From an uncultured Enterobacterales bacterium (GTDB lineage Bacteria > Pseudomonadota > Gammaproteobacteria > Enterobacterales > CALYQQ01), in assembly GCA_945288535.1 (NCBI GenBank), contig CALYQQ010000012.1, positions 1-64,000 of the forward strand: DNA of 64,000 bases, read 5' to 3'. How positions within the stretch are numbered: position 1 is the stretch's first letter; every line of letters begins with the position of its first letter. A model generated the notes under the pieces. The model made no database searches. It saw only the letters and a list, made by a program, of their open reading frames with translations, and was not told the origin of the DNA. The translations under genes were made by a program, and so were the position numbers. Of the stretch, positions 1 to 64,000 are shown one piece after another.

Positions 1-36
1 GGTTGCGCATTATAGGGCCTTTTATTTTTACTGCAA
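1..36 (-). promoter_or_regulatory. rRNA operon P1-type promoter
   Basis: On the minus strand a -35 TTGCAG (31-36) is followed after exactly 16 bases by -10 TATAAT (9-14), then a GC-rich discriminator GCGCAACC. E. coli rrn P1 promoters share the CCCTATAATGCGC core, the short 16-base spacer and the GC discriminator used in stringent control. An A/T-rich tract lies just upstream (about 37-60), as for an UP element. Transcription would leave the window leftwards. In E. coli an rRNA operon lies next to gmhB in this orientation, so a 16S gene is expected just outside the window (inference). Confidence 0.88.
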
Positions 37-60
37 GTCTTTATTGCATTTTTATTTTCG

Positions 61-892
61 TTCGCCGTTTTTTTGTTCAAAATCATCAAAAGTGCTGTAT
101 ATTTTATCAAATTTGAACGATTATTTGTACATTTGTTTTATTAGTTATCACTTCTAAGCTGTTTTCTACTATCAATTACAATATGACTACACATCTTATT
201 AGATGCTTTTTCCGATAGAAGCCCTGCCTTTTAATAAGTATTTTATTAACTTTCTCCCACAGATTAGTGATTAGAATATTCTTATCATACTATTTGGATC
301 ATGCCTATCATTGTCCCCCTACAATGAGATTAGTCATTGTCATTAGTAAAATATATTTTGGTTATTTTATTGATATCTGTTTCTATACAGATTTACTGCT
401 TCATTCTTATTCTTTTATATTATAGCGTTTGTATTCTATATGATGAGTACTATAAAGAGTTAATGATGACTCTAAACTGAATTCGCTTGATATATTAGAT
501 ATCTTCCAATAGTTATGGTGACTAAACCATAACGCCTATTTGACAAGCACGTAGTTATTTTATGAAGAATATGATTAATATTATTTTTATGAATATTTCA
601 TCAGCGCTGCTATTTTTTAACTTTATATAAATATTCACTTTTTGTTTTTAAATAAAAGTAATCCTAAGCATCTTTATAAAAAATATTGTATCTATTGCAT
701 TAAAGACTTGTTAGCAATTACTCTTACACATTAGTGAATAGATGACATGATTCTGGCCTTAGTATTATATTATATGATGAATGTATATGGCCAATCTCTG
801 CAACGTCAACGTTAAGTAAAACATATAGTCAATATTGCTGGCTCTTTTTATAGATACGAAACCAGCAAAAAAATTATTAAATTCCTATGTAT
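61..892. other. AT-rich spacer between rrn promoter and gmhB
   Basis: No open frame with family features is visible. Two short inverted repeats occur: ACAATGA/TCATTGT around 321-340 and GTTATGG/CCATAAC at 512-533. Either could end the gmhB transcript, but neither has a clear T-run. The part next to the rrn promoter may carry Fis sites, which I could not assign with confidence. Confidence 0.5.
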
Positions 893-1456
893 TTAACGTA
901 ATCGCCTGATCTTTTCTGGTAGTTGAGCCAAACTATCAATAATTAGATCTGCTAATGTTTCACCCTCAGAGGTAATTGGTTTTCCTGTTCTAACAAGAAC
1001 TTTTGTACCGACATCCGCAGCAAGTGCTGCTTGTAAATCCTCAATTTTATCACCAACCATATAAGATGCTGACATATCAAGCTTTAATTCTTTTTGTGCT
1101 GTAAGTAACATTCCGGGCATAGGTTTACGGCAATGACAAGACTGACGAAACTCATCTATTACTGCTTGAGGATGATGAGGACAATAATAAATACCATCTA
1201 AATCAACTCCACGATCAGCTAAAGACCAATCCATCCATTCGGTTAGCTGTAAAAATTGTGCTTCTGTAAATTTTCCCCGACCAATGCCCGACTGATTGGT
1301 AATCATTACTAAAGCAAATCCCATTTTTTTTAAGGTTAGGCAGGCATCAATGACACCATCAATAAAGTGAAATTGCTCAATCTCATGGACATAACCATGA
1401 TCGATATTTATTGTACCATCACGATCAATAAAAATCGCTGGGCGTAACTTTGACAT
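893..1456 (-). CDS. gmhB: D-glycero-beta-D-manno-heptose 1,7-bisphosphate 7-phosphatase
   Basis: Cytoplasmic HAD-superfamily phosphatase that removes the 7-phosphate from heptose bisphosphate while ADP-heptose for the lipopolysaccharide inner core is made. The product is 187 aa, close to the E. coli length. The HAD motif DRDGT holds the nucleophile D11 and general acid D13. A zinc-binding loop is intact, with C92, H94, C107 and C109. The start follows AGAGGT at good spacing. It is divergent from metN and beside an rRNA promoter, the same setting as in E. coli. Assignment is from sequence motifs and context; nothing looks damaged. Confidence 0.95.
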
Positions 1457-1553
1457 ATAATACCTCTGGCTTGTCCTTTAGTTTTTAAGCCGTCTATATT
1501 ACATCAATCAATCTAGCAAGAAATAACATAAATAAAAATTTATATAATGATAT

Positions 1554-1582
1554 TTGACTTAGACGTCTAGACACCTTAACAT
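1554..1582 (+). promoter_or_regulatory. metN promoter with MetJ operator in its spacer
   Basis: A -35 TTGACT (1554-1559) and -10 TAACAT (1577-1582) are 17 bases apart. The spacer holds two head-to-tail 8-base met boxes: AGACGTCT (1561-1568, perfect consensus) and AGACACCT (1569-1576). MetJ with S-adenosylmethionine binds tandem boxes of this kind, so repression would occur by direct occlusion of polymerase. The element sits about 105 bases upstream of the metN start, in the divergent gap with gmhB. Promoter boxes are assigned by eye; the met boxes are the firm part. Confidence 0.85.
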
Positions 1583-1687
1583 CCATTTATAATTTTTACT
1601 CATTACTCATAAGTAAAAAATAGAAAAACACTATACTTATCGAATAATATTCACATTACACAATGATTTTACTATAAAATTTAATAT

Positions 1688-2713
1688 ATGATTAGGCTAA
1701 ACAACGTAACCAAGATCTTTCGATCAAATGAAAAAAATATTTTTGCATTAGCAGATGTAACTCTTCATGTTCCTGCTGGGCAGATTTTTGGAGTAATCGG
1801 TTCATCTGGCGCAGGAAAAAGTACATTAATTCGCTGTGTCAATATGTTAGAAAGACCTACGACGGGCCAAGTAATAGTTGATGGGCAGAATTTGACTGAT
1901 TTACCAGAAAAAAAAATTACTTTAGCGCGTCGACATATCGGCATGATCTTTCAACATTTTAATTTATTGTCTAGCCGGACTGTATTCGATAATGTAGCAC
2001 TGTCGCTCGAATTAGCACATTCTAAAGTTGATATTAAAAAAAGGGTCACAGAATTACTTGAGTTAGTTGGTTTAAAAGATAAACATAATGTTTATCCAGC
2101 TAATTTATCCGGTGGACAAAAACAACGCGTTGCCATAGCTAGGGCATTAGCAAACAACCCCAAAGTCTTGTTATGTGATGAGGCTACGAGCGCTCTAGAT
2201 CCAGCAACAACTCGCTCTATTCTTACTCTACTCAAAAATATCAACAAAAAATTGGGATTAACTATTTTACTTATTACTCATGAGATGGATGTTGTGAAAA
2301 CAATATGTGATCGTGTTGCAATAATAAGTAATGGTAAGTTAATTGAACAAAATAGCGTAGGTGAAATTTTCTCTCATCCTAAAACACCATTAGCGCAAGA
2401 ATTTATCCAATCAACACTCCATATTGATATTCCAGAAGAATACAAACAACGTTTGACAACAAAACAAGAAGGTAAACATCCATTATTACGCCTTGAATTT
2501 ACAGGTAATTCGGTTGATTCACCTTTATTGTCTAAACTAGCACGTAACTATTCAGTTAATAATAATATTATTAGTGCACAAATGGACTACGCCGGAGGAA
2601 CAAAATTTGGAATCATGTTAACCGAAATAGAAGGGACAGTAGAAAATACTACTGCAGCTATTAATTTTTTAAAAGAAAATCGTGTGAACGTCGAGGTATT
2701 AGGTTATGTTTGA
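1688..2713 (+). CDS. metN: Methionine ABC transporter ATP-binding protein
   Basis: ATPase of the MetNIQ importer for L- and D-methionine, working at the inner face of the cytoplasmic membrane. The 341 aa chain shows Walker [10 protein letters not shown] (38-46), the ABC signature SGGQ (141-144), Walker B LLCDEATS (161-168) and the switch histidine in LLITHEMD. The C-terminal 80 or so residues form the NIL/ACT-like domain that binds methionine and inhibits transport. Its end overlaps the metI start by 8 bases, so the two are translationally coupled. A MetJ operator lies upstream. Confidence 0.96.
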
Positions 2714-3386
2714 ATGGTTGGCTGTACATGGCCTAAATAACGATATGCTTTATCATATTTTAGAAGCAACGGGTGAAACAATCATTATGACAATTACATC
2801 CTGTTTTTTTGGTACTCTTCTGGGATTACCGGTTGGTATTCTCTTATTAGTTTGTCGTCCAGGCCAAATTTTAGAAAATGCTAAGTTTTACCGTATATTA
2901 TCTATCGTTGTTAATATGTTACGTGCGATCCCATTTATTATTATGATCTTTTGGATCGATCCTGTTACCAATTTTATTGTTGGAACAAACATTGGTGTAG
3001 AGGCCGTTTTAGTTCCACTTAGTATTGCAGCTGCACCATTTATAGCGCGTATGGTTGAAAATGCTTTACTTGAAGTCCCTTATGGTTTGATTGAAGCAGC
3101 TAAATCAATGGGTGCAACGCCGTTACAAATCATAAAGAAAGTGATCCTTCCCGAGGCGTTACCGTCATTAATTAATAGTCTATCTATCACATTAATAACA
3201 TTAGTAGGTTATTCTGCAATGGGCGGAGCAGTTGGAGCCGGTGGATTAGGTCAATTAGGTTATCTCTATGGCCATATTAACTATAACCCAGTAATAATGA
3301 ATACCGTTTTAATTATATTAGTTTCACTGGTTTTCCTTATTCAATTTACGGGGGATCGCTTAGCAAAAAAGATGTCACATAAATAA
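2706..3386 (+). CDS. metI: Methionine ABC transporter permease
   Basis: Inner-membrane permease of MetNIQ, 226 aa with several hydrophobic segments. The EAA loop that contacts the ATPase is clear: [20 protein letters not shown], from residue 130. The start overlaps the metN stop and metQ follows after 53 bases, so the three form one operon. Length is a little above the 217 aa of E. coli MetI. No defects are seen. Confidence 0.95.
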
Positions 3387-3439
3387 CGATCACTATTCTG
3401 CTAATACTTTAGACCGTCTATTTTACAGAGAGAATTATT

Positions 3440-4258
3440 ATGTTATCAACATTAAAAAAAATGGTTGTTATTAGTACACTATTCAGTTCATTCTTCTTAT
3501 TTGGCTGTGGTGATAAAAATGTATCTAGTGATAACAAAATCAAAGTAGGTGTTATCATGGGGTCAGAATTAAATGTTGCTGAAGCAGCCAAAAAAGTAGC
3601 AAAAGAAAAATATAACTTGGATGTAGAACTTGTTGTATTTACTGATTATGTCGTTCCAAATGCTGCTTTGGCAAAAGGAAATATTGATGTTAATGCCTTC
3701 CAACACAAACAATTTCTCGATGAACAAATTAAAACACGTGGTTATGATCTTGTCCCTGTTGGTAATACCTTTGTTTACCCTATTGCAGCATATTCAAAGA
3801 AGATAAAATCTATTGATGAACTAAAAGAAGGGGATACCATTGTTATTCCAAATGATCCAACTAACTTAGCACGTTCTCTTCTTTTATTACAAAAACAAGG
3901 TTTAATTACGTTAAAAGATAATGTTGGTCCATTACCAACACTATTAGATATTAAAGATAATCCAAAACATTTCAATATTTTAGAATTAGATGCACCTCAA
4001 TTACCTCGAGCTTATGCTGATAATAAAGTCTCATTAGCTATTATTAATACAGCTTATTCCAGCCAAATTAACTTAATTCCAACGCGTGATGGATTATTCT
4101 CTGAAGATAAAGATTCCCCTTATGTCAATATTATTGTTTCAAGAAGAGATAATCAAAATTCTGAGAAAGTAAAGAATTATGTAAAAGCTTATCAATCAGA
4201 AGAAGTTTATCAAGCTGCAAAAAAAGAATTTAAAGGTGGTGCAATTAAAGGTTGGTAA
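3440..4258 (+). CDS. metQ: Methionine-binding lipoprotein
   Basis: Substrate-binding component of the methionine importer, 272 aa. The signal peptide ends in a lipobox LFGC with the lipidated C23. The body shows the NLPA-family pattern: KVGVIMGSELNVAEAA near the N-terminus, FTDYVVPNAALAKG and NVNAFQHKQFLD-like segments that line the ligand site. AGAGAGAAT precedes the start at normal spacing. It ends the metNIQ operon and is followed by a strong hairpin. In E. coli the next gene is rcsF; here a type II secretion cluster intervenes. Confidence 0.95.
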   Translation: MLSTLKKMVVISTLFSSFFLFGCGDKNVSSDNKIKVGVIMGSELNVAEAAKKVAKEKYNLDVELVVFTDYVVPNAALAKGNIDVNAFQHKQFLDEQIKTRGYDLVPVGNTFVYPIAAYSKKIKSIDELKEGDTIVIPNDPTNLARSLLLLQKQGLITLKDNVGPLPTLLDIKDNPKHFNILELDAPQLPRAYADNKVSLAIINTAYSSQINLIPTRDGLFSEDKDSPYVNIIVSRRDNQNSEKVKNYVKAYQSEEVYQAAKKEFKGGAIKGW

Positions 4259-4278
4259 TAAAAACAAATACTATTTTT

Positions 4279-4312
4279 AACTAAATAACGTAATTCATTA
4301 CGTTATTTAGTT
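4279..4312 (+). terminator. Hairpin after metQ
   Basis: A perfect inverted repeat, AACTAAATAACGTAAT (4279-4294) and ATTACGTTATTTAGTT (4297-4312), starts 20 bases after the metQ stop. The stem is 16 bp and AT-rich, with T-rich DNA on both sides. It is the probable end of the metNIQ transcript. Confidence 0.7.
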
Positions 4313-4438
4313 ATTCTCATAAAATTAAATAGAATAATATTTAGTATTATTAACTAATAATACATATATTGAGATGACAATGAGTGGTAAATTTGTTATG
4401 TTTTATATTATTGACAATTTTATATATTATATTTAATT

Positions 4439-4843
4439 ATGCTACTACGTTTATTTATCTCTTTTTTATTAATCTTATCTGTAGTTGCTTGCCAAAATAG
4501 TGAAAAAAATCAGATACCACTTAACTATCAAATTACGCAACTGTCATCATTGGTCGCAGCTACTCAATATCTACAAGAACAATGTGGTCGAAGTGATTTA
4601 CCTGATAGTCGGGAAGTGATCCAATATGCTCTTCATGCTGCAAAAAATAAAGGTTGGAATATTAGTGATTATAATAAAATAGATGAAAATGGTTTTTTAC
4701 CTATTAATCGTATAAAACAGCGCAGTAAAGATATTTATTACGATCTTATTAATGATAAAATACCAAAAAGCGAAAAATGTCAGGAGTTTAATTTATCACT
4801 AACTACTTTTCTTGATAAGATAAATACATCAAAAAGAGAGTAA
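4439..4843 (+). CDS. gspS: PulS/OutS-family pilotin lipoprotein of the type II secretion system
   Basis: Small lipoprotein, 134 aa, with a signal peptide and lipobox VVAC (lipidated C18). The mature part matches the PulS/OutS/YacC pattern: LSSLVAATQYLQEQCG, then DLP, AL..A...GW, DIYYDL, IP and KC. The two cysteines (QCG and KCQ) correspond to the conserved disulfide pair. Pilotins bind the C-terminal S region of the secretin GspD and carry it to the outer membrane. The gene lies beyond gspO and converges with it. No strong Shine-Dalgarno is visible. Function rests on pattern recall and context; the cognate role with the neighbouring gspD is inference. Confidence 0.82.
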   Translation: MLLRLFISFLLILSVVACQNSEKNQIPLNYQITQLSSLVAATQYLQEQCGRSDLPDSREVIQYALHAAKNKGWNISDYNKIDENGFLPINRIKQRSKDIYYDLINDKIPKSEKCQEFNLSLTTFLDKINTSKRE

Positions 4844-4907
4844 TCTTATTTTTAATCTTGTTTGTAATATTCATGTAACTTAACCTGATGAAATAATTAC
4901 GCTATTT

Positions 4908-4942
4908 GCTGTTAATAAAATAGTTCTATTAATATTAACAGC
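4908..4942. terminator. Bidirectional hairpin between gspS and gspO
   Basis: GCTGTTAATA (4908-4917) pairs with TATTAACAGC (4933-4942), and an inner AATAG/CTATT extends the stem. It lies between two convergent genes, 64 bases after gspS and 30 bases after the gspO stop, so it probably ends both transcripts. There is no long T-run. Confidence 0.6.
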
Positions 4943-4972
4943 ATTACTTATATCTAAAAAATAAGTTATAAA

Positions 4973-5842
4973 TCAAAATAGCCAGTAATCCGTCCGATTA
5001 CAAATCATGATAAGCCACCCTGCAAACGACAAATAAACACCAAATGCAATAGGCTGCTTAGCTGATTTAACTCGAAATAATATAAGTACACTCGTTATAA
5101 TGATACCACTTACTGAGGCAAGCAAAATAATATTAATTATATAATGCCAACCTAACCAAGCACCTAACGCGGCTAATAATTTGAAATCACCATGACCAAG
5201 CCCTTCTTTTTTATAAAGGAATTTGAACAGTGTATTTACGAACCATAATACCATATAACCTATTATTGCCCCTTTTACTGCATCGTCTAATGAGGTAAAT
5301 CCTCCATACAAATTAAAGAATAACCCTAACCAAAGAAATGATAGTGTTAAACAATCTGGTAACAATAGTTTTTCGGCATCAATAAATGCCGCTATAAGTA
5401 AATACCATGAAAAAATAAGTGTAGCCACTAAAAATAAACTAGGCGTAATAAAACTACATATAATCATTGTGATTATTGCTGTAAGTAATTCAATAAGCGG
5501 ATAACGAATACTAATCTTAGTTTGACAATCGCGACAACGACCTCTTAATATTAACCAGCTTAAAAGAGGGATATTATCAAACCAACGTATAGCATGATGG
5601 CAATTAATACAATGCGATGAAGGATATAATAAGTTGTATGTTTTTTCTAAAAACGCTGACGATGACACACCCAAAATAAATTTGGCTTCTTCTTGCCATA
5701 CTTTTTCTAACATAATAGGCAGACGATAAACAACAACATTAATAAAACTGCCAATGATTAGTCCTAAAATGCCTGAAAATAATAACCACAATAGAAAATG
5801 TTGCTGATATAGTACCGTAAAATATATTGACCATCCGATCAT
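4973..5842 (-). CDS. gspO: Type IV prepilin peptidase / N-methyltransferase
   Basis: Inner-membrane aspartyl protease that cleaves the leader of the pseudopilins GspG-K and methylates the new N-terminus. The 289 aa protein has about eight membrane segments and a cytoplasmic zinc loop with C78, C81, C103 and C106. The two catalytic aspartates are present: D155 in FIDAEKLLLPD and D219 in GHGDFK. It is the last gene of the gsp cluster but is separated from gspN by 317 bases, so it may have its own promoter. It could also process type IV pilins; none are encoded here. Confidence 0.93.
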   Translation of the reverse strand: MIGWSIYFTVLYQQHFLLWLLFSGILGLIIGSFINVVVYRLPIMLEKVWQEEAKFILGVSSSAFLEKTYNLLYPSSHCINCHHAIRWFDNIPLLSWLILRGRCRDCQTKISIRYPLIELLTAIITMIICSFITPSLFLVATLIFSWYLLIAAFIDAEKLLLPDCLTLSFLWLGLFFNLYGGFTSLDDAVKGAIIGYMVLWFVNTLFKFLYKKEGLGHGDFKLLAALGAWLGWHYIINIILLASVSGIIITSVLILFRVKSAKQPIAFGVYLSFAGWLIMICNRTDYWLF

Positions 5843-6159
5843 AGTCTATTTATCCTTTGTAAAACAAAATAGTAACTTTGTTAACTATAATTTAGTAAAT
5901 AAAATTAATATAATAACAAATTAAAATAATATGATATCCAACTCAATTTAATGAAAAACTCGTAGATAACATGTTATTTTTCGTAGCTTATTTTTAGAAC
6001 ATCTTGTTTACGTATTTTCCGTGGCTAAAATGACATCTAAGTTATATGATTTATAGCCTCTGAAAATAACAGATAAATATACCTATATAATATAGAGATC
6101 TAAAATATAACTTTATTTAATTCAAAATTTTTATTATAAATTAATAGATGATTTATTTT
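5843..6159. other. 317-base gap between gspN and gspO
   Basis: All other gsp genes overlap or are separated by about 50 bases or less. This AT-rich stretch shows no open frame with family features and no clear terminator. It may hold a gspO promoter on the minus strand, or be the remains of a lost gene. Confidence 0.4.
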
Positions 6160-6897
6160 TTATAACTGACCAGAGGTATTAATATTAAATACACCCTGTT
6201 TATCTTTAATACCAATATTATTTAAACTCTCTAATAGTAGGGGAGGAAATAAATTTCCTGGTGTAAGTAAAGCATCTAACCAATAATTATCTTCAAAAAT
6301 GCGAATTGTTGCCGTTGTCGTAACTGCATCAGATTCTTGCGTAAAGATAAAAAAGAGCTGTCCTTGCTGACAGTCAGTTTTAAAAAAACTGTTACCTAAA
6401 TCAATTGTTCCTACTAATGATTTAACGCCTGCATGTTGCCAATAAATAGTGCCATCTATGTTTTTACATGTATTTCCACTAAATGCAATCTGATCAATAT
6501 CAATATAAAAATTTCCTTGTATTAACATTGGGATAGCTAGATTACTTATGCCTTGCAGATAATCTGCCAAGATATTGAGTTTAATATCTCTTATAAGCCA
6601 ATCCCCTTTCCAGATTAGATTTGCCTTTCCAGAAATATTTTCATCTGATGAGAATAGATGTACTACAGGATAAATACCAGAAAATCCGATCCGCCATTCA
6701 AGTGCATTAATAATGCTATCATTAACTATTAATCTATTTATATTGCCATGCCAAATTGAACCATTAATGCCGGCCAATTTAATACTAGAAGGTAAAGATA
6801 ACCAATTCACAACCATTGATGCCGGCAGATATAAAATAAGAAAAAAGAAATAGCAGGCAATCAATGAAAGAATTGGCCATCTTATTTTTTTAACCAT
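6160..6897 (-). CDS. gspN: Type II secretion protein GspN
   Basis: Bitopic inner-membrane protein of the T2SS, 245 aa. An N-terminal membrane anchor (about residues 8-32) precedes a periplasmic domain. The segment PASMVVNWLSLPSSIKLAGI followed by GSIWHG is typical of the family. GspN is absent from some T2SS types, so its presence groups this system with the Pul/Out type. Its start overlaps the gspM stop by 8 bases. Its exact role is unknown even in studied systems. Confidence 0.88.
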   Translation of the reverse strand: MVKKIRWPILSLIACYFFFLILYLPASMVVNWLSLPSSIKLAGINGSIWHGNINRLIVNDSIINALEWRIGFSGIYPVVHLFSSDENISGKANLIWKGDWLIRDIKLNILADYLQGISNLAIPMLIQGNFYIDIDQIAFSGNTCKNIDGTIYWQHAGVKSLVGTIDLGNSFFKTDCQQGQLFFIFTQESDAVTTTATIRIFEDNYWLDALLTPGNLFPPLLLESLNNIGIKDKQGVFNINTSGQL

Positions 6898-7387
6898 TTA
6901 TATATCCCTGAAGCAATAGACGGTTAACATTTATCATACCCGGTAGTTTATCATTGGAACTAATCTCAACTGTCGCAATATCAATACTCAATTGTTGCTC
7001 TAATTCAACAAACCAATCGAGTAATTGGCTAAATATAATTAATTCGATTTCAACTAAAACTTGTTTTCCTTGTAGTTGTAAACGCTGAATCTTAATCTGA
7101 TGTTGTTTGGCTGACTTATATATCAGCGATTCAATACTATCTGTTTGACGTTGAGTGCTTTTTCTTTCCTTTCGTAAAGTAATCAATTCTTCACTATGCT
7201 GTTGCATCCATACTAAATTTTGTTGTTGATAATTACGCTGTTGTTGAGCATGTTTAATATGTTGTTGAATAGGCTGGTAAATAGCAATCCATATAAAGAG
7301 TAAGATGACTAGAACACCTGTAACAACTAATAACTGTCTTTCACGTTGTCGACAATTTTCCCACCAATATTTTATTTGTTCTTTCAT
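6890..7387 (-). CDS. gspM: Type II secretion protein GspM
   Basis: Inner-membrane platform protein that stabilises GspL. It is 165 aa, with a short charged N-terminus containing WWENCRQRERQLL, one membrane helix (about residues 18-38), a glutamine-rich coiled stretch with many QQ pairs, and a small C-terminal ferredoxin-like domain. It overlaps gspL by 4 bases and gspN by 8, implying coupled translation. The N-terminal pattern is the typical GspM signature. Confidence 0.9.
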   Translation of the reverse strand: MKEQIKYWWENCRQRERQLLVVTGVLVILLFIWIAIYQPIQQHIKHAQQQRNYQQQNLVWMQQHSEELITLRKERKSTQRQTDSIESLIYKSAKQHQIKIQRLQLQGKQVLVEIELIIFSQLLDWFVELEQQLSIDIATVEISSNDKLPGMINVNRLLLQGYING

Positions 7388-8565
7388 TTACGCCTCCTGA
7401 TAGCAAGCGCACCCTCAATTTGTTCAGACTTTTCAATTAAATTAATTTGTTGGACATCATATTGAGCTGTTAACGCTTTACGTAATTGCTCAAAATGGTC
7501 TAGACTATTCATTCTGATTGTAAAGCGTAATTCATTTTGCTTTTTATCAAAATATAATGTCTTCATTTCAATAGGGGTAAATTGCGTTAATATAGACTGA
7601 AGTTCATTTAATAAAATAATAAAACTATTTGAATTATCTTGTTGTTTTAATTGCCTAATATGTTGTTCCATTTGCTTACGTGGATTAGTGACCCTACGTT
7701 CATCAGGAAATAATTGATGGTATAATTTAACTGTTTGCTGTTTGATATTATTAGTCTGTTGATTCAACTGATGAACATTGACTAATGTATTGGCTATAAG
7801 TAAAAATAAGCAAACAGACAAAGCTGCAATAACACTATACCAAGGACGGATAAATTTTAGCCATGATGTCTGTTGTTTATAAATTCCTGCTAGCAAATTT
7901 ACCTTATTATTAATAACATTTTTTGCCAGTAATACCATCGCGGGTTCATTAGGTTTTGCTTGCCATCCGGTGACATTAGTCGGTAATTCACTATAGCAAT
8001 AAACAACCGTTGGAATCGCATCCCCCGCTAATACTATTGGTAATAACTTTTCATCAATAGACATACCAGAATATTGCGTTTGCCTTATTAACCATTGCTG
8101 TTCTAATTTAACCGCTTGCCAAGTATCGTCTTCAACAGGAAGTGCTAAACAATCGGGCAACATTTTATAGGGTGAAATACCTGCATCTAATAATAATTTA
8201 AGCCATTGCTGAATTAAGACACGATCAATAACAGCTAAATGAAATGTATTTTGCTGACGATATAATTCTATAACATGCAGCTTATCTATATCAGAAGCGA
8301 CACGTTCCTCAATTAAAAAAGGAAGTGCTTGAATTGACTGACGTGTAACTTTTCCTGGCAATGACACAGTATGGTAAGTAATACAACTTCCTGGCACAAG
8401 AACATACACTGTACGTTGCTGACAATATTCAGTTAATTCATTAAGTTGTAACGTACTTGATAGATAACCTTCCTTTATAGAAGCTTGCTTTTCCACTGAC
8501 CATATTAACCAATGAATAGTCTCGTTTTCCATCCGTCCTAAACGGATAACCATATATTCAGTCAA
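7384..8565 (-). CDS. gspL: Type II secretion protein GspL
   Basis: Bitopic platform protein linking the cytoplasmic ATPase GspE to the membrane. The 393 aa chain has an actin-like cytoplasmic domain (about 1-240; segment VYVLVPGSCITYHTVSLPG), one membrane helix near residue 250 and a periplasmic ferredoxin-like domain. The membrane helix is followed by a glutamine-rich coiled region, as in GspM. It overlaps gspM and lies 21 bases after gspK. Confidence 0.9.
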   Translation of the reverse strand: MTEYMVIRLGRMENETIHWLIWSVEKQASIKEGYLSSTLQLNELTEYCQQRTVYVLVPGSCITYHTVSLPGKVTRQSIQALPFLIEERVASDIDKLHVIELYRQQNTFHLAVIDRVLIQQWLKLLLDAGISPYKMLPDCLALPVEDDTWQAVKLEQQWLIRQTQYSGMSIDEKLLPIVLAGDAIPTVVYCYSELPTNVTGWQAKPNEPAMVLLAKNVINNKVNLLAGIYKQQTSWLKFIRPWYSVIAALSVCLFLLIANTLVNVHQLNQQTNNIKQQTVKLYHQLFPDERRVTNPRKQMEQHIRQLKQQDNSNSFIILLNELQSILTQFTPIEMKTLYFDKKQNELRFTIRMNSLDHFEQLRKALTAQYDVQQINLIEKSEQIEGALAIRRRK

Positions 8566-8586
8566 ATTGCCTCCAGCCTTTACACA

Positions 8587-9594
8587 TCATGAATCATCGG
8601 TATTAAATTTCCCTAGCCCATACTGACGTTCAATTACATCAATAGTTTCATTTTTTATTTTTAATAAGCTTGTAACCATATAGTGGAAATCATCAATTGT
8701 TATTCGCGTAATTAAGCGAAAATAATGACTTCGCACATCAATTACACCACCAGACGATAATTCAGACAAAATAGTATCTAATACTTTTATTTCATCTAGT
8801 TCGATAAAATCACTAACACTTTGCCATCCTTTTCTTGGACGAGAGTTAATAAGTTCAATAACATCCATTTCTGATACTTGATTAAGTAACAAAGCTTGTA
8901 GGAAAGGAGCCTGAAATTTCCTAATAGTATTGATATTAACTGATAATTTTTTTTCAGGTAATGCACAAACATAAGGTCTTAATTTCTGATAAATTTCAGC
9001 AGTAATCCCTCTTATAGCTCGTAATTCGCTAATATTTTTTAATGGTCGGTTTGCTGTAAGATAAGGCGGATCAATAGATAAATAATAGTTATCTTCAGCA
9101 CCCAATTCAGAGGGTGTATCATCTTCATCAATCCAATCTTGAATAGCAGCAACGATTTGTTTGGCTTCATATTCCTCAACATCGATATTGATTAAAAGGT
9201 GCAGTAATACTTGCTCAATATAACTATTTTGATTGTTCTCATTGCTTTCGCTAGTAATATTTTGATTTATTGCATTTATATTAAAACAGGCTTGTTCATC
9301 AAAGACGACCATTTCCAAATGAGCATCTTCTAATGGATAAACACGTCCTTCCGTTGCCCAGGTTTGGGATAAATTAATATTTTCTTCAGAGTCAAGGTAA
9401 TCCTGTAATAGTATTTCTTTGACGAGTGCTTCCCCTGAAAAAGCATACCATTTTGCTTTACGTAAGTAATGTAGTGCACTTGAGCGCTGATAAGATCGTT
9501 GCCAACGTTCATTAACACTGACAGCAATAATTGTCATTAAAGATATAATAAGTAATACAACCAATAATGCCATACCTTGTTGTCTTTTTTTCAT
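8587..9594 (-). CDS. gspK: Type II secretion minor pseudopilin GspK
   Basis: Large minor pseudopilin, 335 aa, that caps the pseudopilus with GspI and GspJ. The short leader KKRQQG is followed by MALLVVLLIISLMTIIAVSV. The position equivalent to the usual glutamate +5 is hydrophobic, which is the normal GspK trait. A large alpha-helical domain carries acidic residues including DWIDEDDTPSELGAED, which matches the calcium-site region of GspK. Overlaps gspJ by 4 bases. Confidence 0.92.
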   Translation of the reverse strand: MKKRQQGMALLVVLLIISLMTIIAVSVNERWQRSYQRSSALHYLRKAKWYAFSGEALVKEILLQDYLDSEENINLSQTWATEGRVYPLEDAHLEMVVFDEQACFNINAINQNITSESNENNQNSYIEQVLLHLLINIDVEEYEAKQIVAAIQDWIDEDDTPSELGAEDNYYLSIDPPYLTANRPLKNISELRAIRGITAEIYQKLRPYVCALPEKKLSVNINTIRKFQAPFLQALLLNQVSEMDVIELINSRPRKGWQSVSDFIELDEIKVLDTILSELSSGGVIDVRSHYFRLITRITIDDFHYMVTSLLKIKNETIDVIERQYGLGKFNTDDS

Positions 9595-10220
9595 GACTCT
9601 TCCTCAGTCAATGGCTCTGTTAAAGGTAATAGCACAAAAATGCGTTTTATTACGCCAAAATCTTCTAACTTTAAGGTAATTTCAACGCCTTGAGGTAAGT
9701 TATTTGATTTCTGCCATGTAGTTTGCCAATTATTGTTGTCGAAAAAGCGTAGTTTAAATGCTGTAACGCCTGTTAATATTTCGTTTCTAAACGGTTCTGT
9801 ACCTGGAATGGGATCGGGATAATTATAGTTCATCCGCTCTAATTGATTGTTTTTCAATCTATAGGCTAGTCTTTCTTGATCTGAACGTGGTAGTCGAGCT
9901 TCTGGATTTTGCCAACTATTACGAACAAAAGAGACACCCCAATCATCGCTTTCTAATAAATTTGGTTGTGCTGAAAACATTTGGGAAGATAAACCACTGT
10001 CATCGCGAGGTATTAGTGGTATGGCAGTATTAAAATCACGCTCAATGATAAGTAAAGCACGCTGAATTTCCGCCAATCGATCTGATTTTTTTTGTGAAAT
10101 TTCGTCTTGTAGTATGACACCTTGTAATACTTGATAAGCAGATAAGCTAAGAATAGTAAAAATCGCTATAGCAACGATTAACTCAAGCAATGTAAATCCT
10201 CGTTCTATTTTATAACTCAC
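9591..10220 (-). CDS. gspJ: Type II secretion minor pseudopilin GspJ
   Basis: Minor pseudopilin of 209 aa. The prepilin cleavage motif is ERG followed by FTLLELIVAIAIF, with the required glutamate at +5. The globular part shows the family stretch AEIQRALLIIERDFNTAIPL. It overlaps gspI upstream and gspK downstream by 4 bases each, so the tip complex subunits are translationally coupled. GspO would process it. Confidence 0.93.
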   Translation of the reverse strand: MSYKIERGFTLLELIVAIAIFTILSLSAYQVLQGVILQDEISQKKSDRLAEIQRALLIIERDFNTAIPLIPRDDSGLSSQMFSAQPNLLESDDWGVSFVRNSWQNPEARLPRSDQERLAYRLKNNQLERMNYNYPDPIPGTEPFRNEILTGVTAFKLRFFDNNNWQTTWQKSNNLPQGVEITLKLEDFGVIKRIFVLLPLTEPLTEEES

Positions 10221-10582
10221 TGTTTCACCACATAGGTCCGTAAGCTTGAACTAATTGCAGTATAATCAGGGTTAGTATAGACCTCAATATCAATTGCTTT
10301 TAACGTATCTAAATCTGTAACAACACCACGCCAACGCCAGTACCACTTTTGTCCGGCCATTTCTGATTCACCTTTTATCCAGCTATCATTTGGCCAACGT
10401 TGCTCTAATAACAGTAATGCCAACTGATTATCAGCAACCCATTCTGCAATCATTTTCTCTTGTAAAAAGCCAAGGCCAACTGTTTGTTGACCTGTAGATT
10501 TCATAACTGCCAGAGCAGCAATTGAAAATATGACTAATGCGACTAAGACTTCTAACAGTGTCATTCCTTGGATCCGCTGCAT
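10217..10582 (-). CDS. gspI: Type II secretion minor pseudopilin GspI
   Basis: Minor pseudopilin of 121 aa that nucleates pseudopilus assembly. Cleavage motif QG followed by MTLLEVLVALVIFSIAAL has the glutamate at +5. The segment AEWVADNQLALLLLEQRWPN is characteristic of GspI. Its start shares one base with the gspH stop, and its end overlaps gspJ by 4 bases. Confidence 0.92.
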   Translation of the reverse strand: MQRIQGMTLLEVLVALVIFSIAALAVMKSTGQQTVGLGFLQEKMIAEWVADNQLALLLLEQRWPNDSWIKGESEMAGQKWYWRWRGVVTDLDTLKAIDIEVYTNPDYTAISSSLRTYVVKQ

Positions 10583-11172
10583 TACATTTCCTTATCCAAA
10601 TCAATTAGCTTGATATTTCCTAATGCATCCCCTGTGATCTGGAATTCTATTGCTGATTGTTTCTCTGTTGCTTTTTTTAATAAAGTAATTTTAAAAGACG
10701 TTATTTCACCACTAGGATATAACCAAATCAGAGGAGTCAGCTCAACATCCCTTTTATCATCATAACTGTATAAGTCTACTGGCATACCTTGTATATTTAA
10801 CATCAAACGAAATGATGGTGATAAGTGCCGTTGAAGGGGTAAACGGCGATATAACCAAGGTTGCCATTGATACGATGCTTTGATAGCAAAATAATCATCC
10901 AATAACGAGGTTGATCTAGCTTGTTTTTCTATGGATCGTAATGTAACAATTTGCCAACCATCCGTATTAATGATAACCCCCATCATTCGCCCTTCAATTA
11001 ATGCACGATCTGCTGCTAATCTAATAGCTTCTTTTAATGTTTCTGCTTGATCCATCGCATTATTGTTACGCTCTGAAGGCATTGTCATCGTAACCATCAC
11101 AGCAATAAGCCCCATAATGGCAATAACAACCATAATTTCCAGCAAAGTAAATCCTTGCTGTCGAAATCTCAT
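10582..11172 (-). CDS. gspH: Type II secretion minor pseudopilin GspH
   Basis: Minor pseudopilin of 196 aa. Prepilin motif QQG followed by FTLLEIMVVIAIMG is intact. The C-terminal domain is a beta-rich fold like other GspH/FimT proteins. It overlaps gspG and gspI by one base each. It is processed by GspO and probably joins the top of the pseudopilus. Confidence 0.91.
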   Translation of the reverse strand: MRFRQQGFTLLEIMVVIAIMGLIAVMVTMTMPSERNNNAMDQAETLKEAIRLAADRALIEGRMMGVIINTDGWQIVTLRSIEKQARSTSLLDDYFAIKASYQWQPWLYRRLPLQRHLSPSFRLMLNIQGMPVDLYSYDDKRDVELTPLIWLYPSGEITSFKITLLKKATEKQSAIEFQITGDALGNIKLIDLDKEM

Positions 11173-11618
11173 TAGTTATTTCCTGCAGGGTTATCATTTA
11201 GATTCCAATTACCGATATCATCGTCAGTACCATCTTCACCGTCTGGACCATATGAATAGATATCGATTTTGCCATGACTACCCGGACTTAATAATTGGTA
11301 TTCATTACCCCAAGGATCTTTAGGCAAACGTTTTATATAGCCACCATCGCGATAATTACGTGGTTCAGGTGCAGATGTTGGTTTCGATACTAAAGCTATC
11401 AAACCTTGCTCTGTCGTCGGATATCGATTATTATCAAGACGATACATATCTAGCATATTTTCTAAAGCAACAATATCACTTATTGCTTTTTGTCTATTAG
11501 CAATATCCCTATTTCCCATAAGATTAGGAACAACTAAAACGGCTAATATACCGAGAATAACAATTACAACCATAACCTCTAATAAGGTAAAACCTGACTG
11601 ATGATGTCTTTTTTGCAT
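11172..11618 (-). CDS. gspG: Type II secretion major pseudopilin GspG
   Basis: Main subunit of the pseudopilus, 148 aa. The leader ends QSG before FTLLEVMVVIVILG, with E at +5. The globular domain shows LENMLDMYRLDNNRYPTTEQ, the LPKDPWGNEY motif and a C-terminal aspartate-rich calcium loop DGEDGTDDDIGNW. These are hallmark features. The next gene upstream, gspF, is 53 bases away, the largest gap in the C-N part of the cluster, and could allow extra expression of this abundant subunit. Confidence 0.95.
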   Translation of the reverse strand: MQKRHHQSGFTLLEVMVVIVILGILAVLVVPNLMGNRDIANRQKAISDIVALENMLDMYRLDNNRYPTTEQGLIALVSKPTSAPEPRNYRDGGYIKRLPKDPWGNEYQLLSPGSHGKIDIYSYGPDGEDGTDDDIGNWNLNDNPAGNN

Positions 11619-11671
11619 TTTTGCTCTTCCTTAACTTAAAGTAATTTCTTTATGATCTAATATTTCTACAA

Positions 11672-12892
11672 TTAAAAAGATGCCATATTATTTAACTGCA
11701 ACAATGGTTGCAAAATAGACAAAACAATGAATAATACTACCGATGCCATAGTGACTATTAATGCTGGTTCAAAAATACTTAATGCTATAGAAACTTGAGT
11801 AGAAAATTCACGATCCTGATTATCAGCAGCTCGACTGAGCATATCATTCAACGTTCCGCTTCGTTCCCCTGATGCAACCATATGTAGCATCATAGCTGGG
11901 AATAGTCCTGTATTACTAAGTGACATATTTAAACTAGCACCTTCTTTTACTCTATCGGCTGCCAATATTAGTTGTTGACGCGCATAAGTGTTAGTTAATA
12001 CTTCACAACTAATTTGCATTGCACGTAGTAAAGGCACTGCACTACTATTTAAAATACTAAGTGTTCTTGCATAACGTGCAGTATTTTGTCCTCGACTAAC
12101 ACGGCCAATAACAGGTAAAGATAATAGTTGTTTATGCCACTTTAGTTGCCATTTGGGTTTTTTTAATAATCGAAAAAGAAAAAGAAATCCGACAATAAAC
12201 GAAAATAATAAATAAGGTCCAACTTCTCGGGTAAAATCACTAAGATGAATTAATATTCTTGTCGATAATGGCAAGGTTTGTTTCATATGAATAAACTGTT
12301 CAATAATTTTAGGTACAACGGCTGTTAACAAAATGGCAATAACTGCTATTGCTATAAAAGTAAGAACACAAGGATAGATTAATGCTTGTAAGGTTTTTAC
12401 ACGCATCGCTTGCCGTTGTTCAGTATAATCAGCCAATCTTTCTAAAACGACTCCCAGATATCCTGAAGCCTCACCTGCGGCAATCATTGCTCGATATAGC
12501 TGATTAAATACTTGAGGGAATTCAGCCATAGCATCCGCTAATGTATGCCCTTCCAAAACTTTATTACGTACAGCTGTAATTAATGAAGCAATTTGTGGTT
12601 TTTCCGATTGTTGAGAAACTGCCTTTAGCGCTTCTTCTATCGGAAGTGCTGCTGAAACTAATGTTGAAAGTTGACGTGTTAATAACGTTAGCTCATTAAT
12701 ACTAATACGCCAACGAAACAACGCAAACCCTTGCCTATTTTTTTTAAACTGAGCCGTAGCTTCCTGAACACTTATAACATTTAAGCCTTGTTCTCTAATA
12801 AGCTGACGTGCCTGACGCGCTGAATCGGCTTCTAACACACCTTTTAATTGTTTACCTTGTAAATCAATTGCTTGATATTGAAAAACTGCCAT
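11672..12892 (-). CDS. gspF: Type II secretion inner-membrane platform protein GspF
   Basis: Polytopic core of the inner-membrane platform, 406 aa. It has two homologous T2SSF helical domains (about 70-195 and 270-395) and three membrane helices. The N-terminus MAVFQYQAIDLQGKQLKGVL and the motifs YPCVLTF and GERSGTL are typical. Only 3 bases separate it from gspE, its ATPase partner. Confidence 0.94.
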   Translation of the reverse strand: MAVFQYQAIDLQGKQLKGVLEADSARQARQLIREQGLNVISVQEATAQFKKNRQGFALFRWRISINELTLLTRQLSTLVSAALPIEEALKAVSQQSEKPQIASLITAVRNKVLEGHTLADAMAEFPQVFNQLYRAMIAAGEASGYLGVVLERLADYTEQRQAMRVKTLQALIYPCVLTFIAIAVIAILLTAVVPKIIEQFIHMKQTLPLSTRILIHLSDFTREVGPYLLFSFIVGFLFLFRLLKKPKWQLKWHKQLLSLPVIGRVSRGQNTARYARTLSILNSSAVPLLRAMQISCEVLTNTYARQQLILAADRVKEGASLNMSLSNTGLFPAMMLHMVASGERSGTLNDMLSRAADNQDREFSTQVSIALSIFEPALIVTMASVVLFIVLSILQPLLQLNNMASF

Positions 12893-12895
12893 AAA

Positions 12896-14368
12896 TTATC
12901 CGTTCCTGGTAACTCTAAGAACCTCTTCTAATGTCGTCACACCTGATAAAACTTTACTAAATCCGTCTTGTTGAATCGAAGGGGTATAACTACGAATTAA
13001 GGCTTCAATTTCCATTTCGCTTTCACCGCGATGAATAGCCTGGCGAACAGTATTATCAACAATAAGGAGTTCATGAATACCCGTACGCCCTCGATAACCG
13101 GTATAATTACAATGTTCACATCCTTTGGCTCGCCAAACAGGACTATTTTTTGGAAGGTCGACATCATTAGCTTCAGATTCAGTAAGTTGAGATACTTCTT
13201 TACATTCTGAACATAAAACACGGACTAAACGTTGAGATAACACTCCTAATAACGAAGTTGATAATAAAAATGGCTCGACTTGCATATCTTGTAATCGGGT
13301 AACTGCGCCTATAGCTGTATTAGTATGTAAAGTTGATAAGACCAAATGTCCTGTCAATGAAGCCTGAACCGCTATTTGTGCCGTTTCTGTATCACGAATT
13401 TCCCCAATCATTACTACATCAGGATCTTGACGCAAAATGGCACGTAAGCCTCTTGAAAATGTCATATCAACTTTATTATTGACTTGTGTCTGCCCAACAC
13501 CTTCTAGATCATATTCAATAGGATCTTCTACCGTCAAAATATTACGGCTTTCACTATTTATTTGAGTAAGTGCAGCATATAAAGTTGTACTTTTTCCAGA
13601 TCCTGTTGGTCCAGTTACCAATAAAATGCCATGAGGTGAGTTAATTAGTTGGCTTAACAGTTGTCGATTTTTCTTTGTCATGCCTAATTGTTTTAACTCA
13701 AGACGTGCATTATTTTTATCTAACAAGCGCATAACGACACGTTCACCATGATTAGCCGGCATCGTTGATACCCGAACATCAACTGAACGACCACCAATGC
13801 GCAAAGCAATCCGTCCATCTTGAGGTATTCGCTTCTCTGCAATATCCATTTTCGACATAACTTTTATACGCGATATTAATAATGGCGCCAATTTGCGTTG
13901 AGGTCTTAATATTTCACGTAATACGCCATCAACGCGTAAACGTATTGTCATATAACGTTCAAATGTTTCAATATGAATATCTGACGCTTCCATTTTAATG
14001 GCTTCGCTTAATAACGCATTAATCATACGAATTATTGGCGCATCATCATCACTGTTTAGTAAATCTTCACTATCAGGGAGTTCTTCGGCCAATGTATAAA
14101 GATCCATTTCATTACCAATATTTTCCATCATTTGACGAGCTTTAGATGAATCTTGTTGATAACATGTAACTAAACATTGCTCAAACTTTTCCTTCGTTAC
14201 TGATTCTGTAATAAAATCACAGCCTACTGCACGTTGAACTTCAAGTAAAATTGACGGGCTAATTGAATCTATATATAGCAAACGCATAGACTCAGCCTGT
14301 TGTAATAAGATTACGCCATACTGACGTGCAAATGTAAAAGGTAATTGGATAGTATTAATCTCGCTCAT
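12896..14368 (-). CDS. gspE: Type II secretion ATPase GspE
   Basis: Hexameric cytoplasmic ATPase that powers pseudopilus extension, 490 aa. Walker A is GPTGSGKST (253-261). The Asp box and Walker B region [14 protein letters not shown] spans 313-326. The His box lies in [12 protein letters not shown]. The zinc site has four cysteines, C386, C389, C417 and C420. The N-terminal domain binds GspL. It follows gspD by 9 bases. All catalytic features are intact, so the machine looks functional. Confidence 0.96.
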
Positions 14369-14377
14369 AGCTTAACT

Positions 14378-16342
14378 CTAGCGTATCGAGTTGCCATTGA
14401 AATCATCAATTGCACTTTTTACTGTAGAAAATGACCATTTATTTCTCTTATATTCAGGTATAATTAATGATTCTGAACGTGGATAATCCCAATGGCTCTT
14501 TGCATTTTCACGTATCTGTTGTTCTTCTCGAAATTGGTCATAAAGTTGCTTAGATGTAGTGGTATACTCATTTTGTTCTTTTAAAATTGTTGGCCGAATA
14601 AATACCATCAGATTTCTTTTAGTTTTTGTTATTTTTTTCGATCTGAATAAATAGCCAAGCATTGGAATATCGCCTAAGATGGGAACCTTACTAACAGTTT
14701 CTTTATCTGCCGTATCAAGAAGTCCGCCAATAACAACTGTTTCACCACTATTAACAAGTACCGCATTATTAACATTACGTGTATTAAATGTTGCACCAAG
14801 TGAATTATTCGAATCACCAACACTTGAAACTTCTTGTTCAATTTCCAATAATACAGATTTATCCGCATTAATTTGTGGTGTAACCTTTAGCTTAATCCCT
14901 ACTGATTTTCGTTCAATAGTACGATAAATATTATCACTTGATGTGCTGGTTCGATCGCCTGTAATAACAGGAACTTCTTGCCCTACACTAAAAGTCGCTT
15001 CTTTGTTATCTAACGTAACAATACTGGGCGTTGCTAAAATGTCATTTTTGCTATTACTAGATAATGCAGTAAGTAATGATCGCCAATTACCAGAAAAAAT
15101 CCCTGCAACAACCCCAGAATAATTCGCAAGAGAGGCATCGCCTTTTTGTGTTGATGTCCATCCTTCCTTATCTACGGTAGAAATAGGTATTGTCGTATCT
15201 GGAAATTGAGTCACTCCTCCCGATTTATTCCCCCATTGAATACCAAGATTTATACCATCTGCATCATAAATTTCAGCAATAATAGCTTCGACTCTTACTT
15301 GTGAACGTCGAATATCTAGATTTGTAATAATGTCTTCTAGCTCACGCATTAAATCGGGCGGCGCATTAATAATTAAGGCATTAGTTTGTTCATCTGCTTT
15401 TATTGTCACATTTTTCATTAATGCAGCAGCAGACTCGCCATTCTTATTAGAAGTGCCATTATCATTTTGTAAACCAGGCGTCAATCCAGTCAAGATATTC
15501 ATTAAATTTTCAGCTTTTGCATGTTTTAAATAGATAACTTTAGTATTACCTTGAGAGTCTTGTTTTACATCTAATTTTTTTAGCATGGCGATAACATATA
15601 ATCGTGATTTTCTATCGCCATTTATCATGACTGAGTTTGTCCGTTCATCGGCGGCTAATTTCGGTAATTTTATGCCAGAAGCTTTACCATCTTCTTTTAG
15701 CATTATGGTAACTAATTTAACAACTTCGCTTGCTGCTGCATATTCCAGTTTATATGATTCAACATGTCGATCTCCCGCTTGATCGACTTTCTGAATAATT
15801 CGTAATAGGCGATTTACAACCGCTGCGCGTCCTGTAAGTAAAATAACGTTCGACGGTTCATAATGTGCTACATTACCACTACCTGCATTATCAATAAGTT
15901 GTCTTAACAAAGGGGCTAATTCTCTAGCAGTGACATTTTGTAGCGGAACTACGCGTGTCACAATTTCATCACCAAGGCCTGGATCATTTTCGTCAGCAAC
16001 TTTTGCCGCTGACGTCTTAGCATCCTTCGCCCGAATAACTTTTAATACACCACTGTCCATTGTGATCACGGCGTACCCATAAACGTCAAGCACACTTAGA
16101 AAGAATTGATAATACTCATCATCAGTTAATGGATCGTAACTACGAACGTTAATTGTTCCACGAATAGAAGGATCGATAATTATAGTTTTATTTAATGCTT
16201 TACTCACTGTATTAACAAACTCGTTAATATCAGTTCCTTTAAAATTTGCTGTAAACTCCGCACTATTAGCAAAATTGCTAATTGCTAGTAGAGAAATAAA
16301 CCAAACAGCATGCCATATCCCCTTGGCTTGTTTTATCATCAA
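14378..16342 (-). CDS. gspD: Type II secretion outer-membrane secretin GspD
   Basis: Forms the outer-membrane channel. The 654 aa protein has a signal peptide (cleavage near NSAEFTANF, about residue 28), N0-N3 periplasmic domains (about 30-320), and a secretin domain with VPVITGDRTS and the motif GGLLDTADKETVSKVPILGD. The tail beyond about residue 590 is the S region that a PulS/OutS pilotin would bind. It abuts gspC with no gap. A pilotin gene is encoded at the other end of the cluster. Confidence 0.96.
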   Translation of the reverse strand: MMIKQAKGIWHAVWFISLLAISNFANSAEFTANFKGTDINEFVNTVSKALNKTIIIDPSIRGTINVRSYDPLTDDEYYQFFLSVLDVYGYAVITMDSGVLKVIRAKDAKTSAAKVADENDPGLGDEIVTRVVPLQNVTARELAPLLRQLIDNAGSGNVAHYEPSNVILLTGRAAVVNRLLRIIQKVDQAGDRHVESYKLEYAAASEVVKLVTIMLKEDGKASGIKLPKLAADERTNSVMINGDRKSRLYVIAMLKKLDVKQDSQGNTKVIYLKHAKAENLMNILTGLTPGLQNDNGTSNKNGESAAALMKNVTIKADEQTNALIINAPPDLMRELEDIITNLDIRRSQVRVEAIIAEIYDADGINLGIQWGNKSGGVTQFPDTTIPISTVDKEGWTSTQKGDASLANYSGVVAGIFSGNWRSLLTALSSNSKNDILATPSIVTLDNKEATFSVGQEVPVITGDRTSTSSDNIYRTIERKSVGIKLKVTPQINADKSVLLEIEQEVSSVGDSNNSLGATFNTRNVNNAVLVNSGETVVIGGLLDTADKETVSKVPILGDIPMLGYLFRSKKITKTKRNLMVFIRPTILKEQNEYTTTSKQLYDQFREEQQIRENAKSHWDYPRSESLIIPEYKRNKWSFSTVKSAIDDFNGNSIR

Positions 16343-17251
16343 CTATTCCTCATCCAACATAATTTGAATTTCTTGTAATTCACCATCCCTGACGATGGTT
16401 ATACTAACTGATGTTAATGTCACAAGATCACGCATAATTTTTTGCGCTTCTTCTTCATTTCGTAAATCGTAACCGTTAATAGCAATAGCCAGATCATTGT
16501 TTTTTAAACCCACTTGGTTAAATAGCGATGGATCACGACCTGGATTTAATCGATAACCTGTAAGCTTTTTATTAGCGACTACCGGCGAGGCCGATATATA
16601 ATTAAATAAGTTATCTGTTTCATTTTTCGTGACAACTTTACTTGGAACCTTAGATTGTGCCTTTTTATTAGTTGCAGGGGAATTGACACCACGCTTTTGC
16701 GTATTGAATTCCCCTTTCTCACCAAAAGGAATAACTTCCATATGTCCCTGACGTTTGACAATCACGCGATCATGCAAAATATACGCAATTTTTACACCAG
16801 CAAGAGTATCACCTACACTATAACTGGTTTGCTGGTTATTTATATTAAAAATAGCTAATGCTAATTCTTGCTTATCACTAGATACGATCCCCATAAGGTG
16901 AGCATTAATATTTGCAAGAGGTAATGAATCATAGATATCTAGATCACCATCTTTATCATCACTATCAATTACAGTATTAGAAAATTTCGGTTCTGGTCCA
17001 AATAGCATCATTTTTTTTATAGTATTAAATGTATAAGTCTCACTTTTTATTGATTGAGAAAAATTAGAACGATTAACTGAAAAAGGTTGGGTTATATTAC
17101 TCTTTGCAGAGGAGCTAAATGAAATCAGAGACCAACTAAGCTGGGCAAGTTGTTGACAACAAACAATAGCTATTATAATTGTTAAGTATTTCGCTAATTT
17201 TGTTTGTGGTAACACCTCTAGCCAGCGATATAATCGGTTAAGAGGAGCCAT
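16343..17251 (-). CDS. gspC: Type II secretion protein GspC
   Basis: Bitopic inner-membrane protein linking the platform to the secretin; it is also implicated in substrate choice. The 302 aa protein has a membrane helix (about 22-44), an HR domain (about 95-180, LPLANINAHLMGIVSSDKQ) that contacts GspD N0, a linker, and a C-terminal PDZ domain (about 215-300) with GYRLNPGRDPSLFNQVGLKN. It is first in the gspC-N operon and divergent from the GH3 lipoprotein gene. Confidence 0.93.
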   Translation of the reverse strand: MAPLNRLYRWLEVLPQTKLAKYLTIIIAIVCCQQLAQLSWSLISFSSSAKSNITQPFSVNRSNFSQSIKSETYTFNTIKKMMLFGPEPKFSNTVIDSDDKDGDLDIYDSLPLANINAHLMGIVSSDKQELALAIFNINNQQTSYSVGDTLAGVKIAYILHDRVIVKRQGHMEVIPFGEKGEFNTQKRGVNSPATNKKAQSKVPSKVVTKNETDNLFNYISASPVVANKKLTGYRLNPGRDPSLFNQVGLKNNDLAIAINGYDLRNEEEAQKIMRDLVTLTSVSITIVRDGELQEIQIMLDEE

Positions 17252-17970
17252 CCTTACCTTACCATTCTTATTATTAATAAAGATTGTTATATTAAAATAA
17301 TTAATTAATTTTTAAAACTAAAAATATTATTCTGTATTTTTCTTAAAACATTTTACAATAAATAATATGATTGTAACAACCTATAAATACTGTATAAAAT
17401 AAGTTTATTTATAATTATAGTAAAATTTATTATTTATTAATGTATCAAGTTAAAAAATCAACTATTATTTTCTTAAAAAAGAAATTTTATAGTTATATTT
17501 TCTTTAGTTAAGTAACTTATTTATTACTTTTAAAAATTTAAAATATAAATATAATTTATAATAACTTATTAAACATGTTACTTACTAAAAACAAATAAAT
17601 AGTATTTATTTAAAATGAAATATATGATATTTATATATAATTACATTATTTAATATTGTTTATAACAAAATTATTTATTTTGATGAATAAGATACGTTAA
17701 TTTAAAAAAAACACACTCATTTAGTGTAAAAAAGAAGGATGATATAGTTAAATACTATGTTATAGTAATTTATGAACAAGAGATGTTTAGAATGTTTTAT
17801 TTATATATTTTTCAGGCGAGAAAAACCATTTCAAGGATAGAAACGGCGATTGATCTCTATCTTTGCAGGAATAACCTGTAATTATGCTAATAGTAATAAG
17901 TCACTACTTAATCTATCGTTATAGGTTAATTCTTATAGGTTCATAAATCATAAAAACAAGGAGTGTATAA
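17252..17970. promoter_or_regulatory. AT-rich divergent region between gspC and the GH3 gene
   Basis: This 719-base stretch has no credible gene and is extremely A/T-rich, visibly more so than the flanking genes. It must hold the promoters of the gsp operon (minus) and of the GH3 gene (plus). I could not fix promoter boxes, since near-matches to -10 elements occur throughout. Such composition is typical of H-NS-silenced promoters (inference). Confidence 0.5.
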
Positions 17971-20262
17971 ATGATCGATGCATCATTACGTACCCGTTTA
18001 ACTATAGTCAGCCTAATTGTTTTAGCTATTACCTCGTGTAAATGTGGTGATAAACATAAACCTAACAAACCAACCAATCCCGAAAAACCACCAATAGGAC
18101 CAATAATAAAAGATGCATGTACAGAATCATTTAGTACTATTGTAGTAAATGGTATTACCTATCGAGATCTTAATCGGAATGGTAAACTGGACGTCTATGA
18201 GAATTATAAATTACCTATATCTGAACGTGTTCAGTATTTAATTGATCATATGACGATCGAAGAAAAAGCAGGTTTAATGTTACATCCAACAATGCCTCTT
18301 ACGAGTGATGGTCGTGTTGATAAAGAGCAAGTGAAAAAACTTATTATAGATAATCACATTTCAGCATTCCTTACTACACAATCGGGTGCTGATCCCCAAA
18401 AAATGGCAGAAGACAATAATAATGTTCAAGCGTTAGCTAGCTATAGCCGTTGGGGAATTCCTATCAGCATTAGTACAAACCCTCGGAATCATATTATTTC
18501 GCGTCCTCTATATGATTTTAGCTTAGAACCTGGTGCATTTACTGCCTGGCCTGGAACACTTGGTTTTGCTGCTATGGGATTACAGTCAGATCGACAATTA
18601 AGTTATTTCAATCAAGAAGCCAAGGTTAGAAGCAATAAAAGTAATAAAAACAATAATAGAAGCAAAGTAAAACAAGCAAAAGCAGTAAAGAATAATACAT
18701 CTATTATAGAGGAATTTTCTGAGATTGTGCGTAAAGAATATCGTGCTGTAGGTATTCATATTTCGTTTGCGCCACAAGCTGATATTGCTAGCGAACCTCG
18801 TTGGGGACGTATTTCCGGAACATTTGGAGAACATCCTGATGTCGTTACGGACATGACGGGAGCTTATATTGAAGGCTTACAAAATAATAAAAATGGTAAT
18901 GGCTTAAATCGTGAGAGTGTTATCGCAGTATTAAAACATTTTCCTGGCGCAGGTCCACAAAGCCAAGGTATAGACTCCGCCAATGCATTTAATAAAGAGC
19001 AAATTTATCCATATTTTGGATTTGATATACATCTACAACCTTTTGCTAAAAATCTGAAAAAGGCAAGTAAAACGCCTTTAGCTGTTATGCCTTACTATGG
19101 CGTACCAGACTTAGCATTCCATACGCAAGCTGATGGCAATGTTATAGATATTCCGGGTGAGGCGTTCCATTATAATAAGACTGTTCTTCAAACTATTTTA
19201 AGAAACGAATATGCTTTTAATGGTGTGATTATAAGCGATTGGGGTATTCTTGATAATTGTGATGGTGCTTGTGCAGAAGGATTAAGCGATAAAGAACTCG
19301 CTAATAATGTTTCTGCAAATAAGCTACCTTTCGGTATGCCATGGACTATGGAATTAGAATCGGTAAGAGCTAGAATTATCAAAGCTGTGAATGCGGGAGT
19401 TGACCAATTTGGTGGTTTAAGTGATCCATCAGAGCTCATTGCTGCAATTCAATCAGGTGAAATTACAATGTCACGGCTCAATGAGGCAGCAAGAAGGATC
19501 TTGACACAAAAAATGCAACTTGAGCTATTTGAAAGTGTCTGTGTTTCGACGAAGCCACAGGATATTGATAACGTATTCAAAAATCAAACTAATATCGCAA
19601 AAGCAAAACAAGCTCAACGTAAATCACAAGTCTTACTAAGAAATGCTAATGGTATTCTACCTGTTACTGATTTAGATTCAAAAAGAGTATTTGTTTACGG
19701 CGTAAAAGATGTAAATAAATTGGAACGTAAATATGGTTTCACTGCTATTACGAATATTGCTGATATAAATAATGCAGATATGGCTATTATTCGAATTAAT
19801 ACGCCTTATGAAATGACGTCACGATTCCCCTTTGGTCAAATACCCTTTGGTCAATTAGCCTTGTTGTCACCAGAAGAGCTTGACGGTAATAATCATCGCC
19901 CTATTTCATCTGAATCTGGCGCGATAGAATACACTACCGAATACAAAGGCTCTGATGATTATGCAATTATCAAACAAGCTCAACAAGCAGGAATACCGAT
20001 TGTTCTATCTATTTATATGGATAGGCCAATGATTATTACTGAATTAGCACAAGACAATAATATTATTATTCTAGCCAACTTTGGTGCAGAAGATGACGCT
20101 GTCTTCGATATTATTAATGGTAAAAGCAAAGCGGCGGGAAGATTACCGTTTGATTTACCTATATCCTGGAACTACGTATTAATACAAGACAGTGACAAAC
20201 CGTTTGATAGTGCTGTACCAAGTAGTGAATTTGTATATGGTACAGGTATATTACTACCGTAA
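17971..20262 (+). CDS. Glycoside hydrolase family 3 lipoprotein, beta-glucosidase-like
   Basis: Predicted exported lipoprotein of 763 aa. The signal peptide ends ITSC (lipidated C23); K24 at +2 does not retain it in the inner membrane. Residues 66-77 form an EF-hand-like loop, DLNRNGKLDVYE, as in many GH3 beta-glucosidases. The GH3 N-domain has KHFPG (322-326) and the nucleophile segment ISDWG with D423; a C-terminal domain follows, with GAEDDAVFDIINGKSKAAGRLPFDLP (about 705-730). Residues 218-243 are an Asn/Lys-rich insertion unlike the rest. AAGGAG precedes the start. Its position, divergent from gspC, mimics pulA in Klebsiella, so it is a good candidate T2SS substrate. Substrate specificity cannot be read from the sequence. 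Confidence 0.85.
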   Translation: MIDASLRTRLTIVSLIVLAITSCKCGDKHKPNKPTNPEKPPIGPIIKDACTESFSTIVVNGITYRDLNRNGKLDVYENYKLPISERVQYLIDHMTIEEKAGLMLHPTMPLTSDGRVDKEQVKKLIIDNHISAFLTTQSGADPQKMAEDNNNVQALASYSRWGIPISISTNPRNHIISRPLYDFSLEPGAFTAWPGTLGFAAMGLQSDRQLSYFNQEAKVRSNKSNKNNNRSKVKQAKAVKNNTSIIEEFSEIVRKEYRAVGIHISFAPQADIASEPRWGRISGTFGEHPDVVTDMTGAYIEGLQNNKNGNGLNRESVIAVLKHFPGAGPQSQGIDSANAFNKEQIYPYFGFDIHLQPFAKNLKKASKTPLAVMPYYGVPDLAFHTQADGNVIDIPGEAFHYNKTVLQTILRNEYAFNGVIISDWGILDNCDGACAEGLSDKELANNVSANKLPFGMPWTMELESVRARIIKAVNAGVDQFGGLSDPSELIAAIQSGEITMSRLNEAARRILTQKMQLELFESVCVSTKPQDIDNVFKNQTNIAKAKQAQRKSQVLLRNANGILPVTDLDSKRVFVYGVKDVNKLERKYGFTAITNIADINNADMAIIRINTPYEMTSRFPFGQIPFGQLALLSPEELDGNNHRPISSESGAIEYTTEYKGSDDYAIIKQAQQAGIPIVLSIYMDRPMIITELAQDNNIIILANFGAEDDAVFDIINGKSKAAGRLPFDLPISWNYVLIQDSDKPFDSAVPSSEFVYGTGILLP

Positions 20263-20296
20263 ATAAATTAAACTCGTTTAGTATTATGGTAATTAT

Positions 20297-20330
20297 ATAA
20301 AGTAAGATGATGTATATCGTCTTACTTTAT
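20297..20330 (+). terminator. Terminator after the GH3 gene
   Basis: ATAAAGTAAGATGA (20297-20310) pairs with TCGTCTTACTTTAT (20317-20330) around a 6-base loop, giving 14 pairs with one G-T. TGTTTATT follows. It lies 34 bases after the GH3 stop and would isolate that gene from rcsF. Confidence 0.72.
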
Positions 20331-20408
20331 TGTTTATTCATTAAAATGAATAGACTATTTTATTTGGTCATAGAGGTATTATTAAGAAAAATAGGGACAA
20401 AATATAAC

Positions 20409-20777
20409 ATGAATGACAAAGCTATTTTTGCTTCACTAATAATTATATTTTCTTTATTGTCAGGCGGTTGTACTATAAATAAAAAACAAAATAAACATGC
20501 ATTTCACTCTATTAATATTTACCAAAGTAAAGATGAATTAGTCAATCTGTCCTATCATAAATTAGGATCAATTTCAGGTAGTAGTTGCCAATTAATTCAA
20601 CAAGATCGTCCTGTCACAATTAATGATGCACGTAATGATTTAAGAGCTAGGGCATCTCGAAGCCAAGGTAATGCCGTTTTACTTAATCATTGTGATATTA
20701 TGTCGTCTTCTTTAGGTTGTTACCGACTTGCTATATGTGAAGGAACATTATTACAAGTAAATATTAATGCATTTTAA
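20409..20777 (+). CDS. rcsF: Outer-membrane lipoprotein RcsF, sensor of the Rcs envelope-stress system
   Basis: RcsF signals lipopolysaccharide and envelope damage to the Rcs phosphorelay through IgaA, in part while lodged in BamA complexes. I chose the ATG at 20409 (122 aa): it gives a proper lipoprotein signal with lipobox SGGC, while the upstream ATG at 20307 lies within the GH3 terminator hairpin. Four cysteines follow in the family pattern (SSC, HC, GC, IC), which form the two disulfides of RcsF. Sequence identity to E. coli is moderate, but NDARNDLRARASRSQGNAVLL and CYRLAIC match. It is followed by trmO, as in E. coli. Confidence 0.88.
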   Translation: MNDKAIFASLIIIFSLLSGGCTINKKQNKHAFHSINIYQSKDELVNLSYHKLGSISGSSCQLIQQDRPVTINDARNDLRARASRSQGNAVLLNHCDIMSSSLGCYRLAICEGTLLQVNINAF

Positions 20778-20974
20778 AAAACAGAAAATTATTGATTAGC
20801 CGATAGCAATGCTAAAAAAGAATGAATATATTAAGCTTAATGGTAATTAATATAACGATCGCATATGATAAAAGTTATATTAATAGTAGGATAACTGATG
20901 CCTATACTAATAAATGATAATTAATTATGCTACAATCATACTGTATTAGTTACATATCATAAAAATAGTTTATA

Positions 20975-21682
20975 ATGCAATCAATTACATTTTCACCAAT
21001 CGGTATTATTCATTCACCCTATAAAGAAAAATTTGCTATTCCAAGGCAACCCGGCTTGGTTGATGATGGTGGAGGTGAGTTACATTTAATACCCTCTATA
21101 AAGCAATTAGATTGTGTGAGAGAACTGCATCAATTTAGCCATATATGGCTTATTTTTGTTTTTCATCAAGTCATTGAGCAAGGTTGGCATCCTACAGTAA
21201 GACCGCCCAGATTAGGGGGAAATAAACGAATTGGTGTATTTGCCAGCCGTTCTCCTTTTCGTCCTAACCCAATTGGCATGTCGCTAGTTGAATTAAAGGC
21301 GATCCGTCAGCAAGGCGATAATATTATTTTACAATTGGGAAGCCTGGACCTTGTTGATGGCACCCCTGTTCTTGATATAAAACCCTATTTACCCTTTGCA
21401 GAAGCATTACCTAATGCTGTAGCTGGATATGCTCAATGTGCTCCCCAAACAACACTAAACGTATTTTTTAGTCTAGAGGCAGAACAACATCTCATTCAAT
21501 ACAATAACAAATATCCCTTTTTACGCCGTTTTATTTACCAACTTATGCTTCAGGATCCGCGCCCTGCCTATCATAGGCAATCAAAAAAAAGACGAGAGTA
21601 TGCTGTGCATTTGTTAGAATTTAATATACGCTGGCATACTGATGGTGATCTTGTCACTGTTCTTGCTATTGAACCGAAATAA
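20975..21682 (+). CDS. trmO: tRNA (adenine(37)-N6)-methyltransferase
   Basis: TrmO (formerly TsaA/YaeB) methylates N6 of t6A37 in certain threonine tRNAs using S-adenosylmethionine. The 235 aa protein has the beta-barrel TsaA domain: SPIGIIHSPYKEKFAIPRQP, FSHIWLIFVFHQ, and FASRSPFRPNPIGMS, the family signature. A C-terminal domain ending RREYAVHLLEFNIRW follows. The order rcsF-trmO-proS is the enterobacterial one. Confidence 0.94.
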   Translation: MQSITFSPIGIIHSPYKEKFAIPRQPGLVDDGGGELHLIPSIKQLDCVRELHQFSHIWLIFVFHQVIEQGWHPTVRPPRLGGNKRIGVFASRSPFRPNPIGMSLVELKAIRQQGDNIILQLGSLDLVDGTPVLDIKPYLPFAEALPNAVAGYAQCAPQTTLNVFFSLEAEQHLIQYNNKYPFLRRFIYQLMLQDPRPAYHRQSKKRREYAVHLLEFNIRWHTDGDLVTVLAIEPK

Positions 21683-21718
21683 AAGCATAAATAACAGATA
21701 GAATGTATTACAGCTATT

Positions 21719-21752
21719 AAAAATAGCCAAATAATAATAGCGCTATTTTTTT
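21719..21752 (+). terminator. Terminator after trmO
   Basis: AAAAATAGC (21719-21727) pairs with GCTATTTTT (21742-21750), and two further T residues continue the T-run. It lies 36 bases after the trmO stop. Confidence 0.65.
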
Positions 21753-22007
21753 ATATTACTTAGTTACAGAAAAAGTAATAGCATCTACACTACATTGTCC
21801 TTTACAATTCAATATACTTTTTTATCCTTGTTTCGCCTGCCATATTTCATTTCATTTATCACAATAATACGCTATCTTATATAACCATTAGTTAGGGCTA
21901 TACTTAATACACGATTATTTAAGTTTTTAACAATAATATCCGTTTTGTAACAATATAATGAGCATATTAGAAATTGATCTAATTGCTTTAATGGAATTCG
22001 AAAAAAC
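21753..22007. other. Spacer upstream of proS
   Basis: Together with the trmO terminator, this makes a 325-base gap. No gene is visible. It should hold the proS promoter, but no clear -35/-10 pair stands out against the AT-rich background. Confidence 0.4.
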
Positions 22008-23726
22008 ATGCGAACAACACAATACTTGTTATCTACCTTAAAAGAAACCCCTGCTGATGCAGAAGTCATCAGTCACCAGCTAATGTTACGAGCAGGCATG
22101 ATCCGAAAACTGGCATCAGGTCTCTATACTTGGCTACCAACCGGTTTACGTGTACTAAATAAAGTTGCAAGTATTATCCGGCAAGAAATGAATAATGCTG
22201 GCGCAATAGAAATTTCTATGCCTGTAGTTCAACCTGCCGAACTTTGGCAAGAAAGCGGTCGTTGGGAGCAATATGGTCCTGAATTATTACGCTTTGTTGA
22301 TCGTGGAGACCGTCCTTTTGTTTTGGGCCCCACTCATGAAGAAGTTATGACTGATTTAATTCGTCATGAAATTAATTCTTATAAACAATTACCACTTAAT
22401 TTTTATCAAATCCAAACAAAATTTCGTGATGAAGTTCGTCCTCGCTTTGGTGTAATGCGTGCTCGCGAATTTGTTATGAAAGATGCTTATTCATTTCATA
22501 CGTCTCAAGCGTCATTACAACAAACTTATGACGATATGTATACTGCTTACAGTAATAGTTTTAGCCGTATGGGACTTGATTTCCGTGCGGTACAGGCCGA
22601 TACCGGATCTATTGGTGGTAATCATTCTCATGAATTTCAGGTATTAGCATCAAACGGTGAAGACGATATTGTCTTTTCTACCGATTCAGATTATGCAGCA
22701 AATATTGAGATGGCTGAAGCAATAGCGCCAGAGGTATCCAGACCTGCACCTACAGCTCAAATGACGTTAGTGGATACACCTAATGCAAAAACTATTATGA
22801 CATTAGTTGAACAATTTAATTTACCTATTCATAAAACGGTTAAAACATTATTGGTTCATGCAAATGAAAAAAGCGGTCATAAATTAGTAGCATTATTAGT
22901 ACGCGGTGATCATCAACTTAATGAAATTAAAGCAGAAAAACATCCTCTTGTTGCCTCACCTTTAGTTTTCGCGAGTGAAGATGAGATCCGTTTAATTGTT
23001 GGCGCTGGTCCCGGTTCATTAGGTCCGGTTAATCTTCCCATCCCTATTATCATTGATAGAAGTGTTGCTGTTATGAGTGATTTCGTCGCTGGCGCAAATA
23101 TTGATGGTAAACATTATTTTTCTATTAATTGGTTACGTGATCTACCATTACCTGATGTTTTTGATTTACGTAATGTCGTGGAAGGTGATCCTAGTCCAGA
23201 TGGTAAGGGAACCTTATTAATTAAACGGGGTATTGAAGTTGGTCATATTTTTCAACTTGGCACTAAATACTCAGAAGCAATGAAAGCAACTGTACAAGGT
23301 GAAGATGGTCGCAATATGACAATGTTAATGGGATGCTATGGTATTGGTGTTTCTCGCATTGTCGCTGCTGCTATTGAACAAAACCATGATGATAGAGGTA
23401 TTATTTGGCCTGATACTATCGCACCTTTTAGTGTTGTCATTGTCCCCATGAATATGCATAAATCATATCGTGTTCAGCATGCTGCCGAAGAACTCTATAA
23501 CGCCTTACGCGCTGAAGGCATTGACGTTTTGTTTGATGATCGTAAAGAAAGGCCAGGTGTAATGTTTGCGGATATGGAGCTTATTGGTATTCCACATATG
23601 CTTATCATAGGTGATCGTAATCTCGATAATAACGAAATTGAATATAAATCACGTAAAACAGGTGAAAAGCAATTAGTCAAAGTGGCCGATATACTGTCAT
23701 TTTTAAAAAGTCTGATCAATAAATAA
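22008..23726 (+). CDS. proS: Prolyl-tRNA synthetase
   Basis: Charges tRNA-Pro in the cytoplasm; 572 aa, the same size as the bacterial-type E. coli enzyme. Class II motifs are present: motif 2 with [19 protein letters not shown] and motif 3 with GCYGIGVSR. The editing (INS) domain that clears mischarged alanine lies at about 240-390. The start [20 protein letters not shown] matches E. coli ProS. No defects are seen. A hairpin follows the stop. Confidence 0.97.
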
Positions 23727-23730
23727 TATT

Positions 23731-23759
23731 AAATGGCTCTGTGAATAACAGAGCCATTT
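23731..23759 (+). terminator. Hairpin after proS
   Basis: AAATGGCTCTGT (23731-23742) pairs perfectly with ACAGAGCCATTT (23748-23759) around a 5-base loop. It starts 4 bases after the proS stop. The downstream DNA is only weakly T-rich. Confidence 0.75.
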
Positions 23760-24496
23760 AACTTATTACAACTCACAGATTAGTTTAATTGCGATTTTGA
23801 CCAAACTGTTTTTTTACATTAGCAACAGACATATTTTTTTGGTTAATCCATCATTAGTCATCAATTTACTATAGGTAATAAGTGATAATTCGCTATAGCG
23901 TGATGTTATCTTCTTTTATATGATAGATCCTGCAACATTTCTTTGCTTATCAATAGCATGATAAAATCAATGTTAAGCTTAATTTATATGCAAAGTAAGA
24001 CATAATGTAACAAAATGAATAATCTAAATAAATAATCTAAATAAAAAGTTAACGAATAACTAAAGAAATATTGTGCAACAACAATATTGTGGATTCGTTA
24101 GAGCTAAATATGTTGAAGTCAGTGGTGAGGGTATCAGTTATATTTATTATGCTATCACTTGCGTATTAAATATATTGAATGATATTACTTATCATTAGAA
24201 TTCATCGCTATCCATACAAAAGCAGGCTGCTTACGCAGCTGCAAATTTCTTGATAAATGACTATATGTCATAGTAGTAAGCACCATTTATACTAATATTT
24301 ATCGTGACTATTATTCAACGTTAGTGAAATCGTGCGCTATCGATCCGTTATTTATTGCAAGCCAATAGAATGATAATACAACTTTCAATATCAAATAGTT
24401 GCCCCCTAAAGTATAATAAAATAATAACTATATTATAAAATAACGTATAACTTATTATTAAATCATGATTATATCGATACAAGTTGTATCATTTAG
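23760..24496. other. Gene-free stretch between proS and tilS
   Basis: AT-rich and without a convincing gene. In E. coli several genes (nlpE, arfB, yaeQ, rof among them) lie between proS and tilS, so this looks like a deletion scar. A GTG-initiated frame at about 24074-24199 is open for 41 codons but matches nothing I recognise. Confidence 0.5.
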
Positions 24497-25870
24497 TTAA
24501 TCTATAGGTGTGTACGCATCATGTTTACACCATTTTATTAGCCAATTATTGGTTTCTCCATCACGAGGTTTGCCGTCAAATGTGACAAATACCCCTAATG
24601 CAGCAATTAAAACGTCATTATAAAAAAGTAAAGGTATACGATTACGTAACCATGGTGGTATTGAAAATTCTTGCCACAATTTCTTTATTGTTCGCGAATG
24701 AGAACGTCCAACAATCTTAATACTGCCGTGAGTTTTAAATCGAATCGTTACTAACTCATTTAATTCAGCCGGACGAACAATAATGCTATTTTTATTCTCG
24801 TTATATTTATTTTTTTGCATGTGTAACGTTCGTATTAACATACCTAAATAATTAGGCAATGTTAGTATCTCATTAGTCTGCCATGTTAATATATGCTGTC
24901 GTAGATCATCATATCTTTTTATGCAATAAAGATATTGCTGAAAACGACGGAGTTCAAATTCCCCTAAACGTATACATGGCGTTGCATCAATTCGGCTAAG
25001 TGCAATTTCTTGCCAAATAAGGCCTAGTTGCTGCCTAGATGGCATTTTACAGTTGTGTTGTGCTAACCAAAGACGTAATAATACATGACGGCGTTGTATT
25101 GACATCATTTGTAATGCGTTAATGCTTATTGCATTTTCATCATTTTGTATAATAGCAAGTTGTTCATGTAATAATTCATTTAGTAACAGTTCTTGTTCGG
25201 CACAAAGTTCTGCACTACGCGCAACAGATTGTGCAAAATGAGGCCAACGTTGAGAAATTATAGGTAAAACGCCTTGGCGAATAAAATTGCGGTCATAACG
25301 CTGATCGCTATTACTGTCATCTTCTACCCATATTAACTGTTCTTGCTGTGCATAATATTCAAGCTGTCTACGCGTAACGCCAAGTAATGGCCGTAATAAT
25401 AAGCTATGATGAAATACAGAACATTTTGCCATTGAAGATAAACCCGCTGGTCCGCTGCCCCGTTTTAAAGCAAGTAAGAAAGTTTCACATTGATCATCAA
25501 GATGTTGTGCAGTAAGTAAACATTCCTCTATATCAAGTTCCTTTGAAAAGGCCTGGTAACGCGCCTGACGAGCAGCAGCCTCTATTCCCTTCTCTTTTGC
25601 TTTTTCTTTAGCATTGACATGTATAATTGATAGCGGTATCTGCCATTGATTGCATATTTTTTGGCAATGTTCACCCCATTGATCGGCAAATTGACTGAGG
25701 TGGTGGTGAATATAAATAGCTCTTAATTGCAAATTAGGCCGCTGATACCGTAATTTCATTAAGATATGCAGTAATACTGTTGAATCAAGACCACCACTAA
25801 ATGCGACGAGTAACTTATTTCTTTCTGCAACACACTCTGCTACTTGATTTATCCAGATTTGCTGATTCAT
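24497..25870 (-). CDS. tilS: tRNA(Ile)-lysidine synthetase
   Basis: Modifies C34 of tRNA-Ile(CAU) to lysidine using ATP and lysine, so that it reads AUA; this activity is essential. The 457 aa protein has the PP-loop motif SGGLDS (25-30) and the N-type ATPase domain with AARQARYQAF and LTAQHLDDQCETFLLAL. Middle and C-terminal tRNA-binding domains follow, ending in the PPWLRNRIPLLFY region. It is a little longer than the 432 aa E. coli protein. A TilS need fits an AT-rich genome that uses AUA freely. Confidence 0.94.
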   Translation of the reverse strand: MNQQIWINQVAECVAERNKLLVAFSGGLDSTVLLHILMKLRYQRPNLQLRAIYIHHHLSQFADQWGEHCQKICNQWQIPLSIIHVNAKEKAKEKGIEAAARQARYQAFSKELDIEECLLTAQHLDDQCETFLLALKRGSGPAGLSSMAKCSVFHHSLLLRPLLGVTRRQLEYYAQQEQLIWVEDDSNSDQRYDRNFIRQGVLPIISQRWPHFAQSVARSAELCAEQELLLNELLHEQLAIIQNDENAISINALQMMSIQRRHVLLRLWLAQHNCKMPSRQQLGLIWQEIALSRIDATPCIRLGEFELRRFQQYLYCIKRYDDLRQHILTWQTNEILTLPNYLGMLIRTLHMQKNKYNENKNSIIVRPAELNELVTIRFKTHGSIKIVGRSHSRTIKKLWQEFSIPPWLRNRIPLLFYNDVLIAALGVFVTFDGKPRDGETNNWLIKWCKHDAYTPID

Positions 25871-26745
25871 ATTATTAGTGAATAATTAATATAATGATGT
25901 TATTACTATTGATTGAAGAAAAATATATCGTGCACCCAATTATCATAAATAGACGACTCACCATTCATTATAATGTGCGATTACGCTAAAACCCTTTAAT
26001 CTATGATAATAATGTATTATTGGCCTATAAAAAACAGTATAAATACATGATTTATTATAAATAGTTTATTCCTTTATACTTTGCTATATATCGATACTAT
26101 TATTAAAACCGTATAACAACACATAGGTTATCATTAAAAAATAGTCTTTTTCCGTGTGCGGTAGGTATATCTCTTACTATTTTTAAAGATTAAATAGGTA
26201 ATAATAAGTTATAGCAATACTTAGCGTTAACTATTAAGTTATCGCTTAATAAGCGTACTTTTTACAAGTATGATAATTATTAGTAAATATAGTTAACCAC
26301 AATAATAAAAATGATATCTTTTACGTTAAACAGATTTATTTTCCTATAATTTTTTTGAAAAAAAGATGCCACTTTCTATGATATAAACATTACATTCTAT
26401 ACATGACATATTGACTAGGCTAAATATATCTATACATAGTTTGTCGGTATACTAAATCAAACTAACGGCACCAGGCAGAAGATAAAGCGAATATAATTAT
26501 TAAGCATATTTTTATTACTTAAAAAGAAATTTGTTTAATTAAAATAGGTTAGCATTTACCTTAAAAATATAACTTAACTGTGTGACGGAAAAAGACCGCG
26601 TCCCAATAAGAATAAATATACAAACCAATATAAAAAAGTTATTTTTTTATTACAGTAGCCTGTACCATCTTTCAAAATGGTTTACATTTGTCTAATATTC
26701 ATTCTAACAATATACATATATTGCCTACTTATTCCCCTATTAGGT
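25871..26745. other. Gene-free stretch between tilS and accA
   Basis: The tilS-accA gap is 933 bases in all. In E. coli ldcC and gloC (yaeR) occupy it. I see no remnant of either here, only AT-rich sequence with scattered stops in all frames. It should contain the tilS promoter. Confidence 0.5.
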
Positions 26746-26773
26746 CTATAATACCCTAAAAAGGGTATTATAG
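26746..26773 (-). terminator. Hairpin after accA
   Basis: A perfect 11-bp stem, CTATAATACCC (26746-26756) with GGGTATTATAG (26763-26773), lies 30 bases after the accA stop. It is probably the end of the long minus-strand block. There is no long T-run. Confidence 0.65.
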
Positions 26774-26803
26774 ATTTGCTAAAGAGAAGCATTAGCTATT
26801 ATG

Positions 26804-27763
26804 TTAACAGTAACCATAACTCATTAAGCGCTGATAACGACGCTCAAGCAACACAGGAATATCTAATTGCTGAAGTTCTGTTAAATCAGTAATTAATTTT
26901 TCTTTTAATGTTGTTGCCATTTGCTCTATATCACGATGCGCACCACCTAACGGTTCAGGAATAATAGCATCAATTAGCTCAAGTTCCTTAAGACGAGGAG
27001 CTGTGATACCCATTGATTCAGCTGCTATCGGTGCTTTATCGGCACTTTTCCAAAGGATAGAAGCACAACCTTCCGGTGAAATAACTGAATAAGTACTATA
27101 TTGCAACATATTTACTTTGTCACCAACACCGATTGCCAATGCACCACCAGAACCACCTTCACCAATTACAGTACAGATAATAGGTACACTAAAACGCGAC
27201 ATTTCACGTAAATTACGTGCTATTGCTTCTGACTGGCCACGTTCTTCCGCACCTACACCAGGATAGGCTCCAGGCGTATCTATAAAAGTAATAATAGGCA
27301 TATTAAAACGTTGTGCTGTTTCCATCAACCTGAGTGCTTTTCGATAACCTTCAGGTGCTGGCATACCAAAGTTTCGTCTAATTTTTTCTTTAGTTTCACG
27401 GCCTTTCTGATGACCAATAACCATTACGGGATGACTATTAAGACGAGCAATACCGCCCACTATCGCCTTATCATCAGCATAAGCACGATCACCCGCTAGT
27501 TCATCAAAATCAGTAAAAACACGCTTGATATAATCAAGTGTATAAGGTCGACGAGGATGGCGAGCCATCTGTGCTATCTGCCATGCCCCTAAATTTGCAA
27601 ACGTTTTACGCGTTAATTCGGTACTTTTTTCACGTAGGCGATTAATTTCTTCATCGATATTAATATCAGGATGTTCATCCTTATTAATCAATGAAGTTAA
27701 AGAATCGATTTTTGCTTCTAATTCTGCAATGGGTTGTTCAAAATCCAAAAACTGTAGACTCAT
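26804..27763 (-). CDS. accA: Acetyl-CoA carboxylase carboxyltransferase subunit alpha
   Basis: With AccD, transfers the carboxyl group from biotin to acetyl-CoA, giving malonyl-CoA, the first step of fatty acid synthesis. The 319 aa protein matches E. coli AccA in length and sequence: [20 protein letters not shown] start, [36 protein letters not shown] oxyanion region, and [12 protein letters not shown]. It starts 12 bases after dnaE in the same operon. Confidence 0.97.
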
Positions 27764-27775
27764 AGCATACCTATT

Positions 27776-30700
27776 TTAGTCAAACTCTAACTCTACTTGT
27801 GTATTGCCAATCAGAGTTCTCAAATTGATTAATAACTGCTCATCCGGTGTTATCCGCCATTCAGTGCCAAATTTTAATCGAGCCCGAGCATCTTGTCGTT
27901 GATAGTAAAGATGTACAGGTAATGTCCCCGATTTATAAGGTTCTAATGATTGACGAAGACGCACTAACAGATGTTCATCCACTTGCTTGTCACTTAACGA
28001 TATGGCAAGTCCTCTTGCAAATCTTGCCCTAGCTTCCCTGATCTCAGTAAGTTCACGCACCATCATTTTGAAGCCACCGTTAAAGTCGTCTATACTAACC
28101 TGACCACTAGCAATAAGGATACGATCTTTTTCTAATAAATGCTGATATTTTTCTAATGTCTCAGAAAATAACATAAGTTCAAGTCGCCCAGAACGATCAT
28201 CAAGTGTGCATAAACCTAAACGTTTACCTCGCTTAGTCGTCATAATTCGAGCATCTACCACAAGTCCAGCAATGGAAGTGGATTTTCCACGTTCTGTTGG
28301 TTGCAAATCACTCAATCGTAACCCACCCGTATAGCGGCCTAACTCTTTTAAATATTGCGTAATTGGATGTCCTGTCAAATAAAGCCCTAATGTTTCTCTT
28401 TCTCCATCAAGAATAACTTGCTCAGGCCACGGTAAAACATTCGAATAAGCTTTTTCTACCTGTTCTGGAGCTTCAGCTAAAACACCAAACATATCTGTTT
28501 GTCCTAATGCTTCAGCTTTAGCATGTTGATCTGCAGCTTGCGTTGCTTCATTTAATGAGCTCATTAGCGCGGCCCGATGAGGTCCCAATCGATCAAAAGC
28601 CCCCGACATAATTAATTTTTCTAACACACGCTTATTAAGCTTTTTCATATCAGTGCGAGCACAAAGATCAAAAAGATCTTTAAAATAACCTGCTTTATTA
28701 CGTGCTTCAATAATAGCTTCGATTGGTCCTTCACCGACACCTTTAATAGCGCCAATACCATAAACAATTTCACCACGTTCATTAACATGAAAATGGTATA
28801 AGCCACTATTGATATCAGGAGGTAATACTTTTAATCCCATTCGCAAACATTCATCGACCAAGCCAACGACTTTTTCCGTATTATCCATATCGGCAGTCAT
28901 GACGGCCGCCATAAATTCAGCTGGAAAATGCGTTTTTAACCATAATGTTTGATAAGAAACTAGAGCATATGCTGCCGAGTGAGATTTATTAAAACCATAA
29001 CCAGCAAATTTTTCTACCAGATCAAAGATCTTCATAGCTAATTCGCCATCAATATTATTATTTTTAGCACCTTCCTCAAAAACTGAACGCTGTTTTGCCA
29101 TTTCTTCCGGTTTTTTCTTACCCATCGCTCTACGCAATAAATCAGCACCACCTAACGTATAGCCTGATAAATTCTGGGCTATTTGCATCACTTGTTCTTG
29201 ATAGAGAATAATGCCATAAGTAGGCTCAAGAATAGGTTTTAAGCAATCATGTTGGTAGACCTTATCTGGATAAGAAATTTCTTCCAGACCATGCTTACGA
29301 TCAATAAAGTTATCCACCATGCCAGACTGTAAAGGCCCTGGACGAAATAAAGCCACTAATGCGATCATATCTTCAAAACAGTCAGGCTGGAGACGCTTAA
29401 TGAGATCTTTCATTCCCCGTGATTCAAGCTGAAAAACGGCGGTCGTTTCGGCACGTTTTAATAAATCAAAGCTTTTACTATCATCAAGTGGAATCGCCGC
29501 AATATCAACAATGGGTTGATTCTCTTTTTGTAACCGAGCATTAATCATCTGTAATGCCCAATTAATAATAGTTAATGTACGTAATCCCAAAAAGTCAAAC
29601 TTAACTAATCCAGCATACTCCACATCATTTTTATCAAATTGTGTTACCGGATATAATCCTTCTGCATCACAATAAAGTGGGGCAAAATCAGTTATTTTTG
29701 TTGGTGCAATAACCACACCACCAGCATGTTTTCCGGCATTGCGCGTAACACCTTCAAGCTGACGCGCCATATCAATTAATGCTTTAACTTCTTCATCGCC
29801 ATCGTAAAGCGTTTGTAACTGCGGTTCAACATCAAATGCTTTTGCTAATGTCATACCTGGATCTGAGGGAACTAGTTTCGAAATACGATCAACAAATCCA
29901 TAAGGATGCCCCAAAACACGACCAACATCGCGTATTACGGCTTTTGCCGCCATTGTTCCAAATGTGATAATTTGTGATACGGCATCACGGCCATACATAT
30001 CAGCAACATGTTCAATAACTAAATCGCGTTTTTCCATACAGAAATCAACATCAAAATCTGGCATTGATACACGTTCAGGATTAAGAAAACGCTCAAATAA
30101 TAAATCAAAAGCTAAAGGATCCAGATCCGTAATTTTTAATGAATAAGCAACTAACGAACCTGCGCCTGAACCACGCCCAGGACCAACAGGAATACCATTA
30201 TCTTTTGACCATTGAATAAACTCCATCACAATTAGAAAGTAACCGGGAAACCCCATCTGATTAATAACTTGTAGTTCCGTGTCTAACCGTTCATCATATT
30301 CTTTACGGCGTTCTTGGCGCACAGTTATATCAGGGAATAAAAATGCAAGACGTTCTTCTAAACCTTGTTTTGCTTTAGCTACCAAAAAATCTTCGGTAGT
30401 CATATCACCTGTTGGAAATTGAGGTAGAAAATATTCACCAAGTCGAATAGTGACATTACATCGTTTAGCAATTTCGACCGTATTTACTAGTGCTGAAGGT
30501 ATATCACTAAATAATTCAACCATTTCAGTTTCACTGCGTAAATATTGCTGGGCACTGTATTTTTTAGCTCGTTTAGGATCATCTAACGTCACGCCATCAT
30601 GAATAGCAACCCGAATTTCGTGGGCATCAAAATCAGAGTGATTAATAAAACGAACATCATTTGTTGCAACAACGGGTAATTGATGAGCAGCCGCCAATTT

Positions 30701-31258
30701 TACTGCTGCATGTAAATAAGTTTCTTCATCCTGACGACCAGTACGGATTAACTCTAGATAATAACGATCAGGAAAATGGTGTTGATAAAAATCAAGACAC
30801 TGTTTAACTTGTGAATGATTATCACGTAATAAAAATTTTCCAACATCACCTAGTCGCCCCCCTGATAAAACAATAATCCCCTGATTATGCTCGCCCAACC
30901 AAGCTTTATCTATAACAGGCCCATCCTGAATATAGCCTCGCTGATAAGCTTTAGAAATAAGTAAAGTAATATTCTGATATCCCTGATTATTCATAGCAAG
31001 CAAGGTAAGCTCAAATAATTCACCTGATAGAGCTTCACTTTTTACTAAAAAATCAGCACCAATAATTGGTTTAATACCCTCTGTATGCGCATTACTATAA
31101 AATTTTACTAATCCACATAGATTTGTAAAATCAGTAATTGCAATTGCCGGCATAGACAATCGTGCTGCTTTCTTAATTAACGTCCCAATTTTAGCGAGTC
31201 CATCAATCATTGAAAAGTCACTATGAACGCGTAAATGGACAAAGCGAGGTTCAGCCAT
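27776..31258 (-). CDS. dnaE: DNA polymerase III subunit alpha
   Basis: Catalytic subunit of the replicative polymerase; 1160 aa, the same as E. coli. It has an N-terminal PHP domain ([10 protein letters not shown]), the polymerase core with [13 protein letters not shown] carrying catalytic aspartates, then a helix-hairpin-helix region and an OB fold ([19 protein letters not shown]) near 985. The full length and intact motifs argue that it is functional. It is followed by accA after 12 bases. The 405-base gap before it, towards rnhB, is unusual. Confidence 0.98.
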
Positions 31259-31663
31259 ATCAGTATTTTCCAGAGATATTACTTAATAAGATTAATTGAT
31301 AGTGACGTTACCACAATCAAAATAGGATTAAATTAAAAAACGGTAAGCCCTGCATATGAAGTATAACATTATTCATATTGATTAAGCCCTCCATATCTTA
31401 CTATAGATTCAGTAAATAACAATTTAGGCTAGCTATAATCATCCGCATTATTATTTTTTCTTGACAGTATTTCGCATTTCCTCTAACGAAAAGAACCAGA
31501 TTTATTTCTATAGTGGGAACATATACTCTCTCGCATACATTATATCAATTCTAGCGAACAGTTAACGAATACGGGAAAAATTCTATCCATCAACAAATTA
31601 ATAATTTGCTGCTTTTTATTAGTTCATTTCGACTGATAAGAACTGGGTAATTAACATACTCTT
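31259..31663. other. 405-base gap between rnhB and dnaE
   Basis: In E. coli dnaE follows rnhB almost directly. Here the spacer is AT-rich, without any gene or clear hairpin. It may supply a separate dnaE-accA promoter on the minus strand. Confidence 0.45.
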
Positions 31664-32266
31664 TTATGATGCGTTTTGATTTAATAATGCTCGTTTAACA
31701 GGTGCAAAACTACGACGATGATGGGGAGTTACGCCTAATGTCATTAGTTTATCTAGATGCTCAGCAGTTGGATAACCTTTATGCTTCGCTAGACCATAAC
31801 CGGGATAATGTTTATCTAATTCAATCAATTCTCTATCACGTGTAACTTTGGCTAAAATAGACGCCGCACTAATTTCTGCTACGCGGCTATCACCTTTAAT
31901 AATAGCTTGGCTTGGCATAGGTAATTCAGGGCAACGATTACCATCGACTAAAACAAAATCAGGCAATACCGATAGTGATAATACAGCACGTTGCATTGCC
32001 AGTAATGTTGCATGATAGATATTTAATTGATCAATTTCAACTGGTTCAGCCCTACCAATACTCCATGCTAACGCTTTATCGATAATTTCGTCGTATAGCT
32101 TCATCCTTTTTTTTTCACTTAATACTTTTGAATCAGCTAATCCTTGTATAGGTTTGCTAGGATGAAGGATAACTGCCGCAGTGACAACAGCTCCTATTAA
32201 TGGTCCTCGACCTACTTCATCGACACCTGCAATAAAATTAGCTTGTGGATAATTAAACGGTTCCAT
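31664..32266 (-). CDS. rnhB: Ribonuclease HII
   Basis: Removes ribonucleotides misincorporated in DNA and RNA of hybrids. The 200 aa protein shows the type 2 motif [15 protein letters not shown] with the catalytic Asp-Glu pair, [10 protein letters not shown], and [20 protein letters not shown]. It lies 45 bases after lpxB, in the usual lpxB-rnhB order. Confidence 0.95.
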
Positions 32267-32311
32267 ATAATTTCCTGCGATAAATGGTTAACGGAGAAGA
32301 CCTGATGATAT

Positions 32312-33463
32312 TCAGTGATTAATAACTTGTAATACTACTTTAGCGGCTTGTTCATCAGCGTTACAACGAATTTGCTGATGTAAATCAACAAAAGTGGCTT
32401 TTAATTGTTGTACAACTCTGTTGTCTAAATCTAACAACGGAATAAGTGCTTGGCATAATTTTTCAGGTTCACAGTCATCTTGAATAAATTCACCAATAAT
32501 TTCTTTTTTTGCTAATAAGTTGGGTAACGAAACGTATTTTGTTTTGATAAGCCGCTTTGCCAGCCAAAATGTAAATGGTTTTAATTTATAACCAACCACC
32601 ATAGGACTTTTCGCTAACATACATTCCAAAGCCGCTGTTCCCGAGGCCAACAATGTTGCATCACTCGCAATCATGACTTGACGCGAATTGCCATTAACTA
32701 TTTGTATGCCCAAATGCGGTGCAATCTGTTGTTTTATGGCTTCAAACTGCTGTCGCCGTTTGTCGTTTACTAGGGGTACCAAAATATGTAAATCAGGATA
32801 AATTTGTTTAAGCTTCTGAGCTGTTTTCAGGAAAACGGCACTAAGTAATTCAACTTCAGCGCTACGACTACCGGGTAAAACAGCCAAGCAACGCGCCTTT
32901 GGATCAATGGCTAACTGCTGTCTAGCAGCTATTTTATCAGGATAAATAGGAATACTATCGGCTAATGTATGCCCAACAAACTGACAAGGCACATTAAAAC
33001 GATCATAAAACTCTTTTTCGAAGGGTAAAAAGGCTAATACCATATCAGTAGATTTGGCTATTTTAAAAATACGATTCTGTCGCCAAGCCCATACAGATGG
33101 GCTCACATAATGGACGGTTTTGATACCCTGTTTTTTTAGATAGCCTTCAATACGCAAATTAGTATCTGGCGCATCAATACCAATAAATACATCAGGGCGT
33201 AATTTAGCAAAACGCTGTTTCAGTTGACGGTGGATCTTAAGTAACCGTGGTAATCGTCCTAATACTTCAACAATGCCCATAACGGCAAGTTCTTCCATGT
33301 CAAACCAAGCTTCACAGCCTTCAGCTAACATTAATGGCCCAGGTACGCCAATAAAACGAACATCAGGTACCTGAGCTCTAATTGCTTTCATCAAACCTGC
33401 ACCCAGTATATCACCCGATGCTTCGCCTGCAACAAGACCGATAGTTAATGGGTGCCTCTCCAT
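32312..33463 (-). CDS. lpxB: Lipid-A-disaccharide synthase
   Basis: Glycosyltransferase (GT19) that joins UDP-diacylglucosamine and lipid X to form the lipid A disaccharide at the inner membrane. The 383 aa protein has [17 protein letters not shown], the conserved [14 protein letters not shown] and [10 protein letters not shown] segments, and [18 protein letters not shown]. It is separated by 2 bases from lpxA, so expression is coupled. Confidence 0.96.
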
Positions 33464-33465
33464 AC

Positions 33466-34266
33466 TTAACGAATTAAACCTCGTTTAGAACGTGCGAAAA
33501 AGTCAATAAAGAGCTGAATACCTGGATATTCAGTAACCATTTCAGCAATATCTACTTTTGCTTCATCTAATGTTTTGCCACTACGATATAATATTTTATA
33601 TACTAGACGAATAGCATTTATAGTTTCTTTATTAAACCCTCGACGTTTTAATCCTTCAATATTTACGCCATAAGGAGATGCATGATTACCTTGAGCAATC
33701 ATATAAGGCGGAACATCTTGAGTCACCCCAGAACATCCACCCACCATTACATAGGAACCAACTTTACAAAATTGATGAATTGCCGTCATGCCACCTATAA
33801 CAACATAATTGTCAATTTCAACGTGCCCGCCTAATGTTGCATTATTTGCTAAAATACATCTATCACCAATAACACAGTCATGTGCAATATGCGCATTTAC
33901 CATTAACAAATTATCACTACCCAACTTAGTCAAACTTGTACCTTGTACTGTTCCTCTATGGATAGTGACACTTTCGCGAATGGTGTTACGGTCACCAATT
34001 TCGACACGAGTTGCTTCTCCTGCATATTTAAGATCTTGATTAACCTCACCAATAGAAGCAAATTGATAAATCCGGTTATCACACCCAATTTTAGTTAGGC
34101 CATTAACAACGACATGGGATTTTAATTCGGTTCTGGCACCGATCTCAACCTGTGAACCTACTATACAAAAAGGTCCAATAAATGCATGTTCACCTATAGT
34201 AGCACCATCTTCAACAATAGCACTAGGATGAATAAAGGCTGTTTCATCAATTTTGCTCGCTAACAT
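33466..34266 (-). CDS. lpxA: UDP-N-acetylglucosamine O-acyltransferase
   Basis: First step of lipid A synthesis: transfers a 3-hydroxyacyl chain from acyl carrier protein to UDP-GlcNAc. The 266 aa protein is a left-handed beta-helix built of hexapeptide repeats (about 1-190) with a helical C-terminus. The catalytic histidine is H126 in NAHIAHDC (E. coli H125). It lies between fabZ and lpxB with 2-base gaps. Confidence 0.97.
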
Positions 34267-34268
34267 TA

Positions 34269-34724
34269 TTACCCCTCCTTACGACGAGCACACATCATTT
34301 CTGCTTCGCAAGCAATTTCACCATCAACTTTTGCTACACCTCGGAATCTAGCTACACCGCGACGTTCTTTAATAAATTCAACTTCCATGATCATTTGGTC
34401 ACCCGGCAGCACAGGACGTTTAAAGCGTGCATTATCAATAGCAGCGAAATAGTAGAGCTCGCCTGGTTGAAGATCACCAACGCTTTTAAATGCAAGGATC
34501 CCTGTTGCTTGTGCCATTGCCTCCAAAATCAAAACCCCAGGAAAGATAGGCTTGCCCGGAAAATGTCCTTGAAAAAAAGGCTCGTTAACTGAAACATTTT
34601 TTACTGCGCGTAAAAACTTACCTTCATCATAATCCAATACACGATCAACTAACAAGAATGGATAACGATGAGGCAGTAAAGCCAGAATTTCTTCAATATT
34701 CAGAGTACTTTTCTCGTTTGTCAA
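34269..34724 (-). CDS. fabZ: 3-hydroxyacyl-ACP dehydratase
   Basis: Hot-dog-fold dehydratase of fatty acid elongation. I chose the TTG at 34724 (151 aa, [12 protein letters not shown]): it has AGGGTGA 7 bases upstream and reproduces the E. coli length and its TTG start. The frame can be extended upstream to 34760, but this adds an unrelated hydrophobic tail. The catalytic pair H54 and E68 falls in [14 protein letters not shown] and LILEAMAQ. It shares substrate with LpxA and LpxD, hence the cluster. Confidence 0.95.
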
Positions 34725-34844
34725 AATATTCACCCTGTCCAATATAATTATAAAAAACAAACCTATATTATTTCATAAAGCCCGAAAATAGAACAGGTAA
34801 AGCTTCTTTATGCAAATTAGTTAACTAAAAGAGCAACTTATTCT

Positions 34845-35885
34845 TTATTCGTCTGCTAATATTTGTTTAGTAAGTTTGCGTTCAAGCGATTTCAGTCGCT
34901 TATTCATTTTATCAATATCCATAACTAACGCAGCCGTTTTTCGCCAAGTTTTATTAGGCTGTAACGGGATGCCTGATGAATAAATGCCTGGCTCGTTAAT
35001 TGGTCTCATAACCATTCCCATTCCAGTAACAACAACTTTATCAGCAATTTCCATATGACCATTGAAAACGCTGGCACCACCAATTTGGCAGTAGCGGCCT
35101 ACTTTCAAACTACCGGCCATAATGACACCACCGGCAACTGCAGTATTTTCACCGATCTCAACATTATGAGCTATTTGGCATAGATTATCGATTATCACAC
35201 CATCATGAATCACAGTATCGTCAAGCGCACCACGATCTATTGCTGTACAAGCACCAATTTCAACTCGATCACCAATAATAACACGGCCTAGTTGTGGTAT
35301 CTTGATCCAGTGGCCTCGATCATTTGCATATCCAAAGCCATCAGAACCAATTACAGCACCAGATTGGATTAAACAATCACAGCCAATTTGTACTCGATGA
35401 TAAATGCTCACATTTGCCCAAAGACGTGTATTAGCGCCAATTGTAGTATGTTTTCCAATAAAACAACCAGCACCAATAATAACGTTATCCGCTAATTCAA
35501 CACCTGATTCGATAACACTATTCGCGCCAATTGACACGTTGCAGCCCAATTTTACGTCACTCGCAATAACCGCTGACGGATGTATACCCTTGTCAGCCGG
35601 TGCAGGCGTACTATCTAATAATTGAGCCATATAAGCATAAGCCAAGTAAGGGTTTGCTACAACTAATGCAGCAGTTTTACAATACGCAAGGTTTTCCTCT
35701 GTAAGTACAACCGCACTTGCATTGCAATTAGCTAGATTATCTTTATAACGATTATTCGATAAGAAAGTAATATCACCTAATTTAGCTGAGTCCATGGAAG
35801 CTATTCCAGTAATGATAATATCTTTATCACCATGTAGTGTCGCACCTAACTTGTCAGCTAATTGACCTAAACGAATAGAATTCAT
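34845..35885 (-). CDS. lpxD: UDP-3-O-acylglucosamine N-acyltransferase
   Basis: Third step of lipid A synthesis: adds the N-linked 3-hydroxyacyl chain. The 346 aa protein has an N-terminal uridine-binding domain (about 1-100), a hexapeptide-repeat beta-helix, and a C-terminal helix ending [10 protein letters not shown]. The catalytic histidine is H240 in [10 protein letters not shown] (E. coli H239). It starts 3 bases after skp; the next gene fabZ is 120 bases away. Confidence 0.97.
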
Positions 35886-35888
35886 TAA

Positions 35889-36377
35889 TTATTTTACCTG
35901 TTTTCTTACCGCTTCAGTAATATCTGTTGATCCATCAGCATAAGCAATAGCACTTATATCAACAACAACAGTATAATTCTCTTTTTTCGCAACCTCTTGA
36001 ACAGCCTGTTGAATTTTCGCTAGTAGTTTATTGCGTTCTTCTGCTTGGCGACGACGATTATCTTGTTCAAACGCTTCCGCTTTTTTCGCAAAGGTATTAC
36101 GTTTATCATTAATTGTTTTTTCTAACGTAGTGCGATCAGCTTGTTTCATTTTAGCGCCATCTTTTTGAAGCTTTTGCATATTACTTTGCAAATCACTTTC
36201 CATTTTTTGCAATTCAGCTAGACGCCCTTTAAATTCACTCTCCAGTTGCTTAGAAATTTTTTCACGTTCTGGCATCTTTTGGAAAATATCAGCAACATTA
36301 ACTACACCTACTTTAGCCTGTACACCTGTAGCTATCAACGCTAACCCTAATCCTAATGCACAAAGTAATTTTCTCAA
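35889..36377 (-). CDS. skp: Periplasmic chaperone Skp (OmpH)
   Basis: Trimeric chaperone that carries unfolded outer-membrane proteins across the periplasm. The 162 aa precursor has a signal peptide ending GVQA before KVGVVNVADIFQ. A long, charged coiled-coil follows (about 45-125), the 'tentacle' arms. It lies directly downstream of bamA, whose complex receives its clients. Confidence 0.95.
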   Translation of the reverse strand: MRKLLCALGLGLALIATGVQAKVGVVNVADIFQKMPEREKISKQLESEFKGRLAELQKMESDLQSNMQKLQKDGAKMKQADRTTLEKTINDKRNTFAKKAEAFEQDNRRRQAEERNKLLAKIQQAVQEVAKKENYTVVVDISAIAYADGSTDITEAVRKQVK

Positions 36378-36446
36378 TTTTTTATCCTCTTAAATATAAA
36401 AATGATACATCCTATCTTGATTCATCAAAACGACAAGGTGTTAGTA

Positions 36447-38837
36447 CTACCATGTTCTACCAATATTAAACTGGAACTGTTCTGACTTATCGCCATCATA
36501 ATCATCAATTGGCTGTGCATAAGAGAAGACCAAAGGTCCTAGTGGTGACATCCACTGTAATGCAATACCTGCTGACGTGCGAATATTATCAAACTTGCTA
36601 TAATCAGGTAAATTTGGTGCTTTTTTCCATTTTGTGTCCCAAATGGTACCTGCATCAAAAAAGAGTGATGTCCGTAATGAATTTGCATATTGATCACTTA
36701 CAAAAGGTGTCGGTACAATCACTTCAATACTTCCCGATACAATTGCATTTCCACCAACCGCATCATCTGAATGTACTTGAGAACAAGAGCTAATCGTATT
36801 TGAAGTACAATCACGTAAGTAAATTGCTTTAGGGCCAATGTTATTTGATCTAAAACCGCGTAATGAAGAAATTCCACCTAAATAATAATTATCATAGAAT
36901 GGCATCTCTTTGCTTCCTATACCATCGCCATATCCAACGCGCGATTTCACTAATACGACCCATTTATGATCATTGTCTATCGGTTGATAATAGGCAGAAT
37001 CAAGTGTTGCTTTATAATATTCGTTATCAGAACCAGGCACCGTTACTTTAGCATTTAAATTAATTCGACTTCCCTCTGTAGGGAAATAACCCCGGTTTAG
37101 ATTATTATAAGTCCATCCTGCCGTTAAAAAGACGTCATTTGCTTTGAAACTACTATTACTATTTAAATTATAAGGTTCACCAATTGAATTAAAATAACGC
37201 CACATTGCTAATTGTGGCTTCATTTTGGAAACATTATTATTCATATATTCCAAACCTAAACGGAACATATTATTTTCATTAACAGGAAAACCTAATGTGC
37301 TACCTACACCATAATTTTTGTAATCATAGTCTGACATTGAATCGCTATCGGTAGTATAATCATCATAGAAAATACGCCCACTTAAGCTTACGCCATCAAC
37401 GGTAAAATAGGGTTCTGTAACCGATAATTCGGCATAAGTACGATAATCGTTTTTAGTGCCATTAATACCAACATTCTTACCCGTTCCCATCCAATTATCT
37501 TGTTGTAATCCAACTTGGAAACTTAGTCCACTTTCTGTACCATAGCCTATACCAAAATTAAAGCTACCTGTATTACGCTCTTTAACACGATAAACGATAT
37601 CGACTTGATCTGGCGTACCAGGTACGCGTTGTGTCTCAACATCAACTGTTTCAAAGTAACCTGTACGATTTAAGCGTTCTTTACCTGATTCAACTAAATC
37701 ACTTCCTAGCCATGCACCTTCCATTTGTCGCATTTCGCGACGTAAAACTGCGTCTTGGCTAACAGTATTCCCTTCAAAACGAATTTGTCGGACATAATAA
37801 CGATTACCAATATCAACATTGATATATAGCTTAGCCATATCGCTATTTTTGATCATTTCCGTTTGCGTGTTTACACGCGGATAAGCATAACCAAGTTTAC
37901 CTAACTCACGTTTAATTGACTCTTCAATACGGGTAATTTTACTACCACTATATAACTCACCTGGAACAATTTGAATTAATTCTTTCAATTGGGATTCATG
38001 ACCCGCTAGATTACCTTTTAATTCAGCACCGGATAATTTATATTGAGACCCTTCTGTCACATTGATAGTAACATAAATGCCTTTTTTATCAGGTGTTAAA
38101 GCAACTTGGGTTGAGTCAATGTTAAAGTTTGCATATCCATGATCGAGATAAAAGCTACGTAATGATTCTAAATCACCTGATAGTTTTTGTTTTTGATACT
38201 TACGATCACCAAGCAAATTCCACCAGGGCACAGAATCACGTAACTCAAATTGATCTATAAGCATTTTCGTTGAAAAAGACTTATTACCAATAATGTTTAT
38301 TTGTTGAATTTCGGCAGAAGCCCCTTCTGAGAAAACAAATTTTAGATCAACACGATTATCAGGTAGCGGTGTAATTAACGCTTTTACAGAAGCATTATAT
38401 TTCCCGACACTGTAATAAAAATCTTCAAGGCCCTTTTCAATTGTACCAAGCGTCGTACGATCCAATGCTTCTCCAACGCGGATCCCAGAAGCCTCAAGAT
38501 TATCTTTTAATGCGTCTTCTTTAACAGATTTATTTCCGGTAAACGTGATACTTGCGATGGTTGGACGTTCTTTTACTACTAAGATCAGAACATTATTATC
38601 GCGAAGTACTTGAACATCGTCAAAATAGCGTGTCGCATATAATGATCGTATAATATTACTGATCTCTTTATCGTCAACCTTATCACCAACACGAATTGGC
38701 ATATTTAACAATGCAGCTCCCATAGTTACACGCTGTAAACCTTGGAACTGAATGTCTCTTACGACAAACTGACCGGCGCCATATACAGTTGCACTACTCA
38801 GCAGTAGTGACAATAAAAGCAATTTCTTAGTAACCAT
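36447..38837 (-). CDS. bamA: Outer membrane protein assembly factor BamA
   Basis: Essential Omp85 protein that folds beta-barrels into the outer membrane. I chose the ATG at 38837 (796 aa), giving the signal peptide [20 protein letters not shown] like that of E. coli; a TTG upstream at 38858 would add seven residues. Five POTRA domains (about 22-420) precede the barrel, which has the loop 6 motif RGF in SSLRGFRSN and a C-terminal FNIGRTW with the terminal aromatic. It is followed by skp after 69 bases. Confidence 0.96.
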
Positions 38838-38878
38838 CGTGGTAATAAGCTCTTCCAATCAATTCTCAAACTAGACAA

Positions 38879-40273
38879 TTAGTGAGAGAAATCATTAAAA
38901 AATGAAAGTCCCATCAACAACATTAGAATAAGTAATCCCATTCGAGTACTATATTCCAGAACTTTCTCGGAAACCGGTCTACCGGTTACTTTCTCTACTA
39001 TCAGAAAAATAAGATGCCCGCCATCAAGTACGGGCACAGGCAATAGGTTAATAATGCCTAAATTAATACTAATTAATGCTAAAAAGATACAGTAGTCAAC
39101 AAATCCTTTACTTGCGGCTTGTCCTGCACCTTTAGCTATAGTGACAGGTCCAGCTAGTGATTGCAAACTACGGTTTCCGGCAAACATATGACCGATTTCT
39201 TTAAGCATTGTAAGTGATAATTGCCATGTGCGATCAGCAGCATAGCCAAGCGAAGTAAATACATCATATTGATTTACAATACGATTCTCTGCCAAATCCA
39301 ATTGATCTGGTGCAAAATAAATCCCTACAAAACCAATCTTTTTCTCATTAATCAACTTCGTTTCTGGTATGACATAAAGTACATGCTGGACATTATTACG
39401 ATTTATTTCTAACTTTAATTGTTCACCAGGATGTTGTTGGATTATTTTAGCTAATTCTGCACTATCTTTCATTATTTGATCATTGATTTTTATGATCATA
39501 TCACCCGAAATCAAACCTGCTTTTTGTGCCGGACTTTTATCAACAACAGCGTCTACTTTTAAGCTTGCTTTCGTTAACAGTTTTATTCCTAATGAATACA
39601 AGGGATTATCTTGTTCAGGGTTAAATGTCCAATGTTTAAGATCTAATATGATAGTTTGCGACTCGGACATTCCTGGACTTATTACTTTAGCCGTTGCTTG
39701 ATTTTTACCTTGTAATCCCATTACAGTCAACTGTAGTTTTGCCAGATCTCGGATTACAAAACCATCTAATTCGATAATTTCCATACCAGGTTTTATGCCA
39801 CTTCTTTCGGCAATAGAATGAGGTATAACATCAGGAACTACCGGACGTATGCCCGGCATACCAAGCATAAAAACTAGCCAAAAAAGGAAAATAGCGAAAA
39901 TAAAATTAGCTAATGGTCCTGCTACAACAATCGCCATCCGTTGCCAGACTGATTTATTGCTCAGCATGTAAAGCGAATCTTGCTGAGACATTTCCTCGTT
40001 ATCGTTATCTTTATTATCATGCTTATCAAGCATTTTGATATAACCACCTAGCGGGATTATAGCGATAACAAATTCAGTTCCATAGCGATCAGTTTTTTTC
40101 CATAGTGTCTTACCAAAACCTATAGAAAAACGTAAAACTTTAACACCACAACGACGTGCTACCCAAAAATGGCCAAATTCATGAACAGTAATTAATATAC
40201 CGAGAGCAATAGCAAACGTTATTATTGTTCTCATCCACTCAAACAATGATGAATTAAGAAAAGAACTTAACAT
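38879..40273 (-). CDS. rseP: Site-2 zinc metalloprotease RseP
   Basis: Inner-membrane protease that cuts RseA to free sigma E under envelope stress and clears signal peptides. The 464 aa protein has the zinc motif HEFGH (31-35), two tandem PDZ domains (about 130-310) and the second zinc-ligand region PVPVLDGGHL near the C-terminus. The N-terminus is about nine residues longer than in E. coli; an internal ATG at residue 14 is an alternative start. Confidence 0.94.
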   Translation of the reverse strand: MLSSFLNSSLFEWMRTIITFAIALGILITVHEFGHFWVARRCGVKVLRFSIGFGKTLWKKTDRYGTEFVIAIIPLGGYIKMLDKHDNKDNDNEEMSQQDSLYMLSNKSVWQRMAIVVAGPLANFIFAIFLFWLVFMLGMPGIRPVVPDVIPHSIAERSGIKPGMEIIELDGFVIRDLAKLQLTVMGLQGKNQATAKVISPGMSESQTIILDLKHWTFNPEQDNPLYSLGIKLLTKASLKVDAVVDKSPAQKAGLISGDMIIKINDQIMKDSAELAKIIQQHPGEQLKLEINRNNVQHVLYVIPETKLINEKKIGFVGIYFAPDQLDLAENRIVNQYDVFTSLGYAADRTWQLSLTMLKEIGHMFAGNRSLQSLAGPVTIAKGAGQAASKGFVDYCIFLALISINLGIINLLPVPVLDGGHLIFLIVEKVTGRPVSEKVLEYSTRMGLLILMLLMGLSFFNDFSH

Positions 40274-40287
40274 ACGAGTATCGCATC

Positions 40288-41148
40288 CTATAATGATGAA
40301 TTAAACACTAATAACATCAATCCGGCAAATACGGGAATAGCCGCAGTTAAACTATCAAGTCTATCCATAATTCCACCATGCCCTGGAATCAAGTGACTAC
40401 TATCTTTGATACCCGCTTGTCGTTTGAACATACTCTCACATAAGTCACCAAAAATAGAGGCGATAACAGCAAGAACAGAACATACTAGTAATATCGGTAA
40501 AGCAACAGGTAATTTAATAAAATAACCAAATAAACAAGCAATTAACGCCGCCGTTAATACACCGCCTATAGCTCCTTCCCATGTTTTACCAGGTGATACA
40601 TTGGGTGCAAGCTTATGTTTACCGAATAGCCGCCCAAATGTATAGGCCCCTGTATCAGCGCCCCACACTAGCAACATAACATAAAGCATCCACCATCCTC
40701 CCATATGAGGACCTTGGCGCCCACCGAATTCTTGTATAACTAGTAGACCAAAAAAGAAAGGAACAAGTGTTAACAAGCCAAATAAAAAACGCATAAAAAA
40801 GCGATCACACCAAATTAATGCTGAATTGGGGTAGCTGATTACTAAAGCAATAGCCACAATCCACCAGCCAAGCGATAATAATAACGAAATTTGGACAATG
40901 GGTGAATTAATCAATACGGGTGAGCGATGAGCCTGATGATATAATAAATAAAGAAACGCACCATACACAAGTGCAATTATAATTCGTTCTAATTGTCGGT
41001 TTATTCCTGCAAACTGCGCCCATTCCCATGCACCAAGTAAACATATTACGCCAATAGCTAACGCAAACATTTCTGGAGAAAGTAAAAAAAGTGCTGCAAT
41101 AACAGCAGGTATCATGACTAAAGCTGATAAAATACGATATATTAACAA
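40288..41148 (-). CDS. cdsA: Phosphatidate cytidylyltransferase
   Basis: Makes CDP-diacylglycerol from phosphatidic acid and CTP, the branch point of phospholipid synthesis. The 286 aa integral membrane protein has about eight helices. The CDS signature is clear towards the C-terminus: HKLAPNVSPGKTWEGAIGG and SIFGDLCESMFKRQAGIKDS, then LIPGHGGIMDRLDSL. It lies 27 bases after uppS and 14 before rseP. Confidence 0.96.
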   Translation of the reverse strand: MLIYRILSALVMIPAVIAALFLLSPEMFALAIGVICLLGAWEWAQFAGINRQLERIIIALVYGAFLYLLYHQAHRSPVLINSPIVQISLLLSLGWWIVAIALVISYPNSALIWCDRFFMRFLFGLLTLVPFFFGLLVIQEFGGRQGPHMGGWWMLYVMLLVWGADTGAYTFGRLFGKHKLAPNVSPGKTWEGAIGGVLTAALIACLFGYFIKLPVALPILLVCSVLAVIASIFGDLCESMFKRQAGIKDSSHLIPGHGGIMDRLDSLTAAIPVFAGLMLLVFNSSL

Positions 41149-41175
41149 AGTAACTCCTGTTTAATCTAATATAAC

Positions 41176-41913
41176 CTATTCAGTACCACCAAAACGACGC
41201 TCTCGTTGAGAAAAAGAAATTAATGCTTTTTCAAAATCTTGTTCAGTAAAATCTGGCCAGAGAACATCTGTAAAATAAAGTTCAGCATAGGCTATTTGCC
41301 ATAACAAATAATTACTTATTCGATATTCACCACCTGTTCTAATTAATAAGTCTACAGTGGGTAATGCCGATAAACATACTTGTTGTGAAAATAACTCTTC
41401 TGAAATATCTTTTGGTGCTAATTGATGTTGCTGAACTTTTTCTGCTAAAATTTGAGTGGCTTGAACAATATCCCAGCGACCTCCGTAATTTGCTGCAATA
41501 TTGAGTACTAGACCACTATTTTTTTCTGTTAATTTTTCTGCTCGCCTTATTTTTTCTTGTAACTTTTTACTGAAACGAGACGTATCACCGATGATATGTA
41601 AAGAAACATTATATTTATGAATGATCTTTACTTCTCTATCTAGCGCAAACATAAATAATTCCATTAGCGCCGAGACTTCTTGTTCTGGGCGACGCCAATT
41701 CTCACTACTAAAAGCATAAAGGGTAAGTACTTCTATCTGTTGTGAGACAGCAAAACGAACAGCTTGTTTAACAGCTTTAACACCTGCTTTATGACCAGAA
41801 ATGCGGAATTTACCAAACTGTTTAGCCCATCGACCATTACCATCCATAATAATAGCAACATGACGAGGCTTTGTGCTTAAAAAAGCATTTTTAGGAACTT
41901 CCGCAGGCAGCAT
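41176..41913 (-). CDS. uppS: Undecaprenyl diphosphate synthase (cis-prenyltransferase)
   Basis: Builds the C55 lipid carrier for peptidoglycan and O-antigen from farnesyl diphosphate and isopentenyl diphosphate. The 245 aa protein has MDGNGRWA with catalytic D24, the SGHKAG segment, [11 protein letters not shown], and [18 protein letters not shown]. Also called ispU. It sits between dxr and cdsA as in E. coli. Confidence 0.96.
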
Positions 41914-42095
41914 AATTATGAATTATTCCTTTATTGCTGATTTCAATTATAAAAGTATAAAGTCTAAATTAAAAACGATAAATGAATAAATAACTCCAAC
42001 TATAATGATTAACTATCAAGTGATAGTAATAAAATCAGTATTAAGTGTTAATCTTAATAATAACACTTCATGTTATCAGTAACAAATTACGTCTT

Positions 42096-43298
42096 TTAAT
42101 TTAAACTCGAATAGAAAGAAAGGTGTTTTATTGCTTGGCATCTTGCCCAGTTATCTATTTCTAATATATCTTCAACCGTTTTTGGTTCTGGAAATGATAA
42201 AGTTTGCAATATTTCATTATTTATAGCTGAAATTTCATTAAATTTTAGCCGATAATTTAAAAATGCGTCAACGGCAACTTCATTAGCCGCATTTAATGCT
42301 GTTGTAGCGACTTGACCGGCTTGACTCGCATTTATCGCTAATTTTAAACAAGGATAACGTACAAAATCGGGTGCCATAAAGGTTAATGATGATAATTGAG
42401 TAAAATCAAGTGGTTTCGAACCAGATGCAATTCGTTCTGGATAGGCCATACAATGGGCTATTGGGGTACGCATATCAGGTGACCCTAACTGTGCAATTAT
42501 ACTGCCGTCAACGTATCTTACCATAGAGTGAATAACTGATTGTGGATGAATTAGCACTTCCATTTGCTCGGGTGCAGCGTTAAATAGCCAACGTGCTTCG
42601 ATATACTCAAGCCCTTTATTCATCATTGTTGCCGAATCCACAGAAATTTTACGTCCCATTGCCCAGTTTGGATGCGTGCAGGCCTGCTCTGGTGTAACAT
42701 TAGCTAATGTATCTAATTTCATATTCCTGAATGGACCACCCGATCCAGTTAATAAAATTGATTTAATACCATGCTCAGCTAAATTTGCATAGCCTAATTG
42801 CTGTTGTACTGCTTCGGGCAGACTTTGATATATTGCATTATGTTCACTATCTATCGGCAATAAACGAGCACCATACTCTTGAACAGCTTGCATAAAAATA
42901 TGCCCACATGTTACAAGCGATTCTTTATTAGCAAGTAAAATCTGTTTACCTGCTTTTATTGCCGCCATTGTCGGCAATAATCCGGCTACGCCTACTATTG
43001 CCGCCATAACTTGATCAACATCGTGTTCGGCTACTAACTGACAGGCTGCTTGTTCACCACTTAAAACATCTACAGGACTTCCTTGTGCTTTTAAGCGATT
43101 TCGTAAAGCAGTAGCAGCAATTTTATCTGTCATTACGGCATAACGAGGACGAAACTCTATACACTGTTCAACCATAATATCAACATTCTTATTTGCGACT
43201 AATGTATGAACACAAAAAGACCGGGGATTATTACGAATGATCGTTAACGTACTACGACCAATAGATCCAGTTGAACCAAGGATTGCCAGTGTTTTCAT
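42096..43298 (-). CDS. dxr: 1-deoxy-D-xylulose 5-phosphate reductoisomerase
   Basis: Makes 2-C-methylerythritol 4-phosphate with NADPH, the committed step of the MEP isoprenoid pathway. The ATG at 43298 (400 aa) is chosen because AAGGA lies just upstream and [18 protein letters not shown] matches the family N-terminus; the frame is open to 43322. Metal and substrate residues lie in PIDSEHNAI and the [14 protein letters not shown] motif. It is also named ispC. Confidence 0.96.
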
Positions 43299-43364
43299 TA
43301 TATTCCTTATATAATCCGTCATCTTAGTAGCACGTAAGCTATATCAAGATGTTATATAGATATA

Positions 43365-43399
43365 AAGTAAAAGCGTCGCCTTTTGCGACGCTTTTACTT
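43365..43399 (-). terminator. Strong hairpin between frr and dxr
   Basis: A 15-bp perfect stem, AAGTAAAAGCGTCGC (43365-43379) with GCGACGCTTTTACTT (43385-43399), lies 12 bases after the frr stop. It probably ends the pyrH-frr transcript, and dxr would then have its own promoter downstream. Confidence 0.78.
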
Positions 43400-43411
43400 C
43401 ATTATATAGAG

Positions 43412-43969
43412 TTAGAACGCCATTAATTCTTGTTCTTTATCCGCTAAAATTACATCAAGTTTCTTTATTTCACTGTCGGTCAACTTTTGAATATCATCTT
43501 GTGCTTTGCGCTCTTCATCCTCACTGATAGTTTTATCTTTTAGCAAGGATTTCAATTTATCATTAGCATCACGTCTGACATTACGTATAGATACACGACC
43601 ATTCTCAGCTTCCGCTCGTACCAACTTAGTCAATTCTTTACGGCGCTCCTCTGTTAATGGAGGCAATGGTACGCGGATCACTGTGCCTGCTGATGCCGGA
43701 TTTAATCCTAGATCAGACGTCATAATAGCTTTTTCTACAGCAGCACTTAATGTCCTATCAAATACGGTAATCGCTAGTGTACGAGAGTCCTCCGCAACAA
43801 CATTAGCCACCTGACGTAATGGTGTTGCACTACCATAATATTCAACCTGAATTCCATCAAGCAAGCTTGGATGAGCACGTCCAGTACGTATTTTAGCTAT
43901 ATGAGTTTTGAACACCTCAATACATTTATCCATACGAATTTGAGCGTCTTTTTTGATATCGTTAATCAC
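43412..43969 (-). CDS. frr: Ribosome recycling factor
   Basis: With EF-G, splits the post-termination ribosome. I chose the GTG at 43969 (185 aa, exactly the E. coli length): AGAGG precedes it and the product starts as [16 protein letters not shown], matching E. coli MISDIRKDAEVRMDKC, also GTG-initiated. The frame is open for 17 more codons upstream, without family similarity. The body has [15 protein letters not shown] and [15 protein letters not shown]. Confidence 0.96.
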
Positions 43970-44116
43970 TTGAACCTCTTTCTCTATTAATCGATAGGTA
44001 GCAGGCGCATATGTCTGCAATATTAATTAGTTATTATTATTTATCTATGCGACAGTTTAAACATTTTTTCTGACAAAATGCTACTATTGTTTGTCTGCTT
44101 GTCCTGACTAAATCGA

Positions 44117-44839
44117 TCAGTTTATTAATGTCCCTTCAGCCTCACCCATTACAACGCGACGTAATGCGCCTGCTTTATTCATATTAAAAACACGAATAGG
44201 CAATTGATGATCACGTGCTAATGTAAAAGCAGCTAGGTCCATCACTTTCAATTCTTTTTCCAATACATCTTGATAACTTAATGCGTCATAAAGTGTCGCT
44301 TGTGGATTTCTTACTGGATCTTCAGAAAAGACACCGTCCACTTTTGTTGCTTTTAATACGATATCTGCTTCAATTTCGATACCACGTAAACAAGCAGCTG
44401 AATCAGTGGTAAAAAAAGGATTTCCTGTACCCGCCGAGAATATAACAACTTTGCCACTACGTAACAAACTTATAGCTTCAGCCCAACTATAATCATCGCA
44501 AACACCATTTAATGGGATTGCTGACATTAAACGTGCATTAACATAAGCACGGTGTAATGCATCACGCATTGCTAAACCATTCATAACGGTTGCTAGCATA
44601 CCCATATGATCGCCAACAACACGGTTCATACCTGCTTTGGCTAAACCTGCACCGCGGAAAAGATTGCCACCGCCGATAACCATACCGACTTGAACACCCA
44701 GTTCAACCAATTCTTTAATTTCCTGAGCCATCCGTTCTAATACGGCAGGATCAATACCAAATCCTTCTGAACCTTGTAACGCTTCACCACTTAACTTGAG
44801 TAATATACGTTGATATACCGGTTTCGCATTAGTTGCCAT
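44117..44839 (-). CDS. pyrH: Uridylate kinase (UMP kinase)
   Basis: Hexameric UMP kinase feeding pyrimidine nucleotide synthesis. The 240 aa protein starts [20 protein letters not shown], nearly as in E. coli, and has the amino-acid-kinase fold with [20 protein letters not shown] and [16 protein letters not shown]. It lies between tsf and frr in the standard order. A terminator hairpin separates it from tsf. Confidence 0.97.
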
Positions 44840-44899
44840 GATTTTAATTCCTAATACATACTCATTATGTTGACGAGTTAAGTGTAATTATTTACAGAC

Positions 44900-44924
44900 A
44901 AAAAGAACCGCCTTTCGGCGGCTC
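44900..44924 (-). terminator. Intrinsic terminator after tsf
   Basis: On the minus strand GAGCCGCC pairs with GGCGGTTC around a GAAA tetraloop (44905-44924) and TTTTT follows. The GC-rich stem stands out in this AT-rich DNA. It lies 11 bases after the tsf stop. Confidence 0.9.
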
Positions 44925-44935
44925 TTATATAATGA

Positions 44936-45793
44936 TTAGGCTTGTTTAGAAATCGCCGCAACTTCAGCAGCAAAATCAACTTCAGCTTTTTCGATACCTT
45001 CACCTACTTCAAAACGGATGAAGTTATTTACATCAGCATTTTTCTCTTTCAATAAAGTACCCACAGTTTTACTTGGATCCATAACGAAAGGTTGGCCTGT
45101 CAAGGAAACTTCACCTGTGAATTTACGCATACGGCCTTCAACCATTTTTTCTGCGATTTCACGAGGTTTACCTGATTGCATAGCGATCTCAATTTGAATT
45201 TTATGCTCACGTTCAACAACTTCAGCTGGAACATCTTCAGGTTTCACATACTCTGGTTTGCTTGCTGCAATATGCATAGCCAATTGCTTAAGTAATTCAT
45301 CATCAGCATTGCTACCAGCAACTAACACACCAATACGCGCACCATGTTGGTAATTACCAATGTTGTCACCTTCGAGTGCAGCCACACGACGGATATTGAT
45401 ATTTTCCCCAATTTTGGCGACTAATGCTGTACGTTGTTCTTCAAATTTTGCTTTTAATGCATCAATATCAGTAAGACGTTCAGCTAAAACGGTATCAATA
45501 ACAGCATTACCAAATGCAATAAAACCTGCGTCTTTAGCTACAAAGTCAGTTTCGCAGTTTAATTCAACGACTACGCCAAATTTACCATTAGCAGCAATCT
45601 TAGTTAAAATAATACCTTCAGCCGCAACACGACCTGCTTTTTTCGCTGCTTTAGCCTGACCAGACTTCCGCATATTATCAATAGCTAATTCAATATCGCC
45701 ATTTGCTTCAACCAGTGCTTTTTTGCACTCCATCATACCTGCGCCAGTACGCTCGCGCAGTTCTTTTACCAAAGCAGCAGTAATTTGAGCCAT
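44936..45793 (-). CDS. tsf: Translation elongation factor Ts
   Basis: Nucleotide exchange factor for EF-Tu. The 285 aa protein has the N-terminal UBA-like domain with [17 protein letters not shown], the core dimerisation region [17 protein letters not shown], and a C-terminal module. Length is close to the E. coli 283 aa. It is cotranscribed with rpsB through a partial terminator at 45834-45855. Confidence 0.97.
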
Positions 45794-45833
45794 TCTTTGT
45801 TTCCTCGGTTTATCTCACGACGGGAGACCAGTG

Positions 45834-45855
45834 AAAAAAGGGGCCAAACGGCCCC
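45834..45855 (-). terminator. Terminator/attenuator between rpsB and tsf
   Basis: On the minus strand GGGGCC-GTTT-GGCCCC (45840-45855) is followed by a run of six T. It sits 52 bases after rpsB and 40 before tsf, where it would lower tsf expression relative to rpsB. Confidence 0.85.
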
Positions 45856-45907
45856 TTAACCAATAACAGATTTGTTCCAGGTTATAAGGGCTAACTAATT
45901 CACCTTA

Positions 45908-46633
45908 TTACTCGGCTTCAACGAAGCTTTCTTCCACAACGGCAATACCGTCTTGTGAACGAGCATCACGAATAGTTGCAGCAGCAGAGTTCAAATAAAG
46001 TTGAACTGCACGGATTGCATCATCGTTACCTGGAATAATGAAATCGATACCATCTGGAGATGAGTTAGTATCAACGACTGCAAATACGGGAATACCCAGA
46101 TTGTTTGCTTCTTTAATCGCGATATGTTCGTGCTCTGCATCAATTACAAATAATGCATCAGGCAAACCACCCATATCTTTGATACCCCCCAGACTGCTTT
46201 CCAGCTTATCCATTTCACGAGTACGCATTAATGCTTCTTTTTTGGTTAGCTTGTCAAATGTACCGTCTTGAGCCTGAGTTTCTAAATCTTTTAAACGGCG
46301 AATAGATTGACGAACGGTTTTCCAGTTAGTCAACATACCACCTAACCAACGATGATTTACATAAAATTGGTTACAGCTTAATGCTGCATCTTTAACAGCT
46401 TCACTTGCTGCACGTTTAGTACCAACAAATAATATTTTGCCTTTGCGAGATGCAATTTTGTTCAGTTCAGCTAATGCATCATTGAACATAGGTACCGTTT
46501 TTTCTAAATTGATGATATGAACTTTATTACGAGCACCAAAAATAAAAGGCTTCATTTTTGGATTCCAGTAACGCGTCTGGTGACCAAAATGAACACCGGC
46601 TTTAAGCATTTCCTGCATTGAAACAGTTACCAT
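45908..46633 (-). CDS. rpsB: 30S ribosomal protein S2
   Basis: Small-subunit ribosomal protein, 241 aa, the E. coli length. The ATG at 46633 is chosen because GAGGT lies upstream and [20 protein letters not shown] matches the family start; the open frame to 46681 runs through the structured leader. It includes [19 protein letters not shown] and [20 protein letters not shown]. First gene of rpsB-tsf. Confidence 0.98.
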
Positions 46634-46735
46634 GATTACCTCTATGATAGTTGGGGTTATGCCTCCACATATCCCATTCACCGACCCGAAGGCACCCCGG
46701 AAAACGTGCCGATATGTGTGTGTTATAACATTAAG
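46634..46735 (-). promoter_or_regulatory. Structured rpsB leader, probable S2 autoregulatory site
   Basis: Two hairpins occupy the untranslated leader. One is GGCAC(...)GTGCC at 46691-46710. The other, at 46653-46675, pairs GGGATATG with CATAACCC (one mismatch) and has the loop TGGAGG. In E. coli ribosomal protein S2 represses rpsB-tsf through a conserved leader. The GC-rich islands in otherwise AT-rich DNA, just before the start codon, support a kept RNA structure. The exact boundaries and the promoter are uncertain. Confidence 0.7.
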
Positions 46736-47200
46736 TATAAATTAAATAATTTTAGATTGTAGTCCAAACCTTACTCAACACTATTTTGCTTAAAGGATTT
46801 GCAAAACAATCTTCGGCGCGCTTTATACCATAAAATCAAAATTAACACCAATAGAATTATTTTTGCATTTGTAAAGCTGTTTAAATTTGCTCAAAACACC
46901 GATAATTAGTTAATTAAAATAATATTTAGTATTAAAAATATGTATCCGAAAATAAATATTTTTTTTAGTGGGATATCTTCTATTTATAACAATTTCTAAT
47001 AATTTATCTATAGTGTGATACTATTTTAGCAAAACTCGACTTTATGTTAGAATTAAAATTATTATCAATAGAGTATCATTATCAATGATATATTATTGAT
47101 ATTTATTATGATGATGTCTTTTCTATCACGATAAGTAAACGCCAGTTTATCGGTAGTTACGTTGCCGATTTCGGTTAAACCTTTATGGACTTTGTACGAT
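46736..47200. other. Divergent spacer between rpsB leader and map
   Basis: No gene is visible. It should carry promoters for rpsB (minus) and map (plus). TATACT and TATAAC lie close above the rpsB leader on the minus strand, but no matching -35 is convincing. Confidence 0.4.
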
Positions 47201-47995
47201 ATGACCATACCTTTAAAAACAGCAGAACAGATTGAAAAAATGCGTGTATCTTGCCGTCTGGCGGCAGAGTTACTTCAAATGATTGAACCTCATATAAAAG
47301 TAGGGATATCCACCGGCGAACTTGATCGTTTATGTCTTGATTACATAACCAAAAAACAACACGCAACTTCCGCAATCCTTAATTATCATGGTTTCCCTAA
47401 ATCAATCTGTACGTCAATTAATGAAGTTGTATGTCATGGTATTCCAAGCGATGAAAAGAAATTAAAGAATGGTGATATTATCAATGTTGATGTTACTGTA
47501 TTGAAAGACGGCTTTCATGGTGATACCTCAAAAATGTTTACCGTAGGTACGCCAAGTATTCTTGCCGAACGTTTATGTAGAGTCACGCAAGAAAGTTTAT
47601 ATATTGGTATTAAGGCCGTAAAACCGGGTATTCGTTTGCGCACTATCGGTAAAGTTATTCAAAAGTATGTCGAAGCACAGGGTTTCTCTGTCGTTCGTGA
47701 TTATTGTGGTCATGGTATTGGTGAAGGATTTCATGAAGCACCACAAGTTTTACATTATGATAGTGATGATGGCGGCGTAATTTTACAACCGGGCATGATT
47801 TTTACTATTGAACCGATGGTTAATGCAGGTGATTATCGAATTCGAACCATGAAAGATGGCTGGACTGTTAAAACCAAAGACCGTAGTTTGTCTGCCCAAT
47901 ATGAACATACTATTTTAGTAACAGAAACAGGTTGTGAAGTATTAACTTTACGCAATGATGATACTATTGATGCCGTAATTACACATACGAGCTAA
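47201..47995 (+). CDS. map: Methionine aminopeptidase, type I
   Basis: Removes the initiator methionine from nascent proteins. The ATG at 47201 gives 264 aa, the E. coli length, starting MTIPLKTAEQIEKMR; a TTG at 47162 would add 13 unrelated residues. Metal ligands are in the conserved segments INVDVTVLKDGFHGDTSKMF (two Asp), GHGIGEGFHEAP (His), FTIEPMVNAG (Glu) and SAQYEHTILVT (Glu). Confidence 0.97.
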   Translation: MTIPLKTAEQIEKMRVSCRLAAELLQMIEPHIKVGISTGELDRLCLDYITKKQHATSAILNYHGFPKSICTSINEVVCHGIPSDEKKLKNGDIINVDVTVLKDGFHGDTSKMFTVGTPSILAERLCRVTQESLYIGIKAVKPGIRLRTIGKVIQKYVEAQGFSVVRDYCGHGIGEGFHEAPQVLHYDSDDGGVILQPGMIFTIEPMVNAGDYRIRTMKDGWTVKTKDRSLSAQYEHTILVTETGCEVLTLRNDDTIDAVITHTS

Positions 47996-48007
47996 ATAGA
48001 ATTAATT

Positions 48008-48037
48008 CTATTGCAGTAAAAAACAATACTGCAATAG
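48008..48037 (+). terminator. Hairpin after map
   Basis: CTATTGCAGTA (48008-48018) pairs perfectly with TACTGCAATAG (48027-48037), 13 bases after the map stop. There is no long T-run. Confidence 0.65.
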
Positions 48038-48644
48038 AGCTGATCATTGCTTAATTTATACAATCGACTTTTTTATCTTAATTCAATACATATAATTAAA
48101 ATTGTTTATTTTTTAATTGGTTATCGTTATATTTTTATCATATATTATGATTACTCTGTAAAAAGTAATCATCATTTCAATATAGTTTGACTTCTTTCTT
48201 GTATAAGATCATAAACCTAAAAGCAAAAAAATAAGCAATTGTTCATATCGACACAAAACGTTGATTAGCCTCCCTTTAATGGTAAGATCATCTCATCATT
48301 ACTAGGCTATCTAACATTTCTCAAATTCCTTTTATTAATAATTAGTTATGAAACAACACGTTATCAATTACCTTTTTTAATTACTATGCGTATTTGATCG
48401 AAATTTATTATCATCGATATTTATTGCAAAACAACAAGACAAGGCATGTTAATTTAAAAGACAAATACTCACCTGTACATTCATGTTTTAGGCATGTATT
48501 GTATTAAGAAAGGTATTTAATAATATATAGCAGATATATGCCATTGCTTATTGATCCTATTATATTTCCACTCGTATATATAATATATAACTGTATGGCT
48601 GTTTTCCCATTTTACTCGCTCTTGTACGCCATAAGGTATAACTT
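48038..48644. other. Gene-free stretch between map and glnD
   Basis: AT-rich, with no gene or repeat visible. It should hold the glnD promoter. E. coli has a shorter gap here. Confidence 0.4.
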
Positions 48645-51299
48645 ATGACAAATAACGCATTAAAGACGTCAATCGCTATCCCATTATCACCATTACAATT
48701 CAACGATGAGCAACTGAGCTTGAATGAACTAAAGTCGGAGTTAGAACAGTTACATCATTGGTTATATATTGCTTTCAACGAAAATAGACCCATAACACAA
48801 TTACTTCAATTTCGTTCTAATTATATGGATCAATTATTACAACGACTTTGGCAATTCTATAATTTTGATAATATAACATTAGCTCTGATTGCAGTCGGAG
48901 GTTACGGACGTGGTGAGCTTTATCCATTATCTGATATTGATCTTCTTTTTCTTTGTCATGAAGATATATCTGCTGTAATTAAGAAAAAAATTGGCCAATT
49001 TATTGCTTTTTTATGGGATCTTAAACTTGTGGTAGGACAAAGTGTGCGTACCCTGCAACAATGTTTACAAGAAGGAAAAAAAGATTTAACTATTTATACT
49101 AATTTAATGGAATCACGTCTTATCTGTGGCAATACACAATTGTATGAAACATTAACTCGTGAAATTATATCTGATCACTATTGGCCTTCTTCAAGTTTTT
49201 TTATGGCTAAACAAGCCGAGCAGAAACAACGTTATCAACGATATCATGGTACGAATTATAATCTTGAACCGGATATAAAAATGAGCCCAGGAGGGTTGCG
49301 CGATATTCATACATTACAATGGATAGGTCGCCGACATTTTGGTGCTAAAAATATACAAGAAATGTTAACTTACGGTTTTTTAACGGAATCAGAATTAGAT
49401 GAATTGATTGAATGCCAAACTTTTTTATGCCGTATTCGCTTTGCTTTACATTTAGTTATACCGAGATATGATAATCGTTTATCTTTTGATCGTCAGTTAG
49501 ATATAGCAAAACTATTAGGTTATAAAGGGAATAATAATCAAATTATTGAATATATGATGAAGGACTACTATCACGTTACCCATCAAGTAAGTGAATTGAA
49601 TCAGCTATTATTACAACTTTTCCAAGAAATATTATTACCCGTAGCCATTTCCCCATGCTATCACGAAATAATTGATGATAATTTCCAGTTACATAGAAAT
49701 TTAATTGATTTACGAGACAATAATCTATTTTTAAAGAAGCCCGAAATGATCATGCAAATGTTTTATTATCTTACACATGATCCTCAGGTAAATGGTATAT
49801 ATCCTTCAACTATTCGCCACTTACGCTACGCTTGCCGTTCATTAAAAAAACCGCTGTGTGATTATCCCGATGCTAGAAAATGGTTTATCGCTATAATTAA
49901 TCATCCTAAAGCAGTTTCTTTAGCCTTACGTCCAATGCATCGCTTTGGTGTACTCGCTGCCTATATCCCATTATGGCATAATATTGATGGTCTCATGCAA
50001 TTTGATTTATTCCACGCATATACTGTAGACGAACATACGATTCGTGTTTTACTTAATTTAGAAAATTTTGCAAATGACTCTATTCGTAACAAATACCCAC
50101 TCTGTTTTAAGCTTTATGCTAATCTACCCAAAAGATCAGCATTATTAATTGCAGCGCTCTTTCATGATATTGCTAAAGGCCGAGGTGGTGACCACTCTTT
50201 ACTTGGCGCAGATGATGCAGCTGATTTTGCTAGATTACACAAATTACCCCCTCATGAAATTCAATTAATAGCATGGTTAGTAAGAGAACATTTACTAATG
50301 TCAGTCACTGCTCAACGACGTGATATTCATGATCCCGAAGTTATTCAACAATTTGCTGCTGAAGTAAAAGATATTAATCACCTTAAATATTTACTTTGCC
50401 TCACGGTTGCTGATATTTGCGCAACGAATGAAAATTTATGGAATAGCTGGAAACAAAGCTTATTACATGATCTTTATTTAGCAACGGAAAAACAATTACG
50501 TCATGGTATGCAAAATTTGCCTGATGTACGAGAAAAAATCAGGGTAAATTGCCAAAATGCCTTAATATTATTAAAAAGCGAAGGTATCCATGAAGATTTG
50601 CTTAATCGGCATTGGAAGCGATGCAGGGCCGACTATTTATTACGACATACTTCTGAGCAATTAGCATCACATGCCAAACACATCCTTAGGCAAGAAAATA
50701 AAGCGCCCCTAGTCAGCATTATTCCGCAACCATCACGAGGTAGTACAGAAATATTTATTTATTGTCCTGATCGAGCTTATCTTTTCGCGGCTGTTGCTGG
50801 TGAACTAGACCGACGAAATCTTAATATCTATGATGCACAAATCTTTACTAATCATGACGGCATAGCAATGGATACCTTTATTGTACTTGAACCTGATGGT
50901 CGCCCATTAGCACAAGATAGATATACCGATATTCAAAAAGCATTGCAGCGCATTGTTGAACAAAAGAATTACCTTGCCCCGCGTGTGCGCCGACAGTCAG
51001 ATAAACTACGCCATTTTAATGTTGATACAAAAGTCTCATTTTTACCGACCTATAGCAATAAACGAACCTATATGGAATTAACTGCACTGGATAGGCCTGG
51101 ATTATTGGCTTCTGTTGGTGAATTATTTGCTAAATTAAATATTTCTTTACATAGCGCAAGAATTACAACAATTGGTGAACGTGTTAAAGATTTATTTATT
51201 TTGACAAATGGAGAACAAAAAGCATTATCTACTGAAGCGTGTAATAACTTACGCAGTCAATTGATAAATGTTTTAAGCTTATCGAACAAAATGCAATAA
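48645..51299 (+). CDS. glnD: Bifunctional uridylyltransferase / uridylyl-removing enzyme
   Basis: Senses glutamine and modifies the PII proteins GlnB/GlnK. The 884 aa protein has a nucleotidyltransferase domain with VGGYGRGELYPLSDIDLL (catalytic D97 and D99), a central GlnD helical domain, an HD phosphohydrolase domain with AALFHDIAKGRGGDHS (near residue 510), and two C-terminal ACT domains. All parts are present, so nitrogen sensing appears intact. It is followed by dapD after 40 bases. Confidence 0.96.
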   Translation: MTNNALKTSIAIPLSPLQFNDEQLSLNELKSELEQLHHWLYIAFNENRPITQLLQFRSNYMDQLLQRLWQFYNFDNITLALIAVGGYGRGELYPLSDIDLLFLCHEDISAVIKKKIGQFIAFLWDLKLVVGQSVRTLQQCLQEGKKDLTIYTNLMESRLICGNTQLYETLTREIISDHYWPSSSFFMAKQAEQKQRYQRYHGTNYNLEPDIKMSPGGLRDIHTLQWIGRRHFGAKNIQEMLTYGFLTESELDELIECQTFLCRIRFALHLVIPRYDNRLSFDRQLDIAKLLGYKGNNNQIIEYMMKDYYHVTHQVSELNQLLLQLFQEILLPVAISPCYHEIIDDNFQLHRNLIDLRDNNLFLKKPEMIMQMFYYLTHDPQVNGIYPSTIRHLRYACRSLKKPLCDYPDARKWFIAIINHPKAVSLALRPMHRFGVLAAYIPLWHNIDGLMQFDLFHAYTVDEHTIRVLLNLENFANDSIRNKYPLCFKLYANLPKRSALLIAALFHDIAKGRGGDHSLLGADDAADFARLHKLPPHEIQLIAWLVREHLLMSVTAQRRDIHDPEVIQQFAAEVKDINHLKYLLCLTVADICATNENLWNSWKQSLLHDLYLATEKQLRHGMQNLPDVREKIRVNCQNALILLKSEGIHEDLLNRHWKRCRADYLLRHTSEQLASHAKHILRQENKAPLVSIIPQPSRGSTEIFIYCPDRAYLFAAVAGELDRRNLNIYDAQIFTNHDGIAMDTFIVLEPDGRPLAQDRYTDIQKALQRIVEQKNYLAPRVRRQSDKLRHFNVDTKVSFLPTYSNKRTYMELTALDRPGLLASVGELFAKLNISLHSARITTIGERVKDLFILTNGEQKALSTEACNNLRSQLINVLSLSNKMQ

Positions 51300-51339
51300 C
51301 ACTATAAATCCATTCATATAACTGTAGGAAAATGAAATT

Positions 51340-52164
51340 ATGCATCAGTTACAAGCTATTATCGAAAATGCATTCGAACATCGTGCTGCAATAACACCAA
51401 CTAATGTAGATGCCACAATACGCCAAGCTGTTGAACAAGTGATCAATGCATTAGATAGTGGTCAACTACGTGTAGCTCAAAAAGTGGATGGTAAATGGAT
51501 CACTCATCAATGGCTTAAGAAAGCCGTATTACTTTCTTTTCGAATTAATGAAAACCAACTTATTGATGGTGGTGAAACACGTTATTATGACAAAATAACC
51601 ATGAAATTCGCTGATTATGATGAAGCCCGTTTCAAACGTGAAGGTTTTCGTGTCGCACCTCCGGCTACCGTTCGCAAAGGTGCTTATATTGCTTGTAATG
51701 CGATTTTAATGCCATCTTATGTCAATATTGGGGGGTATGTTGATGAAGGAACTATGGTTGATACTTGGGTAACAGTCGGATCGTGTGCACAAATTGGTAA
51801 AAATGTGCATTTATCAGGTGGTGTAGGTATCGGTGGTGTCCTAGAACCATTACAAGCAAATCCAACTATTATTGAAGACAATTGCTTTATTGGCGCTCGC
51901 TCAGAAATTGTTGAAGGTGTCATTGTTGAAGAAGGATCTGTCATTTCTATGGGTGTATATATTGGACAAAGCACGCGTATTTATGATCGTGAAACAGGTG
52001 AAGTTCACTATGGCCGAGTACCCGCGGGGTCTGTGGTCGTTTCAGGTAACTTGCCATCTAAAGATGGTAAATATAGTTTATATTGCGCTGTTATTGTTAA
52101 AAAAGTTGATGCAAAAACACGCAGTAAAGTTGGCATCAACGAGCTTTTACGAACATTGGACTAA
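51340..52164 (+). CDS. dapD: Tetrahydrodipicolinate N-succinyltransferase
   Basis: Step of the succinylase route to diaminopimelate and lysine. The 274 aa protein starts [20 protein letters not shown] and has a hexapeptide-repeat beta-helix with [20 protein letters not shown] and [20 protein letters not shown]. Length equals E. coli DapD. In E. coli yaeH follows; here a bgl module separates them. Confidence 0.97.
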
Positions 52165-52201
52165 CTTTACTTTTAGTAAATTAATCTACTGTTTGTTATT
52201 T

Positions 52202-52228
52202 AAGCGGGGCAAATGACTCCGCTTTCTA
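52202..52228 (+). terminator. Terminator after dapD
   Basis: AAGCGG (52202-52207) pairs with CCGCTT (52219-52224), followed by TTCT. It lies 37 bases after the dapD stop and separates glnD-dapD from the bgl genes. The stem is short. Confidence 0.6.
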
Positions 52229-52232
52229 TAAT

Positions 52233-52248
52233 AGTGATAAGCATCACG
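52233..52248 (+). promoter_or_regulatory. CRP-type operator upstream of bglF
   Basis: AGTGA-TAAGCA-TCACG is a near-perfect CRP palindrome (consensus TGTGA-N6-TCACA; 8 of 10 core bases). A possible promoter lies downstream (-35 TTACTT at 52278-52283, -10 TAAACT at 52302-52307), which would put the site centre roughly 72 bases upstream of the start, a usual class I distance. This fits catabolite control of beta-glucoside use. The promoter boxes are tentative. Confidence 0.72.
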
Positions 52249-52325
52249 AAATAGAAAGTTAAACTTCATTAGTCATTTACTTATTTTCCTTTCTTCATGC
52301 TAAACTCAATAAAACATACAAATTA

Positions 52326-52354
52326 GGATTGTTACTGATTTGCAGGCAAAACCT
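52326..52354 (+). promoter_or_regulatory. RNA antiterminator (RAT) site for BglG-type regulator
   Basis: The sequence begins GGATTGTTACTGAT and ends GCAGGCAAAACC, the consensus of RAT hairpins bound by BglG/LicT proteins. Its 3' end overlaps the 5' arm of the terminator at 52352, so the two folds exclude each other. Dephosphorylated-substrate signalling through BglF would let BglG stabilise the RAT and allow read-through into bglF. Confidence 0.92.
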
Positions 52355-52404
52355 AAATCACTTGTTTTTCGATTATGAAAAATAAGCGATTTAGGTTTTT
52401 TTTT
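52352..52404 (+). terminator. Leader terminator controlled by antitermination
   Basis: CCTAAATC (52352-52359) pairs with GATTTAGG (52388-52395); an inner TTTTTC/AAAAAT-type pairing extends it, and nine T follow (52396-52404). It lies about 150 bases upstream of bglF and overlaps the RAT by about three bases. This is a textbook bgl/lic leader. Confidence 0.92.
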
Positions 52405-55917
<3,513 letters not shown>

Positions 55918-55968
55918 TAACTTACTATCTCAGTTATTATTTATAGCAAGATCATCAATAATAAAAAG

Positions 55969-56007
55969 CAACTGATACAATATTTATTAATTAAATTGTA
56001 TCAGTTG
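55969..56007 (+). terminator. Hairpin after the glucosidase gene
   Basis: CAACTGATACAAT (55969-55981) pairs with ATTGTATCAGTTG (55995-56007) around 13 bases. It lies 52 bases after the glucosidase stop and before yaeH. TAATTATTTC follows, a weak T-run; AAAAAG precedes it, so it could also work on the other strand. Confidence 0.7.
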
Positions 56008-56114
56008 TAATTATTTCTGTTGTTTTTAATAAAATAAACCATATATCAAATAATATAACGATGATAAGTAGCAATAAATTATAAGTAATAAATCTAATAT
56101 TAGAGGAGAGGATC

Positions 56115-56501
56115 ATGTACGAAAATCTAAAGAACTTGGGTATTTCACAACCAGAAAAAATTGAAAGTTATAGTCTTCGCCAGGAAGTAGGTAATGATAT
56201 TCTCAAGATTTATTTTCATAAAGGAAAAGGGACTTTTCTTGCAAAGAGTGTCAAATTAAAGTTTCCTCGTCAACGTAAAGCTGTAAATACTGAATATGGT
56301 GCACCTAATTTCAGAGAAGTTTATGAAATTAGCCCAAATTTACAAAAAGTAATTGATGAACTAGATAAAATCTGTGATAAAGAACAAGAAGAAATTGACT
56401 TAAAAAGTAAAATTTTATCAGATTTGAAACATCTTGAACGCGTTGTTTCAAATAAGATTTCAGAAATTGAATCTGATTTAGAAAAACTAACAAAAAATTA
56501 A
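56115..56501 (+). CDS. yaeH: Conserved protein of the YaeH / DUF3461 family
   Basis: Cytoplasmic protein of 128 aa, the E. coli YaeH length, with unknown function. The match is clear: [20 protein letters not shown] at the start, [42 protein letters not shown], and a C-terminal coiled coil ending [21 protein letters not shown] gives a strong ribosome site. In E. coli it follows dapD directly. Here the bgl genes flank it on both sides, so it is a housekeeping gene trapped within a sugar module, not a bgl gene. Confidence 0.93.
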
Positions 56502-56604
56502 TTATTTTCCTTTAATCGTAGCGTACAGCTATATAGTAATTAGCTAACTACGTTGTACTGAAACATAGTAACTCATTTATAAATAATAAAGTTTCTTTTT
56601 AGAG

Positions 56605-57459
56605 ATGCTAATGATTATTGACAAAATACTTAATAATAATGTTGTTATTATTCAAGGGGAACACGGCGAACAAGTCGTCATGGGAAAAGGTATTGGTTTT
56701 AAAAAAAAACAAGGCCAATTATTAGATGAAAATTTAATCGAAAAAGTTTTCCTTTTAAAGGAGGATCAATTATCAACAAAACTCACAGAACTGCTTTCTG
56801 AAATTCCTTTAGATATAATTATTACCAGTGAAAAAATTATTAATTATGCAAAGGAAACGCTCCCTTCTATTTTACACGACAGTATTTATATTTCACTAAC
56901 CGACCATATTTATTTTGCTCTTGAACGCCATGAAAAAAATTTAAATATCAATAATGGACTACTCTGGGAAATAAAAAAAATTTATCCAGAGGAGTACAAT
57001 GTAGCTAAAAAAGCATTACAAATAATACATCAGTCTCTAAATATTGATTTACCTGAAGACGAAGCAGGATTTATTGCTATACATTTAATTAATGCACAAT
57101 TAAATAATAGTATGAATACTGTTATTGATATTACACGCATTATGCAAGAGATCTTACATATTGTAAAATATTACTTTAAGTTAGAATATGATGAAGAAAG
57201 TATTAGTTACTATCGTTTTGTTACTCATTTAAAATTTTTTGGGCAACGTATATTAACAGGAAATTATATTGAGAATAACGATACCTCTCTCTATGATATT
57301 GTGAAAGAAAAATACGTTAACACATTTCAATGCATTAATAAGATTGATGATTATCTTCAGAAGATATATCAACGTCCATTAACAAAAGAAGAAATGCTCT
57401 ACTTGGCCATTCATATTGAGCGCATAAAGCAAACATCAAATACGAATATTGCTGAATAG
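56605..57459 (+). CDS. bglG: BglG/LicT-family transcriptional antiterminator
   Basis: RNA-binding regulator that opens the bglF leader terminator. The 284 aa protein has an N-terminal CAT RNA-binding domain (about 1-55: DKILNNNVVIIQGEHGEQ, VVMGKGIGFKKK), PRD1 (about 70-170; conserved His in SLTDHIYFAL and GFIAIHLINAQ) and PRD2 (about 175-280; His in VTHLKFFGQR and LAIHIERI). The first ATG gives the same N-terminal layout as E. coli BglG; a second ATG at 56611 fits the weak AGAG better. It lies downstream of yaeH, with no RAT of its own, unlike E. coli, where bglG is first and is antiterminated too. Confidence 0.93.
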   Translation: MLMIIDKILNNNVVIIQGEHGEQVVMGKGIGFKKKQGQLLDENLIEKVFLLKEDQLSTKLTELLSEIPLDIIITSEKIINYAKETLPSILHDSIYISLTDHIYFALERHEKNLNINNGLLWEIKKIYPEEYNVAKKALQIIHQSLNIDLPEDEAGFIAIHLINAQLNNSMNTVIDITRIMQEILHIVKYYFKLEYDEESISYYRFVTHLKFFGQRILTGNYIENNDTSLYDIVKEKYVNTFQCINKIDDYLQKIYQRPLTKEEMLYLAIHIERIKQTSNTNIAE

Positions 57460-57829
57460 CAGCTATATCATTTATTCATAAATATATTGTCATTAACATA
57501 CATATGATAATAATAGGTATTTATTCACTTATAGTAGTGAATAATAGGCTAACATTTACCTACATTTTGTTTATTATGCTTAATTTTTTAAGAAATAATC
57601 AATTGATTATCGACTATAAATAACAATGACATTAAATAATACAGTTAACATTAGTTCACATATTTATGTATCCTATGAAACTAATGCTAACGTACTTCCC
57701 TCATCTTATGAAAATTTTTTAACTATCTTTGCCTAATAAAAATGTAAATATAATATTTACATTTGACTATCATCATGTTTTATATATTGAATAATATCTA
57801 TCTCTATTCGTTCTTAGTATAAATATAAA
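57460..57829. other. Gene-free junction between bglG and truC
   Basis: 370 bases of AT-rich sequence with no gene, tRNA or repeat visible. It joins the dapD-yaeH region to the truC-xni region, which are far apart in E. coli, so a rearrangement endpoint lies here or nearby. Confidence 0.45.
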
Positions 57830-58588
57830 TCAATTGATCAACCCAGAAATAACATCAGTATGTTGTTTAGGCCAATTAAATTGTTGCATTAATTGCTGCC
57901 ATTGCCGATCCCAAGGTGCTAAAATTTTTATTTGTTTTTTTGTTACTGGGTGCACAAATGAAAGTTCAGATGCATGTAACATTAATCGTTTACAATTATA
58001 ATGCTTAGCAATAGCTCTATTATGACGTAAATCGCCATACGAGGAATCACCCACAATAGGATGTGATAAATGTCGCATATGGCGACGCAACTGATGCTTT
58101 CTTCCTGTTTCAGGTCGTAATTCGACCAATGAATAACGAGATGAAGGATAACGACTAATGGCTAAAGGTACATCTGTTGTTGCTATATTTCGATAATAGC
58201 TTACAGCGGATTGCGGTAATTTGTCTTTATTTGCAAACTTATCTGCAATTTTATCCAATACTTCAGTCAATGCATAATCAACACACCCCTGCCCCAATAA
58301 ATATCCTCTGACAACAGCATGATATGTTTTATTCACTCGATATTGTTGAAATTGCTCAGACATTATACGAGCGATATAACTGGAAAGTGCGAATAACAAA
58401 ACACCTGAAGTCGGCCGATCAAGACGATGAATAGTAAAAACATGTTGATTAATTTGATCACGTAATGTCTGCATGATAAAAACTTTTTCTTTGCTATCTA
58501 ACCAACTACGATGAACTAACCAACCTGCAGGTTTATTAATCGCTATTATATATTCATCTTGATAAAGGATATCGAGTGTTTTATTCAT
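57830..58588 (-). CDS. truC: tRNA pseudouridine(65) synthase
   Basis: Makes pseudouridine 65 in tRNA-Ile1 and tRNA-Asp. The 252 aa protein belongs to the RluA family and has the catalytic motif HRLDRPTSG with D57. It also has NKPAGWLVHR near the start and ETGRKHQLRRHMRHLSHPIVGD. It overlaps yqcC by 8 bases, the same pair as in E. coli. Confidence 0.95.
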   Translation of the reverse strand: MNKTLDILYQDEYIIAINKPAGWLVHRSWLDSKEKVFIMQTLRDQINQHVFTIHRLDRPTSGVLLFALSSYIARIMSEQFQQYRVNKTYHAVVRGYLLGQGCVDYALTEVLDKIADKFANKDKLPQSAVSYYRNIATTDVPLAISRYPSSRYSLVELRPETGRKHQLRRHMRHLSHPIVGDSSYGDLRHNRAIAKHYNCKRLMLHASELSFVHPVTKKQIKILAPWDRQWQQLMQQFNWPKQHTDVISGLIN

Positions 58589-58898
58589 AGCTATTTAGTA
58601 CGTCATCCAATGTTATTAATAAAGAAATTAATTCATGCGTATCAGAAGAAAGCACTTCTTCAAAATAAGGCGCTAATGCGATCTTTTTTGGTAATGCAGC
58701 CTTTTTCTCAATCAATGCACGTATTCTGGGCAAAAATACCCATTGTAACCATTGTTCAGCAGCCATTGTATCAACAAAAAAAGGGGCTTCACTTTCGAAT
58801 GCTGTCGGCTCAGGAGGGAAAGAGCTCCACAAATGATATCTTTTAAGTAACTGTTCAATCTCAATCAGTAACTGATTTACTTGAGTAATTTTACTCAT
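58581..58898 (-). CDS. yqcC: Conserved protein of the YqcC / DUF446 family
   Basis: Small protein of 105 aa and unknown function, found upstream of truC in enterobacteria. The product starts MSKITQVNQLLIEIEQLLKR and has EAPFFVDTMAAEQWLQWVFL and ALPKKIALAPYFEE, which are family features. It is translationally coupled to truC by an 8-base overlap. Confidence 0.9.
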   Translation of the reverse strand: MSKITQVNQLLIEIEQLLKRYHLWSSFPPEPTAFESEAPFFVDTMAAEQWLQWVFLPRIRALIEKKAALPKKIALAPYFEEVLSSDTHELISLLITLDDVLNSYE

Positions 58899-59371
58899 AC
58901 ATACCTATTCCTAATTTACATTTATTTATACATAACACCAATTATAATCTATATTAAAGATTAATTTATTAAATTTAATGTAGATAATGGTGCATGATAC
59001 TGGAGACATGGCTTTAGTTACATAATGAATAGTAATGCAATAATTTATGAGGCGGTTTAGAGGGTCATAAAACACATTATATTTTATGTTACTTTATTAT
59101 AAGTTTTATCTTTAAATAATATACAAACATAAAAGAATTATGAAATATCTTATAAAATAAGATAATTAATCATATTAATTTATTAATATCTGCTCATACT
59201 ATTTATTGTTATAAAAATTAATTGTCTATATTTAGAGTAGACAATTATACATTTAATTAAGGATTTATTTTGGTTAATGGGTAAATTATATTTATATTAT
59301 ACAATAATAAATAACAATATTTATAAAAATGAATTAGCTTAATAAAGTAATATCGATGTATTCATAAAAAA
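58899..59371. other. Gene-free stretch between csrB and yqcC
   Basis: AT-rich, with no gene or hairpin found. It should contain the yqcC-truC promoter. Confidence 0.4.
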
Positions 59372-59562
59372 GAAAAAGGGGTACCGTATTAACAGTACCC
59401 CTTCCTGGTTCTTTATATAGCAATCCCGCTATGTTTCATTCGTCCCTGAGACTTCCCTAATTAAAACTCCATGACAACTTTTGGCTTCCTACCTAGCTAT
59501 CCTTAGCTTCGATCCATCTTTCATCCTGACAGGTCGATCCCTCTATATGCACATTCCCTGTT
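59372..59562 (-). ncRNA. csrB: CsrB regulatory RNA, short form
   Basis: CsrB titrates the RNA-binding regulator CsrA. On the minus strand about 190 nt carry eleven GGA motifs, among them CAGGATG, AAGGAT, TAGGAA, CAGGGAC and CAGGAAG. Two sit in small hairpin loops: AGCTA-AGGA-TAGCT (59495-59508) and ATAGC-GGGATT-GCTAT (59417-59432). The end, GAACCAGGA plus a terminator stem GGGGTACTG/CGGTACCCC and T-run, mirrors the E. coli CsrB 3' end. A possible promoter is TTGAAC-17-TAAATA just upstream (59570-59600). It lies between yqcC and syd, as csrB does in E. coli, where it is about 369 nt with more motifs. Confidence 0.9.
59373..59400 (-). terminator. csrB terminator
   Basis: On the minus strand GGGGTACTG pairs with CGGTACCCC around TTAATA, then TTTTTCTTTTTT follows. 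Stem and T-run are clear and GC-rich against the background. Confidence 0.93.
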
Positions 59563-59916
59563 AGTTTATTTATTGGGCTATATTAAATAGTTCAATAAAT
59601 ACAACTTATTATAAATAATATTCTAATTGCTCATCTATTACTAATAACATGAGCATCCTTAGAATGGCTTAATTTAAAAAAATATGCAAGTTAATAATAT
59701 AAAATTTTTTATTTTTAGACTAACTCATCTTGAAAAAGATAATATCATAAAAAATAAAATTTAATAACTAAATAATTTTCCAATTAAATAAAGCAGGTAT
59801 AACTCTTCTGTATACCCTAACTTAAATAGCCGAATAAATAATAACTTAGTAAAAAAACAATTTGCTATAAAATAATAAATTTAATATTTTTTTATAGCAA
59901 GATCTTATTTTTAAGG
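59563..59916. other. Region upstream of csrB
   Basis: 354 bases of AT-rich sequence between syd and csrB. It should hold the csrB promoter. By eye I did not find a UvrY/GacA-type box (TGTAAG-N6-CTTACA), which would be expected if BarA-UvrY controls this RNA. Confidence 0.4.
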
Positions 59917-60465
59917 TTACTGAATAATAGGTTTTATTGATTGTAAAAAAACACTTAAATTAGGAGCGATAACTTGATATTTCCTTGTACCAAATTTTTC
60001 TAAAATAATATTTCCTGTTAGATTACAAAATGAGATGATTTCCATATCTGAATCAATAGTTGCAATAAACAGTGTTGGTTTTAATTTATGCTGCCTTTGT
60101 GTTACTAAATGGCAAATTAGGTTTTCCTGTAATCGAATAAAATCATCGTAACTCCATGGTTGTAATAATGTTAATGGCTGCCCATCATAAATAGCCGCCA
60201 TATCTCCTGCGTATTGAGTCGTATAAAAAGGTGTAATATCTGGTGCAAGGCAGATATCTAATGCATTAGATACATTTTCTAATGATAATTGATTGGTTAT
60301 TTTATAGGGTAGCCACTCTACCGTTGTCTCCGTTGTCTTAATTATGCAGGGTGATTCAATACCATGTAACGCTTCACTTGTTGGCGCATGCCCTGTTTGC
60401 GTTTGCCATAATTGAACATATTGTTTAGTAAAAGCGTCTAATGCCTGGCGAACTTGATTGGACAT
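59917..60465 (-). CDS. syd: SecY-interacting protein Syd
   Basis: Peripheral membrane protein that binds SecY and may check translocon assembly. The 182 aa product matches the E. coli length (181) and has the features ALDAFTKQYVQLWQTQTGHAP, SPCIIKTTETTVEWLPY and the acidic segment DICLAPDITPFYTTQYAGDM. It lies upstream of csrB on the same strand and is divergent from queF, as in E. coli. Confidence 0.92.
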   Translation of the reverse strand: MSNQVRQALDAFTKQYVQLWQTQTGHAPTSEALHGIESPCIIKTTETTVEWLPYKITNQLSLENVSNALDICLAPDITPFYTTQYAGDMAAIYDGQPLTLLQPWSYDDFIRLQENLICHLVTQRQHKLKPTLFIATIDSDMEIISFCNLTGNIILEKFGTRKYQVIAPNLSVFLQSIKPIIQ

Positions 60466-60721
60466 ACTTACCTCTAAATAAACTTCTATATTAATAATAT
60501 ATTGGTATAAAAAAATCCATATTATTACAATAAAATCTTACTTTATTATTGTGATAGTACTAAATTGACATGATCATTGATGAGCGTTATAGCATAAAAA
60601 TAATTCGTTAAATAAAATCAAACAAAATATATAGTATGATGCCATAGAACGTTTTTCTATATTATGTTAGTTTGTATCATTAATCTTATCTCTTTACTTA
60701 TAATATCGTCTCTGAAAAGCT

Positions 60722-61570
60722 ATGCAACCATATGATATTGAACCACTAATAACTAATCTCCCTTTAGGTAAAACTACCAATTATATTGATCATTATGATA
60801 ATACACTTTTAAAAGCAGTACCGCGTCAACTTAATCGTCAGCCTCTTGGTTTATCCTCTGATAATTTACCCTTTACCGGTTCAGATCTCTGGAATGCCTA
60901 TGAATTATCCTGGTTAAATAATAAAGGATTACCTCAAGTAGCAATGGGGGAAATTATTGTTAATGCCGAGAGTATTAATCTTATTGAATCAAAAAGCTTT
61001 AAACTTTATTTAAATAGTTTTAATCAAACACGGTTTGATAATTGGCAACACGTCACACAATGTTTACAAAATGATTTAACTCAGTGTGCAAAGGGTAATG
61101 TTTCAGTACAACTTTATCCATTGCATAACATTGAAGGGCAAAAAATCGTTAGTTTTGAAGGTACTTGTATTGATAATCTTGATATTGAGATTAATGATTA
61201 CCATTATCGGCCAACGTTATTATCTACTGTCAATTCAACAACAATTGTTGAAGAAAAATTAGTGAGTCACTTGCTTAAATCAAACTGCCTAATTACACAT
61301 CAACCAGATTGGGGATCGATTCAAATTCACTATCGTGGCAATCCAATAGATCGCGTAGCTTTATTGCGTTATTTAGTGTCTTTCAGACATCATAATGAAT
61401 TTCATGAGCAATGTGTTGAAAGAATTTATTCTGACATTCAACATTATTGCCAACCGGAATGGTTAACCGTTTATGCGCGATATACCCGACGTGGTGGACT
61501 AGACATCAATCCATTAAGAACAAATTGTCCCTACTATACCCATATAAAACAACGATTAGCGCGACAATAA
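60722..61570 (+). CDS. queF: NADPH-dependent 7-cyano-7-deazaguanine reductase
   Basis: Reduces preQ0 to preQ1 in queuosine synthesis. The 282 aa protein, the E. coli length, is the long YqcD-type form. The QueF motif is [17 protein letters not shown] (89-105). Catalytic C189 and D196 lie in [13 protein letters not shown]. It is divergent from syd and followed by ppnN. Confidence 0.96.
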
Positions 61571-61645
61571 AAAATATTATGCCATTGCATACATAAGATA
61601 ACGACTTATTTAATAAAGTAATAATCATAGAATGAAGGAGCACAT

Positions 61646-63013
61646 TTGATAATACAGATAAGTCCACCTCGAGGATCAATGGATCTGCTATCACAAATAG
61701 AAGTAGATCTACTTAAGCAAACGGCGAATAGCCAACTTTATCGTCTGTTTCGTAATTGTGCATTGGCCGTTCTTAATACGGGTACACCAACGGATAACAG
61801 TAAAGAATTACTTTCTCGGAATAAAAGTTTCGAGATTAATATATTACGCCGTGAACGCGGTATAAAGTTAGAACTAATTAATCCACCGGAGCATGCATTT
61901 GTCGATGGGCAAATGATTACATCAATACGCACTAATCTATTTGCCGTATTACGAGATATTTTATTTGTTAATAGTCAACTTAACAGTATCCGTATCTATA
62001 AAAACAGTCATGCTAAGCGGGGGGTATTTATAACTAATCTTGTATTCGCTATTTTACGGCATGCTCAAGCACTTCATGTTGGTGAAGAACCTAATATGAT
62101 TGTTTGTTGGGGAGGACACTCAATCAATGAACAAGAATATCGTTATGCACACCATCTTGGTCACGAATTGGGCTTACGCATGTTGAATATTTGTACAGGT
62201 TGCGGTCCTGGTGCTATGGAAGCTCCAATGAAAGGCGCCGCAGTAGGTCATTCACAGCAAGGGTATAAAGAAAGCCGCTTTATGGGGATAACCGAATCCT
62301 CTATTATCGCAGCAGAACCACCTAATGGCTTGGTTAACGAATTAATCATCATGCCAGACATAGAAAAACGTCTTGAAGCGTTTGTTCGTATAGCACATGG
62401 TATTATTATTTTTCCTGGTGGCGTGGGTACTGCAGAAGAATTACTTTATTTATTAGGTATCATGATGATGCCAGAAAATAAAGAGCAGCAATTACCTGTG
62501 ATCCTTACAGGCCCCAAAGAAAGCGCTAGCTATTTTAATGCATTAGATACATTTATCGTTAATACGTTAGGAAAGCATGCGCGTAAATACTATCAGATTA
62601 TTATTGATGATGCTGTTAGTGTTGCCAGACAAATGAAACAGGCAATGTTAGACGTTAAGTTATGTAGGCAAATAACTGGTGATTCTTATTCTTTTAATTG
62701 GATGTTAAAAATTACACCTGAACTCCAGAAGCCATTTGAGCCGACGCATGAAAATATGGCTAATTTATACCTATACAAGAATCAATCTGCTGAGCAATTA
62801 GCGGCTGTATTACGCAGAGCATTTTCTGGGATTGTTGCGGGTAACGTAAAAGAAACTGGTATTTCAATAATTGAAAAATACGGTCCCTATAAATTACACG
62901 GTGATGCCGAACTCATGCAGCATATTGATACGTTACTAAAAAGCTTTATACAACAACAGCGGATGAAATTGCCAGGCAATGATTACGTACCTTGCTATGA
63001 AATTAGTCATTAA
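61646..63013 (+). CDS. ppnN: Pyrimidine/purine nucleotide 5'-monophosphate nucleosidase
   Basis: Cuts nucleoside monophosphates to base and ribose 5-phosphate; in E. coli (YgdH) it is stimulated by (p)ppGpp. The 455 aa protein starts with TTG at 61646, after GAAGGAG; this aligns with the E. coli N-terminus (MITHISPLGSMDML versus [15 protein letters not shown]). The LOG-like motif PGGVGTAEE and the [16 protein letters not shown] segment are intact. E. coli has sdaC-sdaB between ppnN and xni; both are missing here. Confidence 0.94.
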
Positions 63014-63168
63014 TATTTTACGCATTATTAATTAGTGATAAATCTATTGCTGACAAATACAATGAGTGATGATCAACAGTTACCGTACTATTTCTCTTCA
63101 TAGTTAGTGATAGCAAGTGTGAGTCAGGTATTTTATTCTATTCATTAGCTTAAGGATAGCCAATTGAT

Positions 63169-63930
63169 ATGACTATTCATTTACTTATTATTGATGCGCT
63201 GAACCTCGTTCGTCGTATTTATGCTGCAAGTGGCTCACCTTGTATCGAACGTTGTCAGCGAGCGATACAACAAATTATATATCATAGTCAGCCTTCACAT
63301 GCTGTCGCCATATTTGACGGTAAATATCGGCAAGCAAGCTGGCGTTATCAGTTATTACCTGAATATAAGATGGGACGCGTGACTATGCCTGTCGATCTTA
63401 TGAATGAATTGCCTTATATTAGAGACATTTTTATAAAAAATAACATTCCATGCTGGCATTTAGCACAATATGAAGCTGATGATCTAATCGCAACCTTGTC
63501 AGATAAGGTCACAAAAGCAGGTAACCAAGTTACTATTATTTCGACTGATAAAGGGTATTGTCAATTACTTTCAACTAATATACGTATTAGAGATTATTTT
63601 CAAAGACGATGGTTGGATCATGATTTTGTAGAAAATACTTTTGCCGTTCTTCCCAACCAACTTCCAGATTTATGGGGATTGGCCGGCATTAACAGTAGTA
63701 ATATTTGTGGTGTACCAGGTATTGGTCTAAAAACAGCTGCACAATTACTTACTCAGCATCCGACACTAGAACACATTTATACTAATTTGTCATCTCTACC
63801 ACAACGATGGCAAGATAAGCTAACCGCTTACCGTGAACAAGCCTTTCTATGTCGGAAAATTGCCCGGTTCGATAATAACATTCCTCTCCAAGGCAATTTA
63901 CAACAGCTGCGATTTATTTCACCACGTTAA
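63169..63930 (+). CDS. xni: Flap endonuclease Xni (ExoIX)
   Basis: Structure-specific 5' nuclease related to the polymerase I 5'-nuclease domain. The 253 aa protein has LLIIDALNLVRRIYAA at the N-terminus, the metal-binding YEADDLIATL and STDKGYCQLL segments, and a helix-hairpin-helix/H3TH region with NICGVPGIGLKTAAQLL. E. coli Xni binds one metal in the active site and needs a potassium ion in the H3TH region. It lies 155 bases after ppnN. Confidence 0.93.
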   Translation: MTIHLLIIDALNLVRRIYAASGSPCIERCQRAIQQIIYHSQPSHAVAIFDGKYRQASWRYQLLPEYKMGRVTMPVDLMNELPYIRDIFIKNNIPCWHLAQYEADDLIATLSDKVTKAGNQVTIISTDKGYCQLLSTNIRIRDYFQRRWLDHDFVENTFAVLPNQLPDLWGLAGINSSNICGVPGIGLKTAAQLLTQHPTLEHIYTNLSSLPQRWQDKLTAYREQAFLCRKIARFDNNIPLQGNLQQLRFISPR

Positions 63931-63941
63931 TACTTACATGA

Positions 63942-64000
63942 TTAAAAACGTTTAATCTGGCGTTGCCTTTCACTCCAGTGACCTGGTTGCGCTCCCCATA
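63942..64000 (-). CDS. rlmM: C-terminal fragment of a gene, probably rlmM (23S rRNA C2498 2'-O-methyltransferase)
   Basis: The last 18 codons of a minus-strand frame read WGAQPGHWSERQRQIKRF, then TAA. The gene enters from outside the window. In E. coli, once the fuc genes are set aside, rlmM is next to xni in this convergent orientation, and its product ends in a basic arginine-rich tail. The call rests mostly on that context, so the symbol is tentative. Confidence 0.5.
   Translation of the reverse strand, partial: WGAQPGHWSERQRQIKRF

What the first reader, a model, noticed from the sequence alone, without database searches (positions are those of the whole stretch)
16343..20262. GH3 lipoprotein divergent from gspC as the likely dedicated T2SS substrate
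In Klebsiella the lipoprotein pullulanase PulA is encoded divergently from pulC and is carried to the cell surface by the Pul system. Here a different glycosidase family (GH3) with a lipobox and no inner-membrane retention signal sits in the same place. This suggests swapping of the cargo enzyme while the layout stays. I know of no described T2SS-dedicated GH3 lipoprotein, but could not search.
Basis: partly seen in the sequence, partly recalled or inferred. Interest (0 to 1): 0.78.

Follow-up and report, generated by a model that had tools for sequence, protein, structure and literature searches.

The report
GH3 lipoprotein paired with secretion system
A sugar-cleaving enzyme carrying a lipid-anchor signal is encoded beside a complete bacterial protein-export machine, and the same pairing recurs in other bacteria at other chromosomal sites, so it is probably the machine's cargo for the cell surface, although its own sorting signal is atypical and no experiment has shown export.

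Summary
In detail: gspC (16343-17251, -) and a GH3 lipoprotein gene (17971-20262, +) are divergent, beside a complete T2SS (gspC-O plus a PulS-type pilotin). The whole block (4439-20262) sits between metQ and rcsF, which are adjacent in eight relatives checked. Five other genomes (three genera) carry a GH3 lipoprotein divergent from gspC, again with gspS at the far end, at several chromosomal sites. Other clusters hold different lipoproteins in or beside that position: PulA, GH28+PL1, GHL10 and a second GH3 type. So 'cargo swap, layout kept' is supported. The window also has gspN, recently shown to be needed for T2SS export of lipoproteins; in 35 clusters, gspN tracks a linked lipoprotein gene. 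The window protein reads C-K-C-G-D and fails that motif, the strongest evidence against. Best reading: a T2SS-exported surface GH3 lipoprotein (about 0.66); main rival: a periplasm-facing outer-membrane lipoprotein. 'Dedicated', surface location and substrate remain untested.

The parts
17971..20262 (+). GH3 lipoprotein gene, 763 aa; candidate T2SS cargo
   Evidence: Pfam PF00933 2.8e-35, PF01915 1.6e-9; PDB relatives 9ul7 5.5e-69, SN243 1.7e-59; in lipoprotein part of tree
17971..18060 (+). signal peptide, lipobox I-T-S-C (Cys23 codon 18037-18039) and sorting residues P1'-P8' CKCGDKHK
   Evidence: read; motif comparison
18586..18705 (+). 40-residue Lys/Asn-rich insertion (about residues 206-245), absent from the aligned relatives shown
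   Evidence: alignment
19237..19239 (+). catalytic nucleophile Asp423 (SDW motif), invariant
   Evidence: aligned with nucleophile region of SN243
17252..17970 (.). intergenic region between gspC and GH3, 719 bp, about 22% GC; no promoter-like signal above shuffled expectation
16343..17251 (-). gspC
   Evidence: TIGR01713 3.7e-51
14378..16342 (-). gspD secretin
   Evidence: Pfam Secretin 5.3e-52, N0 domain
12896..14368 (-). gspE ATPase
   Evidence: Pfam T2SSE 3.1e-156
11672..12892 (-). gspF
   Evidence: Pfam T2SSF
11172..11618 (-). gspG major pseudopilin
   Evidence: Pfam T2SSG
9591..11172 (-). gspJ, gspI, gspH minor pseudopilins (9591-10220, 10217-10582, 10582-11172)
   Evidence: position, prepilin-type N-termini and blastp matches in relatives
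8587..9594 (-). gspK
   Evidence: Pfam T2SSK
7384..8565 (-). gspL
   Evidence: Pfam T2SSL
6890..7387 (-). gspM
   Evidence: Pfam T2SSM
6160..6897 (-). gspN, the component reported as required for lipoprotein cargo
   Evidence: Pfam T2SSN 5.2e-25; PMC12802150
4973..5842 (-). gspO prepilin peptidase
   Evidence: Pfam A24
4439..4843 (+). gspS pilotin lipoprotein
   Evidence: Pfam T2SS_PulS_OutS 3.3e-24
893..4258 (.). left flank: gmhB, metN, metI, metQ (core synteny)
20307..23726 (+). right flank: rcsF, trmO, proS (core synteny; rcsF start probably near 20409)

Best explanation
The block 4439-20262 is one acquired module: a Pul/Out-type T2SS with its pilotin and a GH3 exo-glycosidase lipoprotein as a cluster-linked cargo. 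The GH3 protein is exported by Sec, lipidated on Cys23 and cut by signal peptidase II (inferred from the lipobox), then handed with the help of GspN to the T2SS and passed through GspD, to sit on the outer face of the outer membrane and cleave oligosaccharides near the cell. Shown: gene content, lipobox, layout, block insertion, recurrence in other genera, place in the GH3 tree. Inferred: lipidation, T2SS dependence, surface location, substrate.
For: Block insertion: metQ and rcsF are adjacent in eight relatives (G017, G009, G034, G126, G198, G296, G342, G248) where the window has the 16-kb block. Recurrence: GH3 lipoprotein divergent from gspC, 287-396 bp away, in G665, G617, G450, G407 and G535, each with the pilotin gene at the gspO end, at several chromosomal sites. 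Same position used for other lipoprotein cargo, including PulA. GH3 tree: lipoprotein forms separate from secreted non-lipid forms (non-lipid clade 100/100), the window falls with the lipoproteins, its own paralog with the others. All genomes found with the lipoprotein form have gspC; the non-lipid form is common where gspC is absent. gspN present; of 35 clusters read, 24 of 24 with gspN carry a linked lipoprotein gene (one degraded), 1 of 11 without. GspN requirement for PulA and InvL: PMC12802150. Catalytic Asp423 and KH, EPRWGR motifs intact.
Against: P1'-P8' is CKCGDKHK: no Asp/Asn at +2, not Asn/Asp- or Gly/Ser-rich, three Lys; every linked relative tabulated reads CD, CND, CSD or CTD. 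That motif was required for T2SS export of InvL and its absence correctly predicted a non-substrate. The window GH3 is on a long branch (1.7) with 95 of 116 near-invariant positions kept and His337 replaced by Ala. No expression or localisation data. The gspN correlation rests on few independent events.
Confidence: 0.66

Rival explanations
1. The GH3 protein is an ordinary outer-membrane lipoprotein facing the periplasm, sorted by the Lol pathway; it was once T2SS cargo, but its sorting signal has drifted and the adjacency is a relic.
For: Lys at +2 and no Asn/Asp or Gly/Ser enrichment; [quoted passage not shown] fast evolution of the window protein.
Against: gspN and the full T2SS are kept; the lipobox and catalytic residues are kept; sorting rules vary between species, and CKVE is a listed inner-membrane retention signal in P. 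aeruginosa (PMC2996285), so Lys+2 is not decisive.
Confidence: 0.2
2. As for Caulobacter ElpS, the lipoprotein next to a T2SS reaches the surface without it, and the T2SS only affects its release.
For: [quoted passage not shown]
Against: No Slam, Bam or other surface-lipoprotein route is indicated here (not searched); close relatives carry PulA-like N-termini.
Confidence: 0.07
3. The T2SS mainly exports other, unlinked proteins, and GH3 is a passenger next to it.
For: Out-type systems export unlinked soluble enzymes (general knowledge); the genome's secreted proteins were not surveyed.
Against: Recurrent divergent GH3-gspC pairing in other genera and replacement by other lipoproteins at that place; only small or transport-type lipoproteins with the motif were found elsewhere in the genome, by a non-exhaustive pattern scan.
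Confidence: 0.07

Closest known systems
Klebsiella Pul system with pullulanase PulA (GH13 lipoprotein)
   Same: Complete T2SS with PulS-type pilotin and GspN; a carbohydrate-active lipoprotein encoded divergently from gspC (seen here in G296, G674, G526, G640, G702, G569)
   Different: GH3 instead of GH13; pilotin gene at the gspO end rather than on the pulA side; Lys instead of Asp at +2; T2SS branches outside the PulA clade
GH3-lipoprotein-linked T2SS clusters of G407, G535, G617, G450, G665 (found here)
   Same: Same GH3 subfamily (41-44% identity), same divergent layout, pilotin at the far end, gspN present
   Different: Asp+2 kept in all five; different chromosomal sites; their T2SS proteins form a clade separate from the window's
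Acinetobacter InvL and other GspN-dependent T2SS lipoproteins (PMC12802150)
   Same: T2SS with gspN and lipobox-bearing candidate cargo
   Different: InvL is an adhesin; sorting motif GGG or ND(N/D) is absent in the window protein
Caulobacter ElpS (PMC2996285)
   Same: Lipoprotein gene next to a T2SS, no known inner-membrane retention signal
   Different: Found surface-exposed without the T2SS; homology to the GH3 protein was not tested
Secreted non-lipid GH3 relatives (own paralog at G000:C4, f27 genomes that look Orbaceae-like)
   Same: Same GH3 subfamily, 34-38% identity
   Different: Ordinary signal peptide, separate clade, common in genomes without gspC

Membership tests
Glycoside hydrolase family 3 | GH3 N- and C-terminal domains with catalytic Asp nucleophile | tested here: met
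   Pfam above cut-off; Asp423 invariant
Glycoside hydrolase family 3 | glycosidase activity and substrate | not testable with these tools
   needs purified enzyme; His337 to Ala change may alter specificity
Type II secretion system, Pul/Out type | gspC to gspM plus prepilin peptidase and pilotin | tested here: met
   tree places it as sister of the Pul/Out clade, 99.3/99
Bacterial lipoprotein | signal peptide with lipobox [LVI][ASTVI][GAS]C | tested here: met
   ITSC at residues 20-23; by motif only
T2SS-dependent surface lipoprotein (PulA/InvL kind) | sorting motif after Cys: Asp+2, or ND(N/D) / GGG, Asn/Asp- or Gly/Ser-rich | tested here: not met
   CKCGDKHK against CD/CND/CSD/CTD in relatives
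T2SS-dependent surface lipoprotein (PulA/InvL kind) | GspN encoded by the system | tested here: met
   PF01203 5.2e-25
T2SS-dependent surface lipoprotein (PulA/InvL kind) | gene linked to a gsp cluster, in a conserved pairing (supporting feature, not strictly defining) | tested here: met
T2SS-dependent surface lipoprotein (PulA/InvL kind) | surface exposure lost without GspD or GspN | not testable with these tools
   experiment needed

The most novel reading that the evidence does not exclude
The GH3 lipoprotein was the ancestral cargo divergent from gspC in the Pul/Out T2SS clade, later replaced in place by PulA, pectinases, GHL10 or a PAP2 lipoprotein; and the window protein is still exported although it lacks the known sorting motif, so T2SS lipoprotein recognition is looser than reported.
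Probability: 0.25. Interest if true: 0.7.

Novelty: new variant of a known kind. Interest (0 to 1): 0.55.

Why it matters
Few T2SS lipoprotein cargoes are known, and PulA is the classic linked one. A cluster family in which one slot beside gspC holds different lipoprotein enzymes gives a way to predict T2SS cargo from gene order, supports the recent GspN result with independent comparative data, and offers a natural test (Lys+2 in place of Asp+2) of what signal sends a lipoprotein to the T2SS rather than to Lol.

Tried and rejected
Chance adjacency: rejected by recurrence. GH3 as part of the flanking core genes: rejected, metQ and rcsF are adjacent in relatives. Lipidation on Cys25 (CGDK, which would resemble the motif): rejected because Lys at -1 does not fit a lipobox. 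Pseudogene: no stop or frameshift, catalytic motifs intact, though diverged. Close relatives in GTDB contigs, phages and plasmids: only 22-40% hits. No other genome of the same family is held, so conservation within the family could not be checked. Repeats or tRNA signs of a mobile island: none convincing. Promoter scan of the intergenic region: at shuffled level. The Fisher value for the gspN link (6e-8) overstates it, because related genomes are counted separately.

Full report
Observation. gspC is 16343-17251 on the minus strand (TIGR01713, 3.7e-51) and the GH3 gene is 17971-20262 on the plus strand. They are divergent across 719 bp of about 22% GC DNA. The GH3 product starts MIDASLRTRLTIVSLIVLAITSC|KCGDKHKP: a signal peptide with a lipobox. 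Downstream of gspC lie D, E, F, G, H, I, J, K, L, M, N and O, and beyond O, on the plus strand, a PulS/OutS pilotin gene. The system is complete and includes gspN.

One inserted block. The flanks are core enterobacterial synteny: gmhB-metN-metI-metQ on the left and rcsF-trmO-proS on the right. In eight relatives (G017, G009, G034, G126, G198, G296, G342, G248) metQ and rcsF are adjacent. The window therefore carries gspS, gspO-C and GH3 together as one block of about 16 kb between metQ and rcsF. This makes GH3 part of the module by position. The window's genome is the only one of its family held; its DnaE is 81% identical to that of an Enterobacteriaceae-like family (f18), 80% to f10 and 76% to f27. 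I do not name the organism; a Thorselliaceae-like position is a guess.

Survey for the same pairing. I searched 343 genomes of the Enterobacteriaceae-like family for gspC and read the neighbourhood of most hits. Five genomes of three genera (G665; G617, G407, G535; G450) have a GH3 lipoprotein gene divergent from gspC at 287-396 bp, and the pilotin gene at the gspO end, as in the window. Their clusters lie at different places, for example beside pckA/hslO-like genes in G617, G407 and G535 and elsewhere in G450 and G665.

Other cargo in the same slot. In G296, G674, G526, G640, G702 and G569 the gene divergent from gspC is pullulanase PulA (Pfam for five of them; G569 by its matching start and length). 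In G126, G198, G673, G411, G618, G538, G493 and G484 lipoprotein genes of the GH28 type, often with a PL1 lipoprotein gene, lie upstream of gspC on the same strand (Pfam on representatives). G025 has a GHL10 lipoprotein divergent from gspC. G306 and G140 have a BglX-type GH3 lipoprotein upstream of gspC (Pfam on G306), a separate recruitment of the GH3 fold. G466 has a PAP2-domain lipoprotein at the gspO end. So lipoprotein cargo genes are exchanged around a conserved T2SS.

GspN. Roberts, Gura and Sandkvist (PMC12802150) report that GspN is required for T2SS transport of lipoproteins, including PulA, and not of soluble proteins. In the 35 clusters of f18, f26 and the window read at both ends, all 24 with gspN carry a linked lipoprotein gene (one, in G683, is degraded), while of 11 without gspN only the SslE-type cluster does. 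In G589 the GH28 gene has lost the lipobox Cys (LLAGSGDV against LLAGCTDS in G493, same genus, 84% identity) and gspN is absent. These are few independent events: on the T2SS tree the gspN-less Out-type clusters form one clade and G589 is a second event. In other families gspN occurs without a linked lipoprotein gene (G129, G033, G109, G275, G163), so gspN alone does not predict linkage.

GH3 tree. The subfamily divides into lipoproteins and secreted non-lipid forms; the non-lipid clade has support 100/100 (G681 is only cut short at a contig edge, and the f11 lipoproteins branch lower). The window protein joins the lipoproteins of Aeromonas-type and enterobacterial genomes (89/82, with a long branch of 1.7), while the second relative in its own genome (G000:C4, 648 aa, ordinary signal peptide) joins the non-lipid clade. 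Every genome found with a lipoprotein form has gspC; the f27 genomes with the non-lipid form, and G228 and G276, do not. In three genomes of g100, which have PulA next to gspC, a GH3 lipoprotein related to the linked ones lies elsewhere in the genome, so linkage is not obligatory.

The argument that fails. [quoted passage not shown] T2SS lipoproteins of Acinetobacter carry ND(N/D) or GGG after the Cys, such a motif was required for InvL, and its absence predicted a non-substrate. The linked relatives read CDNS, CDND, CDDG, CDNN, CSDS, CTDS or CNDD; the window reads CKCGDKHK. This is the main reason for keeping confidence moderate. Sorting rules differ between species, and CKVE is listed as a retention signal in P. 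aeruginosa (PMC2996285), so Lys+2 does not settle it. Caulobacter ElpS, a gsp-adjacent lipoprotein without a retention signal that reaches the surface without the T2SS, is a fair warning.

Enzyme. The nucleophile Asp423 and the KH and EPRWGR motifs are kept. Of 116 positions nearly invariant in the family 95 are kept; His337 is Ala, and a 40-residue Lys/Asn-rich insertion (206-245) is seen in no relative shown. The nearest solved structures by sequence are 9ul7 and SN243, both matching over the GH3 domains. Substrate is not predicted beyond glycosides of the GH3 kind, which is inference from the family.

T2SS tree and order of events. On six concatenated Gsp proteins the window's system is sister (99.3/99) to a clade holding both the GH3/GHL10-linked clusters and the PulA/GH28/PAP2/Out clusters. 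GH3 on both sides of this split would fit GH3 as the ancestral cargo, replaced later; two separate acquisitions of the same lipoprotein family fit as well. The GH3 tree does not decide, since the window branch is long.

Verdict. Observation confirmed; interpretation partly supported. The pairing is real, recurrent and modular; T2SS export of the GH3 lipoprotein is the best explanation but is unproven and contradicted by one tested feature. It works like, and by layout belongs with, Pul-type T2SS with linked lipoprotein cargo; strict membership among T2SS-dependent surface lipoproteins is withheld because the sorting motif was tested and not met. It is a new variant of a known kind.

Noticed in passing
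L132:6928-8904 and L210 (G589) versus L125:6933-8909 and L204 (G493): Natural experiment: in one genus a gspC-adjacent GH28 lipoprotein lost its lipobox Cys in the genome that also lacks gspN.
   Followed up: yes
L138:6524-8974, L140:6512-8962 (G306, G140): A BglX-type GH3 lipoprotein (CNDDDDDD) directly upstream of gspC on the same strand, an independent GH3 recruitment.
   Followed up: partly
L207:12916-14892 (G466): PAP2-domain lipoprotein with a passenger-associated repeat (PATR) match, between gspO and gspB/gspS-like genes; possible cargo at the other end of the cluster.
   Followed up: partly
L152:1528-9228 (G025): GHL10 lipoprotein divergent from gspC, followed by a second GHL10 protein without a lipobox and an inverse-autotransporter (invasin-like) gene.
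   Followed up: partly
L071:5226-7172 (G000:C4): Second GH3 of the same subfamily in the window's genome with an ordinary signal peptide, between unrelated genes and an amino-acid ABC transporter.
   Followed up: yes
window 17260-17800: Extremely AT-rich stretch between gspC and GH3, about twice as long as in the other linked clusters, with no detectable gene or promoter signal above shuffles.
   Followed up: partly
L070 (NZ_AP026896.1): The Aeromonas caviae record labelled plasmid pKAM479_3 is 4.94 Mb and is evidently a chromosome.
   Followed up: no
window 18979-18981 (residue 337): His, nearly invariant in the GH3 subfamily (D-x-H-N motif), is Ala in the window protein; possible change of specificity.
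   Followed up: partly
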